Shown here: piece after piece, positions 1-64,000 of the stretch
How the letters are laid out: every line of letters starts with the position of its first letter
How positions within the stretch are numbered: position 1 is the first letter of the stretch
Assembly: GCA_037042185.1 (NCBI GenBank)
Contig: JAXQJY010000027.1
Span: forward strand, 682,001 to 746,000
DNA: 64,000 nucleotides
Direction of reading: 5' to 3'
Source of the DNA: Sordariomycetes sp. S80-01Y
Lineage: Eukaryota; Ascomycota; Sordariomycetes
Program-made: the position numbers and the translations under genes
Notes under the pieces: generated by a model
What the model saw: the letters and a program-made list of their open reading frames with translations, nothing else
What the model was told of the DNA's origin: nothing
The model's database searches: none

Positions 1-971
1 CCTGGGTGAGGAGGTTGCCCAGTACAATGGCGCGTACAAGGTCACCAAGGGGCTGCTGGACCGATTCGGCGACAAGAGGGTCATCGACACGCCCATCACC
101 GAGTCTGGCTTCACCGGTCTGGCCGTTGGTGCCGCTCTGGCCGGTCTGCACCCTGTCGTAAGTTTCTGCGAGCGAGGAGAGGAGGATGCGGAAAGCTAAT
201 TGAATCCCGCAGTGCGAGTTCATGACCTTCAACTTCGCCATGCAAGCCATCGACCAGATCGTCAACTCTGCCGCCAAGACCCTCTACATGTCCGGTGGCA
301 TCCAGCCCTGCAACATCACCTTCCGCGGCCCCAACGGTTTCGCTGCCGGTGTCGCCGCCCAGCACTCCCAGGACTACTCCGCCTGGTACGGCTGCATCCC
401 CGGTCTCAAGGTCGTCTCCCCCTGGAGCGCCGAGGACGCAAAGGGTCTGCTCAAGGCCGCCATCCGCGATCCCAACCCCGTCTGCGTTCTCGAGAACGAG
501 CTCATGTACGGCCAGTCCTTCCCCATGTCCGAGGCTGCCCAGAAGGACGACTTCGTCATTCCCTTCGGCAAGGCCAAGATTGAGCGCTCCGGCAAGGACT
601 TGACCATCGTTTCGCTGTCCCGCTGCGTTGGCCAGTCCCTTGTCGCCGCTGAGGCGCTCAAGAAGAACTACGGTGTTGAGGCTGAGGTCATCAACCTGCG
701 TTCCGTCAAGCCCCTCGACATCGAGACCATCGTCCAGTCCATCAAGAAGACCCACCGCCTCATGGTTGTCGAGTCTGGCTACCCCATGTTCGGTGTCTCG
801 GCCGAGATTCTCGCCGTGTCCATGGAGTACGCCTTCGACTACCTCGATGCCCCCGGCCAGCGTGTCACCGGTGCCGAGGTGCCCACCCCCTACGCCCAGA
901 AGCTCGAGGAGATGTCCTTCCCCACCGAGGCCCTGATCGAGCAGCACGCCGCCAAGATGCTGCGTCTGTAG
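1..971 (+). CDS. PDB1: Pyruvate dehydrogenase E1 component, beta subunit (5' end outside window)
   Basis: The E1 beta subunit of the mitochondrial pyruvate dehydrogenase complex pairs with E1 alpha to decarboxylate pyruvate with thiamine diphosphate. The visible exon 1 reads from base 2 to 157 ([19 protein letters not shown] onward), an intron spans 158-212 (GTAAGT donor, GCTAAT branch, CGCAG acceptor), and exon 2 runs 213-971. Family landmarks are [37 protein letters not shown], the [15 protein letters not shown] segment and the C-terminal transketolase domain ending in AAKMLRL. About 304 residues are visible; the family is usually around 370-380, so only the presequence and first part of the domain are missing. 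It is followed on the same strand by SKI2 with an ordinary gap. Assignment is secure. Confidence 0.96.
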
Positions 972-1627
972 GAGGGTACGCAACACGAGAAAATATCAGA
1001 TATCTGCAGCGGCAATTGATTGCGTTTAGCAAGGGGCACGCTGCTCGACCACGGCGTTCTGGAGTACAACGGCATTTAGCCAGCCGAAGAGGCATCTTGT
1101 TTTGAGGAGCGCTTTAGAGATCCTAGTAGCATTGGGAGGCAGAAAGATGGGTGGACCTGTAATTGTATCGTCTTCTTTGTATACACTTACTGGATTATGC
1201 GAAGATGCATCACAAAGAACTCAGAAAGCGGTGCTATGTAACTGTAGTGTTGTCAATGGCGCCCAGATACCTTAATTATATGCAGATCTGCCTCAAGTGA
1301 ACCTGCACCGGGCGAGATGAAATGTTGGTCTGACGAAATGTCCCAGAGCCTTGGCTGAGACTACTACTCACAGTACTTACTGATACTTAGTAATCAATTC
1401 ATGTTCCTCGAGCAGTTTTCTTTTACTCGGAATCCCCTGAGTTCAAGTTGAGCCGCCCTAAATAGTACCTTGTATGTGTGCTTCGCAGATTCTCGATCTG
1501 CACGTCACCGACAGCCCCATGGTGGGGCTACATCGAACTCACTCTTCGCATCATCCTGACCTCTAACCTCAGCTCACGTCCTCCATCACATCTCACCCGC
1601 GTCTCCCTCTCGCCAAAGCCCAGCGAG
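972..1627. other. Intergenic: PDB1 3' end and SKI2 promoter
   Basis: No gene seen. It holds the PDB1 3' untranslated region and the SKI2 upstream region. The reading frame of SKI2 stays open back to about 1478, but only from a GTG and with low-quality protein sequence, so it is treated as leader. Confidence 0.6.
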
Positions 1628-4600
1628 ATGTCGGGCATAGACGCCCTTCTGGAGCAGGAGCTCTCACCAGATCATAAGCCCAGCCCAGCCCCGCAACGCA
1701 CCCAAGACCCCGACCAGCTCAAGGCCAGTCTTGAGTCTCTCCTCCTCACCCCCTCCCCGGAATTTTCAACAGAATGGCTCAACAACCTGCAGCAGCGCTG
1801 GGACTTCGAGGCCGACTACTCCTCTCTCTTCCGTCTTGCGCCCACTCAAAGTCGGACAGTAACGCGGTTCCAGCGACATGGGTTGGAAGGGAGGGTGACG
1901 GGCTACAAGAACGTTACTGTTCCAGCGAGCAGTGCCACCGCAAAGAACTCGACGTCTTTACTGAGGAAACCGGCTAACAGGGCCGAGTTCGTGAGGGGCG
2001 CAGCGGGCTTCTTCCCTTTCGCACCAGGGGGTCTTGAAGGTATCGAGGCAACGGCTGCGCTGGAAGATCAGATTCACAGTGGGCCCGTGGAAGACAAGGA
2101 GGAGGGTGGGAACAAATTGGACAGGGTTATCCAGGTCGGGCCAGACGGTGGCCTGCTAGAGGTTGCACCTGGGCTCGACAGGGGTATCGACTTCAGCAAG
2201 AAGGCGAGTGGCAGTCAGGAGGATGCCAACGCCGTCAAGGAAGTGCTCGAAGAGGATCCTGAAAGCTATCAGGATGCAGGAGAAGACGGCAACGAAACGC
2301 CGGGCAGCGAGACTCCTGGAGAGACTGCCGAGGAGGAAGGAGAAGGCGACGACATCGACGACATTCTGCCTGTTGAGTTCCCTTCTCTAGAACCTCATGG
2401 CGTTCTCGCCGCTTCGAGCGCAAGAAAAGCTGGTCGCGAGTGGGCACACATGGTCGACATTAAGCATGACATGGCCAACTTCCGCGAACTAGTCCCTGAC
2501 ATGGCCTTCGAATGGCCCTTCGAGCTCGACACCTTCCAGAAAGAAGCAGTATACCACCTCGAAAGCGGTGATTCCGTCTTCGTCGCAGCGCATACGTCTG
2601 CTGGAAAGACGGTGGTCGCCGAGTATGCCATCGCGCTGGCGGCGAGACACATGACCAAGGCCATCTACACTTCACCAATCAAGGCGCTCAGCAACCAGAA
2701 GTTCCGCGACTTCCGACAGACCTTCGACGAAGTGGGTATCTTGACGGGTGATGTGCAGATCAACCCCGAAGCCAGCTGTCTGATCATGACGACGGAGATT
2801 CTGAGGAGTATGCTGTATCGCGGTGCGGACCTGATCAGGGATGTCGAGTTTGTCATCTTTGACGAGGTCCACTACGTCAATGATTACGAACGTGGTGTAG
2901 TCTGGGAAGAGGTCATCATCATGCTGCCGGAGCACGTGTCTCTGATCTTGCTATCGGCGACAGTACCGAACACCTACGAATTCGCATCTTGGGTCGGACG
3001 AACCAAGCAAAAGGATATTTACGTCATCTCGACACCCAAGCGTCCCGTTCCTTTGGAACATTACTTGTGGGCGGACAAGAACATCCACAAGATCGTCGAT
3101 CACGAGAAGAAATTCATTGAGAAGGGCTGGAAGGACGCCCATTACGCTGTCCAGGGCAAGGACAAGGCACCTGCTCAGCAGACTGTTGCAACGAGAGGCG
3201 GAAACCCGAGAGGAAACCAGCGTGGAGGACCTCAAAGAGGAGGTCAACAGCAACGTGGCGGCCGTGGCGGCCAGCAGCAACGAGGGGGTGCCCAACGCGG
3301 AGGGCGAGGCGCACCACAGAGAGCAGCCCATACACCAGGGCACATGGGCCGAGCAGGACGCGCCGGTGGGTTCACATCTGCTGCACAAGACAAGAACCTC
3401 TGGGTTCATCTCGTTCAGTACCTTCGCAAGCAGAACCTTCTGCCAGCATGTATCTTCGTCTTCTCGAAAAAGCGCTGCGAGGAAAACGCCGATGCGCTGA
3501 GCAATCAAGACTTCTGCACCGCAAAGGAGAAGAGTCATATCCACATGATCATCGAACGATCTGTTGCGCGTTTAAAGCCCGAAGACAGAGTGCTGCCGCA
3601 GATTATTCGTCTGCGAGAGCTTCTGAGCCGCGGAATTGCTGTCCATCATGGTGGTTTGCTGCCCATCGTCAAGGAGATTGTTGAGATTCTGTTTGCCGAG
3701 ACGCTGGTCAAGGTGCTCTTCGCCACTGAAACCTTCGCCATGGGCCTCAATTTGCCAACAAGAACTGTCGTCTTCTCAGGTTACCGCAAGCATGATGGTC
3801 ACTCATTCCGCAACTTGCTACCTGGAGAGTACACTCAGATGGCCGGCCGTGCTGGTCGTCGTGGCTTAGACACAGTCGGTTCCGTTATCATCGTTCCTCC
3901 AGGAGGCGACGACGCACCACCCGCAGCAGACCTGCGCAACATGATCCTCGGCGAACCGAGCAAACTACGATCCCAGTTCCGTCTCACCTACAACATGATC
4001 CTCAACCTTCTCCGAGTCGAGGCCCTCAAGATCGAGGAAATGATCAAGCGCTCGTTCTCCGAGCACGCCACGCAACAACTTCTCCCCGAGCATGAAAAGG
4101 ACGTCAAGCTTGCCCAGGCTGATCTAGATAAGGTCAAGCGTGACTCTTGCAAAATATGCGACGAGCACATGGACGATTGCCACCAGGCAGCTCAGGACTT
4201 CAAGCAAGCTACATTTGAGCTCTACAAGGGCCTGCTGGGCATTCCCATCGGCCGACGGTTCTTTATGACCCACCGTCTCGTCGTCTTCAACTGGGAAGGC
4301 ATCCGCACACCGGGCATTCTGCTCGCAGACGGCATGTCCCAGAAGGGCACATCCGAAGATCCAACATTACACATCTGCGCCATCAAGCCTCTCCGCGAAC
4401 GCCGCGACGGCACCGATCTGTTGCCATACATCCCGCCTTTTAGGAAGTACCTCCACAAGATCCCGCACGGCAAGCGACGCATCAAGATCAAGACCCTTCA
4501 TGTGCCGCTGTCCGACGTGGAATGTCTCACACGCTGGGTTACAAAGGACATATTCCCACAGATATTCAACGGTGGAGAGGGTTTGCAGAACGCGGAGAAG

Positions 4601-5515
4601 CGGATCCAGGAGCTCTGCGCCGCATGGGATGATCGGTGGGACGAGATGAGCTTTGAGAAGGTCAAGAGTCTGCAGCTGCAGGAGTTGATGGAGAAGAGGA
4701 CCAAGCTCGCGAAGCAGGTTGCTGAGAGTCCGGTGGTGAAGTGTCCCAGCTTCCTCAAGCACGTAAGTTCTCCCCTTGCCAGACCTCTCAAGAACTACAA
4801 ACGGAAGAGGATCGATGCTGACAAAAGCACACAGTTCGCCATGTGCCACGACCAGTGGCTCATTAAAGAGCACATCTCCAGCCTCAAGCAATCGCTCTCG
4901 GACCAGAATCTCCAGCTCCTCCCAGACTACGAGCAGCGCGTCCAGGTCCTCAAGGAGCTGGGCTTCATCGACGATGCTACACGCATCCAGCTAAAGGGCA
5001 AGGTCGCCTGCGAGATCCACTCTGGCGACGAGCTCGTGCTGACGGAGCTGATCCTGGACAACGTGCTGGCAGAGTTCGAGCCCGCCGAAATAGCCGCGCT
5101 GCTGAGCGCCTTCGTCTTCCAGGAGAAGACCACCGTCGAGCCTGTGCTGACGGGCAACCTCGAACGCGGAAAGCAGACCATCATCGCCATCTCGGAGAAG
5201 GTCAACGACGTCCAGACGCGGCTGCAGGTCATCCAGTCCGCCGACGACTCCAACGACTTCGTCTCGCGGCCCCGCTTCGGCATCATGGAGGTCGTCTACG
5301 AGTGGGCGCGGGGCATGTCCTTTAAGAACATCACCAACCTGACCGACGTCCTCGAGGGCACCATCGTCAGGACCATCACGAGGCTCGACGAGACGTGCCG
5401 CGAGGTGAAGAATGCGGCGCGCATCGTGGGTGATCCCGAGCTGTATCAGAAGATGCAGACGGCGCAGGAGATGATCAAGCGGGACATCACCGCCGTGGCG
5501 AGTTTGTATATGTAG
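1628..5515 (+). CDS. SKI2: SKI2-type DExH RNA helicase of the cytoplasmic exosome cofactor
   Basis: Ski2 is the helicase of the Ski2-Ski3-Ski8 complex that feeds mRNA to the cytoplasmic exosome for 3'-5' decay. From ATG 1628 (MSGIDALLEQEL) the order is: an acidic N-terminal region; helicase motif I AHTSAGKT near residue 322; DEVH box near 412; an RGG/Q-rich insert about residues 520-581; motif VI QMAGRAGRRG near 737; then the rRNA-processing arch and DSHCT C-terminal domain ending in IKRDITAVASLYM. An intron at 4763-4834 (GTAAGT, GCTGAC branch, ACACAG) is exactly 72 nt and has no stop, so it hides inside the open frame; removing it joins FLKH to FAMCHDQW and gives 1271 residues, close to yeast (1287). 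The start was moved from an upstream non-ATG codon. Very likely SKI2 rather than MTR4 because of the N-terminal extension and the sequence around the arch. Confidence 0.95.
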   Translation: MSGIDALLEQELSPDHKPSPAPQRTQDPDQLKASLESLLLTPSPEFSTEWLNNLQQRWDFEADYSSLFRLAPTQSRTVTRFQRHGLEGRVTGYKNVTVPASSATAKNSTSLLRKPANRAEFVRGAAGFFPFAPGGLEGIEATAALEDQIHSGPVEDKEEGGNKLDRVIQVGPDGGLLEVAPGLDRGIDFSKKASGSQEDANAVKEVLEEDPESYQDAGEDGNETPGSETPGETAEEEGEGDDIDDILPVEFPSLEPHGVLAASSARKAGREWAHMVDIKHDMANFRELVPDMAFEWPFELDTFQKEAVYHLESGDSVFVAAHTSAGKTVVAEYAIALAARHMTKAIYTSPIKALSNQKFRDFRQTFDEVGILTGDVQINPEASCLIMTTEILRSMLYRGADLIRDVEFVIFDEVHYVNDYERGVVWEEVIIMLPEHVSLILLSATVPNTYEFASWVGRTKQKDIYVISTPKRPVPLEHYLWADKNIHKIVDHEKKFIEKGWKDAHYAVQGKDKAPAQQTVATRGGNPRGNQRGGPQRGGQQQRGGRGGQQQRGGAQRGGRGAPQRAAHTPGHMGRAGRAGGFTSAAQDKNLWVHLVQYLRKQNLLPACIFVFSKKRCEENADALSNQDFCTAKEKSHIHMIIERSVARLKPEDRVLPQIIRLRELLSRGIAVHHGGLLPIVKEIVEILFAETLVKVLFATETFAMGLNLPTRTVVFSGYRKHDGHSFRNLLPGEYTQMAGRAGRRGLDTVGSVIIVPPGGDDAPPAADLRNMILGEPSKLRSQFRLTYNMILNLLRVEALKIEEMIKRSFSEHATQQLLPEHEKDVKLAQADLDKVKRDSCKICDEHMDDCHQAAQDFKQATFELYKGLLGIPIGRRFFMTHRLVVFNWEGIRTPGILLADGMSQKGTSEDPTLHICAIKPLRERRDGTDLLPYIPPFRKYLHKIPHGKRRIKIKTLHVPLSDVECLTRWVTKDIFPQIFNGGEGLQNAEKRIQELCAAWDDRWDEMSFEKVKSLQLQELMEKRTKLAKQVAESPVVKCPSFLKHVSSPLARPLKNYKRKRIDADKSTQFAMCHDQWLIKEHISSLKQSLSDQNLQLLPDYEQRVQVLKELGFIDDATRIQLKGKVACEIHSGDELVLTELILDNVLAEFEPAEIAALLSAFVFQEKTTVEPVLTGNLERGKQTIIAISEKVNDVQTRLQVIQSADDSNDFVSRPRFGIMEVVYEWARGMSFKNITNLTDVLEGTIVRTITRLDETCREVKNAARIVGDPELYQKMQTAQEMIKRDITAVASLYM

Positions 5516-5784
5516 GGGCACGATATTGCTTCTCATAGAAAACTAGAATTCTTAAAGAGGCCGACTTGGTTCCGTCGTGTGATGTACCCTTGTCCCGTCA
5601 AACCTCCGACCTCATTACGTCGCAGTTCACATTCAATGGACGCCGAATCTGCTAAGAATGCCATGTATTCAGTCTAATTCCAGAAAACCATCCCTCGCTA
5701 ACGCCATCCCAATACAATCGGCGCACAAACTCATCAAGCATCTTGCGGCTGTCCCTCGAGCCGGGATTTCATCTGTAGCCCATT

Positions 5785-6473
5785 CTAAGCCCTCAAAGCC
5801 CTCAGCCTCTGCTGCAGCTTATCCTCCTCCTCGGCCGTCGGCTCCGTCGCCGCTTGCGTCTGCGCGGGCTCCGCGTTCGAGGGCGTGGCCTGGTTCAGCT
5901 CCTTGCTCAGCTCGAGGCCGGCGTCGTCGGCCAGCTTGCCGAGGAGTTCGTGGACGGCGTCCTCGGGGACCTGGGCGGATGTGGACTGGGTCATGGCGTC
6001 CTGGTAGATGTTGTTGCTCATGGCGTACTCCTCGTTCTGGTTCTTGAACTGCTCGAGGGTGAGAAGAGTCTGCGACGCATTGAGTTAGCATCATGCTTCG
6101 CGACAGCAGGCCTCAAGAGGATACGAACCTTCTCGGGATTGCTGTTCTTCTGCGCGGCGTTCATGACCCTTGAGCTCTGCCCCATCATCTGGGTCATCCG
6201 GTTCATGGCATTGTTCGCCTGGATCTGGCTCGAGTTTAGCTCCGCCATGTCGGCGATCTGGTCCATCTGCCCCGCCAGCGCCTGCTTGGACAGCAGGATC
6301 TTGGCCTTTTGGTAGGCCTTCTGGGTCTCGCCCTTCTTGAGGAGCTCCTGGATCTGCTTCTTGAGGATGGGGTCCTGCTTGGCGGCCTTCTGCGCCTCTC
6401 GTCGGGCCTGCTTCGCGTTGAAGCGGGCTTGGAACTCGACTTGCATGTCGCGGGCTTGTTGGCGGTTCGACAT
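5785..6473 (-). CDS. DID2: ESCRT-III-associated protein DID2/VPS46 (CHMP1)
   Basis: DID2 binds ESCRT-III and recruits the Vps4 ATPase during multivesicular body sorting at endosomes. Exon 1 is 6473-6129 and exon 2 is 6069-5785, separated by a 59-nt intron (6128-6070) that joins NSNPEK to TLLTLEQFKNQNEEYAMSNN. The 209-residue product matches the yeast length (204). It has the basic N-terminal helix (FQARFNAKQARREAQKAAKQ), the helical ESCRT-III core and an acidic C-terminal half. The last 15 residues (EEDKLQQRLRALRA) fit the MIT-interacting motif MIM1, (D/E)xxLxxRLxxL(K/R), which is what Vps4 binds. It is convergent with SKI2 and divergent from the DUF427 gene. Confidence 0.95.
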
Positions 6474-7244
6474 GGCGGCGGCTGGTCGCGCGGGGAGACG
6501 GACGAGATCTGCTATGGATGCGGGGTTCGGTAGGGCGGGAGTCGCTGTGCTTTGTGAGGCGATTGCGCGCTCGTTCTGCTAATGACGGACAGCGGCCTTG
6601 AGGGATGGCGGTGGCGATGATAAGGATGGAATTTGGGTTCTGAGTCGGGCTTCTTGATGATGGTGAAGAGGGGACGCCACGAAGTGACGCAACTGGGCGC
6701 CGGTTCTCGAACGTGGGGCACCGCCACACCTGTGGCTCTCAAGCCAGCGGGGACTGATTGCCTGTTGCATGGGAAGGCAGCGCTTGGAGAATAAATTAAG
6801 GTTAATATCGAAACTATGACATTAACAAGACGATCTCACAAGTCTGTGAAATTCATTATCGAGGGCACAGGCATTTGGTGCCATACTGTTGCTAGGTCGT
6901 CAGCGTCTTAGTCGCAATCACAGGCCTGGTGCAAGCCACGCTCTCTCCAGGGCTGTCAAGGCGGACAATCCCATCGCCATAGTGTCCGTTGGAGCGCAGT
7001 CTAACTTTAAATAATTGAGGGATTGTGGCCATTTACTAATCAGTCTCAGTGGACACATTCATTAGAGGGTGCTTTGTAACGGGCTGAAAGTCAGGGTCCA
7101 TCGCACGCCAGCGGGTGCAGCCAGAAAGTCCATGACGATGTCTTACATCTACTAAGCCATGCTACCCTGTTCCATCGTAAACAACCTCACTCCTCCCTTC
7201 ATGAATCTCGAAGAACTCTGATCCAAGTCCTCAAACTGGTCAAC
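6474..7244. other. Intergenic: divergent promoter between DID2 and DUF427 gene
   Basis: No coding sequence recognised. The stretch serves as shared upstream region for the two divergent genes. Confidence 0.5.
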
Positions 7245-7784
7245 ATGGCAACCAAAGCGCGCATGAATGTTCAGAGCTTTCCCCGGCCTCCAAAGCTGGA
7301 GAAGATAGCCCGTCATATCCGCGTGGTGTGGAACGGACAAGACATTGCAGATACCAGAGATGCGTACTGGGTTTTGGAAACACACCATCCCCCAAGTCCG
7401 CCGCACTTCTAGCGACTCACGAGAGTAGAATACTGACTCAACACTCGTATAGCATATTACCTCCCGCCATCCTCATTCAAGCTGCCCCTCAAGCCCGCAT
7501 CCCGCAAAACCTATTGCGAATGGAAAGGCGCTGCCACCTACTACACCGTAACCTCGCCGGTCGACAATAAAGCCGTGCCCAACCGCATCTGGTCGTACGA
7601 CAACCCGACCAATGGGTTCGAGCCGATCAAGGGGTATTTGAGTCTCTACGCGGGACCGTGGGAGTGCTGGGTGGACGGGGAGAAGGTTGATGCGCAGCCA
7701 GGGGACTTCTATGGGGGCTGGGTCACAAGTGAAATCGAAGGCGTGGTGAAAGGCAGGACGGGTAACCTTGACCCTATTGTCTAG
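7245..7784 (+). CDS. DUF427 domain protein
   Basis: The product belongs to the small DUF427 family, found in bacteria and fungi, whose biochemical role is not established. Exon 1 is 7245-7395 (MATKARMNVQSFPRPPKLEK to HHPP) and exon 2 is 7453-7784, joined as HHPPTYYLPPSSFKLPL. The 57-nt intron uses a weak donor (GTCCGC) but a good branch (ACTGACT) and TATAG acceptor, and the junction recreates the expected family pattern of VLETxHPPxYY followed by TxCxWKG. Later landmarks are ADTRDAYWVLE, KTYCEWKGAATYYTV, NRIWSY and YAGPWECWVDGEKV. The protein is 160 residues. Met7 is a possible alternative start. The domain assignment is solid; the donor needs RNA evidence. Confidence 0.82.
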
Positions 7785-9734
7785 ATTCTAACTCGCCTCA
7801 CAAGTTGTTGGGAGAAAGGGGTATCCGATTTATGGAACGTCGCCATGCGCAAGATACTATGTATGCTACCCCGGATCTACGCCCCTGTTGAGCAGGTCCG
7901 GCAGATGAATCCACGTCCTACGGCAAGCAGCATTTCGTCCTTCTCTAGAACTTCCCAATCAGGCAGTCGACGATATTCACTTTAAAGCCCTGCCTCTCTA
8001 GGAGGTCCAACGCGCAACATCCGGGCCGAAACGACGGACGTTCTTTATGTCTTGCCTAACAGAGAAGGTCGGAGGGTAGAAATGCGGAGAATCTTGGGGT
8101 TCGCCGCTGATCAGGGGTCCAACGCACAGAAAGTGAAAATGTAACCTTGGGAACCAATATTGAACCCACCGGAGGCCTTGAGAAGGACGAGCGCTTTGGG
8201 AAACTATTGAAAGTGTGTTGCTGGGGTCTGTGAGATTTGGCGATGACACTGAGGACGCTGTCTCAGCCTGGATCGCAGGTCCAGCCGTGCAATCAACAAG
8301 ACAGAGATGGTGGAGCAGCAGTGCAACTCGGAATGCGAGGGAATCTCGTTCCCTTCCGTCTATTCTGCCTGTGAGACAGGCGCACGACGTCGCTCCAAGG
8401 GGGGAGTGGAGCAACGTCAATCCAGCCCATCCTCCTGCTCGGCGTCCTTGCATCCAGATGCTTCTGCCTCTCGTCCAGCCTCCTTTTAAGCCTGAAGCCT
8501 AGCAGGCACGCTCAACAAGCCCTTGGTCAATGAGGTCAATAGGAAGGCTAGGCCAGCGTACGGATCTCGATTAGCACATGGGTTGGGGGCTGCGATCCTG
8601 TGGATGTCGAGTGATGTCGAGCTGCAGACGATAGGATCCTGGGGATCCTGCTACGCCCTGGGCGACGGGCCCGGGGGCCTCTCCCAGACGCATAGAGAGG
8701 CCTTTGGGAACGGGCTTGGGCAGACGGCCGTAATTGGCGCTCTTGGACGGGACCGAAACTATCGAGCGGATGGCGGGTGTTATTGAAGCGGCTCAATTAC
8801 ACGCGAATGCCGCCAGAGAAGCCCCGTCTTGCCTGATTCGGTCGCGTCATGAAAGGGGGTTTCGGGTCGACATCATCAGGGTGCCTCAGGCCTAGTGCCA
8901 GGATTGCCAGGCCCCGTACCCGTCTCAGGCGTGCCGGGGAATTGAGGGTCCAGCACTGGCAGTCAGCGCAGTGTAGTGCAGTGCAGTGCAACGCAACCTT
9001 CCATGCCCGAGCCAGACTGAGTTCACACACGACCGTGAGTCGGAACCCTGAGCCCTGAGCTGAAAGAAGATGTCGTAAGACGTTCCCGGAAAGGGAGCCA
9101 ATGGTCACCGAGAATAGCAGCCCAGGAAGAGGCGCTGCCTCGCAAGACGACGTCGTAACTTCTGTTTGGTGGAGGTTGCTGTGGCGCGGCGCGGCCCCTG
9201 ATTATCGACGGCTGAGACGAGACTTCGGGGCGATCCTCCGCCAGCACCGGCTTCAATAAAGGATGCAAAGGAGTGCGGGTTGGTGGCAGGAATTAGTGTG
9301 GCTATTCTGTCACCCCTGTCGTATCAACTTGGAAGGTTCCAGCTGGGCCCCGCCTCCTGAATGCAGGGGGGGTCATCATGGTCCGGCTTTGCGCCTGGAT
9401 CCTCAGGCACCGAGTCCTTGCTGACAAGTGTCCTCAAGATAAAGGGACCCTCGTTCCCCCTCGGCGCTTCCAACACTGCCAACCTGTCCACAACGACGGT
9501 GTCTCTGGACACGGTGTCCCTTCCTAGCCTCAGCCACGACCCTTCCAGATCGTCCAGCTGTCCCTGAGTCATCTTTCCTTGCAAAGGTGACTCATGGCCA
9601 TCTCGTCGGTGCCTGGCTTAGCTTCACCCCGTCGCCTATTATAACATAGCACCGCCAAAGGCTGTCGACTACCCTTTTAACGGCCTCAAAGTAAACTTAC
9701 TGCACGCAATCAAAAACCACACACATTGAGCGCT
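7785..9734. other. Long upstream region of hacA
   Basis: No gene recognised in about 1.9 kb. It contains a short GTGCA-type tandem repeat around 8967-8994, a GGATCC-rich imperfect repeat near 8633-8648, two AP-1/Gcn4-type sites and a TATA-like element near the hacA start (listed separately). Open frames here are short and lack conserved sequence. Confidence 0.5.
9565..9594. promoter_or_regulatory. Pair of Gcn4/AP-1-type bZIP sites upstream of hacA
   Basis: TGAGTCA lies at 9565-9571 and TGACTCA at 9588-9594, about 140-170 bp before the hacA ATG and just before a TATA-like TATTATAAC at about 9637. TGASTCA is the known core site of CpcA/Gcn4-class bZIP proteins. Function here is inferred from position and sequence only. 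Confidence 0.4.
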
Positions 9735-10963
9735 ATGGATCAATATTCCATCAACAACAACCAACTACCTGTCAAGATGGAGGCCTCACCCACCGAGTCC
9801 TTCATGTCAGTCCATGGCGACTACACGCCACTCTTCGAGGGCTCGCCTTCGAGGTCGGTCAACTCATCGCCTTCTATCCGACCAAGCGACACCTTCACAC
9901 CCAACTCGACCCTCCCCTACGAGGCTCTGAGCCCGACCATGTCCTCGGCTCCCAGCCCGGCATCACACACCCTTGTCGAGTCGGCCGGCTCGCAGCAGAA
10001 GAAGAAGCGCAAGTCTTGGGGCCAAGTCCTTCCCGAGCCCAAGACCAACCTCCCCCCACGCAAGCGAGCCAAGACAGAGGATGAGAAGGAGCAGCGACGT
10101 GTCGAGAGGGTTCTCCGCAACCGTCGCGCCGCACAGTCCTCGCGCGAGCGTAAGCGTCAGGAGGTAGAGCTGCTCGTCGAGAAGAACCGTCTGTTGGAGG
10201 AGAAGCTACAGGCGGCAGAGGAGAGGAACCTTCGTCTCGAGCACGCCCTTCGCGCCCAACAGACAGACGGGCAGACCGAGGGAGCCAAGTCCTACTCGAC
10301 GCTAGACAACACCCTGGCGACGAACCTCTTCCCCCAGGACGAGCCCCAGACCAAGGTAACTACCGACGCTTTACCCCAAACCATCAACATGGCAACTCTC
10401 TCGCCACCATCTTCAGACTTCCAAGTCAAGGATGACGCCCCCGAGCCCGCCCCCTTTCAACTTCCCTCCACCACCGCCCGCCCCTCCGACGCGACACAAC
10501 ATTCTGCAGCAATGTTGTGCGACCTGCAGTGTCCGTCGGAGCCGGCCAGCAACCCGGAGGCAGCACAGGCATGGGCTTGGATGATCTTCCTCGCGCAGAT
10601 CCTCAGGGCTTCGGTCCTTTCGGCGTGGCAGCGTCCGCTGACACAGATCAGTTTGTCCTTGAAAACGGGCTCCCCTCTAGTCCCGAGTCCGTCTATCTTG
10701 ACAACGATACTGTGGCTGGTAACAGCACCGAGTCAAACTTCGACGCGGCCTTCGAATCGTACCTCGACTTCCCGCTCCCGGACAACTTCGGTTCTGCGGA
10801 GTTTGGGCTGGCGGCTATCGAAACCAGCGCTGATTTCTGGAACGTCAACCAAGGTGACCAACCTGAAGGTGAAGCTACTCAGGAAGATCCTTTCTCGCAG
10901 CCCAATACTGGCGCGTCCTCTGATGGATGCGACGTTGGCGGCCTTGCGGTTAGTGTCCAGTGA
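9735..10963 (+). CDS. hacA: HacA/HAC1 bZIP activator of the unfolded protein response (Ire1-spliced form)
   Basis: HacA turns on chaperone and secretory genes in the nucleus after endoplasmic reticulum stress. The ATG at 9735 starts MDQYSINNNQLPVKMEASPTES. The family block KKRKSWGQVLPEPKTNLPPR precedes the basic region (RRVERVLRNRRAAQSSRERKR, about residues 118-142) and a leucine zipper to about 172. Removal of the 20-nt element 10507-10526 changes frame, giving DATQHSAVSVGAGQQP and a C-terminal half rich in Asp/Phe that ends GASSDGCDVGGLAVSVQ at the stop 10961-10963. That ending resembles the HAC1/HacA C-termini of Trichoderma and Aspergillus as I remember them. Length is 402 residues when spliced and 502 when not. 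The family assignment and the induced frame are very likely correct; the 3' end has a second possibility described in the findings. Confidence 0.93.
10495..10535 (+). promoter_or_regulatory. Ire1 unconventional 20-nt intron with twin cleavage loops
   Basis: The intron is 10507-10526. At the 5' site a perfect 9-bp stem (CACAACATT with AATGTTGTG, 10495-10503 and 10511-10519) closes a 7-nt loop CTGCAGC; at the 3' site a shorter stem (GAC with GTC) closes CTGCAGT. Both loops fit the known Ire1 consensus CNG|CNGN, with cleavage after 10506 and after 10526. Ends are not GT..AG. Removal shifts the frame and is required to reach the activation domain. Confidence 0.93.
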
Positions 10964-11243
10964 GAGCCACAACTCGACGGTCAACACCACGGTTAACGTT
11001 TCAGGCTCACCTGATGTCGATGGCGAGCTGACTCATCTCTTGCAGAACATGGCTCTGCCTCCTCGCGAAACCCTTCTAGCACTTGCCTGGACCCTCCGGT
11101 GCGAGATGAAGAAGATGGCTTCGCGGAGGCATAGCTCGTCCGTTGTGCTGGAGTCTAGGTCGAAGAAGAATGCTGTGTCACAGCACGACCTCAGTGGCGT
11201 GACCGAGTCCGTGGCTTTACAGGACGCTGCCGTACAGGCTTGA
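10507..11243 (+). other. Alternative C-terminus of unspliced hacA mRNA
   Basis: If the Ire1 intron is kept, the bZIP frame remains open for about 245 more codons, ending at 11243. The last 93 codons lie beyond the stop of the induced frame. Two parts look protein-like rather than random: ILARPLMDATLAALRLVSS (overlapping the end of the induced frame) and NMALPPRETLLALAWTLR with the helical sequence after it. I cannot test conservation here. It could encode a repressive tail, as unspliced HAC1/XBP1 products do in other organisms, or be reached by an additional conventional intron. Confidence 0.5.
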
Positions 11244-11468
11244 TCATGGTTTATGACAAAATGGGTGTAATGGTAATGGAGTTTAAGGGTCTCAGTGGTA
11301 TCTGAGCGGTTTGACATCCTGGACTGGGTATTGTGCCAGGTTTGAGTTGAATTGATATGCCCTATTGGGGTTTCAACATCATTATTGTGTGCAACAAATA
11401 TCGTGACTAATGCTCGCTGGTGAGGTTATCGTAATTCGTAAAAGTGAAACCATCCCCAAAGATAATGA

Positions 11469-12347
11469 CTACCACAACCCATCCATCTCTTGCATTGCTG
11501 CCTCTTCAGCAGCGAAGTCCTCTTCTGTTTGTCCTCCCCCATCTCGTTTCCCTGCGTCGTGGCTGCCCGCCTCAGCCATGAGGGCATCCAAATCATCTCC
11601 GTCAGGTTCTTCTGCGGCTAGTGTCCGCTTCCTCGGCGCATCCTGTCCCTCCGCCTCTGCTATCAACGCGTCCAAGTCATCCTCGCCCGGCTCATTCACT
11701 ACGGGCACCGTCCGCCCTGCCCTTCTCGGTGTAGCATCGTACAGGTCGTCGTCATCCGGTACATCGTCTGCTGGTGGTGGGGTGGATGGTCGACTTGGCG
11801 ATTTCTCTCCGCCGGTGGCCTTCGCGCCAGCTGCGTCGTTCCTCCTTTCTACCTCTCCAATCTCCATCATCTCGTCCTCTCCGTTCTTGTCGGTGCCCAG
11901 AACCCTCCTCCTGCCCTCCTCGATCCATTCGTGCCTCGCAGCTGTGACCCTCTTCTTGTGCCCGCACTTCTCCACCATCCCCAGCGCATCCACGAACCTC
12001 GCCTTGGGGAACAGATCGTCTAGCCAGTTCTGGTAGAAATTCAACAACCTCTCGGCGTCGCTCCATTCGTGGCCCTTTCCCTTCAGTTTAAGATGTTTGG
12101 CGCGGGAGCGAAGCTTGGGTATCCCCTGGGCGGACAGCAGGCGGTCCTCGTCGAGTTTGACGGCGGGTTGCCGGACGCGCTTCGCGACTGAGATTTCTTC
12201 GTCCAGGCCGAGAGCATCTGGCTTGCGCTTTTGGGTCTTTGAGTCGGGAGGTGGGCTGGCGAATGGATCATCAGACAGATCTCCGATGTCGTAGTTGTCG
12301 AGGTCATCATGTCGTGGAGCAGTCCCGTCCTTGGATTTGGATGCCAT
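11469..12347 (-). CDS. CSM3: Replication fork protection complex subunit CSM3/Swi3 (TIPIN)
   Basis: Csm3/Swi3 pairs with Tof1/Swi1 at replication forks and supports fork pausing, S-phase checkpoint signalling and cohesion. The single-exon gene encodes 292 residues. The Swi3 domain is about residues 58-150, with VRQPAVKLDEDRLLSAQGIP, LRSRAKHLKLKGKGHEWSD and LLNFYQNWLDDLFPKARFVD, which are the family's characteristic blocks. The C-terminal half is acidic and low-complexity, with two similar DDLDAL(I/M)AEA repeats. It is convergent with hacA (225 bp apart) and divergent from the complex I gene. Confidence 0.93.
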   Translation of the reverse strand: MASKSKDGTAPRHDDLDNYDIGDLSDDPFASPPPDSKTQKRKPDALGLDEEISVAKRVRQPAVKLDEDRLLSAQGIPKLRSRAKHLKLKGKGHEWSDAERLLNFYQNWLDDLFPKARFVDALGMVEKCGHKKRVTAARHEWIEEGRRRVLGTDKNGEDEMMEIGEVERRNDAAGAKATGGEKSPSRPSTPPPADDVPDDDDLYDATPRRAGRTVPVVNEPGEDDLDALIAEAEGQDAPRKRTLAAEEPDGDDLDALMAEAGSHDAGKRDGGGQTEEDFAAEEAAMQEMDGLW

Positions 12348-12649
12348 TGGTTCGGTGTTGTATTCTGAGATGTGATGAGGCCAGGCAGAATTCCGGCCAC
12401 GAAGAAAATGAATAGGGGCTTTGGTTGATCTGAGTGATTGACAACAATAATTCTATGTAAATCCGCGAAGTCTAATCTAGAAGACGCGTCTTGATGGTGG
12501 GGGACGCGACTTAGCGCGACAGTGCCGGCTGCATGCACGTGATGCGGGAGAGTCACAGTCACATGACCCGCTCCACCTCCAACTTCCAACGCTCGCAGCT
12601 TGCCTTTGGGAGTGCCTCCAGCAGCTCGACATCGATAAAAGCCACCACC
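12348..12649. other. Divergent promoter, CSM3 / complex I subunit
   Basis: About 300 bp between two divergent starts; no further feature recognised. Confidence 0.5.
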
Positions 12650-13509
12650 ATGGCCGACACATCCGTCAAGCAGCCGGCGCAGACCTTTGTCGGTCCCAGC
12701 AAACAAGTCAACACCGACTACCCGGTATGTCCACCCCCGGCGGGAGCCTCAATGGATTGGAAACGGTACTGACGAATGGGAAACAGCTCATTGACAATGA
12801 CCCGTACGTGCCCTCACCGACGACCTCGACCCTCGAACCCGAGTCCTCCAAGCGATTGAGAATGCGAAATGAACTGGGAATGGGAAAGCTGATTAGTGCA
12901 GGCACTTCATGCGCGTCCTGAAGTACGCCCGGACGAGCGATTACATCACGGGCGCCGCGGCCGCTGCCTTCGGTCCGGCTGCCATCCTCACCCTCGAGAA
13001 GTTTGCGCCCTCGCACGTTGGAAAGGGCGGTCTGCCCAAGATTCTCCGTTTGGCGGGCGGATTGGGTATCACCGCTGGCTTCTTGATTTACTACCAGCGA
13101 TCAGCCAGTACGTTCTTTTCCCCGACTCCGCTTTGCTCGCTCGTTGTTGGGATCCTGAGGAGCCGGGATTGCGCACCCCCAACGGTGTTTTCGAGTCCGG
13201 AAGACCATGATTGGATAATGGGGGCTAACGAGAACAGTGCGTTTCTACGGCGCCACCGAGAACCGCCGCGAGATGGAAATGGACATGCGCGAGATGGTCG
13301 ACAAGGTCAAGCGCGGCGAGCCGCTGTACGGCGAGTCCCAGCTGACGCCGCACATGCAGGGCGTGGCGGCGCGCCAGAGCAGGTACAGCAGTCTGTTCAT
13401 GGGGGTGCTGCCGTGGTTCAACTTTGTCAACCACGGGCAGCACGGTGTCGACACGGCCAAGTACTACCAGCAGGCGGAGCGGGAGCTGGAGCAGGAGAGG
13501 AAGCAATAG
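12650..13509 (+). CDS. NUXM: NADH:ubiquinone oxidoreductase 20.9 kDa accessory subunit
   Basis: This is a membrane-arm accessory subunit of mitochondrial complex I, characteristic of fungi. Four exons: 12650-12724, 12787-12803 (only 17 nt), 12902-13107 and 13238-13509. The joined product is 189 residues (about 21 kDa). Conserved pieces are YPLIDNDPHFMRVLKYARTS across exons 1-3, FGPAAILTLEKFAPSHVGKG, two probable membrane segments, RFYGATENRREMEMDMREMV and LPWFNFVNHGQHGVDTAKYY. The tiny second exon is supported because both its junctions preserve the conserved LIDNDPHF block. No presequence is evident, as is usual for this subunit. Confidence 0.94.
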
Positions 13510-16080
13510 GTGGCGTGCTGGGTGGGCCGCACGAGGACGGGCCGGAGGGGACCGAGGATGGGTGTATATTACGGGCGGAGCCTAGACGATGGCGATCGAA
13601 TCGAATAAAGACGCATCATGTCCTTTTGTTACAGCGGAACCTTGTCCAAGATATCTGGGGTGGTGCACTTTCTGTACGTGAATGCCGTGACGGGGTCAAG
13701 AGGCCGTATCACAACAGTCAAGGTTGTGTGGAAACTACCATCGACCGAATTGGGTCAGCGAGATGGCTGCTTTCGAAACTGTAAGCCATTCCAGCAACGA
13801 GATTCACAATTCCAACAGCGGTTCACAAGCGAGACTCAAGCCTGTCTGCCCACGATGTACTCTAGCCTACTCAGCGAAGCGCTGGACTTCCGGGAACAAG
13901 ACCCTCGAGCCGGCCCACAGGGTTTTGCTCCATGCGAGTGTCCTTTGAAACTGAAGAAGAAACAGGTGAGGGGGCCGCAAAACTCCACGAGAGGAGGCGA
14001 ATTGCGTGGTCGGGCACCTCACGGAAGTGGTCCGTCAACGCCGAGATGTCGTATTTCGGGAAGCTCACATCGGGGATTCTAGTCACAGAAAGACAGACTT
14101 CAGTTGGTATCAGACACTGTTGCAGCAAGACATCAGCTTTTCGAAACGGACCAGTGAACGTAGCCGGGATTCAGCGCGGCAAATGTCTCTGCCTCTTCGC
14201 GGGATGACGCGGTACGAGGTTACACAACTGGCCGGAACAAGAAAGAGCAATAGCTACAAAGTCTTCCCCCTAAATCAATAGAGCAACGACTAAATCTTAA
14301 AACACCCCCAGAGCTGAGTGTCCGACCTGCTACCATGGAAGATGCTGGGAATGAGGAGGAGATTCGCGTACGATTGCATCTGCCGCCTTCCGAAGTATTC
14401 AGAGAAGCAGAAGATGATTTATCAAAACCTATCGTTCATGAAAGCCTTTGAGATTTCTTAGAACTAGCTGCGAATTTCTGGGAAAAGCTTCAGGGCATCG
14501 CTTTCTTTTGCCAGTAGGCTGTCTTCGACTGAAGCTTCCGATGCCTGCTAATAACCCCTTCACTTAAAAGCATGGATGGCCTCATTGCGATCGCCAGCAA
14601 CCTCATCTTCCCGGCATCCATAGCCGGCGACTCAAAATAGTCACTCGATTGTGAAGACACCCTGTTCAGCGACGCATCGAGCTTCTTCGCTGAGCGTTAC
14701 CGTGCAAGCAACGATCCGGACTAGCATGGACAGACTAGCTCTGAAGCCAGATCTCTCAAGTTAAGAAAACCGAACCCGGCAGTTGTCGGCTTCCGAAACG
14801 CTTGAATGCCACTCGTATGGCCAATTTCGGAAATGCGAGTGTTACCAACCCCCATTGTTACCTTCCATTGACTGGCACAGTCTTAATCTGCCTGGAGGGA
14901 GCGAGGATCTTGTTGCTGATGCCTCCTCCCTTGGCTATCACCTTAACAGCCCTTCCGCACGGCGCCTCCAAGTAGTCGTGATCATAAAGAATGATAGGTT
15001 TCCAGGCTGAATCGGCTGAGGCAGCCTGTTGTTGATCATCTGCTGTAGCTCACAAAGGCTACTGCTTGCACCTCGTGAGCTCTATTCAAACTACATCACA
15101 CGATGTCTGCGAGGGTACTTTCGTGAATCCCGCCAACTGTATTGAGGATGGATAGCTAGAGCCTTGAATTGCGGGCGTCTTGATTGCCGCTCTTGGCTAT
15201 TGATTCTTTCTTCTAGACGGGGCGAGTCCCTCCCGCCGCTGTCCGTGAACAAGGCTAACAGTATAATTCCCGGTCCGGCGATTCAACTGAACATATCACT
15301 GATTTCTTGGGCGACACCTCACCCGCCGAAGGAAGGAATGCATCAGTTGACACGGAAAGCAGCCTGCATTGCGAAGGGTATGGCCCAGATGTTCAAGTTA
15401 AGCAGACGGACGACCGGACGTCTTGTTTGGGGTTCATTGAGATGGCGGCGTCGTCATTTTCCACGCAAAGCATGCATACATTAGCGCTCGTCAAGGACGG
15501 AACTGGATACTATTGTGGCCTCGTCGCCGATCTCCGATCAAGGCACATGCGAAAGCGAAGATCCGGCTGCTGTAGGGCCGCGAGGGGTATTACTCAGAGT
15601 TGCGGTCATGCTACCACACCCGCTTCCCAGCCACATAGTCGAAATAGGCTGGTGGTGATATAGGTGGATGGCAGCGCCGGAGTGGTCCGCTTGGCGCCAA
15701 AGGGAGACGAATGGCAGAGCCCGTCACCGCCACAGGAGCTTTGCAATGAGACACTGAAAGACACCAATTGAACAATTCGAATGCCAGAACGTGATCTTGC
15801 CGCTCCTCACTTTGCGGGGTTTGCCGGCCAATTGACGAATCTGATGGCGTCTCGTGGCGACCCATCGACACATTCGGTAGGTGAGCCGGCAGAGGTTGGA
15901 TTGCCCGGTCTTGGATTCATGCGGGCCCCGAAGCCCTCCTGACGATCTGCAATGGAGGAAGTATATAAAGCCTCGTGTGCTCGGCTGTGAGGCATTCCGG
16001 CCGTCCCGTTGCTGTGTTGTCGCAACGATCATCCTAGAAGAAGAAGAAGAACCAGGTTCAGCTGATATTCGACCGTCAAG
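13510..16080. other. Long gene-poor interval
   Basis: No intact gene recognised in 2.6 kb. Short open stretches at about 14335-14452, 14783-15010 and 15307-15663 look mildly coding-like (for example EGYGPDVQVKQTDD and CLGFIEMAASSFS) but are broken by stops and match no family I know. They may be decayed gene pieces or chance. The distal end is the phospholipase promoter. Confidence 0.4.
15962..15969 (+). promoter_or_regulatory. TATA box of the phospholipase A2 gene
   Basis: TATATAAA sits 112 bp before the ATG at 16081, a usual distance for a fungal TATA element with a short leader. Confidence 0.5.
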
Positions 16081-16711
16081 ATGAAGTTCGCCGCCGCTGT
16101 CGTTGCTCTCGCCTCTGGCGCCTCGGCGCTGCCAAGCATCGTGGCCCGCCAGGACCTGGTTGCCATCACCGACGAGCTGCTCTTCGACATCACGCTGCCT
16201 GAGTTCTCTTCCCGTCGCGGCGAGCCTGCGACCCTGAACTGGGAGACCGATGGCTGCACCTCGTCTCCCGACAACCCATTTGGGTTCCCTTTCGAGGTAG
16301 GCCATTAAGTTGATGTGTCTTGTCGACGCTCTTTACTTATGCGTTAACAGCCTGCGTGCCACCGTCACGACTTTGGATACCACAACTACCGTGACCAGTC
16401 CCGCTTCACCGTGAGCGGCAAGCTCAACATTGACGACAACTTCAAGGATGAGTGAGTCGCCACGTCTGCAGCGAGAAAGTGCTTTACTGACACGTTCCAG
16501 CCTGTACTTCCAGTGCGAGAGCTCCTCCGTCCAGTTCGTCTGCGAGGGTCTCGCTGAGGTCTACTACGCCGCCGTCCGTGCTTTCGGCGGCGACGACGCC
16601 ACCCCCGACAAGCGCGAGGAGGACCTCGTTGCTATCTACGAGGAGAAGGTCGCCATCTACGAGGAGCGCGTCAAGGAGGCCCAGAAGGAGGGTCTGCTGC
16701 CCACTCTGTGA
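16081..16711 (+). CDS. Secreted fungal phospholipase A2 (group XIV type)
   Basis: Secreted PLA2 enzymes hydrolyse the sn-2 acyl ester of phospholipids using a His-Asp pair and calcium. Exons are 16081-16296, 16351-16451 and 16501-16711, giving 175 residues. Residues 1-16 form a signal peptide (MKFAAAVVALASGASA) and a dibasic-like VARQ segment follows. The active-site signature PACHRHDFGYHNY begins at residue 73, right at the second exon, with His78-Asp79 as the catalytic pair. Cysteines in DGCTSS, PACHR, FQCESS and FVCEG can make the two disulfides typical of the fungal/bacterial group. The C-terminus carries a charged helix with a VAIYEE repeat. Fungal members have been linked to symbiosis and nutrient stress, but nothing in this sequence shows the role. 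Confidence 0.9.
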
Positions 16712-18084
16712 GGATGTTTGTCAAGGTGTACATATGATGATCGAAGATACAATGAATGAAACGCACATACACATCACGAAGCTGTAAGCTCATGCTGTAG
16801 CTTCGGCTGCATGGGTGTGGCTCCCAGGTTGGGTCGCAGACGACACCCACAGACCAAGGTGACGACGGTTGCTGATGATCCAATCCATGACACACAGAAA
16901 TTGATTCCCATGCTTGCGCGTCTATTTGTGACCCGTACGCACGGTGTAGGCTTTATGCTTATTTCCCCGCCATTGGAGTTGGCCGTTGTTGAAGAGCTGG
17001 TCTTCATTCGGTCTGGTCGTGGAAATGTCGATTTACCTGCGCTTGGTACTAGACCTGGCTTGGCGCTGGTGTCTAAAGCAGCTTGTACTGTTGCTCCGTA
17101 GACGAAGGATTGACTGGTATTAGGACGGGCGAGGAGAGGGTTGCCGCTTCATAAGACGAGTTAATGCGTTTACTGCAAACACATGGACTAAGGAGAACCA
17201 GCTCCGCCGATGGACCCTGACCAAGCTGCTTTTCCTCAACGTTGGGAATGCCCAAGGCCGCGGGCCTCGAAGTCTTTTATAGCCTAGTGCAGTTGCTCAA
17301 CGGCCAATTGCTCCCAGTCACCTACTTCTTCCAGGGTTGCTGGTAGACAAGGCCTCAAGCGAGATTACCCACGCCTCTTCACCAAGGCGCAGTGAGCTTC
17401 AGTCAGAGCAGAGGGTCTCTCCCCCTCAAGTAGATCGTGGTCTTGGCCAATCGCCGGTTCGTGCAACCGAGGATGCTCAGGGCAACCCTTCATGCGGTTC
17501 GTCAGCGGCGCGATCCGAGAAACAATCACGCGCAATCAGAAAGAGGACCACCTCCATTGGCGGGAGCAAAAGGACAATGGGCCAAGGGACCGATAACCTC
17601 CATTCCAGAAGCCATCACGGTCCTTACCGGGGCAGTGGGCGCGGTGGACCGCCATGAACACCTTGTTTATTGGACCCAAGACGCTAAGATCTCTCGTTGA
17701 CCTTCCTATACAGGCAGTTGATAAGCGCCCTTCCTGCGGGCTGCCCGCCCAGCCATTAGGAGCCGCCCCGGCCAACCAGCTTCGGTCTCTGGAGGCGAGC
17801 AGCATCCAGCTCGACCCTGCGATTTCACAAAGTTCCACAAGGCTCAAGCCTCATCATCTCGAAAAGATCACATTCGTCTCTGCAGCCACCGCGGTTGTGC
17901 TGCCCTTATCATGCCGTGTCGCGTTCGAGAACCATGAATTCCTTAGCACCGGATCCCGTTGCCTTGGCGAGCGGCCAGGGAGCATTCTTTATAACGGCCA
18001 TGACGCCCGCCATGGAGTGAGCCCGGGACTCGTCGCTTGTCCCATTTATCGTTGCACGACATACGGACTGCTCTTCTCTTCAAC
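16712..18084. other. Intergenic, phospholipase 3' region and next promoter
   Basis: No gene recognised in 1.4 kb. A TTTATAAC TATA-like element lies about 100 bp before the next ATG. Confidence 0.45.
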
Positions 18085-19940
18085 ATGCGCTTCTCCACGC
18101 TCTCTTGTGCGGTTTTGGCCGCATCCGCGGTCTCTGCCAAGGAACACCCCAAGAATGAGGCCCTCGCTGCTGGTAAGACACGGCATCAGGACCAACCGTA
18201 GAGGCCAGCCGCTTACCATTGATCAGAGATGTACGACAACCGGGCCATGCACAACAGCAACATGGCTCACAAGAAGGCCCTCTGGCTAGCTCAATACGAG
18301 TCCGGCCAGCTGGACTCTTCCAAGTGGCCTCGTCTCAACTACACCAAGTGCATCGACGGCAAGGTCGAGGCCATCAAGGGCGACCCTCTTCACACATTCC
18401 GGTGCAAGAACATTGACCTGTACGATTTCATCAACCACGCCACCCTCGGGTCCCCCAATGGCTGGGATGAGGCCGGCGATGGTCTGCTCCTGACTGGATC
18501 CTCTTCTTGGGGCTGGACTGACCCTGAGTCGGGTCGTGAGTTCGTTGCCAACGGCATGTACGACGGAACTGCCTTCATTGAGATTCTGCCCGAGGGTCGC
18601 ATGGTCAACCTCGGTCTCCTGTGAGTTTCCTGAGTGAAGCCCGAAATTCCACACAGCTGATGTATGTGAAGTCCTTGCCCTGCTCCTACAAACCCGAACG
18701 CTTTCTGGAAGGAGATTCGCAGCTACAAGCATTATATGCTCATTGGTTCTGAGCTCGGTGACCACGGCATCCAGATCTTCGACATGAAGAAGCTGCTGGA
18801 TATCGATCACGCCGAAGCCCCCATCAAGTTTGACTTTAAAGAGGACGTCGCCGGGTGGATTCAAGATCTTCCCCAGGGTGCTTCTCACAACGTTGTCGTC
18901 AATGAAGAAGTCGGCTACGCCGTTGCCGTTGGCTCGCGTCCCACCAACTCGGGCTGCCGCGCCGGTCCCATCTTCTTCGACATTACGGATCCCAGCAAGG
19001 CCACTCGTCTGGGCTGCAACAGCGAAGATGGATACGTCCACGACGCTCAGTGTCTGATCTACCACGGTCCGGATGAGCGCTATGAAGGCCGCGATATCTG
19101 CTACGGCTACAACGAGGACACGCTGACCATCTACGATGTCTCGGACAAGGCCAACTCGAGCATCATCTCCATCACCTCGTACGATGGCGCTACCTACACC
19201 CACCAGGGTTGGGTTTTGGATCCTAAGTGGCAGCAGTACCTCCTCATGGACGACGAGGTCGATGAGATCCGCGGCAACGGCCCTGCTGCTGACGGCTACC
19301 CCGTCACTTACATCTGGGACATCAGCGACCTCGAGAACCCCAAGCAGACCGGCCTTTACAAAGGTAGATTCAACCTACTTAGGCCAAGATATCAAGCTAA
19401 CAATTCATAGCCGCCAACAAGGGCGTTGACCACAACCAGTACATCAAGGACGGCCTTGTCTACCAGTCCGCCTACACTTCTGGGCTCCGTGTCTACGACA
19501 TCACCTCCATCCCCGAGGACCCCACTGGTGACAGGGTCTGCGAGGTTGCCTACCTCGACATCTACCCTGAAGATGACTCCCTTCCCGGCGGCGGAATGGT
19601 TGAAATGTTTGGATCCTGGTCCTCGTACGCCATGTTCCCGTCGGGCTTCATCTTCATCAACACCATCGAGCGCGGCGGCTACCTGGCCAAGATGACCAAG
19701 CGCGAGAAGTGCCCCAAGACGCACCCTTGCAACGCTGACAACTGTCTCCGTGCCATGCGCGCCAACTCTGTCAAGGGCCGTCTGGAGGAGAGCCAGGAGT
19801 TCTGCGCCGGCTTCACCGATGGGTGGTCTGCTGACGTTGGTGTTGTGCCCATGTACGCTGCGGACGCCTGCGGACACAACATCATCTCGCGCGTCAGCTC
19901 AGCTTGCTCGTGCTTGCCCACCGCTACGCCTGCCCCGTAA
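18085..19940 (+). CDS. Secreted LVIVD/choice-of-anchor-B type beta-propeller protein
   Basis: The product is a predicted extracellular beta-propeller of the family called choice-of-anchor B in bacteria and found as a secreted protein in fungi; its ligand is unknown. Exons: 18085-18172, 18227-18620, 18672-19363, 19411-19940; 567 residues. A signal peptide (MRFSTLSCAVLAASAVSA) leads. Repeated blade motifs include YMLIGSELGDHGIQIFDMKK, NEEVGYAVAVGS, FFDITDPSKATRLGCNSEDG, YVHDAQC, LTIYDVSDK, TYIWDISDLENP and GLRVYDITSI. Metal or turn residues such as DHNQYIKDG and THQGWVLDPKW recur in this family. The Cys-rich end (KTHPCNADNCLRAM) is additional. Function beyond secretion is inference. Confidence 0.85.
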
Positions 19941-21085
19941 GGGTGAGGTTGGAGTTGGGCTTCCATATACGAATGACGCATACATGCTAGAGGTCAGAAA
20001 ACTACCAGTATTAATCTAACGATGTGAATGACGAGTACTTGTTTAATCATGATCCCTCAGACCTGTATGCTGTGTTTACTAAGTGTTGTGACGGTCCGGC
20101 CCGCGAGTATCCGGCGAGAACCCGAACGCCCAAAGTTGAGACGCCCCTATATAAGTATGTCGTCCATTCGCGGTGATGATGAGAAGGGAATACTCTACGG
20201 CAAGTGCGTACAATGTCACGCATATCAGGGAAGTATACGATAGCCTTAATATCACGGGTCGGAAAGATGCAGTAGCATGAGATAGAAAGTTCGCAGACAA
20301 AACGAAATGCTTCTGCCCTCGGCTAAAGGCAACCCGAGGAGCAGCAGTGCCGGGCCAGACTTGGCTCTTCTGTCATATGTTCCAGGATCTCAAGGGGCAT
20401 GAGAGCTTTGACACATTTGCACTTACAGTTTGCCGCGTCTGGGCGTATTTGACGAAATGTGGACGTTCACGTGTGCGGTGCTGGCGAAGGGACTATCTGT
20501 GAAACCGGGCAGCAATGGAGCGACACGGATTCTAGAATTAGAGACCGCAAGTCTTCCGTTGCTTACCCTTCCCGATGGTCGGCACGATCATTTATTCCCA
20601 GCCCGAGAGTTGGGCACGTTCTTGATCCACTGTAACTGATTTGCGGATTCTTGCTCACCGCCGAAGATAGAGGTGGCGCATTGGGTGTCTAAGGTCCTAA
20701 TTAAGTTCGGGGGTCCGATATGATACGTTGTTGCCATCAATTAACGATTAATCTAAGCTTATCTCACTTTAATCCCGATAAGGTTGAAAGGTCTCTTACA
20801 AACCCTGGTCTCCTCCTCACCTCCCCACATCCCGGCTTCCAAATCCTCCCCCGAGCCCAATGATGACGCTGCAAGCCTCTCGTCAGCGGCATCGGAGCTC
20901 CTCCGATCTTGGCATCCGTCTTGCCGACTTTGACATCCGTCTTACCGTCCTTGCTATCAACAGTGGACATGTAGGGCAGCTCGATAAAGTGTGGTATAAG
21001 TTTCAAGGTGATCTGCTTACAGCAAGCCCTTGACAACACTTGCGCCTTCACTTCTATCTGGTCAGAACACCGGGACTTCGACAGC
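19941..21085. other. Intergenic, nothing firm
   Basis: No gene recognised in 1.1 kb. A TATATAAG at about 20149 precedes only a 28-codon frame. Confidence 0.45.
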
Positions 21086-22737
21086 ATGCTTTTCAAACAG
21101 AAGGTCGCGGCAAGGCTCATTGCTGGTGCGGTTGGCGTCTCGGCTCAAGGCTACTCATACGCTGGGCTTACACTGCCATTGGAGAAGGATGAGCAACAGG
21201 TCGCCGCTAACTTTCCGGATGTTGACTTCGAGCTGCTCGGCCCAGCATTTAGTCTTCCCGACACCGTTCCCGAAGGTTTCAGGAACGGCACATCTGGGCC
21301 GACTCCTCAATTTGTTCTTGGTGAGAGCTCTCAGCGGTGGTTTGATATTTAGCTGACAATATTGCAGAGCAGTGGTTGCAACAGTTGGCTGACAAGAACG
21401 ACTGGATGAACTACATAGAGCCAGACTTCACATCTGAGGAGGGTCGGTCTATTCCTTATGTGTACCTGTCGTCAGCACGTGGCCTACCGCAAGACAAGCT
21501 GCGGATATGGGCTACTGGTGGCGTCCACGGCAACGAGCCGGCTGGCGATCAAGCGCTGCTATCGCTCCTTGGCAAAATGGACGCAAACGAGACTTGGACG
21601 GAGTCACTTCTCGACGTAGCCGACCTCTTGATCATGCCGCGATACAACCCAGACGGTGTCGCTTACTTCCAGCGATATCTTGCAAGCAGTTTCGATCCCA
21701 ATCGCGATCACGTCAAGCTTAGTCGCCAGCAGACGCAGGATATCAAGAGGCTCGAAACCGAGTTCGACCCTCACGTTGGCATCGACTGCCACGAGTACAC
21801 GGCAAGCCGTGCTAACGGAAGAGACGACGAGTACCTCCCATCCCAGGACGGGCAGTTCTCGGCAATGAAGAACCTTAACATTCATTCTGACATTCGCAAC
21901 TTGTCCGAGACCCTCTTTACTTGGAACGTTGCTGCCGCCATGGACAAGCACGGCCTCCGACACAGCCCGTATGTCATTACGCCGGTTCCGGGGGAGCTTA
22001 CACTGCACGAGATCCCAACAGACACCAAGACTGATGTCCATGCTGCTCTTATGCAAGGCGTGCACATATTGACCGAAACAAGAGGTATCCAATTGGGCGA
22101 TCAGCACTTCCACCGGCGCACGACTGCCGGTCTGGTCATGGTCGAGGCGATCATGCAAACAGTCATCGACAACGCAGACCACATCAAGAAGACTATCGAG
22201 GACGCAAGAGACGACTTTATCAACGGGGATCATCAAATCGTTGTGACGGACTATCCTCGTCCAACGAACATCACGTGGCCTTTCATTGTTTCGGAGAGCG
22301 GTGATTTGGTCGACACCCCGATCATGTTTGGCAACAACACTCCTGCAAATGCGAACTTGACTCGTTCACGGCCCGAGGGCTACATCTTCAGCAAGGCATG
22401 GGCGGACGTGGCCCACAAACTGCAAGCTGTTGGCATCCAGGTCGAGACTCTGAAAGCCCCATTCAAGGGCGAAGTGGAAGCCATCAAGATCCTCGCAGCC
22501 GATGTCGAGGACTCCAAGTTCGAGGGTGTAGCGAGGACGACCATCACCAACAGCACAACGACCGTGCGAGAGGTCCAGTTCCCTGCCGGTGCATTCTGGG
22601 TGCCTAGCAGGCAGAGGTTGGCGGCTCACGCATTTGTCAGGTTGGAGCCGGAGAACAAAGATTCCTTCGCCGCGTTCAACATCCTGCCTGTGGCTGCAGG
22701 AGATGAGTATCCGGTATTCCGCGTGCTGAAGAAGTAG
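21086..22737 (+). CDS. Secreted M14 zinc carboxypeptidase
   Basis: M14 enzymes remove C-terminal residues from peptides with a single zinc. Exon 1 is 21086-21320 and exon 2 is 21368-22737 (47-nt intron, GTGAGA, AGCTGAC branch); 534 residues. The ATG at 21086 was chosen because it opens a signal-like segment (MLFKQKVAARLIAGAVGVSA); upstream in-frame residues are unlike a secretion signal. Zinc ligands are HGNE (His132, Glu135) and the His of DCHEY (His220), and ILTETRG (Glu315) supplies the general base. PRYNPDGVAYFQRY is the conserved Arg/Asn region. A C-terminal beta domain follows. Several NxS/T sites suggest glycosylation. The subgroup is not certain. Confidence 0.88.
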
Positions 22738-23163
22738 ATAATGTGGTTTCAATAGACGATCCTATCCTCGCGCGGACCTGTTGTGATTTTTGCCATGTCT
22801 CGGTTGCTGCGCTTGACTGCGGATGCTTCACCTTGCTCGGGATTATATCAACGGAGATTCGCAAACCCATGCGTGGACCTAATAAGCTCTGACAGAAACG
22901 CGTCGTTGACGTCGACATCGGGGATATCCCCAGCTTTGAATCAGCACTCTAAATATTTGCGGGGCACGAGACCCCGCAGGAGACAACTATTGCGTAAATG
23001 CGTTGTTAAGTCCGACGCAGCCAGCCGACATCTGCTGCTTCATAGCGTTTAGGACTATAAATTGACGGCGTCTTTGTGTGAAACGACGCCTTGCGCAAGT
23101 CGACCAGTATCTCACTCGGCATCATCCCTTCAGGAACGATACGTTGCACGCCCTCCCCGCAAC
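22738..23163. other. Intergenic
   Basis: About 430 bp containing the carboxypeptidase 3' end and SDR promoter; nothing else recognised. Confidence 0.5.
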
Positions 23164-23982
23164 ATGGCTCCCCTCTACAAGAAGGCGCTTGTGGTCGGCG
23201 CCACCTCAGGCATCGGCGAGGCCTTGGCAGGCAAACTGGTCTCCGAAGGCACAAAGGTCGTAGCTGTTGGGCGTCGGAGTGATCGACTTGAGGCTTTGCA
23301 GAGCAAGCACGGCGTAGACACGACGTCGATTGTGACATTCGATGTGTCCAAGCTTGATGAGATCCCAGCCTTTGCCGCCACCATCGTCGAAGAGCACCCC
23401 GATCTGGACTGCGTCGTCTACAACTCGGGTATTCAGCGAGCATTCGACTTTACAAAGCCCGGGAAAGTGGATTTGGGCGAGCTCAACATGGAAATGACGG
23501 TCAACTACCTATCAGGCGTCCACCTCACCACGGCTCTCCTACCGTTTTTCCAAAGTAAAGGAGCCGGCAACTTGGTCTTCGTCGGTGCGACTCTAGCCCT
23601 CATACCTGGACTAATCAGGACACCCAACTACAACGCCTCCAAGTCTGCTCTGCACACGTTCCTAATGGACCTGCGTCAGCAACTGAAGGAGGGAGGCCAC
23701 GGTGGAGTCAGCGTCATCGAGGTTTTCCCCCCTGCGGTCCAGACGGAGCTTCACGACACAAAACATCAACCAGACATGATCAACGGCGGAGAAATTGGTA
23801 TGCCCCTGGACGCATACACGGAGAAGATGTATGAGGGGCTCGTCAAGGGTGATGACCAATTCGCCATCGGACCTGGAGAGAAGTTACTAGCCGAGGGAGG
23901 GTGGGAATCCCAGAGGCAGCAGCTATTCGAGGAGCAGAATGTTGCGTTGCGAGACGCTTTGAGCAAGTACATCAAGAAATAG
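23164..23982 (+). CDS. Short-chain dehydrogenase/reductase (DltE-like classical SDR)
   Basis: A cytosolic NAD(P)-dependent oxidoreductase of 272 residues in one exon. The cofactor loop is VVGATSGIGEALA (residues 10-22), GRRSDRLE with its Arg pair suggests NADP(H), NSG replaces the common NAG at about residue 88, and YNASK contains the catalytic Tyr and Lys with Gly-Ala-Thr upstream in place of the usual Ser. The C-terminal variable region (NGGEIGMPLDAYTEKMYEGL) resembles bacterial DltE-type SDRs. ATG 23164 has a good context (AACATGG) and starts a typical Rossmann strand; the frame upstream is leader. Substrate unknown. Confidence 0.88.
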   Translation: MAPLYKKALVVGATSGIGEALAGKLVSEGTKVVAVGRRSDRLEALQSKHGVDTTSIVTFDVSKLDEIPAFAATIVEEHPDLDCVVYNSGIQRAFDFTKPGKVDLGELNMEMTVNYLSGVHLTTALLPFFQSKGAGNLVFVGATLALIPGLIRTPNYNASKSALHTFLMDLRQQLKEGGHGGVSVIEVFPPAVQTELHDTKHQPDMINGGEIGMPLDAYTEKMYEGLVKGDDQFAIGPGEKLLAEGGWESQRQQLFEEQNVALRDALSKYIKK

Positions 23983-24381
23983 GCCAAGCTACATGCAGTA
24001 ATTCACGCTCTTGGTCCCTGATTTGGCAACACGTCACGTCACGGTGGACAAGACCTGGGCTACGGTGATATAATCTACCGACACGCCACGTCTTGAAACA
24101 TAGCCACTTACACACCTCACGTCCACTAGATCGATTCCACCAATGCCTCTCCGCCATCGCCCCCGGATCTTGGATCCTGATCCGGTCAAAGCGGTCCCCC
24201 ACTCCGGACCCTCCGCGGCCTGCCCGTTCCGGGCGGAGCGGACCTTGAACCGCCGTAGTTTCGGACTTGGCTCGTTTCTGGACCAAAGCACAGACTCAGG
24301 CTCTGAGGAAAATAAATAAGACGTTTGATGAAACATTTCACCCTTTTCTGGTTTTCTGTGCTGTTTGTCAGTTTTGCAACA
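23983..24381. other. Intergenic
   Basis: About 400 bp; promoter of the mannanase gene, nothing further recognised. Confidence 0.5.
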
Positions 24382-26004
24382 ATGAAGAACGCCGTGCTTC
24401 TTGCTCTCGGCCTTGCCAGCTTCGGCTGTGCGGCCCCCGTAGAGACTCGTCAGGCGCAGGAGATTACACTAGAAGCTGAAGATGGCGAGCTCACTGGAAC
24501 TGAGGTCTTGACGGCTCTTGCGGGATTCTCAGGTAAACTATCCGGGCGTTTGCGCGTATTCTATCCTCGCTAACAGACATTAGGGACTGGGTACGTTGGT
24601 GGCTTCGAGGAGGCAACCGACAAGATCACCTTCACCGTCGAAAGCGATGCTGCGACCTTGTACGACGTCACTCTACGCTACGCGGGTCCCAATGGCGAGA
24701 AGACGACCTCAATTGTCCTCAATGGCGGTGCTAGCAGTGACATCGTCTTGCCTGCCAGCGATAGCTGGGAGGACATTGCTGCTGGCCAGGTCCTCCTCGA
24801 TGAGGGCAGTAACACCATCGACATTGTCAGCAACTGGGGATGGTAAGTCTTCAAAGTTCAAGGACAATTATTCACCTCTAACTTTCGTCAAGGTACCTCA
24901 TCGACGCCGTCACCTTGAGCCCTTCTGAGAGCCGTCCTCCCCACAACGTCAGCCCTACCCTCGTAAACCCCAACGCCAACGCAGATGCCGTCAAGCTCTA
25001 CGACTACCTTCGCTCGATCTACGGCAGCAATATTCTCTCTGGTCAGCAGGAGCTCTCCTGGGCCGACTGGATCGCTGAGCAGACCGGCAAGACGCCCGCT
25101 CTCGTTGCGGTTGACCTGATGGACTACAGCCCTTCCCGAGTTGAGAGGCAGGGTGACATTGCCACCGCTGTCGAGGAGGCCATTGAGTTCCACGAGCGCG
25201 GCGGTATCGTCTCCGTCTTATGGCACTGGAACGCCCCTGTCGGCCTCTACGACACCGAGGAGAACCCCTGGTGGAGCGGCTTCTATACCAGGGCTACGGA
25301 CTTCAACGTCGCCACGGCTCTGGCCGACACCAGCAATGCCAACTACACTCTCATCATCCGCGATATCGATGCTATTGCCGAGGAGCTCCTGAGGCTGCAA
25401 GATGCTGGCGTGCCTGTCCTCTGGCGACCCTTGCACGAGGCCGAGGGTGGGTGGTTCTGGTGGGGAGCTCAAGGCCCCGAGCCGGCCAAGGAGCTTTGGG
25501 AGTTGATGTACGATCGTTTGACGAACCACCACGGGCTGAACAACCTCATCTGGGTCTGGAACTCGATCGCCGCGGATTGGTACCCCAACCCCGACACAGT
25601 CGACATTCTGAGTGCCGATGTGTACGCGACTGGCAACGGTGTAAGTGACAGTATCTACCTGTAAAAAGACTCTCGAGACCAGCTAACGCCCAACAGCCCA
25701 TGTCGAGCCAGTACCAGCAGCTGATTGACCTGGGCGAGGACACCAAGCTGATCGCCGCCACCGAGGTCGGCTCCGCCCCCCTTCCTGACCTCCTCCAGGC
25801 CTACGAAGCCCACTGGCTGTGGTTCGCCGTTTGGGGAGACACATTCATCAACAACCCCGAATACAACTCGCCCGAGGTGCTGAATGAGGTGAGTGTTTGC
25901 GACCCCACATTGCGTAGCCAGGTTGCTGACAATTAACTCTCTTGCAGATCTATAACCATGAATACGTGCTCACCCTCGATGAGATCCAAGGTTGGAACTC
26001 GTGA
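24382..26004 (+). CDS. Secreted endo-beta-1,4-mannanase, GH26 with N-terminal CBM35
   Basis: The enzyme would cut the backbone of mannans in plant cell walls. Five exons: 24382-24532, 24584-24842, 24893-25640, 25697-25888 and 25948-26004; 468 residues. Order: signal peptide (MKNAVLLALGLASFGCAAP), a CBM35 module about residues 28-150 (ITLEAEDGELTG to SNWGWYLIDAVTL), then a GH26 barrel. Catalytic acid/base is Glu319 in RPLHEAEGGWFWWG and the nucleophile is Glu409 in AATEVGS, each in the expected GH26 context. SVLWHWNAP and LIWVWNS are further GH26 landmarks. All intron phases close cleanly and the last exon is only 18 codons (IYNHEYVLTLDEIQGWNS). The CBM35-GH26 arrangement is common in ascomycetes. 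Confidence 0.93.
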
Positions 26005-26427
26005 GTGTTCGCAAGAAGCGCCCGAGAGCGTTGCGTGCGAAGAGAAATGGAGCAGCTCTCATGGGAGGATAAACGAGTCGAAGTAGCCAATTGATGAATT
26101 GTCTCATTCGCGTGCACAACGAACTCTCCCAGCACAAAACTTTTCACCCTGTTTCACAAGATAACCGAGCGCCCTGCCAGGATTCAGCATCCTTTCGCAC
26201 CTTACGTCCGTAGTATCTGGTCAGATGCCGTCGGGATTGGCCAGCTGCCCCAATCGCTTAACTCCGGAACCCGGCTGTGGGTGGTAACACAGCATGGCAG
26301 GTAAGCATGGAATTCCGTGTCACGAATCCTGATAAAACGTCAGCTCATCAGCCGCTTGACCATCTTCCTGGTTCACAATGTAGTGACGCAGCTCGAGAAC
26401 GTCGAGCTCGTGGAGATAACAGCCGCA
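26005..26427. other. Intergenic
   Basis: About 420 bp, nothing recognised beyond the downstream promoter. Confidence 0.45.
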
Positions 26428-27230
26428 ATGAAGCTCGTCATTTCAGGGGGGTCTGGCTTCGTAGCCACGGAGCTCATCAAGCAGAGCTTACAGCTTCCGG
26501 CAGTGACGAAGCTTGTTGTGCTGTCGCGCAAGCCGATTTCCACGCCCCAAGGCATTGATACGGTCAAGTTGAAGACGGTGCTGCTTGAAGACTACGAGAA
26601 CTATCCCGTGGAAGCTCGCGACGAGATGGCTGGCGCGAATGCCTTTATCTGGTAAGCATGTCTGATCCTATGGGTACCGTCCTCAGCTAACAGCAGCCCA
26701 GGACCGTCTCAATCACTCCATCAAAGTCAAGAATGTACAAACCAGAGGAAGTCAAGCGTGTGTGTCACACCTGCACCATTGCAGGTCTGAAAGCGGTGCT
26801 CGAGTCAGGCCCAGCAAAGCCATTCCGCTTCATATACACCAGCGGTGGGCCAGAGAACTACAAGGACATGAAGATGGCGCCAGCCTGGATGATAAGCTAT
26901 GTCGACATGCGGCGCGAGACGGAGCGCGAGGTGCGAGAGCTAGCCAAGGAGCACGACCCCGAGAACGTTCAAGTCGGCATCGTCAGGCCGGGCCTGATCA
27001 CGAGCAATGCAAGCGTCTGGCGCGCGGCCTGGGGTGCCGTCTTGGGACCAGCGCTGCGGATGCTCAACATCGCCAACATGTGTACGGTGGAGGAGGTTGC
27101 GGCTGCGACTCTGCAGCAGGCAATCGAGGGCGTGACCGAGGGAGCTCTCCAGGAAGACGACCTGAGGAAGCTCGGGCGCGAGGTGCTCGACCAGCGAGCG
27201 CGGACGGCTCGGGGACCGGAAATGCAGTGA
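26428..27230 (+). CDS. NAD(P)-binding Rossmann-fold protein (atypical/extended SDR, NmrA- or YbjT-like)
   Basis: The product has 250 residues from two exons (26428-26651, 26702-27230; 50-nt intron). MKLVISGGSGFVATELIKQS gives the GxxGxxA/G nucleotide-binding loop, followed by VVLSRKP, MAGANAFIWTVSI at the exon junction, and FRFIYTSGG as the fourth strand. The YxxxK catalytic pair is not clear (SYVDMRRETEREV occupies its place), so it may be a non-catalytic or unusual reductase. VGIVRPGLIT is the post-catalytic strand. It has no signal peptide. The exact acceptor is uncertain because three AGs lie together, but only the one ending at 26701 keeps the frame. Confidence 0.78.
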
Positions 27231-29232
27231 CGCGGCCTGAATGCGAGACTTGCGAGCGAAAGCTTATAGTTCAGAGGCGATGAAATGTCTCACCGTCGTC
27301 GATAGTGTCGAGTTAGCGTTGAGGTTTACGCCAGAGTCGGTTCCTCTCACCGACGTACGCAGCGTTAGCTCAGGACAAAAGAAAGGAAAGGTTGGACCCT
27401 GGAGGATATACGAGGGACGGCGGCGGGAACCCTCGGCACGGCCCCCGGCAAAGCAAAAGAACTGGGCCGTGATGGGCCCCGAAATGACGGCGGTTGACGA
27501 GTTACAACAGCGGGCAAAAGGAAACGGGGAGACGCTTTGTGCCAAGTCGTCTAGGGCCAGGCTATCGCAAGCACCGCCTGGACTTTATGGAGTAGCTCAC
27601 AACGCTTGACCATTTCTGCAGGCTGCCAAACCCGCGTGCTCCTTGTCTCGACCTGAACCTGTAGCCTCTAGAATCGTGAGACATGTCTCTGTGCTGATCC
27701 GCACTGATGCGACGACAGTCGAGTCAGGCAGCCCGCGATTTACGTGCAATGGACCCTCTTGAATAACGAATATTGCGAAATACACGTGCGCCCCTCTAAA
27801 GCGTTGCCGTTTTTCACCGCTCGCGAGCTCACGAGAAGGCTCAATTTCCAGCGAAACGAGCCAGCCCAGGCATGTTGTTGTTTCAACAGAGGCCGCCAAG
27901 GCTTTATTATGCGTACTCGTCACCTGCAGTCACCGCCCCCTCATCCCCCTATCTAGTAACTTTGGCTTGCTGTGATGAGGTCTCCTGTGGCCCATCGCTC
28001 GATGATCTTGTAGCCCCGGGCAGCCGGACACATCCCCGGCACTTATGGTTATCACTTAATTACACGCGCTTCTTGAGTACCGGTGCGCTGACGTACGTCG
28101 TAATTAATGTCAACAAGACCGCAATGTCATTAGGGAAAAAGGGCAGCCTGCCACTGTGGCTTTCTGAACTGTCGGCTGTAGTGCTGGGCTCAGCATCGAC
28201 ACCAGCACGCCTCTTTTTGATGCTCGACCGAGTCAAACACGCGAATTCAAAGCCTCTTTGAGCCTTCTGACAGCGGGCTGGGCTGCAAGGCTCCCTAGTG
28301 AGCGCCCACAAATGAGCCTTGTCCCCTACGGCGAGGAGCCACTGGGAGCCCGGCAGCCAAGCTATAGGAGATTGCGATCAGCCACGTTCCCCGCAAACCC
28401 CCCATGAGCCCATCTACCGAGCACATGTAATTGCGGATTTCCCAGTGCATTGGCCATCATAAGCTCGGCCGCACGAGCCAGCAGTTGAGCTTGTGCGCCT
28501 GTATGTCGAGCTGTCAACCAACATCAGGGACTCCGACATGGGATCTTACCACGGGGTCGGGAGGGACAGAAATGAATCCATTTCCCTTCGACGCTCGGCG
28601 ATAATTAGCGACCCTCAGGACACTACCGGCTCGACAGCCGCGAAAGCTCGCCTTGGCACGCTCTCAGGGGGTGCCCAATGGGTCGCGGTATTCATGGAAA
28701 GATGAAGCTGCTGATCTCCATCTCTTGGCTCTCGAGCGGCGATTGGGGAGCTTTGGACCACCGCAACGCCGCTGGGACCCGCTGGTCCCGAATGCCGCGC
28801 TGGCTTGCGCCTTTTGGGCAGTGCCTGTGGCTTAGAAAGACTCCGAGTGCTGACAGGGGTCTGCACCAACGGTCGCCGCTAGTCAGGGCGAACAGCAACT
28901 CGCAAGGGGGGCTCGTGGAGTTGAAAGGACATTTGCTGTCAGTCTGTCAACTCATAGCCCGACTTATCAGTTGACCCCCCTGATGCGGTCGACGGTCCCC
29001 TGACCGGGATGGACAGGAGCATCGATCCGTGCTTGTGGTATTCGTGCGCGGCGGATGGAATAAAGGCATCGTGACCTGCAGTCCTCGGTGTTCTGCTTTC
29101 CTTCTCAACATCAACGTTCAGCAGTCACTCTTTTGTTGCGCCTCAGTCGTTCCCTTTGCTCTTACGCAAACCCCCCGGAGATCTTTGTCTCCAGCCACTC
29201 TTTATAAATATCATTTGCTGAACTCGTTCACG
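27231..29232. other. Long intergenic region before the GPI wall protein gene
   Basis: No gene recognised in 2 kb. Open frames are short and unlike any family. A TATAAATA at 29203-29210 is too close to the ATG to be an ordinary TATA box. Confidence 0.45.
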
Positions 29233-30924
29233 ATGCACTTCACCCGTTTCGCGCCCGCTGCGGCGCTCGTCGGTGCCGCTCAGGCGCTGGTTCCCGGCCT
29301 CATTGGCGACGTCGACCTGTCCCCCGCCAAGTTCGACTGCGGTGCCAGCTGGGACGACGAGGTCCTCTTTGAGGGTGTCGTCGGTGCTGAGACCGAGACC
29401 TCTGGTGCCATCAACCTCGGCCTCAACATCAAGGAGGCCCAGATCGAGGGTGACATCTCCATCGCCGCTCTCGACGACTTCCTCGCCGAGCCCACCCTGC
29501 GTCTCGACCTTGCTGGTGTGAAGGCTTACTTCGAGCTCGACATCTCTGCCGATGCTGCCATCTACCAGGCCGTTGAGCTCGTTGCTTCTCCTTCGCTCTC
29601 CGTCGATGCCGGTCTCCTCGAGCTCGAGCTCGGCGCTGCTTTCGCCCTCGACTTGATCGTTGCTGTCGATGCCGCCATCGATGTGTCTGCTGGTTTCTAC
29701 CTCTCCTTCCAGGAGGGCGACTACGTCGACCTGTCCATCATCACCAAGGACATCGTTGGCTCCAACCTCGACGGTCTCCTGACCAAGGCTCTGCCCGTCG
29801 GCGTCGGTGCCAACGTCGACCTGTCTGCTGAGATCGAGGTCCAGCTCGGCCTCCGTCTCCGCTCTCACATCGCCATCCAGGCTGGTGTCGACCTGCTCGG
29901 TCTTGACCTCCTCAACGCCGGTGCTGAGATCGCCATCTGGGCTGACCTGATGACCCACACCATTGTCCTCGTCGAGACCGACAACTGCATCCTTTCCGTT
30001 GACAACAAGTTCGCTCTTGCTCTCGGTATCGCTGTTGCCCTCGACGTTGATGTCCTTGACATCCTCGACATTGAGCTCGCCCCTGAGGTCACCGTCACCC
30101 TCGCTACCGCCATCGGTGCCCAGGTCTGCATGTCCAACCGTGGTGAGATTGGCGGCTACCTCCGCCCTGCTGTTGAGTCCCCGTCCTCCAGCCTCGCCAC
30201 CGTCTCGTCTACCCCCACCGGTGCTCCCAACGCCACCATCACCAGCGGCGGCATGGTCACCAGCACCGTCTCCGAGACCAAGACCTACACCATCACCTCT
30301 TGCCACGCTTCCGTCGTCAACTGCCCTGCCTCGCAGACCCAGAAGATCGTCACCTCGACCATCGTCTCTTCCGTCACCGTCTGCCCGGCTGACCAGACCG
30401 AGGCTCCCCAGCCCACCTCGACCAAGACCAAGAAGCCCGTCCACACCATCACCGAGACCCTCACCACCGTCGTGCCTTGCGAGCCTACCAGCAGCACCTT
30501 CACTCCTCCCACGACCCCTCCCCCGGCCCCGACAGTCACCATCTCTGACTCCGTCACTGTGTGCCCTACCGAGACCGAGGGTCAGGACGAGCCTCCCAAG
30601 CCCACTGGTGTTCCCTCCACTGAGGTTCCCGAGCCCACCAAGCCCACCGAGCCTGAGCAGCCCGAGCAGCCTGAGGAGCCCACCGCTCCCATGACTACTC
30701 CTCACGAGCAGCCCACCATGCCCCCTTCCATGCCCCCTACCGTCCCCAGCTGGACTCAGCCTGCCCCTAACAGCACCTGGACCAGCGTTGTCGCTCCTCC
30801 TCCCGGCTCCACCTGGGTCCCTCCTCCTTCCAGCACTCCCACCGAGCCTCCTACCGCCGGTGCTGGTGCCCTCAAGGTCGGCATTGCCATGGCTCTGCCC
30901 GCCGTTGTCGCCATGATGCTGTAA
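29233..30924 (+). CDS. GPI-anchored cell wall protein
   Basis: A single-exon, 563-residue surface protein. It has a signal peptide (MHFTRFAPAAALVGAAQAL), a roughly 310-residue N-terminal domain of alternating hydrophobic and acidic strands (LDLAGVKAYFELDIS, LLELELGAAFALDLIVAVDA) with few cysteines, then a Ser/Thr/Pro-rich stalk. The stalk has TSTVSETKTYTITSCHASV-type repeats and VTVCP motifs seen in many fungal GPI proteins, and then a Pro-Glu-Thr tract. The C-terminus (TAGAGALKVGIAMALPAVVA) is a GPI signal with the omega site near the small residues. Codon choice is strongly biased to C-ending codons, suggesting high expression. I know no function for the N-terminal domain. Confidence 0.87.
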   Translation: MHFTRFAPAAALVGAAQALVPGLIGDVDLSPAKFDCGASWDDEVLFEGVVGAETETSGAINLGLNIKEAQIEGDISIAALDDFLAEPTLRLDLAGVKAYFELDISADAAIYQAVELVASPSLSVDAGLLELELGAAFALDLIVAVDAAIDVSAGFYLSFQEGDYVDLSIITKDIVGSNLDGLLTKALPVGVGANVDLSAEIEVQLGLRLRSHIAIQAGVDLLGLDLLNAGAEIAIWADLMTHTIVLVETDNCILSVDNKFALALGIAVALDVDVLDILDIELAPEVTVTLATAIGAQVCMSNRGEIGGYLRPAVESPSSSLATVSSTPTGAPNATITSGGMVTSTVSETKTYTITSCHASVVNCPASQTQKIVTSTIVSSVTVCPADQTEAPQPTSTKTKKPVHTITETLTTVVPCEPTSSTFTPPTTPPPAPTVTISDSVTVCPTETEGQDEPPKPTGVPSTEVPEPTKPTEPEQPEQPEEPTAPMTTPHEQPTMPPSMPPTVPSWTQPAPNSTWTSVVAPPPGSTWVPPPSSTPTEPPTAGAGALKVGIAMALPAVVAMML

Positions 30925-33900
30925 GGGAAACGAAGCATGGATAGGTAATAAGGGTTAGTGGATTCCGGCAAGCATGGGGTTATGGCCAGCGTCGAAACGA
31001 CATTGATAATTCCGTACTTGTATAATAATTAATCTTACTCCTTTGGCCTACATTTGTGATGACCTTCAAATGGGGCAGACATAATCGTACTTCGAATCTT
31101 GACACTATGTTGTGCTTTGCCTTCGTGTTGTATTTCGACGGTGAGTGCACATGCTTACCTCAATTCTGCGTCTGCGATGGCTTGGACAGTTTACGAAATG
31201 TTGGAAGGGCAAAAACACATGAGTGTGTTGTAGCTGGCTTTCAACGTAAAAACGAAGCAATGAATCACGTCCATCGTTGTTGCATATCTTACTACGCAGG
31301 TCACTGGAAGGATGTCAAATAGTCTATATTATTTTTCGCGCTGGCAATCGTACGGTTGTGCCAATAAGTGGTGATGCTTTGCAAGAAAACTGCCTGACAA
31401 GTTTACCACATGGAATTCCAGTTTGGTGCCCGGAAAAGGAATGCGAGAGCTCAGACGTTAGTGTTCCCCTATTTTGCACTCTTTTCTATTAGCTAGAACT
31501 ATCATACGCATCTGAAATAGAAAGCTTTCACTACGAGGCTCGCTCCGAAAGATCCCACGCTTACGGTCCGTAGGAGGAGAAGAACTCCAGGGTAGGCTAG
31601 TCCAGGCATGGCTGGACGCCGTCGAAAGTCGAACAAAGAAGTGACAGCAACGTAGATTGGGGAGGCAGAATATTCATTGTGACCCGGCGATGTCGGTCGT
31701 AATCAGATCACAAGTAAGCTATTACCTGTAAGTGGATGCTGTCATAAGGCTGTCAGTGCCCCCCGTCAGCTGCTTAACACAACAACTGGCGAAGGCCCCT
31801 CTGAGGTGTTAGTACACCACGGTCTAGACTAGATTGCGCAAGATTCAGATGACTCCGTAGGAATGCATTCAAGCCTTGGATTCCTCGTCCTGTCTAGCTG
31901 CAGGTTGCGACTGGGAAAAATTTCTGCCAAAAGTACCGAAAGTCCAATGTTTGCCATGATGGTGGAAGTATCTACAGGGTCAGCAGCTGCCGACAAGCAT
32001 TACCCAGTGCAACCCTGGCACAAGCTTAATCTTCGAGGCCCAGGCTGAGTCAGTCAATGGAAGGGGGTGAAGATCCGCTACAGCCAGCGCACGCGACACA
32101 AAGAGATAAGAAGTAAACACAAGCCATCTATCAGAGTGCTCAATCGACTCAACCAACGCTGAGACACCGCAGCGGCATCGCCGAAGGCTGGCTCTTAGTA
32201 TAGTCAGAACGGAGATCACCTGACCTGAGCTCGGGGAGGGGAACATGTTATCTGTTAGGCCCCTGACTCCTTTGCCGCCCCTGGCCGGGGTGTTCGGGAT
32301 GGCGGGAGATCACTTGGCTGCGTCCTGGGCTCTTGGCTGACAGCACCACCCGCCTGTCATGTCAAAGCCAAGAACCGTATTCAGTAACAGATGATGGAGT
32401 ACGTCGAGACGCGTCAACTACATCTCATCCGACTTCCAAACATCGTCAGGTCTGCCGGAGATCATGTGCAATTTGGTGTTAGTCCATGATCTTCGTCTAT
32501 GAGGGATTTCCGTCGAGTAGGAGGACGCCCAACCTCGAGCCAAATCGAGGCGCAGAGCAGCTGGAAACCCACTTGCGGGGGACGACCATGACGCCATCTT
32601 ATTTGTGTGATGCCGTCCGCCTCGGCGTCGCTCCCTTTCGCCTCTCGGCTGGCAAACAGATCCTCCAAACAAGGTTCGAATCAACCTTATCCTCGCTCTG
32701 CAACCTTGCTCCTTAGTGCAGGCCTTGATGAATGTGACCTTGGATACCGGAAACCCTGTTGCCGCGAGAGGCCTCTCGTTCTAGAACCGGGCGGCCACAT
32801 GGCTCAATCAATCGATCAGTGAGGCCTCACCAACCCGAGCTGCCGTGCGCATGGTCGAGAGGGGAAGGAGGACACAACCCCTCGAATTGACCGGATGCAG
32901 CCTCGGAGGCCTCGAATTTTCTAGACGCTCCATGCAGTAACGTATCTTAACAGAATCCCCAACTCTCCCCAGCCTCCGGCACTCTCGCAAGATAGACTTT
33001 GCAAGCGCGCGACCAAATGAGAGAAAAACCACTGCGCACGGAGCACTCTGAGCCCTGGCCGGCAGTGCTTATCTCTAGTCTCCTCCACTTGGTTCGTTTG
33101 CGGTGCGCCTTGTGGAGGCCTCAGACATGTTTCGCGCAGGGGAGACGATGTCTCACTGCGTCTTCTTCGGGGCTTCCAGAAACAATTATGGAGATCCCTC
33201 CCCAAAGATGTGTCAAAGATGCGCTCGCAGGAAACTTACAGGCGCGTGCGTAGGAAGTAATACAGAACAGGTTCCGCGTCTTGCCGCGGGACGACGGGGG
33301 GTGCCCTTCATGATGTCGGTGGCGCGAGGCCGAAAGTGAGGCCGCCTGCGATCTTTGCAACCGACCTTTTTTTTTGTTGGTCGAGGTCTGAGACAGGCAC
33401 TGCAACCAATTTTGATGTAAGACCCCGATAGCAACTGAGCATTCAACCAGAGGACAGCGCCCGCAAGCGGCACGATTCGACCCGGGAGCCCTCGAGTCTG
33501 GCAGCCGGTCCGCCTGAGCTGCGCTCGACGTGCAAGAAAAGTACGTAATGATAGACTCTGTTTCTGCACATCCACACTCCTGCGGCCAGGGTGCACCCAC
33601 CACGGGCGTAGAAGCGCTGATCTCCTGCCCTTTCTGCCGCTTTTAGTCTCGCGGACGATGGTTCCTCCTGTTTGCCCGCGCTGCCGCCCCTAACAAAGTT
33701 CCCCGGAAACGCTACGTGGGACTGTTTCTGCATGCGCAACGGTGCTCGCCCATCCAAACCACGCTACTTCCTCCGCAAGCCCATCTTACGCTACTCGATA
33801 TTAGTGGCGGGGCCCGGTTTCTTATCTGTGCAGGAAGTGCTGGTGTCGAGGTACATAAGACCGCGCCGTCCATCCCTCCACGCGAGTCCTCTCGCGATCC

Positions 33901-34018
33901 CCTCCACTGAAACATCACGTCTCACGTCTCACGGCATTCTTAAGGGTCCTGAGCTTCCCTGTCATCCATCAAACGGTTCTGCGACTTTCTGGTCGACACA
34001 GAACACTCCTCAACCAAG
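30925..34018. other. Longest gene-free interval (3.1 kb)
   Basis: No gene recognised on either strand. The proximal part (about 31000-31500) is AT-richer; the distal part is the permease upstream region and includes GATA-type motifs and a tRNA-like but non-folding stretch at 33465-33530 (see rejected items). Confidence 0.45.
33821..33827 (-). promoter_or_regulatory. GATA-type site upstream of the amino acid permease
   Basis: CTTATCT (AGATAAG on the minus strand) lies about 195 bp before the permease ATG. HGATAR is the known site of AreA/NIT2 nitrogen regulators, which commonly control permeases. One site alone is weak evidence. Confidence 0.3.
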
Positions 34019-35807
34019 ATGGCGGCGCGAAACTCCACCTCCTCCAACAAATCCCCGGGCCTCGCCTCGGGAGGCAGCAACGGCGGCGATGCTGAGAAGT
34101 ATGTGGGCGGAGGCCAGCCCCTCGCAGGAGAGGACCTCGACATCCGCGGTCTCGAGACGTCGGAGCACACCGCGCTCCACCGTGGGCTCAAGGCACGCCA
34201 CATTTCCATGATTGCCATCGGTGGTGCTCTGGGTACTGGTCTTATTATTGGCACGGGTGCTGCGCTGGCCGAGGCTGGTCCTGGATCCCTCTTCATCTCA
34301 TACACCTTTATTGGAGCGATTGTCTTCCTCGTCATGGCGGCTTTGGGTGAGATGGCCGCTTGGCTGCCCCTCAGCGCTGGTTTCACGGGCTACGCTTCGC
34401 GATACTGCCATCCCGCGCTTGGATTCACGCTCGGTTGGACGTAAGCCGACCCCCTTTCCCCGTCTGTCCGATAGAGACTAACCTTGGCTCAGATACTGGT
34501 TCAAGTACATCATCGTCACACCCAACCAGCTTACAGCGGCCGCTCTCGTCATTCAGGAATGGGTGGACCGCGACAAGGTCAACCCTGGTGTCTTCGTGGC
34601 GATTTTCCTCGTCTTGATCGTCTCCATCAACTACTTTGGTGGCATCAAGTTCTTTGGAGAGTTTGAATTCTGGCTCTCATCGATCAAGGTCGTTGTCATC
34701 GTCGGCATTATCCTGTTCTGCATCGTCATTGCGGCTGGAGGCGGTCCCAACGGAGAGGCTACTGGATTCAAGTACTGGCGCAACCCCGGAGCCTTCGCCG
34801 AGCTCTACGACACTGGTGCGACTGGAAGGTTCTTGGGCTTCTGGTCTGTCATGGTCAACGCCACCTTCGCGTACCTCGGCACCGAACTTGTTGGTGTGAC
34901 GGCCGGTGAGGCTCAGAACCCTCGTCGCAGCATTCCCAAGGCCATCAAGCTCACCTTTTACCGCATCCTGTTCTTCTACTGCCTTAGCGTTTTCCTCATC
35001 GGAATGATTGTTCCCTACAACGCCAAGGAACTCGCCTTCGCCAACGACCAGGAGAACCCCGGTGCCAGCGCCTCGCCTTTTGTCGTTGCCGCCAAGCTTG
35101 CGGGTGTCTCCACCCTGCCGCATATCATCAATGCTTGTATTCTCATCTTCGTCTTCTCGGCCTCCAACTCCGATCTGTACATCGCCAGCCGCACTCTCTA
35201 CGGCCTTGCTAGCGATAGATCCGCTCCCGCTATCTTCAGGCGCACCGACAACAGGGGTGTTCCTTGGCCATCGTTGATGATGTGCACATTGTTCGCCCTG
35301 CTGGCTTTCTTGAACGTCAGTGACGACTCGCGCGCCGTCTTCAAGCACTTCGTCAATCTCACTACCATCTTCGGCCTGCTCACGTGGATCTCCATCCTGA
35401 TCACGCACATTCACTTCATCAAGGGACGCCGCGCCCAGGATATCCCCGACAGTGTTCTTGCTTACCGCGCCCCTCTCGGCATCTGGGGAAGTTACATCGC
35501 TCTGTTCTTCTGCTGCCTGATTGCGCTCACCAAGAACTTCGGCGTCTTTGTCCAGACCGGCGAGCCTTTCGACTACGCCAAGTTCATCACTGGTTACCTT
35601 GGTATCCCTCTTTACCTGATCCTCATCTTCGGACACATTCTCATCAAGAAGAGCCGCGGAATTCCGTCCGGACAGGTTGACTTCTATACCGGAAAGGACA
35701 TCATCGACCGGGAGGAGGAGGAGTTTGTTGCGCGCAAGCAAGAGGCGGCTGCGCACAGCACTGGGTGGAACAAGTTCTACAACAGGTACATTGCGTGGCT
35801 GTTCTAA
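34019..35807 (+). CDS. Amino acid permease of the fungal YAT/GAP family
   Basis: A plasma membrane amino acid/proton symporter of 578 residues. Exons 34019-34440 and 34493-35807 (52-nt intron). The signature RGLKARHISMIAIGGALGTG opens the first of about 12 membrane segments after a hydrophilic N-terminus. GEMAAWLPLSAGFTGYASRY, ELVGVTAGEAQNPRRSIPKA and FSASNSDLYIASRTLYGLA are strong family blocks, and the C-terminal tail DREEEEFVARKQEAAA is cytosolic. It resembles GAP1/INDA1-like general permeases; specificity cannot be read from sequence. The next gene downstream is another transporter on the same strand. Confidence 0.93.
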
Positions 35808-36351
35808 ATATTTGTTGATCATGTGTATGAACTTAAAGACGCGCCGACTACGAAGCTATGTGGTCATGATAGCGAAGAACATATTGAATAGCAATGATAT
35901 CTTTTATTCTTTTCCCACTCGTCGCTTGGCTGTTCTAACCACGTCTCGCCGTGGAACCACAACTCCTTGCCCCATGTCATGTTTGACGATGCCATGACTT
36001 ACACATAATATTGCAAATATGTCTTTATCTCGATAGATAACCTATCTTCACAACATGCGCCAGGGTCTGAAACTTTGTCCCTATCTCGGCGAAACTTACG
36101 TGGGTAAGCGTCGGCGCGCGCCGATGTTGCCTATCACGGCAGTTCAAGTGGAGCAGTTCCTGCCGCTTTACCCTATCACGCCCGACGTCATTCGTTCCTG
36201 CCCCAGACCTCATTTGCTCCTTCCCGCCTCCAACGTGGCACGTGAGCCCCTTCTCCACGGCTTCAGCCCCTCCATTCTCCTCTCCTCGCGAGCGGCGTCG
36301 ACCTCACTCCTCAGCATCGCCGTTCTGATTCACGACATACGCGCTGCCATT
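35808..36351. other. Intergenic between two permease genes
   Basis: About 540 bp; nothing else recognised. The open frame upstream of the second permease (from 36055) is judged to be leader. Confidence 0.45.
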
Positions 36352-37972
36352 ATGTACGACGCGAGGAGAGCTTCGGCGGCTTCGGCCGATCAGGCGCTTG
36401 CGCGCTTGGGTTACACGAGCGAGTTGCCGCGGAATCTGAGCATGCTCAGCATCCTGGGCTTATCGTTTGCGATCATGGCCGTTCCGTTTGGTCTTTCGAC
36501 AACTCTGTACATCACCCTCACGAACGGTGAAGCCGTCACTGTCCTGTATGGCTGGATCTTGGTGTCGCTCATTTCGCTTTGCATCGCCGCGTCACTGGCC
36601 GAGATCTGCGCCGTCTTCCCCACGGCTGGAGGTGTCTACTACTGGAGCGCCATGCTGAGCACCCAGCAATGGGCACCGCTGGTCAGCTTCGTGGACGGAT
36701 GGCTGACGCTCGTCGGCAATTGGACCGTCACCTTGTCCATCAACTTCTCTGGCGCGCAGCTTATCTTGAGTGGCATCAGCATCTTCAACGAGGACTTTGT
36801 TGCGAACGAGTGGCAGACGGTGCTGTGCTTCTGGGCTTGGATGTTGATCTGCGCGGCCGTCAACGCCTTCGGGTCGCGCTACCTAGATCTGATCAACAAG
36901 GTCTGCATCTACTGGACGGCCGCCAGCGTTGTCACGATTCTGGTGACGCTGCTTGTTCTCGCGGATGACAAACGATCCGCCGAGTATGTGTTCTCTCACT
37001 ACGATGCTTCGGCTAGTGGCTGGCCGAGTGGGTGGTCGTTCTTTGTTGGACTGTTGCAAGGTGAGTTAATTGAACCGAGAGGGGAACTCATTGCTAATAA
37101 TGCGTCTAGCCGCATATACCCTGACGGGATACGGAATGGTAGCTGCCATGTGTGAAGAGGTCCAGAACCCCGAGCGCGAAGTGCCAAGGGCTATTGTGCT
37201 GTCAGTCTTTGCCGCCGGTATCACAGGGGTTGTGTACCTGATTCCCATTCTGTTCGTGTTGCCCAACGTCAAGATGCTACTCAATGTCGAGAACTCTCAA
37301 CCCATTGGCCTCCTCTTCAAGACCGTCACTGGCTCAGCTGCTGGTGGATTCGGCCTGTTGTTTCTCATCCTGGGCATTCTGTTTTTCGCCGGCGTCGGTG
37401 CCCTGACGGCTGCTTCTCGTTGCACCTACGCCTTCGCTCGCGACGGAGCTATCCCTGGCTATAAGCTCTGGAGCAAGGTCAGCACGCGCTTCGACATGCC
37501 GCTCTGGGCCCTTGGTCTCTCTACAGCAGTCGACTGTCTCCTCGGCTGCATCTACTTCGGCTCTTCTGCGGCTTTCAACTCCTTCACCGGCGTCGCTACC
37601 ATATGTCTGTCGACCTCGTACGGTGTTCCCGTTCTTGTCAGCCTCGTCCGACGCCGCAAAGCCGTGCAGAACTCACCCTATCCGCTGGGCAAATTTGGAG
37701 TTGTCATCAACTGCATCTGCATTGTCTGGATCTGCTTCGCAGTCGTAATCTTCTGCATGCCGGTCTCTCTGCCGGTTGACGCAGGGTCGATGAACTACGC
37801 CTCGGTGGTGTTTGCTGGCTTCGCGGCCATTGCGTTTGTCTGGTACTTTGCGTATGCGAGGAAGAACTTCACTGGGCCGCCGGTGCCGAGGGACGATATT
37901 GTGGTGCCTGGCACTGCGGTTGCGGATGGGCTACACCATCCGAACTCCTCGACCGAGGAGAAGAAGGCCTGA
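36352..37972 (+). CDS. APC-superfamily amino acid/choline transporter (GABA or choline permease-like)
   Basis: A membrane transporter of the fungal amino acid/choline transporter branch (relatives of Uga4 and Hnm1), 523 residues. Exons 36352-37060 and 37110-37972; the 49-nt intron has a TGCTAAT branch and CTAG acceptor. Conserved blocks: LGYTSELPRNLSMLSILGLS, SLAEICAVFPTAGGVYYWSA, TGYGMVAAMCEEVQNPEREV, ALTAASRCTYAFARDGAIPG, and SPYPLGKFGVVINCI. ATG 36352 was chosen because it gives the normal short N-terminus; an in-frame extension upstream is rich in Pro and Ser and is probably leader. Substrate could be GABA, choline or another small amine. Confidence 0.9.
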
Positions 37973-38187
37973 TCCGCGGACCGCTGACCTGGGCGCTATG
38001 ATCGTTGAATGGTCTCCCGTGCAAATAGTCTCTTGTGCAAATACATCCTCTTACATTGTCTGTTGATATACTTCTGAGCTCTGAACCACAAGTCAAGGCT
38101 ATTGATGTGATTTACATGGAACGAGCATAGTTCAAGCAATGTACTCTGAGGTGAATTGAGGTACGGACTATTTACTTCACTATCGTC

Positions 38188-38651
38188 CTACATGTCCACC
38201 GTCGGGATGCTGTTGAGCTGGTTGTCCTCATCATTGAGGAACTCCACAATCTCCTCCAGCCTGTCCATCTCTATGATCATACGAAGCCAACCGACTTGCC
38301 GATCGAAAAGGAAGAACCTAGCTGGATCATCTGCTTCAAAAAGAACGGTGTAGGCGCCTGTCCCTGGTTCAGTCGCGTAAAGCGGTCTGATGGTCATCGG
38401 GTCGATGCCGCGAGACCCCATTATGTCGTACATTTCTCCGCCTGGCATCCAGAAGGATTCCCCACCAAGTATTTCGAGGTCGTTGGTCCAAGCTCGCGGC
38501 GGCTCAATCTTTGGCATCTCGAGTCAGCTCTGATATACAAATGCGAATGGAATGTTGTGGATGGAAGATGGAGGGCTATGGAGAACCATACGTTCCGGGC
38601 CGTGGCCTTGAGGACGCCGTCGATTTTATCGACACCAGGGATGGAAGACAT
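38188..38651 (-). CDS. Hypothetical protein, unrecognised
   Basis: A small gene of uncertain structure. The longest frame (38517-38188) gives 109 residues (MPKIEPPRAWTNDLEILGG to NSIPTVDM). A 74-nt intron (38591-38518; GTATGG, CTGACT branch) would add an upstream exon 38651-38592 (MSSIPGVDKIDGVLKATARN), giving 129 residues. The sequence has protein-like composition with no signal peptide or membrane segment, and contains FFLFDRQVGWLRMIIEMD. I recognise no domain. It is convergent with the permease and followed by another minus-strand gene of limited conservation. Confidence 0.45.
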
Positions 38652-39088
38652 TGTATACTGGCCAGGATCATGAACTGTTTGATCACTGATAAAGTCTAAT
38701 GGAAGGTGGATGTAGATGGGATCACCCCTTTTAAACACGACGATGGAAAATGGAAGGTGGGGACGCGGTCCGTTGCGAAGCCTCAGAAGGGCTTAGCTAT
38801 GCACATCGACCAGGCTGATCTGAATCATGCGGGCCATGGAGTATAGTACGTGGCTCCAGTCTAAGGGAATGATGTGGGCTCTTTATTAGAAGATTTTTTG
38901 AGGACTTACGTCACGATTCCATGCAAGACAATTTATTGGGAGTTGGAGCTATCCAAGTATTTCCGCGAAAGCCCCCTCCCCGAACTAGTAGCCCATTATC
39001 AGTTGCTGGATCAGCGTCGACGGTGCAGTCCGGCAATCCCGCATGGCCAGGGTTGCTGGACTTTACGAACCAGGAAGCATTGGCTTGC
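38652..39088. other. Intergenic
   Basis: About 440 bp between two minus-strand genes. A frame at 38911-39171 overlaps the end of the gene above but lacks continuity with it. Confidence 0.4.
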
Positions 39089-40250
39089 TCAATCTTTATC
39101 CTCTCGCAACAAGGAACTAATGGGGACAGGCGCAGCCTGCTCCTCAATCTCGAACTCCAGGGAAGCATCACCGCTGATAGGCCTCATAGTTTGGGCATCG
39201 ACTGCGAATCAGAATCAGCACCAAGCTCACTGAAAAAGAAATTTTAATGTGAAATACTTACGGCATCTGAACTACGCATCCGCAAACCCGACGACAGCCT
39301 CGATCAAAAAGCGTACTAATACTACCGCTTTCTTGCTGCTAAGACCCCAGATGGTGTTTCTCTTGACGATGCTTTCCCGGCTGGCCTGGGAAAAATCTGC
39401 CTCGAGAGTGGTATGTAGGCGCACCTCATCTGTAATGAAGTCAGATTTATGAATAAGAGGAACCGGGTGCTTGTTAGGATGAACACGTACCAAGCCTGTT
39501 GAACATGGGATAGGGGTTTCGGAGCGATGTCATGATAGGTACCCGAGCTGTTCTACGTTCGGGCTTTACGTCGAGCCCGAATTCCATGCTGAAAGAATAG
39601 CACACGCTCTTGCTGTCGTTGATTCTGTCGCCCTGTAAATAGTTTAGTGAGGATTGCAATACACAGCATGGAGAGAGACTGACCCATTTCACGAACCAGT
39701 CCATGTAACCTTCAGTCCATCGTTGACCAGTTTGATCTTTGCCGACTCTGCCTTCTTCCTCAGCGAGTTTCTGTAAGGTTCTCTGACTTCCGCTCGGCAT
39801 GGCCTTGCATCGTCTGCGGCATGGAACGCCCAGAGAGGTTTGGGAGAGGCGACTCCGAAACATGGTCGAGCTATCGAGGGTTTGGATCGCATGTTCGAGA
39901 AGTCCACGGCAAACAGACATTTGGGGCTCAGTGGACTTATGGAGCTGAGCACCATGCAGGGAAGTCAATTTGGACTTCGTGATATGATTGAAAATCTCCT
40001 GCTGAATATACCTCGAGCTTCCCAAGCCTCCAGATGGAACAGCGTGATCCTGGAACTGTTTAGTAGACTGCAGCATCTGACACGGAGATTTCGGGTTGCT
40101 CTGGTCCATCATAACGTCCAGAAGCCGCGTGATCTGAGTCACCTGCATGTTGAGAATGTTCTTCAACTCGGACCTATACTGTTCGCAGTTGTTCCTCCTG
40201 AGCACCAATGATGGATGGTCCTCTGTTACAGCAAAAGCCGGGAACATCAT
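39089..40250 (-). pseudogene. Multi-exon hypothetical gene with an early in-frame stop
   Basis: I do not recognise the family. Four exons can be traced: 40250-39684, 39632-39491, 39429-39262 and 39201-39089, with canonical introns (GTCAGT..ACAG, 51 nt; GTACGT..ACAG, 61 nt; GTAAGT..GCAG, 60 nt). Joined pieces read RWTEGYMDWFVKW + GDRINDSKSVCYSF, then NPYPMFNRL + DEVRLHTTLEA. The third exon has a TAG at 39274-39272 after VVGFADA, four codons before a strong GTAAGT donor, and the fourth exon stays open to a natural-looking end (MRPISGDASLEFEIEEQ to LLREDKD). So either the protein ends at VVGFADA (about 288 residues) or this allele has lost its last exon. The N-terminal part may contain coiled coil (EQYRSELKNILNMQVTQITR). 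Confidence 0.45.
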
Positions 40251-40513
40251 GAATTTGAGACGCTCTCAATGGAATCGTTCAGTTTCTATCCACAATAAAG
40301 CCGTGGGCCCTCTATCTATATATTCGCATTGCTCATACCTCTCTCAGTTACACGAGGCGTCGGATCGCCATAAGGGTACCACTCTTACACCTAACTGCAA
40401 GCATTCTGAGTTCCAATCGCTTGAAATATGTAGAGAGTGGCTATCTATGAAAAGACATCCCGATGTAACTACAGCTCCCGGACCTCCGCCCTGATAGTGA
40501 TGCATATGTGCTA

Positions 40514-41779
40514 TCATTCCAGGACCGCCATTCCTTGTGAGTTCGCACCCGCTCCCAGTGCCCCCAGATCAAATGCTTGCATCAGGCTCAGACTACCTGA
40601 GGTCTTGGCATCCATGACCAAAACCTGTGCGCTTGAGTTTCCGCCTCCACCTGCCAGAACGTACATCATGCCACCTGCGGCGCGGAGGTCAATCAACCCA
40701 GCTGCCCCGGTATCCGCCAGGTCCAATTCACCCACGATGCTAGCATCATCTAGGGACATCTCCACTATGCGCGGCATACCGACATCGGTGACGAAGGCAG
40801 TGTTGGTGGTAGATGAAATGGTTACCCAGCAGGTTGCCGTCTGGCCTTCAACTTCCTGCGCTGCCTCAGCCGAAGCCGTGTTGTCAGCGCCTACCGAGAG
40901 GATTGCGGCCCCGAAAGATGCGTCGGTGGCAAAGATGCGGCTAGTTCCCGGAATAGGCAGCGAACCGAAAAGTACGGCAGTACCCTCGGGCGAGGAGCGG
41001 GTTTCGTCTCGTGAGAGGCATTTCGCTTGGCCCTGGGCGCTCTCTACCTCGAACACCGAAAGGAAGCCGGTGTTGTTCTTGGTCGGGTCGCCCTTGACCG
41101 TGGTGAACAATTTGCTCTGATCATTGGACCAGAAAACCTGCGAAACGGTGTTTGTCGGTCCTACGGGAGGTGTGGACTGCTGAATATCAAAGGGCCTCAG
41201 CTCGTCCATGGCGCCGATGCCGTTCTCGTCAAAGTTTGCACAAGACACTCCAGCCACCGCTCCCGTTGCTCCCACACAAACCAGCCCATTCTTGGCAGAG
41301 GCAGCAACCGTGTTAGGGAACTCTCCAGGTATAGCGACCGGCTCGCCCACGAGGGTGAGTTGGGTGGGGTCATCGGGTGACACAGAGAGCATAGAGAGGG
41401 TGTTGGAACCCGCGTTGACGGCGAAGAGGTTCTGTAAACAGTCAGAGCCATTCATTGAGAGAGTTGGAGGGCTGCGTACGTTACCAGCTAGGCTCAGCGA
41501 AGATTGGCTTACCAACGGGTCGGGCTGCGCCGGCTCGTTGGTAGTCCCATCAATGGAGTTGGAACCTTTGCCACCAGTGCACTTCGTAGTACCACCAGAA
41601 AGCGTTCCGTCCGCAGAGATGGGTACAGCGGCAACAGCATTTTGCTCTTCGTTGGTCAGAAAGTAGACGGCTTTGCCGACGGGGCTGGTCATCTGGCCAT
41701 TGCACTGCTGGGGACGTGCGCTGGCCCCCAACGAGAGGAAGAGCAGCCCAACCACTCCAAGGTCAAGAATTGACGGCAT
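40514..41779 (-). CDS. Secreted beta-propeller protein (lactonase-like fold)
   Basis: A predicted secreted protein of 405 residues. Exon 1 is 41779-41480, exon 2 is 41431-40514. The 48-nt intron (GTACGC, CTGACT branch, TTTACAG) is a multiple of three without a stop and hides in the open frame; its removal joins LSLAGN to NLFAVNAGSNTLSMLSV, which is the expected blade sequence. The N-terminus (MPSILDLGVVGLLFLSLGASA) is a signal peptide. Repeated strands such as GKAVYFLTNEEQNAVAAVPI, LFTTVKGDPTKNNTGFLSVF and ATCWVTISSTTNTAFVTDVG fit the seven-bladed 6-phosphogluconolactonase/YVTN-like propellers common among fungal secreted proteins. No catalytic residue can be assigned. Confidence 0.82.
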   Translation of the reverse strand: MPSILDLGVVGLLFLSLGASARPQQCNGQMTSPVGKAVYFLTNEEQNAVAAVPISADGTLSGGTTKCTGGKGSNSIDGTTNEPAQPDPLVSQSSLSLAGNVRSPPTLSMNGSDCLQNLFAVNAGSNTLSMLSVSPDDPTQLTLVGEPVAIPGEFPNTVAASAKNGLVCVGATGAVAGVSCANFDENGIGAMDELRPFDIQQSTPPVGPTNTVSQVFWSNDQSKLFTTVKGDPTKNNTGFLSVFEVESAQGQAKCLSRDETRSSPEGTAVLFGSLPIPGTSRIFATDASFGAAILSVGADNTASAEAAQEVEGQTATCWVTISSTTNTAFVTDVGMPRIVEMSLDDASIVGELDLADTGAAGLIDLRAAGGMMYVLAGGGGNSSAQVLVMDAKTSGSLSLMQAFDLGALGAGANSQGMAVLE

Positions 41780-43915
41780 CTTTCGAAGGATGAAAGCAAG
41801 GTTTTCTAAAGATAGTAGTGATGATGGGCTCTACAAAGTCACAAGCCACGCAGACCAGCTGGTGAGCTTTGATTTGATGTTTGATGATAAAGGTGTGTGG
41901 CGAAATATGGGCTTGACGAGAATCCGAAGCCTTTATAAAATAATTCCATCGTCCATCTGCATCGCCATTAATTGAAGTTCTGTTGACAGGTTCCCCTGGC
42001 AGGCTCCTGTTCGCCGTCTCACGTCGGTTCCATTTGGAATCACGTACCCCGCGACCAGGGGCTTTCATCTCTTGTAACCAACCTGACGCACCATAAACAA
42101 CCTCGAAACGAGCATTTGGAATCAACAGAATACGCGCTTAGCCTGAAGCACATGCAGGGCTTTGAGACGAAGATTTGGAATCAAAAGAAGATGCACCCCG
42201 CAAATCAGCACTACATCGGCATTGTCGACCCGACAGGATCCATTGGGGGCGGGGCGCCGTATTATCCGCAATATATGATATATTAGCTCTGACATCGGCC
42301 GAAAGACTTGTCGCATGCCCGTGTGTTGATCTTTCCCCTCTGGTATTATCGCAAGGTCTACATTTCTGTTCATGAATTTCAAAGTCCGCTAGAAGAAGCC
42401 TGTCGCCTATGGGCGAGAACTTCCAGAACTTCCAGAGTCTAGGAGACTTGAAACGAGTAACCGCCGTGGCGCACAATGGCAATGACTACAGGCGCTCCAG
42501 GGTCGGAACGTCTGTGCTGTCTCGCCATCGATTTCTAGTGTCCATAGTGTAGCAGGTCATTTTACCTGACGTCTGTTACATTCTCATTCAGTGGTGGAAA
42601 AGCTGAGCGTCAATATGAGCCCTCCCGCTGCCGTATCCCTGACCATCTCGGTGAGAGCCTACAGCGGTATTATAGATGCTTATTTTACGCTCGTTTCATT
42701 TATGGGGCGGCACTCCATGTCTAATGATTTAGCCCCAAGCGGATAAATCGCGATAGAGGTAGTATTACCTGAGACAGACCAGAACCACTTCCAGATCTGA
42801 CCGGCCTCTCATTTGAGACAGGAATATCTGTAGCTCTCAAAAATATCTGACTTCTGGGCACAAATAGGTAAGCAGGTATGCAAGCCATAACATGCCGGAC
42901 TGTCGAGGCACAGCAATTTAGACGCCTACGAATCCCAAGACCTGGGTATTGCCTTGGTGTTGTTTGCGCTCATCATGTGAAGCCTTTGATGGAGCCCTCA
43001 AATTGGATCACATCATACTGCAACCCAATGTGGGCATTGTTAATTAGTATACCTTCTTGTTCGTGCTTCGGCTGAACTTGCAACCTAACGGGGAACAGCC
43101 AGACTGACATGCTGTTAGTCGAGGTCATTGCAGAATAGGGGCAACTATCTGCCGTGCCTATGCGAAAATCCTTCCGCGCCTTTGGAGCTGATTATTCCCT
43201 CCCGAAACGCCAACGATTATGCTACTGCCGCTGCTCCTTAGCCCCTGATATGGAAGGTTGGAGCCCGGCTGTGCCAGAATTCTCGCCAGTACCCCGCTAG
43301 CCTTTTCGAACCGAGCTAGAGAGCTAACTGCTTTAGGCTTGAAGTTGAAGGAGGCCACTGCCAGACATCTTCGAGGTCTAACAGCAAGGCTCGTCCCAGC
43401 TTGCTCGGCGTGGGCTACCTGCGTATGATCCCATGGCTGGTTCCTTGTCATCCCCATCAACCACTCGAGTTGCAATCTCCAGGCCAGCCGCAGATCTATG
43501 TTCTATGAGCTAATCTACGAACTAAGCCACCCAATGCCGGCCCCTAGCGGATACGTGGCGGCAGAACCGAGTCTGCTGATGCTCGCGCTGGTGAGAATCC
43601 CGGATCGCAGGTTGGCTAGAGATGCGCGTGACGCAGTGCTCTGTCTCAATTCCGAGCCGTCTTGGGAGTAGCGGTAATGAAGCAACCCGCGATTGGACCT
43701 GCAGGTTCCTCAAAACCAAGTTTCGCGAGCCGCGGTCGCTGCGCATCTTCGTCAACATCTCGTTTCCAAGGTTGAAGCTGAGATTGACGTCATGGCCCCT
43801 GGGCTATAAAGCGCCCCACGTATCCCGTCGGTATCCCACTTCCCTCCCGTCACCAGAATCACCATTGTCTTCAAAAAGCACAAGAAACAAGCGAAATCTT
43901 TCACAATCTTTCATC
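41780..43915. other. Long divergent intergenic region
   Basis: No gene recognised in 2.1 kb between the propeller gene (minus) and the CCG-1-like gene (plus). Open frames here are short and not conserved to my knowledge. Confidence 0.45.
43805..43810 (+). promoter_or_regulatory. TATA box of the CCG-1-like gene
   Basis: TATAAA lies 111 bp before the ATG, with a long A-rich leader between them, as in strongly expressed fungal stress genes. Confidence 0.5.
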
Positions 43916-44233
43916 ATGAACTCTCTCAAGAACGCCGGTCACGCCATCTCCGAGAAGGCGCAGGAGGTTGCCCACGGCACCAGCTACCAGGCCAACAAGG
44001 AGGTTGCCAAAGGTACATACCCACCATCTCTGCCATTCCCAAAAGTCGATGCTCACAAGCCCCAGATTCCAATGCCCCCGTCGGCACTCGGTAAGAGAAT
44101 AGAGTTTCGCATGCTGAACACACGGGAATGCTAACATGGCGTTAGTCTGAGCGCTGCCAAGGACGCTATTGGCGACAAGGCCAAGTCTGAGCACCACGGT
44201 GCCAAGGGGCGCACCCACCGTGAGCTCATCTAG
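43916..44233 (+). CDS. Glucose-repressible/clock-controlled small protein, CCG-1/GRG-1 family
   Basis: A 69-residue hydrophilic, Lys/Ala-rich peptide of the family of Neurospora CCG-1 (GRG-1), whose genes are induced by glucose limitation, stress, light and development; the molecular role is unknown. Three exons, 43916-44012, 44066-44090 (25 nt) and 44146-44233, give MNSLKNAGHAISEKAQEVA, then TSYQANKEVAKDSNAPVGTR, then LSAAKDAIGDKAKSEHHGAK. The QANKEVAKDSNAxVGTRxxA segment crosses both junctions and is the family's most conserved part, which fixes the tiny middle exon. No signal peptide. It is probably disordered and very abundant when induced. Confidence 0.9.
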
Positions 44234-45232
44234 ACGGGCTGGGAGGAGGAAGCCAATTGTTCGAAATACCCCAATGATACTAGATAGTAATTCACATTTT
44301 TGAGACGTGCTTATTGACGCGCAGTATGCTGTCGTTTACATGCTATGCTTTGGGTATGCTACTGGAGACCATTAGCAAACAACGAACTGATGCGACGTTT
44401 ACCATAAACTTGGCTGCTGCAAGGCACTACCCAAGCAACAGACCCACGTTTTGAGGTGGTGATCGTGGTTGATGAGGGCTTAACAACAAAGCGCGGAAAA
44501 GGGTGATTCGACCCCGGCTTCCTGATAGTTGATCATCTAATCTTAGCTGCTCGAGTACTAGAAGAATCACTTCTGTTTGGCCAGTGATGACGTACTTTTT
44601 TGGTACAATTGTCGTGAAATTCAATTCGTGACTTGGGGTCAATCTTGGTTGCTATAAGACACCCCCGACGAATCTATAGACCCATTTTCTCGACCGTTGA
44701 CCTGCATTACTGTCATAGCAGGCGCCGAATTCATATCATCTTCTGCCTTAATAATTATTCCTATGAAATTCGCGTGCAGGTCATGGCCTAGACTAAGCCG
44801 GTCCGTCTATGGCCAAGGTTTTGAGGTGCTTGTTCTGCTCTCCCCACGCAGGTAGCAAGCGTCAGCGGCCGACCATGGTTCAAAGTACCATCAGGAATGC
44901 AGTGATCTTGTCGACGTACAAGAAGTGTAGCTCGAGTGGCTGCATGGAGATGTTGCTTGATTACACAACCTCTCGTCAACCAGAAGCAATCCTGGTGATG
45001 TGCAATGCCAAAGGCGAGTCCTAGTGTTCAAATTTCACCGCGGTGAGGACATGATTTCCAGGGTCCCCGGCCTGTGGATCAGCTACTTTCACAGGCTATT
45101 TATAAACTTGCGAAATTGAAGCCTTTAATTTCGATTTGGTGAGCAGGTTTGAATTGCAGATCTCTAAAATGTCTATTGAATTTCGTGTGCACATTAATTA
45201 GTCTATAGATTATACCGAGGCCGAGTCTTCGA
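44234..45232. other. Convergent intergenic region
   Basis: About 1 kb, AT-richer than the flanks, between two convergent genes; nothing recognised. Confidence 0.45.
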
Positions 45233-46522
45233 TCATTGTTGGCTCTTGTCCGACCCCTGGGGATCGGCCTCCTTGGCCGCCCTTCTAGCATCCCTACTGC
45301 GCTTCAGAATGGACAAGACGACGGCAACATGGCCGACCAACCACCACGAAAACAAGATCGGCAGGTTGATGTGAAGCTGCCTCGTGCAGCCGGACCAGGC
45401 GCGCACCTGCAACGAGTAGATGTTGTAGCCGGGGAAGGCATAGCCGATGCGGTAGAAGCCTGGGGCAATCTCAAAGGGCATGACGGCGCTGGTGACGTTG
45501 AAGATGATCCAGGTCAGCATGAAGAGCGGCGCGAATTGGATGGGCACGAAGCCGTCGAGCACCGCATCAAAGATCTGCCAGTTGATGTCCATCTGGAACC
45601 AGATAATCATCCAGCCCGTAGCGAAGACCGAGTCGGACACCGCCCAGTCCTCCCTGAATGCCCAGACGTATGCCGTGATGACGAGGGCTGCGAAAAACGT
45701 GTACAGCTTGCCCGAGACGAAGCGCAGGATCCAGATCTCGGTGGGACGCAGGCGGGCCCAGACGTTGAAGCCACCGCTGATGCCGTTGAGGGTCAAGACG
45801 AAGAAGAAGGTCAAGATGATGGGGAAGACGATGTTGAGGGTGTTGTAGAAGTTGCGGGCGCCCTGCGGAGTGGGCGTGATGATGTCCGGCGTGGCCTCGA
45901 TGGGACGGAGAAAAGCCTGCACGGCCTCCGGGTCGGAGCTGTTGAGGTTGGCGAGGGCCTGTCTTCCGGCGTCGGTGCTGTAGTAGGAGCCGGCCGAGGA
46001 AGAGATGAGCGTCTGGAGGTTGGCTTCGATGGCGGAGAGGGCCGTTGTGGTGTAACGGGCTTGGTTGTAGATGTAGGTGACGGTGTCGTCGGGTTCGTAC
46101 GGGAGATCAGACGAGTTGCCAGCGACTGCCGAAGCGAGACGTGACGAAGCGCCCTTGTGGACGTAGACGGCAGCCCAGTAGCCACCAGTGCAGACGGCGT
46201 CCCTCATGGAGCTCTCGTCGGGATACTTGGACGAGGGATCCTGGAACTTGAGGGTCGGAAAGCCGTTGCCCTTCAGAGACTGGTAGGTATCCTCCAAAGC
46301 CGTCCCGATGACGCCGCTGTCAAAGTCGACGACGAGGGTTTCCAAAGCGTGGATGCGAGTCCGCTGCTCGAAGACGGATCCGAAGAGATATGACATGTCT
46401 GCGAGAAAGAATAGCAGCAGCAGTACGGCCGCCATGACAAGTGGAATGAACATCTTTCTGCGCGTCCCTTTCCACGATGGGTCACGCATCGAGCCGCCGA
46501 TCTCCATCGTCTTTTCGGACAT
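45233..46522 (-). CDS. SNG1 family membrane protein (DUF3533)
   Basis: Related to yeast SNG1, a membrane protein that raises resistance to nitrosoguanidine and affects plasma membrane lipid asymmetry. One exon, 429 residues from ATG 46522 (MSEKTMEIGGSMRDPSWKGT); the frame is open further upstream but that part (starting near 46606) is not conserved-looking. A first membrane segment is MFIPLVMAAVLLLLFFLADM (about residues 24-43), then a large extracytosolic region with glycosylation sites, and five or six membrane segments in the second half (NIVFPIILTFFFVLTL, LYTFFAALVITAYVWAF, FAPLFMLTWIIFNV, ILFSWWLVGHVAVVLSIL). This is the DUF3533/ABC-2-like layout. Confidence 0.88.
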   Translation of the reverse strand: MSEKTMEIGGSMRDPSWKGTRRKMFIPLVMAAVLLLLFFLADMSYLFGSVFEQRTRIHALETLVVDFDSGVIGTALEDTYQSLKGNGFPTLKFQDPSSKYPDESSMRDAVCTGGYWAAVYVHKGASSRLASAVAGNSSDLPYEPDDTVTYIYNQARYTTTALSAIEANLQTLISSSAGSYYSTDAGRQALANLNSSDPEAVQAFLRPIEATPDIITPTPQGARNFYNTLNIVFPIILTFFFVLTLNGISGGFNVWARLRPTEIWILRFVSGKLYTFFAALVITAYVWAFREDWAVSDSVFATGWMIIWFQMDINWQIFDAVLDGFVPIQFAPLFMLTWIIFNVTSAVMPFEIAPGFYRIGYAFPGYNIYSLQVRAWSGCTRQLHINLPILFSWWLVGHVAVVLSILKRSRDARRAAKEADPQGSDKSQQ

Positions 46523-48583
46523 CTCGACGGTATGCGGTTGTGTGTAGAGAGTCTTGCTGTGGAGAGTGCTCGTTCGTGGGCTCTGTATAGCACCTCGACG
46601 GTGCAAGTGGGCAGAGATGCTTGCGGTGATAATTAAGAATGGCTTTCAGCTTCCACGGCGTGCGCCAGCAGATATACATACTTCATCTCCACGACCGCGG
46701 CGAGTGCCGTTGTGCCGGTTTTGTTTAAACTACGAACTCCGCATTGGGCAGAGCTTAAGTCCACGGAAGGGTCCCGGGGGCGCATGTGTCGGCGTCCTTG
46801 GAAGCGCGACGCCGACGCCGCGATGGTGGACCGGGGTCCAGTCGGCGACTCGGACAAGCACATGTCCGACTATGGGCCCAATAAGTAAGCAGGGACAGCG
46901 CGACAGCGACGGGAGCAGACGCCCGTACCCGTTTTATCCGTAGCCATGGGTCGCTCTGTTGGTCGGACTTACGATGCACCACGATTGGGTTCGGGTTGGC
47001 GATTGTAGAGGACCAGTGGCAGCGCACGGCCGCCATCAGAGTGAGTCACCGTCATTCGCACTTCGGACATCTCCAAGAATTCACGAGCTAAAGCTGCGCC
47101 GGACCTCGTGCTTTTCACAACTACGAACATTCGGCCATCGCACTGAGAATGAGCTGCGGGCAGCCACGCTGCGCTGTGACCGTCCACACAGGAGCCGCCA
47201 GAGCAGAAGCATCTTCGGGACCGTCGCGACCCCAGTAAAAGACCCGCAGGAAGAAGAAAATGTCCATGGCACTCGTATGGGGCAGAAAGATATGTAGATC
47301 ATCCCCATCAGGTCGGACTTCTGCTCTTTCGCGAGGATTTCACAGGATTGCTGCCCGGATGGGATCAATTTTGTGATGTGCGGGGCTCTGTCGAACGCGT
47401 ATTTGTCAGTGCAGTGCGCTTCGCGCGCGCGATGAACGCCTCCGCTAGAACGAATTGGTCGTCAGATTCGCGACGCGGGATGCGTGGCTCATGATCCCTT
47501 GGTCGGGGGCCATGTCTTACCAAGGGTCCTGTGATGGGCTTCCAGAAGCAGCTTCCTGGTAGCGTCTTCTCATCCGGTCCCCAAAGTGATGGTCATCGTA
47601 TCACGAACGTGCGAAGGCCCCAGACATGTCTGGGATGGAATGGAACTGGTCGAACCAGAAGAGCTGTGCAACGAGACCCCGTTCAATAGGGTCAATCCCT
47701 GCGTCATAACCCTGAAAACGGCCTCGAGAATGTTCCGACGCGATGGCATTGTCTCATATTAGCCAGATTCGTGGTTTCTCCGCGTTCGTTACCTCTAGCT
47801 GTGCCCCTGTCAAGGGTTTGGTAGGTGGCTCGGTCATATCCCGAAGAACGACGACGCCGGGTTGACCGCAGGACACGTATATTGTTTTCATACCCCAAGT
47901 CTCGCTCGCTCATCACACTTTCTGTGAATCTTGGCGATATGGACTCGCCGATCTATCCGGAAAAGAAACAAAAGAACACAAAGGCTGCTTCGATCAGTAG
48001 GCACCCTTGGCGCCCTAGACAGGTAATTCATATAACGACATGGCGCAAGGGGTGCTTTTCTTTTTGCTATTGAGAACACCCACAAAAATATATGATAGGG
48101 GGTCCTAGCTAGTCGGGAAAGTGATTATCTGTGGCGCCTCATTCGGCCAACAGCTGCTTTCAAGACACTGCGACAAGGTCGTCGATGGCGCGGCAGCCCT
48201 GCAGCATCAGTCCGTATTTCATCAATGTTGCGGCAATGTCTAAGCGCACTTTCATCTCCAAATTGGAAGAAGTGAGTCGACGCACAATCGAACTTCTTGA
48301 TGCGTCCCGCGATGCCGCACGTGTCAGAGCAAACCTCACGCAGTTGCGGCAACCAACGTCAGGCATCATCATGATGCTGCGGCTCGCGTCTCCCCCGCGC
48401 TGAGCCCCGCAGATTCTTATGTCGAACATCCATCACCGTGCCTCAGTAGAGAAGGTTTAAGTTAGCGCGCGAAAGGCTATTTACGCTTCTGCACTTGCTC
48501 GTCTCTAATTTGACTGTCCCGCAGGTTCAGCTCGTGAGAACGTCTCCTGGGTACGACCCCGGTTAGGACACACTGCCGCGCCG
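46523..48583. other. Long divergent intergenic region before the molybdenum gene cluster
   Basis: No gene recognised in 2 kb between SNG1 (minus) and the MobA-like gene (plus). It marks the left border of the molybdenum cluster. No repeats or transposon traces seen. Confidence 0.45.
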
Positions 48584-49288
48584 ATGAGCACCACCAAGCT
48601 GCTTGTGCTCGCCGGCGGCAGATCGTCCCGGATGGGCTCCCCCAAGCATATGCTGCCTCTCCCGGATGGTCGTCCACTCTATACGCGCATAGCATCTGCG
48701 CTGTTCGAATGCTGCCCGGGGGCCACGGTACACGTCTCACTAGCCCGAGACTCAGTCTTTGACCATGTCAACGAGGGGGCACCGGCAGGCGAGCCCATCA
48801 TGATGCAATCAGGGATCGGAAGCGAGATTCCGATCAAAGTCATATACGATGAAGAGAATGAGGGCGATCCCGGGGGCAGCATACCTCAAATCGGCCCTGC
48901 CGCCGGTCTTCTGGCTGCGCAGCGAGAGGATCCTCATGCTACATGGATTTTGGTGGCTTGCGACTATCCACTCGTGACCGTTCACGCTTTGAAGCAGTTG
49001 AGGGATGCGCACACGGAGAAGTCTGCCGTGACATGCTTTCGAAACGCCCAAGGCTATGTAGAACCATTGCTTGCCATCTGGAGCCCGGAGGCTCTTGAAC
49101 GATTGCGGAAAAATGTGGGCGCGGGAAAGCAAGGACCCAGCTTCACGATAAAGCAGATGGGCGGAAATGTTCTCCAGCCCGCCGGCAGCGAAGAGACAGG
49201 GCTGTGGCTGTGGAACGCAAATGACCGAAACGAGTGGACGAAGTGCAGAGAAATCTTAGAGCAGTGGTACGAACAAGACCGTGATTGA
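48584..49288 (+). CDS. MobA-like molybdenum cofactor guanylyltransferase
   Basis: In bacteria MobA attaches GMP to molybdopterin to make the guanine dinucleotide cofactor used by DMSO-reductase-superfamily enzymes. This intronless gene encodes 234 residues. The nucleotidyltransferase signature LVLAGGRSSRMGSPKHMLPL lies at residues 7-26 (LxGGxSxRMGxxK). IPQIGPAAGLLAAQ (the GPxxGL turn) and WILVACDYPLV (the CDxP metal-binding site) follow in the right order, and EPLLAIWSP is the later conserved strand. It could in principle be a MocA-like cytidylyltransferase, but the bis-PGD enzyme two genes away favours guanylyl transfer. It is convergent with the MoeA gene, only 76 bp between stops. Such genes are not part of the usual eukaryotic cofactor pathway. 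Confidence 0.87.
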   Translation: MSTTKLLVLAGGRSSRMGSPKHMLPLPDGRPLYTRIASALFECCPGATVHVSLARDSVFDHVNEGAPAGEPIMMQSGIGSEIPIKVIYDEENEGDPGGSIPQIGPAAGLLAAQREDPHATWILVACDYPLVTVHALKQLRDAHTEKSAVTCFRNAQGYVEPLLAIWSPEALERLRKNVGAGKQGPSFTIKQMGGNVLQPAGSEETGLWLWNANDRNEWTKCREILEQWYEQDRD

Positions 49289-49364
49289 TACCATATCCCC
49301 ATGAGGGTAGTCTATGTCTAGAATATTGCTAAAATGACTACTTAATCTGGACCTCCTAACTGAC

Positions 49365-50720
49365 TCAGGACAGCCTCGGTATTGACCCCGGAAACAGTTC
49401 GTAACATGCCACCCTGGCGTCCTCCGTAGCCGGAGGCTCTGCAGGAATGTGAACCCAACAATTTGCTTGCGCATATGGAAGCACCTTGCTGGGACTTTGC
49501 TCTGGACTGAGCCTGACTGTTCTCTTGCCGTCTTGGGTGCTGATTACACCGTGCCTGAAATAGTCAAAGCGCCTTTGGTGCTTACCCGTTAGACAATTCC
49601 CGTTCATCTTAGCACCGTGTGACAAGTCCACGTCCATCCTAGCCCATGTTGGCCCCTCCCTACTATTACCAGCGATGTCCGCAACGAAGGGTGACACAAG
49701 GAACTTGAACGTTGCCGCGGTAGCACCAGGATTTCCCGGTAGTCCAAAGAAGGCAATATTCTGGCCAGCAGGGGCAGTAAAAGAGGCAAATAGGATCGGG
49801 TGGCCAGGTCTTATGGGGAGGCCGTGAAAATGGACACGGGCGCCTATCTGGCTGATTGCTGCCCTGACAAAGTCGAAACGGCCCTTAGAAACTCCCCCAG
49901 TTGATATGAGAACGTCAAATCGGTCGTGGTCAACGGAGTCCTTTACCTGCCTCTTGAAAGACCCGATTTCCTTGTTGCTGTCTCCCACAGCGCCCATGAA
50001 GCGAGCATCAGCTCCAAGCTCTCCGAGTGCTGCCGTTAGATACGGGCCGTTGGCATCATTCGTGTAGGAATTGATGAGGGTTGACTGGCGGATTTCCTTT
50101 CCGGTAGACCATATTCCAACCCTCAAACGCTTTTGCACATGGACACAAGGTTGCCCCGCAGACGCCAACAGCATGATGTGGCTTGAATGTATCACTTGAC
50201 CTTTGGGAACGATGCAAGCACCTTTCGGTATATCGCTGCCTGCGGGTCGGCGATGAGCTCGCGATGCCACGGGATGGCTGACCTCGATGTATCTCGCATT
50301 TTCATGGGTTAACTGGCGAATGTCTTCCACTTTAACGCAAGCATCCAGATCCCCCTCGCCAGCCTCCGACTGAGGGAACGGTGCCCCAGTCATGATCTCG
50401 ATGCAGGGGGGGATGGTGTCCTCCACTGATCGTTGGATCCTCATGGATGGATCTCCCGCCGCGCACGTCCCTTTGACAACGAATTTGGCCGGATTTTCGG
50501 GGGTAGCGTTCAAGGTGTAAACCGAGCATACGGCGAACCCGTCCATGGCGGCGGTGTCCGAGGGCGGAGTTGATATTGCTGAAAAGCAATCCTGGGACGC
50601 CTTGAGGCCAATGGCATCTTGCAATGGAACATACGAATCTCCCAGTATCCCACCCAAGGAGCTCTCTTCAGCTACCGATTTGATTATTTTCAGCGCCTCG
50701 GCGTAGGATGGCGAGGTCAT
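49365..50720 (-). CDS. Stand-alone MoeA-type molybdopterin molybdotransferase
   Basis: MoeA inserts molybdate into adenylylated molybdopterin. In eukaryotes it is normally a domain of a two-domain gephyrin/Cnx1/CnxE protein; here the 451-residue intronless gene has only the MoeA part. Landmarks: SYAEALKIIKS start; SDTAAMDGFAVCS (the conserved SAMDGYA site); PCIEIMTGAPFP; the MPT-binding domain VGIWSTGKEIRQ and LISTGGVSKGRFDFV (T/S-GG-S-G-D motif); and FFGLPGNPGATAATF. The C-terminal domain IV is present. No MogA/Cnx1G domain is fused. It is divergent from the oxidoreductase gene (676 bp apart) and convergent with the MobA-like gene, consistent with a dedicated cofactor supply. Confidence 0.92.
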   Translation of the reverse strand: MTSPSYAEALKIIKSVAEESSLGGILGDSYVPLQDAIGLKASQDCFSAISTPPSDTAAMDGFAVCSVYTLNATPENPAKFVVKGTCAAGDPSMRIQRSVEDTIPPCIEIMTGAPFPQSEAGEGDLDACVKVEDIRQLTHENARYIEVSHPVASRAHRRPAGSDIPKGACIVPKGQVIHSSHIMLLASAGQPCVHVQKRLRVGIWSTGKEIRQSTLINSYTNDANGPYLTAALGELGADARFMGAVGDSNKEIGSFKRQVKDSVDHDRFDVLISTGGVSKGRFDFVRAAISQIGARVHFHGLPIRPGHPILFASFTAPAGQNIAFFGLPGNPGATAATFKFLVSPFVADIAGNSREGPTWARMDVDLSHGAKMNGNCLTGKHQRRFDYFRHGVISTQDGKRTVRLSPEQSPSKVLPYAQANCWVHIPAEPPATEDARVACYELFPGSIPRLS

Positions 50721-51396
50721 GTTTCACGACTGAGCTGCGCCGGGCAGAGCAATGTCGGAACACGGTAAATGCGATAGCGCAGACTTTACCACGTCTCAGC
50801 TAGATTTGCGGTAGGCTCCCTATGGCATCATTTGAAAGGGATGAAGAACGAGGAACTGTTCGATGACCGGATGTCAGAATACATAGCTTGTCACGATGAC
50901 GTGGTACATACCTTTGCTGGTAATGATTCTGAGTAGCACAACCTTTCCATAACAAAACGATCCTGATGCAATTAATATTGTTTGGTAGAAACCACGTTCG
51001 GAGCAAACATGTTACCATGTTTGGCGAATGCTTTAGTTGTTTGGTCCCAGATCTAACCTCGCCAAACCTCACCACAAATGTGCCCCGACCATCTGAGACA
51101 ACCCTCTAGGCGAAGCGCATGCCATGAGCGTCCGCGGTCCGAGGAGAAGCGCTATTCAGACGCTACTTGTAAACGTAATTCCCATGCAGACCATCACCAA
51201 CACGGAAATGTTTCACAGTTTAAGGACTTGGCCACAGTGATTCAAATCATGGTGACATCATCGAAACGGCTTGCCTTTGTACGTCTGTTTGGCCAGTGTT
51301 AGTTGATTCCCCAGAGGACGCACTGTCGAGATTTATTATTCCTGCTGTTCAAGCACATCTTTTCATCGTTTCGCGGCCCTTGTATCTGCAGACATC
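50721..51396. other. Divergent promoter between MoeA and the bis-PGD oxidoreductase
   Basis: About 680 bp shared upstream region. A CGATAG GATA-type hexamer lies near 50772. No coding sequence recognised. Confidence 0.45.
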
Positions 51397-54300
51397 ATGG
51401 CCCAAACAAGGCCGCCGCCTGCGCATCAGACGCGCGACTCGGTCAAGGACATCTGGGGCCCCCGTCATCCTTACAAAGGAAGTTGGAGTTCTCGCGTGGA
51501 CTCAGCGCTTGATGAAGAGCCCGAGAAATGGGTACAGAGTGCCTGTGTCCTGTGCAGGTAATGTTACTACCCTTGTGTAAATCCTTGCCTGCAGGACCAT
51601 GTGACCTTACTGACACCTGAAAGTAACGGATGCGGGCTGGATATAGGTGTTAAAAATGGAACCATAGTTGGCGTCCGGGGGAGAGCCGATGACAGGGTTA
51701 ATCGTGGGCGTCTGGGTCCGAAGGGACTGCTTGGGTCAGTGAGGGAGAACTGATTAACGGTAGTTGAGGAACTGACACGGGATACAGTTGGAAGTCCATT
51801 GACCATCCCGACAGGCTGAAATATCCGATGATCAGAAAAAATGGTCAGCTTCAACGCGCCACATGGGACGAGGCTATGGATTTGATGGTGTCCAAGTCTG
51901 AGCAGTTCGCAAAGGAACTGACTCGACATAGTATCGGCTTCTACACATCCGGTCAGCTGTTCCTCGAGGAGTACTACGCGCTCGCCATGATAGGCAAAGC
52001 CGGCTTGAATACCTTGCACATGTTCGTCTGGCCATCGAACGCGCCGAAAATGATACTCTAACAGCTCACTAGGGACGGGAACACTCGTCTCTGCACAGCA
52101 ACGGCAGCTGCTTCAATGAGGGAGTCTTTCGGGTCTGACGGACAACCCGGATCTTATGAGGATATCGATGTCACCGAATGTCTCTTTATGGTTGGACACA
52201 ACATGGCTGCCACACAGACGGTTTTATGGAGCCGAGTTCTTGACAGGCTGGAGGGGCCAGACCCGCCAAAGCTCGTAGTAGTCGATCCGCGGTTATCGGA
52301 CACCGCTCGCAAAGCTACCGTTCACCTTGCTCCGAAAACAGGGACGAACCTTGCTCTTTTGAATGGGATCCAGTATCTTCTGATTAAGAATGGTTGGATT
52401 GACCGCTCTTTTGTCAATGAACACACCATTGGTGTTGCTGAGCTGGAAGCCATCGTGGACAAGTACAGCCCGAAAGAAGTCGAGAAAATCACCGGGGTCC
52501 CAGCTAGTCAGTTGGAAGAGGCAGCTGCTATACTGGGCAATGCCTCGAGCCTGCTGTCAACGGCGCTTCAGGGGGTGTACCAGAGCAACCAAGCCACCGC
52601 GAGCGCCTGTCAGATCAACAACATTAATTTGCTTCGCGGTAAGATCGGGAGTCCTGGAAGCGGCGTTCTTCAGATGAACGGCCAGCCGACGGCGCAGAAC
52701 AATCGCGAGGCGGGTTGCGACGGCGAGTTCCCAGGGTTCCGCAACCATCAGAACCCTGCTCACATGGAGGAACTCGCAAGACTGTGGAACATTAACCCAG
52801 AGCAGGTTCCCCACTGGAACGAGCCCACGCATATTGAAACTATGCTCAACCATATTGACCAAGGATCTATGGCCATGTTGTGGGTGTCCGGGACGAACCC
52901 TCTCGTCAGCCTGCCCAATTTGCCTCGAATACGCGAGCTATTCACTCGTCCTCAACTATTCCTAGTCGTGCAGGATATATTCATGACAGAAACGGCCAAC
53001 GTTGCGGATGTAGTGCTTCCCGCAGCTCAATGGGGTGAGAAGACGGGCTGTTTCACCAACGTCGACCGAACTGTGCATATTTCCCACAAGGCAGTCGATC
53101 CTCCGGGGGAGGCGAAACCCGATCTTCAAATCTTCCTCGACTATGCGCGTAGAATGAACTTCCGCGACCGAGACCAGAAACCACTCATGCCTTGGACAGA
53201 GTCCGAAGAAGTGTTCGAGGCTTGGAAGAAGCTCTCGAAAGGCAGGCCATGCGACTACACCGGCATGACATATTCGAAGTTGACCGGAAGTCCTGGTATC
53301 CAATGGCCGTGCAACAGTGACCACCCCGATGGCACGGAGAGGCTTTTCAGTGATAGTCAATTCTTTACCGAAATTGAGCATTGTGAGAGCTTCGGTCACG
53401 ATCTGGAAACAGGTGCCCCTTTGAGCAAGGACGAGTATCGCGCGATGAGTCCGCGTGGGCGAGCGATACTCAAGGCTTGCCATTATCTACCTTCGACAGA
53501 AGAGCCCAACGCAGACTACCCACTTCGGATCTCCACCGGAAGGAAAGCCCATCACTTCCATACGCGGACCAAGACGGGACGCACAGCACTGCAAGACGCT
53601 TGTCCTGAGCCAGAAGCAGCATTATCGCGGAGGGATGCGGAGGAACTTGGCGTTGAAGATGGTGAGATGATAATCGTCCGCTCGCGGCGGGGATCCGTTG
53701 AGATGAAGGCACGAATCGGCGGCGTGCGCCAAGGGGAAGTCTTTATTCCCTTTCACTTTGGATACTGGGATGCGGCCAAGGGTGGAAGAGCAACAGCAGC
53801 AAATGAGTTGACAATGGGTGAGTGCCTAGAGAGTGCCAGGACAGATTGAAAGGCTGACATTTCATGTAGAGCAATGGGATCCGGTATCCAAGCAACCTCG
53901 CTTCAAATCAGGCGCAGTGCGTATTGAAAAGATAGCCCCTCGCAGCGAGGACAATGGAGCAGTGCGAGTCCCAGAACAGCAGACAGGCGCCGTGGACCGG
54001 GCCTCGGCGAAAAAACCCAACGCCATATCTGAAGTCACATCCTCCGGCCACAGAGAGCGTATGCTTGAGCTATGGCTCGGCGAAGTTCTTGAGGCGACCG
54101 TTGAGCTGAAGGACCTTCTGGAAAGGTTGCTTCCTGGTATGCTGAATGACCTCGAGATCCACGCTGGGTTACTTAATCTGGGACGTCTTGCGGACAGCGC
54201 GGTCGGTACCTTGGCTGAACAAGAGAGTAACTACGAGCATCGAGATAGAGGGATTTTCAACTTTGAGCGCCACCCGGGCGAAGCACGAACCCGCGGACGA

Positions 54301-54609
54301 CGTCGAGCGCGTCAGCTAGCCGAGTGGTTGTTTGGCGACGAGTCGGACAATGTGCCAGATGATGATCATGGACTGTACAAGGTTTTGAAGACGCTTCAAA
54401 GCCTCCATGTGTTCATTTCAAACATCCAAGCGGGCATCACAGCGCTCGTTCCGACCAGCCAGGCTTTGTGGGATGCTGCCTTCACCGAAGCTGTGGCCAG
54501 TGTCGGCGGGATCATGGGGCGCATGCAGGCCTGGGTGTTGTATCAGATCAAAGTTCGAAGTCCTCAGGCGTTGGTTGTGCCAACTCTCCCGCATGGAAGC
54601 TCTGGATAG
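51397..54609 (+). CDS. Bacterial-type Mo/W-bis-PGD oxidoreductase (DMSO reductase superfamily; nitrate reductase/formate dehydrogenase-like)
   Basis: A 996-residue molybdopterin oxidoreductase from five exons (51397-51557, 51624-51734, 51788-52021, 52073-53817, 53870-54609). Order: N-terminal iron-sulphur domain with SACVLCSNGCGLDIG (Cys50, 53, 57); RGRADDRVNRGRLGPKG, where Gly85 stands in the usual fourth-cysteine place; GWKSIDHPDRLKYP; RATWDEAMDLM; DGNTRLCTATAAAS with Cys176 at the position of the Mo-ligating cysteine of Nap/Nas reductases; NNINLLRGKIGSPGSG; WVSGTNPLVSLPN; AQWGEKTGCFTNVDR; the dinucleotide-binding domain (LRISTGRKAHHFHTRTKTGR to RQGEVFIPFHFGYW); and the closing WDPVSKQPRFKSGAVRIEKI. 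About 220 more residues form a helical extension. No export signal (no twin-arginine) is visible. Substrate could be nitrate, formate or another oxyanion; I cannot decide. Confidence 0.93.
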
Positions 54610-55817
54610 TAATGGGGATCGGAACTAGGAAGCACCCGCCCGTCTTAGTATCTCGGTTCATTCTTGGACTTGACCAAGGGACCTCACAAACAACCTGTCA
54701 AATGTTGCGAAGACTTTCATACTCCGGGGGAGAAAATCATGGGTAGAGATAAATATTGACTTTGATGGCGAAGGTTTGGTCGATGTCAATATACTTTGTA
54801 CACGAGACGCCTGTGATGCATATTCCGGCTACTTGAGACAAGTAGTACCACGAAAGTCAACCCTTTGAGCAGCTGTGTCTAAAGATTGAAACTGAAAAGC
54901 AGCGACTACTAAGTTTGCTAGTGTGAGTATATTGGCGGAATGAACGTCAAAGCAGCCTTTCAAATCTACTTGGTAAATGAAATCGTCGAACAACTACATG
55001 AAATTTTACCAATTTCAATCCTCCCTAAACTCTCGGTCTATTCATCATCTATTTTTCAATTTCGTTACTTCTCACCAATAACTGTAGTTATGTTCCAACG
55101 TTCTAAATGTTCAACTTTGATCCTGTTTGGCAGAGGCAACATACCAAGTCACACCCATTATCGAAAACTTCTTCTCACGTGGAGGCTTTTTAGAAGGCGA
55201 AAGACCCGGGCCCAAGAGAATATCGAAACAATCAGGCCCCAAAACTTCTCATCACTGCCGCTGGTTCCGGGTACATTGTCTTCACCTCTCATCGAACGGC
55301 CGAGCGCCAAAACGATCGTGACATGGAGGCTCGGAACGATCCTCGGGAATTCGGAAGTCGTTCCGAAGGTGGCTCGGATGACTTCGTTAGGGACCGAGCT
55401 CGATCATCCTTGATGGTTGCGCTTGGCTGGCTCCAAGCCCTTCATCCATTCGCTTGTGGACGCCATTCTGCCCCAACATTGATCATTGGACTGGCTCAGC
55501 CCCATGATTAGGCGGCGCCGAATATTTTATCGTCTTGGTCTACAGAAACAGACCACCCCATACTGACGACAAGGGGCCTCTCCACACGCCGTGCTGGACC
55601 TTCTCCGCCTTCTCCGTCCTCCACCCATCCCGCAGCGTGGCCCCTCGGTGCGGGCATTTGTTAATCGCTACGCATGGGAGAGAACTGAACCGGGGCCAAG
55701 GCTCCTTTGCAGTGAACCAGACTTCCCCGATTCTCGGCCAGCTACGAGCAAGATGGCTTCTCTCCCGCACCACCATCGCCAGCCTACCTTTCCTAGCAGC
55801 GACTCCAGTTCTTGACA
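54610..55817. other. Intergenic between oxidoreductase and Zn2Cys6 regulator
   Basis: No gene recognised in 1.2 kb. The first part (about 54740-55120) is AT-rich; the rest is regulator promoter. Confidence 0.45.
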
Positions 55818-58544
55818 ATGTCGCCTACTCTGGGCAACGGCGGCGACAACCTGTCAACCTCGTTTGCACCCGATCAAGCCCCTGCGGGAGCCGAAAGCCA
55901 GCAAAATGGAAGACGACGTACTCGCAGACGCCACAAGATTTCCCTCGCGTGTGAAGAGTGTCGGTCAAGAAAAGTTCGTTGCGACGGAGTACGACCGGAG
56001 TGCACCGCTTGTAAACGCAGACCTTCTGGCCAGCGACGATGCACGTATCCCAGAGAGCTGCCTAAGCCTTCATCGGATAAAAGGTGAGCAAGGCTCAAAC
56101 GACCTCATCGATGTCTTCTTCTCTCTTACCCTCGTTAGCAGACTGATGCAGTCATTCAACGAGCGACTGGCTCACTTGGAAGGACGACTCACTCGACAAG
56201 CAACAGAGCAGCAGACACCGCCTGCGACAACTACCTCTGACAGCCCCTGGCCAAAGCATGCGTTACTTGAAGTGGCAACGACGCCCAGATCAAGTAGCAA
56301 AAGCCCTTGTCTTATAGACCTACCTCCCCCTGAGGCCCGAGCCTCCTCAGAACACAACCAGCCGATGCCTCGTGCCGTTCCGAAAAGCACCCGGGACGTC
56401 GAAGGCCAGCACAGCGATGAGGCTGCTCCCCCTGATGAGGACCCCTCGGCCATCAATGCGATGGGTGTTGCGCATCTAAGCCCAGAGGAGGCCAAGTCGT
56501 CCTCCGGCGAGTTCTATGGCAAGTCCTCTGCTGCGTCGTTCTTGAGCGACATTCATGGTCGCCTTCACCCAGAAACTGATCATCCGCCAACTACCGGGGG
56601 CCGGAGTGAGCCTTCAGGCTCGTCGAAGTTGGCGGGTCCTTTGCATCTTAGAATGTCTGAAGTGGACGATTACCATCTTCCTCCAAGGCATGTGACTGAT
56701 CATCTCTTGGACCTATACTATACGAGGGCTCACTGCCTGTACCCATACCTGCACTGGTCAACTTTGATGAGTGCGTATCGTCTCCTGTGGCTGTCTGAAT
56801 CCGAAATGAAAGCTGCTGCTCCTCTGAGTGGTGTCGGCATTGGCGGTCCCCAATGCTCACAACCCGTTTTTTATTGCGCGCTGAACGCCATTTTCGCACT
56901 GGGAGCTCAGTTCTCGTCTGGATCGATGAGAGAGCGGAAGGACCGGGCAAGGCCATATGCGCGACGAGCTAGACACCTTCTTCGTCTCGATTATCTCGAT
57001 CGTGGCGAGCTTGCCCTTGTACAAGCTCTTTTGATCATGGCGCATTACCTCCAAAGTACGAACCTGCCGTCAAGGTGCTGGAGTGTAGCTGGAGTCGCTT
57101 ACCGCATGGCTCAGGGCTTAGGACTGCACATTGAGCTAGGCGAGAAGTTGGGATCTGCACTGTACCGAGAGATGAGAAGACGGGTATGGTATGGCTGTGT
57201 CTGTCTGGACATGTGAGGCACTTACCCTTCGATTTGGATCACGCTAAAATCTACCAGAGTCCTAGGAATGACTCTAGGTCGTCCTTGCCTGAGCTCTCCC
57301 AAATCCAGCGTGGCGATTCCCAACGTACTTGAGGAGGAAGCGGTCGACACCGCGAATGAATCCGCGTTAGGGCAATGTCAGGATGCTCCTTCCACCGTAC
57401 TATTCTTTTCTGAAACTGTACGGCTCTACAAAATCCTGGAGAACATCCTCAGCCAGGTCTATGATCCCTGGAAAGAGTCCGAGGCGGGCATGCTTGATAC
57501 CGTCGAGGTTCAGAACGAGAAAACGCGGCAGTTCTCGTGCATTGTCGGCATTGATTCAGATCTCAACCAGTTTGAGTCACGTATACCTGAGGTACTGCAC
57601 TGGAACACACACCGTTCAGAAGATACACATATACTACGACGCCAAAGGAATGTTTTGAAGACGAGGTGATTTCCCAGAACCGCCGTTCAGTACATCTCCG
57701 GCTGATGAAAATAACAGGTTTCTACATACGAGAATACTTTTATATCGTCCGCTCTTTGTGCAATTATGTCAAATGCAAAAGTCCGCCCCTGTGTCAGCCT
57801 CGAACAACAAATCGCCTCGCAACGAGCAGGATATTTTTAGGGTCATGGCCGAGAAATGCTCAGAAATCTGCTTACAGAACGCCCAGGAGCTAATTGAACA
57901 TATTCATTCCACCTCTCAGACTTTGGCAACCGGCGCCCCTTGGTTCAACTCGTACTGTAAGTTGTCGCCACAAATCCCCACACCTTATTCCTCTCTAATG
58001 CCCAGTAGACTTGTACCATTCTGCCATGATTCTAACGCTGGCTGAGTTTTGTCCCTCAGTCCGCGATCAGCTCACCAAGGCGACACTTGATCGTTCATGG
58101 CAGCAGTGCCTCGAGTCTCTCGAGCGCATGTTGGAGCATGACCCTGAGTCATATCGTTATTTGCGGACACTGAGAGATATCTCGGCCTACGTGCAAAGAA
58201 CCAGTTCATGTCAGGCTTTTCCCCTTTCGTAATCATGGATGAGCTGGGCGCTGACTATGCCAGGGAACGCAAGTAATGATTCCGCAGGCCCGGCAAAAGA
58301 AGCAAGTGAAGTCCGCCAAGAACAAATCGTAGACCACATCACACACCCACGTTTGGATATGTCAGCGGCCTCTTGGATTGGGGAAGATCCTCATTTCGAC
58401 ACATTCACTCACTTTGGAGACAGCGACCTAGGATCGGATCTTTTCAGGGATTCCACGTATGTCTTTGGAGGCGGTGGTTTTAACCAACCAATGAACTCCA
58501 TGATGGGAGACTGGTCGATGGATGGCGCCAACTTTGGGTTTTAG
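55818..58544 (+). CDS. Zn2Cys6 transcription factor with fungal-specific TF domain
   Basis: A nuclear regulator of 821 residues from six exons: 55818-56083, 56142-57212, 57258-57665, 57718-57956, 58009-58209, 58264-58544. The binuclear cluster is CEECRSRKVRCDGVRPECTA followed by CKRRPSGQRRC, preceded by a basic RRRTRRRHK patch. After the first intron comes a coiled coil (RLMQSFNERLAHLEGRL), a long disordered Ser/Pro segment, then the fungal_trans domain (about residues 265-560): HLLDLYYTRAHCLYPYLHWS, ALNAIFALGAQFS, MAQGLGLHIE, RRRVWYGCVCLD with IVLGMTLGRP across an intron, and RFLHTRILLYRPLF. The C-terminus is acidic and Gly-rich. Its position directly beside the molybdenum genes makes it a candidate pathway regulator, but this is inference. 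Confidence 0.9.
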
Positions 58545-59195
58545 GCCATTGCCTGCTTGAATGTGCCCTGGAATCAATAGACGTACTGCCTTGCAACGCT
58601 CAAAGGACTTGTGTCTCTCGTACCAGAGTTGGTAGTTGAGAAGACTGTGCGAAGTTCGCTCGATCGCAATGAGCAACCTCAGGTCAAGAACGAGGGGTGG
58701 ATCGAAGTTATACTACAACGTACCTTCAGATGTATTAAGTAAGAGACAGAGTCGGGTAGTTCGAGTTCTGTTGTGACCGCCTGTGAGAAGCCTCATTATC
58801 CGTGGGGATATGAGAAAGCTCTCGGGAACCCCTCAATCTCACGGAATCACACCAATATCTCCGACATCGATACCCCCGAGATTCGGGCGCTAGATGCGGA
58901 AGTTGCTACCGGACTCATGTGCATGGCTTCTCCGTAGCAAGCTTGGTTAGGAAGACTTGCCGGGTCCGAGGGATAGGAGAGAGTCGTTACGGACCGTTGT
59001 CCGATTGGTCAATTGTAAGCCTTCCGTTCCGTGCTCTTTGCGGGGATCACCCATGCTCGGTGTTATACGTTGAGCTATGTCGTGAATGATCGCCTCAAAG
59101 ATATATCCCATGCGTAGTATCGCGCCTTTTGGAGAGCTCAGTCTTGTCCTACTTCTTGTTACAGACGCAGAAACGATCGCCCAAGGCCGGACACT
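58545..59195. other. Intergenic
   Basis: About 650 bp; regulator 3' end and monooxygenase promoter. Nothing further recognised. Confidence 0.45.
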
Positions 59196-60604
59196 ATGCC
59201 TTTCAACGTCATCATCTGTGGAGGTGGTTTAGGCGGCCTCGGAGCAGCCATTGCTTTGAAAAAGAAGGGCCACAATGTCACCGTTCTTGAGGGGGCTACA
59301 CAGCTTGCTGAGGTGGGAGCTGGTATTCAAATTCCTCCAAACAGCTCCCGTATCCTCTCCCGTTATGGGCTTAAAGACGACATCGAGAAGCTTGTGGTGT
59401 GGCCTCAGAATATCAACTTTCGACGGTACTGCACTGGAGACGTTATTGGCAGCACGCCTCTTGATCCTCGTATGAGTCTGGAGTATGGCTTTCCGTACGT
59501 TGACCCAACATGCTGTACCTATTTAGTCGACGCGACATCTAACGAGTACACCAGGTACTGGCTCATTCACCGCGCGGATTACCAACGCTGTCTCTACGAG
59601 CATGCTAAAAAGATTGGCGTCAAGTTGCTCCTCAACCACTTTGTTGACACAGTCGACACCACCGCACCGAGTGTCAAGTTGGCCAATGGCAAAATCATGC
59701 ACGCCGATCTCATCGTTGGGGCAGACGGTATCCGTTCAAGAGTGAGAGCAGCCATTTTAGGTGACGAGAATGTGCATGCGGTCGATTCCTCTAACTGCGC
59801 CTACCGAGCCACGGTCCCGAAGGAGGTCATGCTTTCCGACCCCGAAGTTGCTCATTTGATGAGCGATATCAATTCCAATTGCTGGATTGGACATCAGCGT
59901 CACATCATGGCCTATCCTATCCGGAATGGAGAGATGTACAACCTCGTCATGTCTCATCCCGGAAAAGCAGCCGTGGGTAAATGGAACGAGCCAGGAAATA
60001 TCGAGGAGATGAGAGACCATTACGATCATTTTGACCCTACTATCAAACGGGTCGTGTCCAAGGTAACATCTTGCTTAAAGTGGAAGCTTGCAGACCTCCC
60101 TCCACTTCCTCGATGGGTCAGTGAAAGCGGGCGCGTCGTGGTCATGGGAGACGCCGCTCACGCCATGGTTCCTTACCTTGCTCAAGGCGCAGCCACCGCG
60201 ATCGAAGACGGTGCTGCCCTGGCCGAGTGCGTTGACCGCGCTGACGATGTGTCGATGATACCGGCAGTGCTGTCCGCATTCCAAGACATCCGCAAGGCGC
60301 GCTGCGACATCATACAGGCGGGGTCGAGAGGCAATGGCGATATATGGCATATGCCAGATGGACCTGAGCAGGAACAGCGGGACAGAGATATGCTGAATGA
60401 ACTGCAAGGAAAGGAGAGGGTCGAGTCTGATGTACGAAATCCCAACCGGTGGTCGGACCGAAACTTCCAGCCGTGGTTGTTCGGGTACGACACGTTTCAA
60501 GAGGTATGCATCAATATTTCTGTCGAAAGTTCCTATTCTAACAAGTGTATCAGACTTCGAGGTTCCTTGCAAAGGAATTCGGCGCTCCTGAACCGTCACT
60601 TTGA
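59196..60604 (+). CDS. FAD-dependent monooxygenase, salicylate hydroxylase-like
   Basis: A class A flavoprotein hydroxylase of 432 residues. Exons 59196-59494, 59555-60503 and 60554-60604. The first intron (GTACGT, TCTAAC branch, CCAG) is 60 nt without a stop, so it hides in the open frame; its removal gives YGFPYWLIHRADYQRCLYEH, the family's conserved block. The last intron leads to a short exon ending DTFQETSRFLAKEFGAPEPSL, ending the gene well before the open frame does. FAD sites are VIICGGGLGGLGAAIAL (GxGxxG), LIVGADGIRSRVR (DG motif) and VVVMGDAAHAMVPYLAQGAA (GD motif). It hydroxylates an aromatic substrate with NAD(P)H and oxygen; which one is unknown. No signal peptide. Confidence 0.9.
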
Positions 60605-61240
60605 TCTGCGAATGCAGAAGACCCGCAAAGCGGTTAAAGATGATAGTAGTTTAGAAGGCTTTACGATGAAAACAACTTCTTCATTGATCCTTGAGGTTTC
60701 GTATTGCGTAACAATTAGGCCAGACGAAGAGATACTCGGCGACAATTTTGGAAGCGGAATGCTCAAGCCGACGCCTGACCTCACGGAATCTTCCGGTGCT
60801 AAGTGGACTAATATTCCATGAGGGGCTTTCCACGAATTTTCTTAGTGTTGCCGGAAACATGTTTTTCTCTCATCGGAGAGCTTGAAGGCCACTGGCTCCC
60901 TGAATCCGGGGATTTGCGTTGAAAAGCCATGGCTCGCCAACGCACCGTCCTGGCGCTCTACACGGCTGAGACATTGATTTGATCCCGAAAGCCGGTCTCC
61001 CCTCTGAATCTTGTACTTACACATTGTCACTTTTGCCTTCTGTCAACTTCACGTTGAAAGAGCCGGTCGATCTCTTTTCGCATGTGATCGTGGCTGCTAT
61101 CAATAGTTATCTAGCCGCGGACCAAAGATGGTCAAGGCGTGAGTTCAGAAGAATCCTGTGTTCTCAAAGAATTCAATGATCTCGGTAGAGCGCCGCAATC
61201 ATACTTTTCATGTTCAGGACATATTTATTCCCACCACTGC
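60605..61240. other. Convergent intergenic region
   Basis: About 640 bp between convergent genes; nothing recognised. Confidence 0.45.
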
Positions 61241-63043
61241 TCAAGGTCTCAGCCGCCTTAACGGATGAGCCTCAGTATTAAACATATAGTCGTCTAACGA
61301 AATAACACCTGGCGCGCTGAACACCAGGTAGAAATATTTGAGCGTCTCGCCCATCCAGAAAGACTCCATCGAGTTCAGCTTCTGTGGCTCTCGCTCTGGG
61401 ACCGTCACATCTCCCACCGCAGAGTTCGCTAGCTCGGTCTTCGTGACTTTCTCAATAGCCTCAAACATCTCCCAAGCAGACTCGGCCAGATCCTGTCGTG
61501 CTGTGACTCGATAAAGCACAAAGACACTTTCAATTGCCTCCGGTCTTAGGATGTATCGCTTGTCGGGAATGTGGGTGAAGCCTTGGGGCAGATGCTTTTG
61601 CTCAATAGTGTCCTCAGGCGACTTTTCTTTGTCCTCTTCCCTATCCTCCACGTGCTTCTTCCAGGCCCCTTCATCCCATTGGCAGTCAGTGGTTGAGTCG
61701 CAGGGTGCCATGTAGAATGTCTCTGGCATTATACCGTGAGGGAAGGCTTTGTAAGTGTAGACACACCCATCCGTCAATTTTGTCGCTAGATCAAGGTCAC
61801 CCGCGCGACTGAAGAGTTTTCCACCAATGGCCAGCATGCCACCCAAGAAGCAGACGAGATGCTGTCCCTGTGGCTCCAAGTCTATGGCAATCTTTCCATT
61901 GTCGCTCTTGGTATGAACCTGTCCTGAGATCAGGATATCCTCATTCGTCGGTGTCATCGGGCGAAACAGATTGTACTCCTTCGCCTTGTCGACAGCTTTC
62001 TCGTACATGACCTGGTACTCTGGAAGCTGACCGCCCATCATGGCAGCCATTTTGGGCAGATACTCGTAAACAGAGTCCGCCATGGCGCCTAGCGTGAACG
62101 TCCCTCCAGAGTTGAAAATCTTGTCTTTCGCGTTCACGCCAAGAGGCCAGAGGCCAGGGAGCTCAGTCGAGTCCTGCTGTGCGACAAGATTTTCCGTGAT
62201 AGCCTGCACCGCATCGAACCACTTCGGATCTCCCGTCAGCTGCGACAGCCTGGTCAGCTCCATACACAGACTGCCGATTTCGGCAATCAGAACACCAGTA
62301 TGAGCTTCCTGTTCTGCACCGTCTGCTGCTGCGTGAATGTTCCACCGTGTGATGGGCATGTGGCTTGGAGTGTCAAATGCTTTGAACACCATCTCGCCCA
62401 CCTGAACAGCCTTGCGGAGTAGGCGCACGTCGTCGCTCAGCTCGAAGGCAGCCAGGAAACCACCAAGATATCGTATCGTCGTCTCGAAAACGTTGACCTC
62501 GCCCAAGTCTGTATGAGTGAAGTCTATCGTATCTACAGCAGCCACGGCGTCGTTAAAATCGTCGCGCATTTCCATAATCCACAGAGTATCGAGAGAATCG
62601 ACTAGGGTAGCCGCCCATCCACCGAAGGGGTTACGTGTGCCGCCGGATACGGGCTCAAGCTCATCGGCCATCCATGCGTGCTTTTTGTACGATGACCAGC
62701 ATCGTGCGAAGGTGCTCTTAATGGTCTGTTGGCGATGGACGCGCTTAGCCTGTTGCTGCTCGGATTCCACTGGAAACGTCGCCTGAACTTGTGGAAACTG
62801 TTTTGGCGGCGAGTCTGGAATAGGCCGAAACGTCGTGACGGGATGGTTGACTTGGACTGTCTTCCAAAGGTATTCGTCATCCTCTGGGATTTTCCATGAT
62901 GACTCCGGCAGAGGCCAATTCAAATGCTCGTGGCTGCCAATTGAGAAGTGGCCCGTCGTCGAATGTCTAGCGGACCATAAATACAGCAAGGACAGAATCG
63001 CAATGGCGGCGATAAGTGTGAAACGTCGACTCCTCAGAAACAT
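61241..63043 (-). CDS. Class I alpha-1,2-mannosidase (GH47), type II membrane protein
   Basis: GH47 enzymes trim alpha-1,2-mannose from N-glycans in the ER/Golgi using an inverting mechanism with calcium. One exon, 600 residues from ATG 63043 (MFLRSRRFTLIAAIAILSLL), which puts the signal anchor at residues about 7-24; the frame continues 13 codons upstream but only from a non-ATG codon. GH47 landmarks: FGGWAATLVDSLDTLWIM, VNVFETTIRYLGGFLAA, GLWPLGVN, LGAMADSVYEYLPKMA, HLVCFLGGMLAIGG, YILRPEAIESVFVLYR, SMESFWMGETLKYFYLVFS and the calcium-binding Thr of FNTEAHPL near the C-terminus. The Cys of CFLGGM and CDSTTDC could form the usual disulfide. Golgi rather than ER location is likely but not proven. 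Confidence 0.94.
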   Translation of the reverse strand: MFLRSRRFTLIAAIAILSLLYLWSARHSTTGHFSIGSHEHLNWPLPESSWKIPEDDEYLWKTVQVNHPVTTFRPIPDSPPKQFPQVQATFPVESEQQQAKRVHRQQTIKSTFARCWSSYKKHAWMADELEPVSGGTRNPFGGWAATLVDSLDTLWIMEMRDDFNDAVAAVDTIDFTHTDLGEVNVFETTIRYLGGFLAAFELSDDVRLLRKAVQVGEMVFKAFDTPSHMPITRWNIHAAADGAEQEAHTGVLIAEIGSLCMELTRLSQLTGDPKWFDAVQAITENLVAQQDSTELPGLWPLGVNAKDKIFNSGGTFTLGAMADSVYEYLPKMAAMMGGQLPEYQVMYEKAVDKAKEYNLFRPMTPTNEDILISGQVHTKSDNGKIAIDLEPQGQHLVCFLGGMLAIGGKLFSRAGDLDLATKLTDGCVYTYKAFPHGIMPETFYMAPCDSTTDCQWDEGAWKKHVEDREEDKEKSPEDTIEQKHLPQGFTHIPDKRYILRPEAIESVFVLYRVTARQDLAESAWEMFEAIEKVTKTELANSAVGDVTVPEREPQKLNSMESFWMGETLKYFYLVFSAPGVISLDDYMFNTEAHPLRRLRP

Positions 63044-64000
63044 GGCTGCGACAAGAGTGAGATGTGTTGTTGCGAAGATCAAGAGAATCTACGGTGGCCA
63101 AACCCAGTTTATGTCGTCCAGCCACGTTCGAGGCACGTGGGCAATTATTGCTATCTCATTACGCGCCGGCAATCTACAACCCCTATATTTGGCCCTACGG
63201 ATGATTGCAAGACCAGTCTCAAACCAACATCAACCGCCGACACACAGCTCCGAGATCTCACAGCGCACTGTGCTCTCTGAGTAAGATTTCCGCAAGAACG
63301 CGGTGTTTTTATCGCAAGCTCAATGGCCTCAATTTGCGGGCGACTAGGTTCCAGCCCTTTGTCTCCGAGCACACAGCAGAGAGGCTCTCTGCTGCATTCT
63401 GGGCGGTTCCTCTCCTCTTTGCTCAAGCTTACGTCCTTCTGTTGTTTGCACGGCCGATGATGTGCCCCAAACCTGGCTCCAACATGGCCTGTCAAGTGCG
63501 TGCGTCTTGTCAACGTGACTAGCGTACCTTTATTCCTTTCTGCGTATTTTATCTCTATCACTCTCTATCGCGACCTCGGCTACGATATATTCCTGAAATT
63601 CTCGATTAGCCTTGAGCGTATTAATACCACCCGTACCCTTTGATAAAGCGTCTTTCAGAAGGACACCAGACCCAGTACCGCAAACACGATGCATATCTAG
63701 GTCAGGGAGCAGCCATAAATAGTATTACATTCTCTCTTGCCTCAATCTTATTGACATGGTCTTGCAACGAATATTGCAATCGTTTTGGAGGCTTGTGTCA
63801 ATTTTCGGGCCCGTCAACTGGTACTTCTCTTGCGGAACAGGGCATTCCGTGTTGACGAAATGTTTGAGTAAATGGGAGAGTTCAGTTCCTCTATGTAGCT
63901 TCTCTATTATATCCGCCTGCTGTAGTCGCCAGTGTCCAACTCAACATATCGCTGTCCCTCGCTGCCAGCAACCTCATGAGAGCCGGGCTCCGAGCCCGCA
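63044..64000. other. Right flank, no gene recognised
   Basis: About 950 bp upstream of the GH47 gene. A perfect GGGCTC-C-GAGCCC inverted repeat lies at the extreme right end (about 63982-63997), too short to interpret. Confidence 0.45.

Follow-up and report, generated by a model that had tools for sequence, protein, structure and literature searches.

A bacterial-type molybdopterin oxidoreductase gene contiguous with MobA-like and MoeA-like genes in an ascomycete

Within the window (the whole 64,000-nucleotide stretch of DNA that was analysed), gene calls and domain searches revealed a contiguous trio of genes at 48584-54609, encoding a MobA-like protein, a MoeA and a DMSO-reductase-superfamily oxidoreductase. 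An enzyme of the bis-MGD superfamily thus stands beside MobA and MoeA, and bis-MGD may accordingly be produced and used by certain fungi at least. The best overall explanation, which we consider probable, is that an acquired enzyme, the MobA and the unfused MoeA work together as a bis-MGD branch.

According to earlier reviews, eukaryotic molybdoenzymes fall into just three families, those of sulfite oxidase, xanthine oxidase and mARC (PMC6147048), dinucleotide forms of the cofactor are found only in prokaryotes (PMC9370521), and DMSO-reductase-family enzymes are exclusively prokaryotic, with MobA not occurring in eukaryotes (PMC4633490). A paper on shrimp reports molybdopterin oxidoreductase genes that are 99% identical to a bacterium (PMC3750580). 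No report of a fungal MobA or DMSO-reductase-family enzyme was found in the PMC titles and abstracts searched, and the main texts of two surveys of horizontal gene transfer in fungi (PMC4320630, PMC11291939) contained none of the terms "molybd", "MobA" and "nitrate reductase"; it may well be that copies have been annotated in fungi without being discussed.

A gene trio in fungal surroundings

The three genes lie where the initial annotation had put them, and all were confirmed by gene models and domains (Table 1). The MobA and MoeA genes are arranged tail to tail with a gap of 76 bp, and the MoeA and oxidoreductase genes head to head. The region between the latter two is a possible shared promoter, as the divergent arrangement suggests, and a search of it with one simple pattern yielded no NirA-type site. 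The flanking genes are fungal (Ski2, Swi3, complex I 21 kDa, Grg1, DUF3533 and GH47) and the window contains a HAC1/XBP1-type non-canonical bZIP intron at 10478-10545, in agreement with the fungal surroundings proposed earlier. The claim that the cluster lies next to a regulator holds loosely: a frame encoding a fungal-specific transcription factor domain does begin at about 55816, but a single Zn2Cys6 pattern had 0 matches in the unspliced window. Judging by its position as a neighbour, this frame might regulate the cluster. The codon usage of the MobA and MoeA genes fitted that of the pooled neighbours poorly (r 0.42 and 0.34, respectively), with the native Swi3 frame at 0.40. The trio is known from this window only.

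Table 1. Features of the gene trio and its neighbourhood (positions in the window)
Feature	Position	Strand	Remarks
MobA-like molybdenum cofactor guanylyltransferase	48584..49288	+	234 aa, no intron; Pfam NTP_transf_3 3.8e-25
Stand-alone MoeA-like molybdate insertase	49365..50720	-	451 aa, intronless, without MogA domain; MoeA_N 4.1e-29, MoCF_biosynth 3.2e-24
Intergenic region, divergent MoeA/oxidoreductase	50721..51396	.	676 bp
bis-MGD-type oxidoreductase	51397..54609	+	996 aa spliced, four introns; DMSO-reductase superfamily
Oxidoreductase exons	51397-51557, 51624-51734, 51788-52021, 52073-53817, 53870-54609	+	
Intron 1	51558..51623	+	residue 54, phase 2; GT-AG; same residue and phase in L004
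Intron 2	51735..51787	+	residue 91, phase 2; same residue and phase in L004
Intron 3	52022..52072	+	residue 169, phase 2; same residue and phase in L004
Intron 4	53818..53869	+	residue 751, phase 1; same residue and phase in L004
Helical C-terminal domain (oxidoreductase)	53944..54606	+	~residues 776-996; counterpart of a separate bacterial protein, ~152 aa
Open frame with fungal-specific transcription factor domain	55816..57213	+	Fungal_trans 3.2e-18

Origin and active site of the oxidoreductase

Six combinations of GT-AG sites preserved the reading frame of the oxidoreductase gene, and the chosen one retains both C-x2-C-x3-C and GPKG. Pfam searches with the exon-3 frame alone returned Molybdopterin (4.4e-40) and Molydop_binding (3.4e-21), so that both superfamily features are present in one chain, of which residues 39-771 could be aligned with NapA. 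The introns, four in number as in the initial annotation, all recurred in L004, another fungal contig, which had been filed with a bacterial MAG and whose oxidoreductase is 74% identical over the core. This agreement is not fully independent, since the L004 sites were those scoring best against the protein from the window, though it did require GT-AG sites to be present in L004. For 520 exon-3 codons compared between the two contigs, dN was 0.21 (dS was not computable, returning -1), and differences in exon 3 were distributed 22/14/57% over the three codon positions, a sequence pattern as under purifying selection.

As the L004 introns coincide with those of the window gene in residue and phase, contamination is strongly disfavoured, as had been argued from the start; together with the constraint between the two contigs, the fungal flanks and the open frames in all three genes, these shared introns make it extremely improbable that the locus is bacterial contamination or a decaying relic. 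Because the L004 contig starts at the oxidoreductase, the MobA/MoeA side is missing there, and in the corresponding assembly MobA-like and MoeA-like matches were confined to one 32-kb contig, whose genes are read as the bacterium's own.

Phylogenetic analysis placed the two fungal enzymes as a 100/100 clade (100/98 without the Staphylococcus copy) within a bacterial family, almost all compared loci of which are 54-62% identical to them over the core. This nesting and the shared introns support the earlier view, on sequence grounds, of a bacterial-type enzyme acquired from bacteria by an old horizontal transfer and since naturalised. In topology tests, for which the sister groups were named after tree inspection, the Bacteroidota rows were rejected as sister of the fungal enzyme, both by themselves (p-AU 0.001) and with Gloeothece, which nests among them (p 0.006). 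A wider sister set that also took in Deinococcus, Halomonas and a single Chloroflexota row was not rejected (p 0.09), and neither was a single clade of all fused genes plus L077 (p 0.211). The neighbours of the fungal enzymes in the best tree were L001 and L071, with a support of only 54/78. No relative was present in the viral contigs scanned, and PADLOC yielded no match for three queries.

The bacterial relatives, in which a "nitrate reductase" gene is accompanied by a small-protein gene (Spirosoma, Deinococcus, Micromonospora, Halomonas and others), have the same pocket changes and the same C-terminal partner as the fungal copies, whereas only the latter combine introns with a fused partner. 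In bacteria, the gene of this small helical protein usually comes after the enzyme gene, and fusion was found in both fungi and in 3 of 55 bacterial loci (L031 being left out of the fused count, as by our own arithmetic its frame disagrees with the start of the enzyme match). In tblastn searches the fungal C-terminal domain matched five bacterial loci at 27-31% identity and L004 at 39%, in agreement with the alignment. Modelling predicts a ferritin-like fold of the YciF/YciE type (DUF892; TM-score by target 0.70-0.82), but identity to these proteins is only 8-14% with a Foldseek E of 0.04 or weaker, and bacterioferritin and Dps folds scored nearly equally. Clustering of the neighbours of 14 loci produced a single cluster occurring in at least 3 loci, in which enzyme and small protein were mixed owing to the fused L001. 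Transporters lay near some bacterial copies (of 14 plasmid loci, 3 had HPP and 1 a formate/nitrite transporter), and a SLAC1-family channel adjoins two further ones; given the crude ORF calling, neighbours named by eye serve as leads.

In the alignment, the predicted molybdenum ligand Cys176 corresponds to NapA Cys140, and the equivalents of NapA Gln111, Gln346 and Arg354 are retained, among them the pocket Gln and Arg. NapA, NasC and NasA share with the fungal enzyme the superfamily, the Cys-Mo ligand and this pocket Gln and Arg, but two pocket residues are changed, and the fungal enzyme departs from them in three respects: of the Fe-S motif the fungal enzyme keeps C50, C53 and C57 while the fourth Cys is replaced by Gly85, the Cys-Met of NapA reads Cys176-Thr177, and Gln occupies the position of NapA Met308. 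Cys-Thr and Gln were found in 56/56 family rows with coverage and the fourth Cys in 0, whereas the outgroup rows L074 (beside nirD), L075 (unannotated) and L076 (annotated as nitrate reductase) have four Cys, Cys-Met and Met308. These altered residues and the C-terminal fusion were absent from the initial annotation.

Such residues also bear on whether the enzyme could be a spare copy of an ordinary NasC/NarB-type assimilatory nitrate reductase. While NapA is its best solved relative (2.9e-111) and many among the 40 plasmid records listed carry the label "nitrate reductase", the family-wide Cys-Thr and Gln without a fourth Cys, against three outgroup rows that keep these nitrate reductase residues, make this quite unlikely, as does the lack of an annotated nitrite reductase in 14 plasmid neighbourhoods (6-7 kb a side, with incomplete gene tables). 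NasC/NapA membership was accordingly rejected on two residue features, the four-Cys Fe-S motif and Cys-Met. The NCBIfam NasC equivalog cut-off of 1100 bits does not discriminate here (exon 3 scored 325.9 bits and the Spirosoma homologue 437.5), since outgroup L074 also falls short with 479. The best-scoring NCBIfam model was the formate dehydrogenase alpha subunit (382.7 bits for exon 3), but this identity was likewise rejected: the score is below the cut-off of 666, and the residue after the Mo-ligand Cys is Thr, as against His in formate dehydrogenases.

The MobA-like and MoeA proteins

Both HMM ranking and modelled fold bore out a MobA-type protein beside the enzyme. The top NCBIfam models were those of MobA (79.7 bits; TIGR02665 56.1), with MocA at 26.5, all below cut-off; the TIGR02665 equivalog cut-off of 151.85 bits was missed by three bacterial relatives (73-94) as well. 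For the AlphaFold model (pLDDT 84) the top eight PDB folds were MobA (1.9e-12 to 1.1e-9), and because GlmU folds followed so closely at 1.3e-9, this predicted fold is by itself no proof of MobA function. LAGG, Lys, GP.AG, CD.P and N-x-N are common to the fungal protein and its bacterial relatives, and in MobA proteins LAGG counts toward GTP specificity; the fungal MGSPKH stands against MGxDK in 14/14 aligned bacterial relatives.

MobA proteins encoded in Bacteroidota and on two Acetobacteraceae plasmids are 29-36% identical to the fungal one and have LAGG (or LSGG/LTGG/LVGG) and N-x-N in common with it, while the fungal protein differs by an insert and MGSPKH, and many of the Bacteroidota relatives are, unlike the fungal protein, fused to another domain. 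On both plasmids the MobA relatives (30-36%) adjoin FdhF/YdeP-family oxidoreductases with fdhD, and one plasmid has moaA, moaD-type and moaE genes as well. Of the two phyla sampled, Bacteroidota had MobA matches at 1e-8 in 46 of 198 genomes and Pseudomonadota in 0 of 200 (the latter without a positive control). A mosaic cluster with a MobA of Bacteroidota type was dropped in view of the relatives on the two Acetobacteraceae plasmids.

The deviating MGSPKH and the nearness of the GlmU folds would also fit an oxidoreductase that uses nucleotide-free bis-MPT, as known for E. coli YdhV (PMC9103625), with the MobA-like protein modifying something else or taking another nucleotide. This appears very unlikely, given that MobA came first in both rankings with LAGG retained, that the closest MobA relatives occur in moco or bis-MGD-enzyme neighbourhoods, and that the gene lies ~2 kb from a superfamily enzyme needing the MobA product.

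The MoeA is 26-36% identical to bacterial MoeA matches and can be aligned with gephyrin and with proteins from archaea and E. coli, the motifs DG, TGAP, STG.E, GG.S and LPGNP being kept in alignments judged by eye. Its MoeA_C match (15.2 bits) is below the cut-off of 22.1. Fungal CnxE and gephyrin have the MoeA domains in common with it (similarity to gephyrin E is modest), but carry a fused MogA; according to PMC11733289, fungal MoeA is either fused to MogA or lost. As the MoeA survey retained only matches with all three MoeA Pfam domains, the cluster MoeA would fall outside it. Of the protein trees that the initial annotation had called for, that of the oxidoreductase gave the nesting in a bacterial clade, but a 30-row MoeA tree did not place the fungal MoeA, which had the longest branch (2.43); its join with a Pyrococcus protein was rejected as kinship, being a long-branch effect.

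The long branch and the weak domain IV match might indicate a repurposed paralogue outside enzyme maturation, like the reported actinobacterial Glp, that came to lie here by accident, and just 1 of the 56 family loci had moeA near the enzyme (mobA in 0 of 56; E 1e-3, several loci being short contigs). We nevertheless regard this as unlikely, because the gene is head to head with the oxidoreductase and tail to tail with MobA, the motifs are kept, and there is one bacterial moeA-enzyme linkage; a genome of the Bacteroidota set has the enzyme, small protein, moeA, tauE, ThiF-rhodanese and a moaC-MoCF fusion in a one-strand row.

A putative bis-MGD branch in fungi

For a bis-MGD branch, an ascomycete ancestor would have received a cytoplasmic, Cys-ligated DMSO-reductase-superfamily oxidoreductase from bacteria, with the helical partner fused before the transfer or later and introns gained in the oxidoreductase gene. 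Mo-MPT would be supplied by the fungus's ordinary pathway, presumably present in this species, and the local MoeA, a second, unfused type, may load molybdenum for this branch in a putative division of labour. MobA would then add GMP to yield bis-MGD, which the oxidoreductase would use along with an Fe-S cluster on only three cysteines. A cytosolic location is probable, as the protein starts close to where its bacterial homologues do and there is no room for a long presequence.

The most likely reaction would be the reduction of nitrate or a similar oxyanion by a presumed electron donor. Nitrate is, tentatively, our first choice of substrate; another oxyanion or an N-oxide is possible with slightly less confidence, and any other substrate is somewhat unlikely. 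We are evenly divided on the fuller claim that bis-MGD is produced in some ascomycetes by means of a dedicated MobA and a second, unfused Mo insertase, and that it serves a cytosolic three-Cys Fe-S enzyme with a non-nitrate-reductase active site and a built-in ferritin-like partner, the substrate of which may be new.

With this cluster, the ability of a eukaryotic cytosol to assemble bis-MGD can be tested directly, and it is of consequence for MobA, which has been proposed as a drug target confined to bacteria. Moreover, it puts a bacterial enzyme family, for which no biochemistry was found in the literature surveyed, into a tractable setting.

Gene anatomy and fungal setting

The contiguity of a MobA-like gene, a MoeA-only gene and a DMSO-reductase-superfamily gene, proposed in the initial annotation together with four introns in the last, was confirmed by gene positions, Pfam domains and the intron-containing gene model (table below). 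The MobA-like and MoeA genes lie tail to tail with a spacing of 76 bp, and the MoeA and oxidoreductase genes are divergent, with 676 bp between them.

Coordinates of the trio and of other features discussed
Feature	Sequence	Position	Strand	Details
MobA-like gene	window	48584-49288	+	Pfam NTP_transf_3
MoeA gene	window	49365-50720	-	Pfam MoeA_N and MoCF_biosynth
Oxidoreductase gene	window	51397-54609	+	four GT-AG introns; 996-aa product; Pfam Molybdopterin and Molydop_binding
HAC1/XBP1-type non-canonical bZIP intron	window	10478-10545	+	Rfam RF04247, 49.3 bits
FAD_binding_3 monooxygenase-like frame	window	59118-60818	+	beyond Fungal_trans frame
Contig with the second fungal copy	L004	1-5437		5.4-kb contig
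moeA-oxidoreductase run	L113 (genome G047)	3734-11307	-
Family member	L077 (Vreelandella sulfidaeris plasmid)	5755-8320		aligns in two pieces
Nitrate-reductase-like gene	L074 (Hymenobacter volaticus plasmid)	2599-6114		beside nirD
Family member	L060 (Hymenobacter volaticus plasmid)	6518-8821

The window is a fungal chromosome: the bZIP intron and the Ski2, Swi3, complex I 21 kDa, Grg1 and GH47 genes within it bear out the earlier placing of the trio among fungal genes. Third-position GC was 0.57-0.63 in the trio, among the lower values of the range spanned by ten other window frames (0.55-0.80). Compared with six pooled window frames, codon usage agreed poorly for MobA (r 0.42) and MoeA (r 0.34) and better for the oxidoreductase (r 0.69). 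The FAD_binding_3 frame might be part of the same cluster as the trio.

The bacterial family and its two fungal members

The oxidoreductase is a member of an existing bacterial family. A single scan of genome contigs yielded 44 loci, 38 of them in the family and six (L039-L044) distant. All but two of the 55 bacterial family loci (duplicates excluded) were 54-62% identical to the fungal core; the copy on a Staphylococcus plasmid reached 46%, and a partial one from Streptomyces 51%. A 42-row tree, built without another 17 Micromonospora rows, three duplicate rows, one partial row and six distant ones, placed the two fungal rows as a 100/100 clade inside this family, itself supported at 100/98 when the Staphylococcus copy was left out; a program warning flagged the Staphylococcus row and the outgroup as long branches. 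The nearest neighbours of the fungal enzyme, L001 and L071 from Pseudomonadota, had support of only 54/78. Bacteroidota rows as its sister were rejected (p-AU 0.001; 0.006 with Gloeothece added), and a wider sister group including Deinococcus and Halomonas was not rejected (p-AU 0.09).

The family is thinly spread among bacterial genomes. At E 1e-100 it was found in 3/247 genomes of Bacteroidota, 2/299 of Pseudomonadota, 2/151 of the phylum of genome G004 and 1/297 of the order of G002, counts that include the centre genomes (G002, G003, G004), which were picked because the family is present in them. At E 1e-50, 383 plasmid records matched the enzyme, and among the 40 matches listed 20 reached at least 48%. 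The family member on L077 is overlapped by three annotated hypothetical proteins and may be broken.

The second fungal copy lies on a contig filed under a public Mucilaginibacter MAG; the contig begins at the enzyme gene and so covers only one side of the locus. Its four introns equal those of the window oxidoreductase in residue and phase, a MYND-finger frame lies nearby, and L004 is probably a fungal contig misbinned in that MAG. The two fungal enzymes are 74% identical in the core and 43% in the C-terminal part; over 520 codons, dN was 0.21 (dS not computable) and differences by codon position were 22/14/57%, as expected under purifying selection. The L004 introns and the nesting of the fungal pair uphold the initial view of an enzyme naturalised after an old transfer.

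Active site, fused partner and possible substrate

Residues were compared with Desulfovibrio NapA, with numbers counted on that aligned chain. The fungal enzyme retains the cysteine that binds Mo, as well as counterparts of Gln111, Gln346 and Arg354, which we take to be pocket residues. Unlike NapA, the family lacks the fourth Fe-S cysteine throughout (Gly there in fungi), has Thr after the Mo ligand and has Gln for Met308 (the latter two each in 56/56 rows with coverage). Because these differences are family-wide and the three outgroup rows, one of which lies beside nirD and an MFS transporter, carry Cys, Met and Met there, the fungal enzyme keeps to the NapA/NasC architecture but lacks the residues tested for in those nitrate reductases.

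A different motif, S/T-x2-H-x3-D...D or G, stands in place of the Fe-S motif C-x2-C-x3-C...G in 34/57 rows with coverage, all of them actinobacterial (L005 and 33 more, among them L024, L062, L066, L079, L080 and L081); 33 of these 34 rows retain the Mo-ligand Cys (L038 is without coverage there). Since the motif change is concerted, the altered site may hold a different metal or no metal at all.

A gene for a ~152-aa protein usually follows the bacterial enzyme gene. A tblastn search with the Spirosoma copy found this protein in 49/56 family loci, including L004, and did not find it at L025-L027, L035, L038, L065 and L080. Enzyme and small protein form a single fused product in L001 (Methylobacteriaceae MAG), L061 (Halomonas), L115 (Pseudomonadota) and both fungi. 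The fungal C-terminal domain aligned with the bacterial small proteins at 16-25% identity, and its model (pLDDT 80) resembled YciE/YciF ferritin-like proteins (target TM 0.70-0.82, Foldseek E 0.04 or weaker), closely followed by bacterioferritin and Dps; the Spirosoma protein matched DUF892 at 8.6e-4, under cut-off. On these grounds, a ferritin-like fold is likely.

Our best guess is that the enzyme acts on nitrate or another oxyanion of that kind. The transporters encoded around bacterial copies suggest nitrite or a similar anion: SLAC1-family channels adjoin the Spirosoma and G047 copies, and, among 14 annotated plasmid loci, HPP lies near three (L059, L061, L063) and a formate/nitrite transporter near one (L059). 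An Arabidopsis HPP protein is presented as a nitrite transporter candidate in PMC4137279. Against this guess, the remaining 11/14 plasmid loci have neither transporter, no nitrite reductase is annotated at the 14 loci (flanks of 6-7 kb or to record end; gene tables incomplete), and several lie near stress-type genes. Four-helix copper-binding proteins recur near 4/14 loci (L065, L066, L079, L080) and thiamine-pyrophosphate-requiring proteins near 3/14 (L062, L066, L081), which suggests a stress island. One bacterium, Hymenobacter volaticus, has on its plasmids both a nitrate-reductase-like gene beside nirD (L074) and a family member (L060), which argues for different jobs of the two.

Cofactor genes and the proposed route

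The best NCBIfam scores of the MobA-like protein were with MobA models (79.7 and 56.1 bits; MocA 26.5), all under cut-off, as were those of three bacterial relatives. Its AlphaFold model (pLDDT 84) had E. coli and Archaeoglobus MobA as its eight best PDB matches (1.9e-12 to 1.1e-9), with GlmU next (from 1.3e-9) and M. tuberculosis Rv0371c structures at 2.9e-8. Relatives were found in 46/198 Bacteroidota genomes at 1e-8 (best 2e-16), in 0/200 Pseudomonadota genomes, and on 4 plasmid records at 1e-3. On two of these plasmids (L118 and L119), from Kozakia and Komagataeibacter (Acetobacteraceae), they directly adjoin FdhF/YdeP-family oxidoreductases and fdhD, neighbourhoods that would fit a role of the MobA-like protein in bis-MGD supply; a 'nitrate reductase associated protein' is encoded there as well. 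Both plasmids offer a bacterial counterpart to an enzyme accompanied by a MobA of its own. Because LAGG is retained but MGSPKH replaces the MGxDK of 14/14 aligned relatives, GTP use is likely rather than certain.

The window MoeA has no MogA domain, is 26-36% identical to its bacterial matches and, on an end branch of 2.43, found no secure placement in a tree. Bacterial precedent for moeA-enzyme linkage is provided by one of 56 family loci (L113), in which a moaC-MoCF fusion, ThiF-rhodanese, TauE, moeA, the small protein and the oxidoreductase follow in a row on one strand, with the SLAC1-family channel on the opposite strand.

A likely route, of which we infer every step past gene anatomy, would start from Mo-MPT made by the normal fungal route, to which MobA would add GMP to yield bis-MGD; MoeA may serve this branch, and a cytosolic oxidoreductase with a three-Cys cluster would use the cofactor and take electrons from a donor. 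None of the frames scanned with Pfam showed a flavin or haem domain.

A literature search of PMC found no report of the fungal trio genes. The reviews PMC9370521, PMC6147048 and PMC4633490 state or imply the absence from eukaryotes of this superfamily, of MobA or of the dinucleotide form of the cofactor, and PMC11733289 that fungi are without unfused MoeA; in one abstract, DMSO reductases are described as widespread across all domains.
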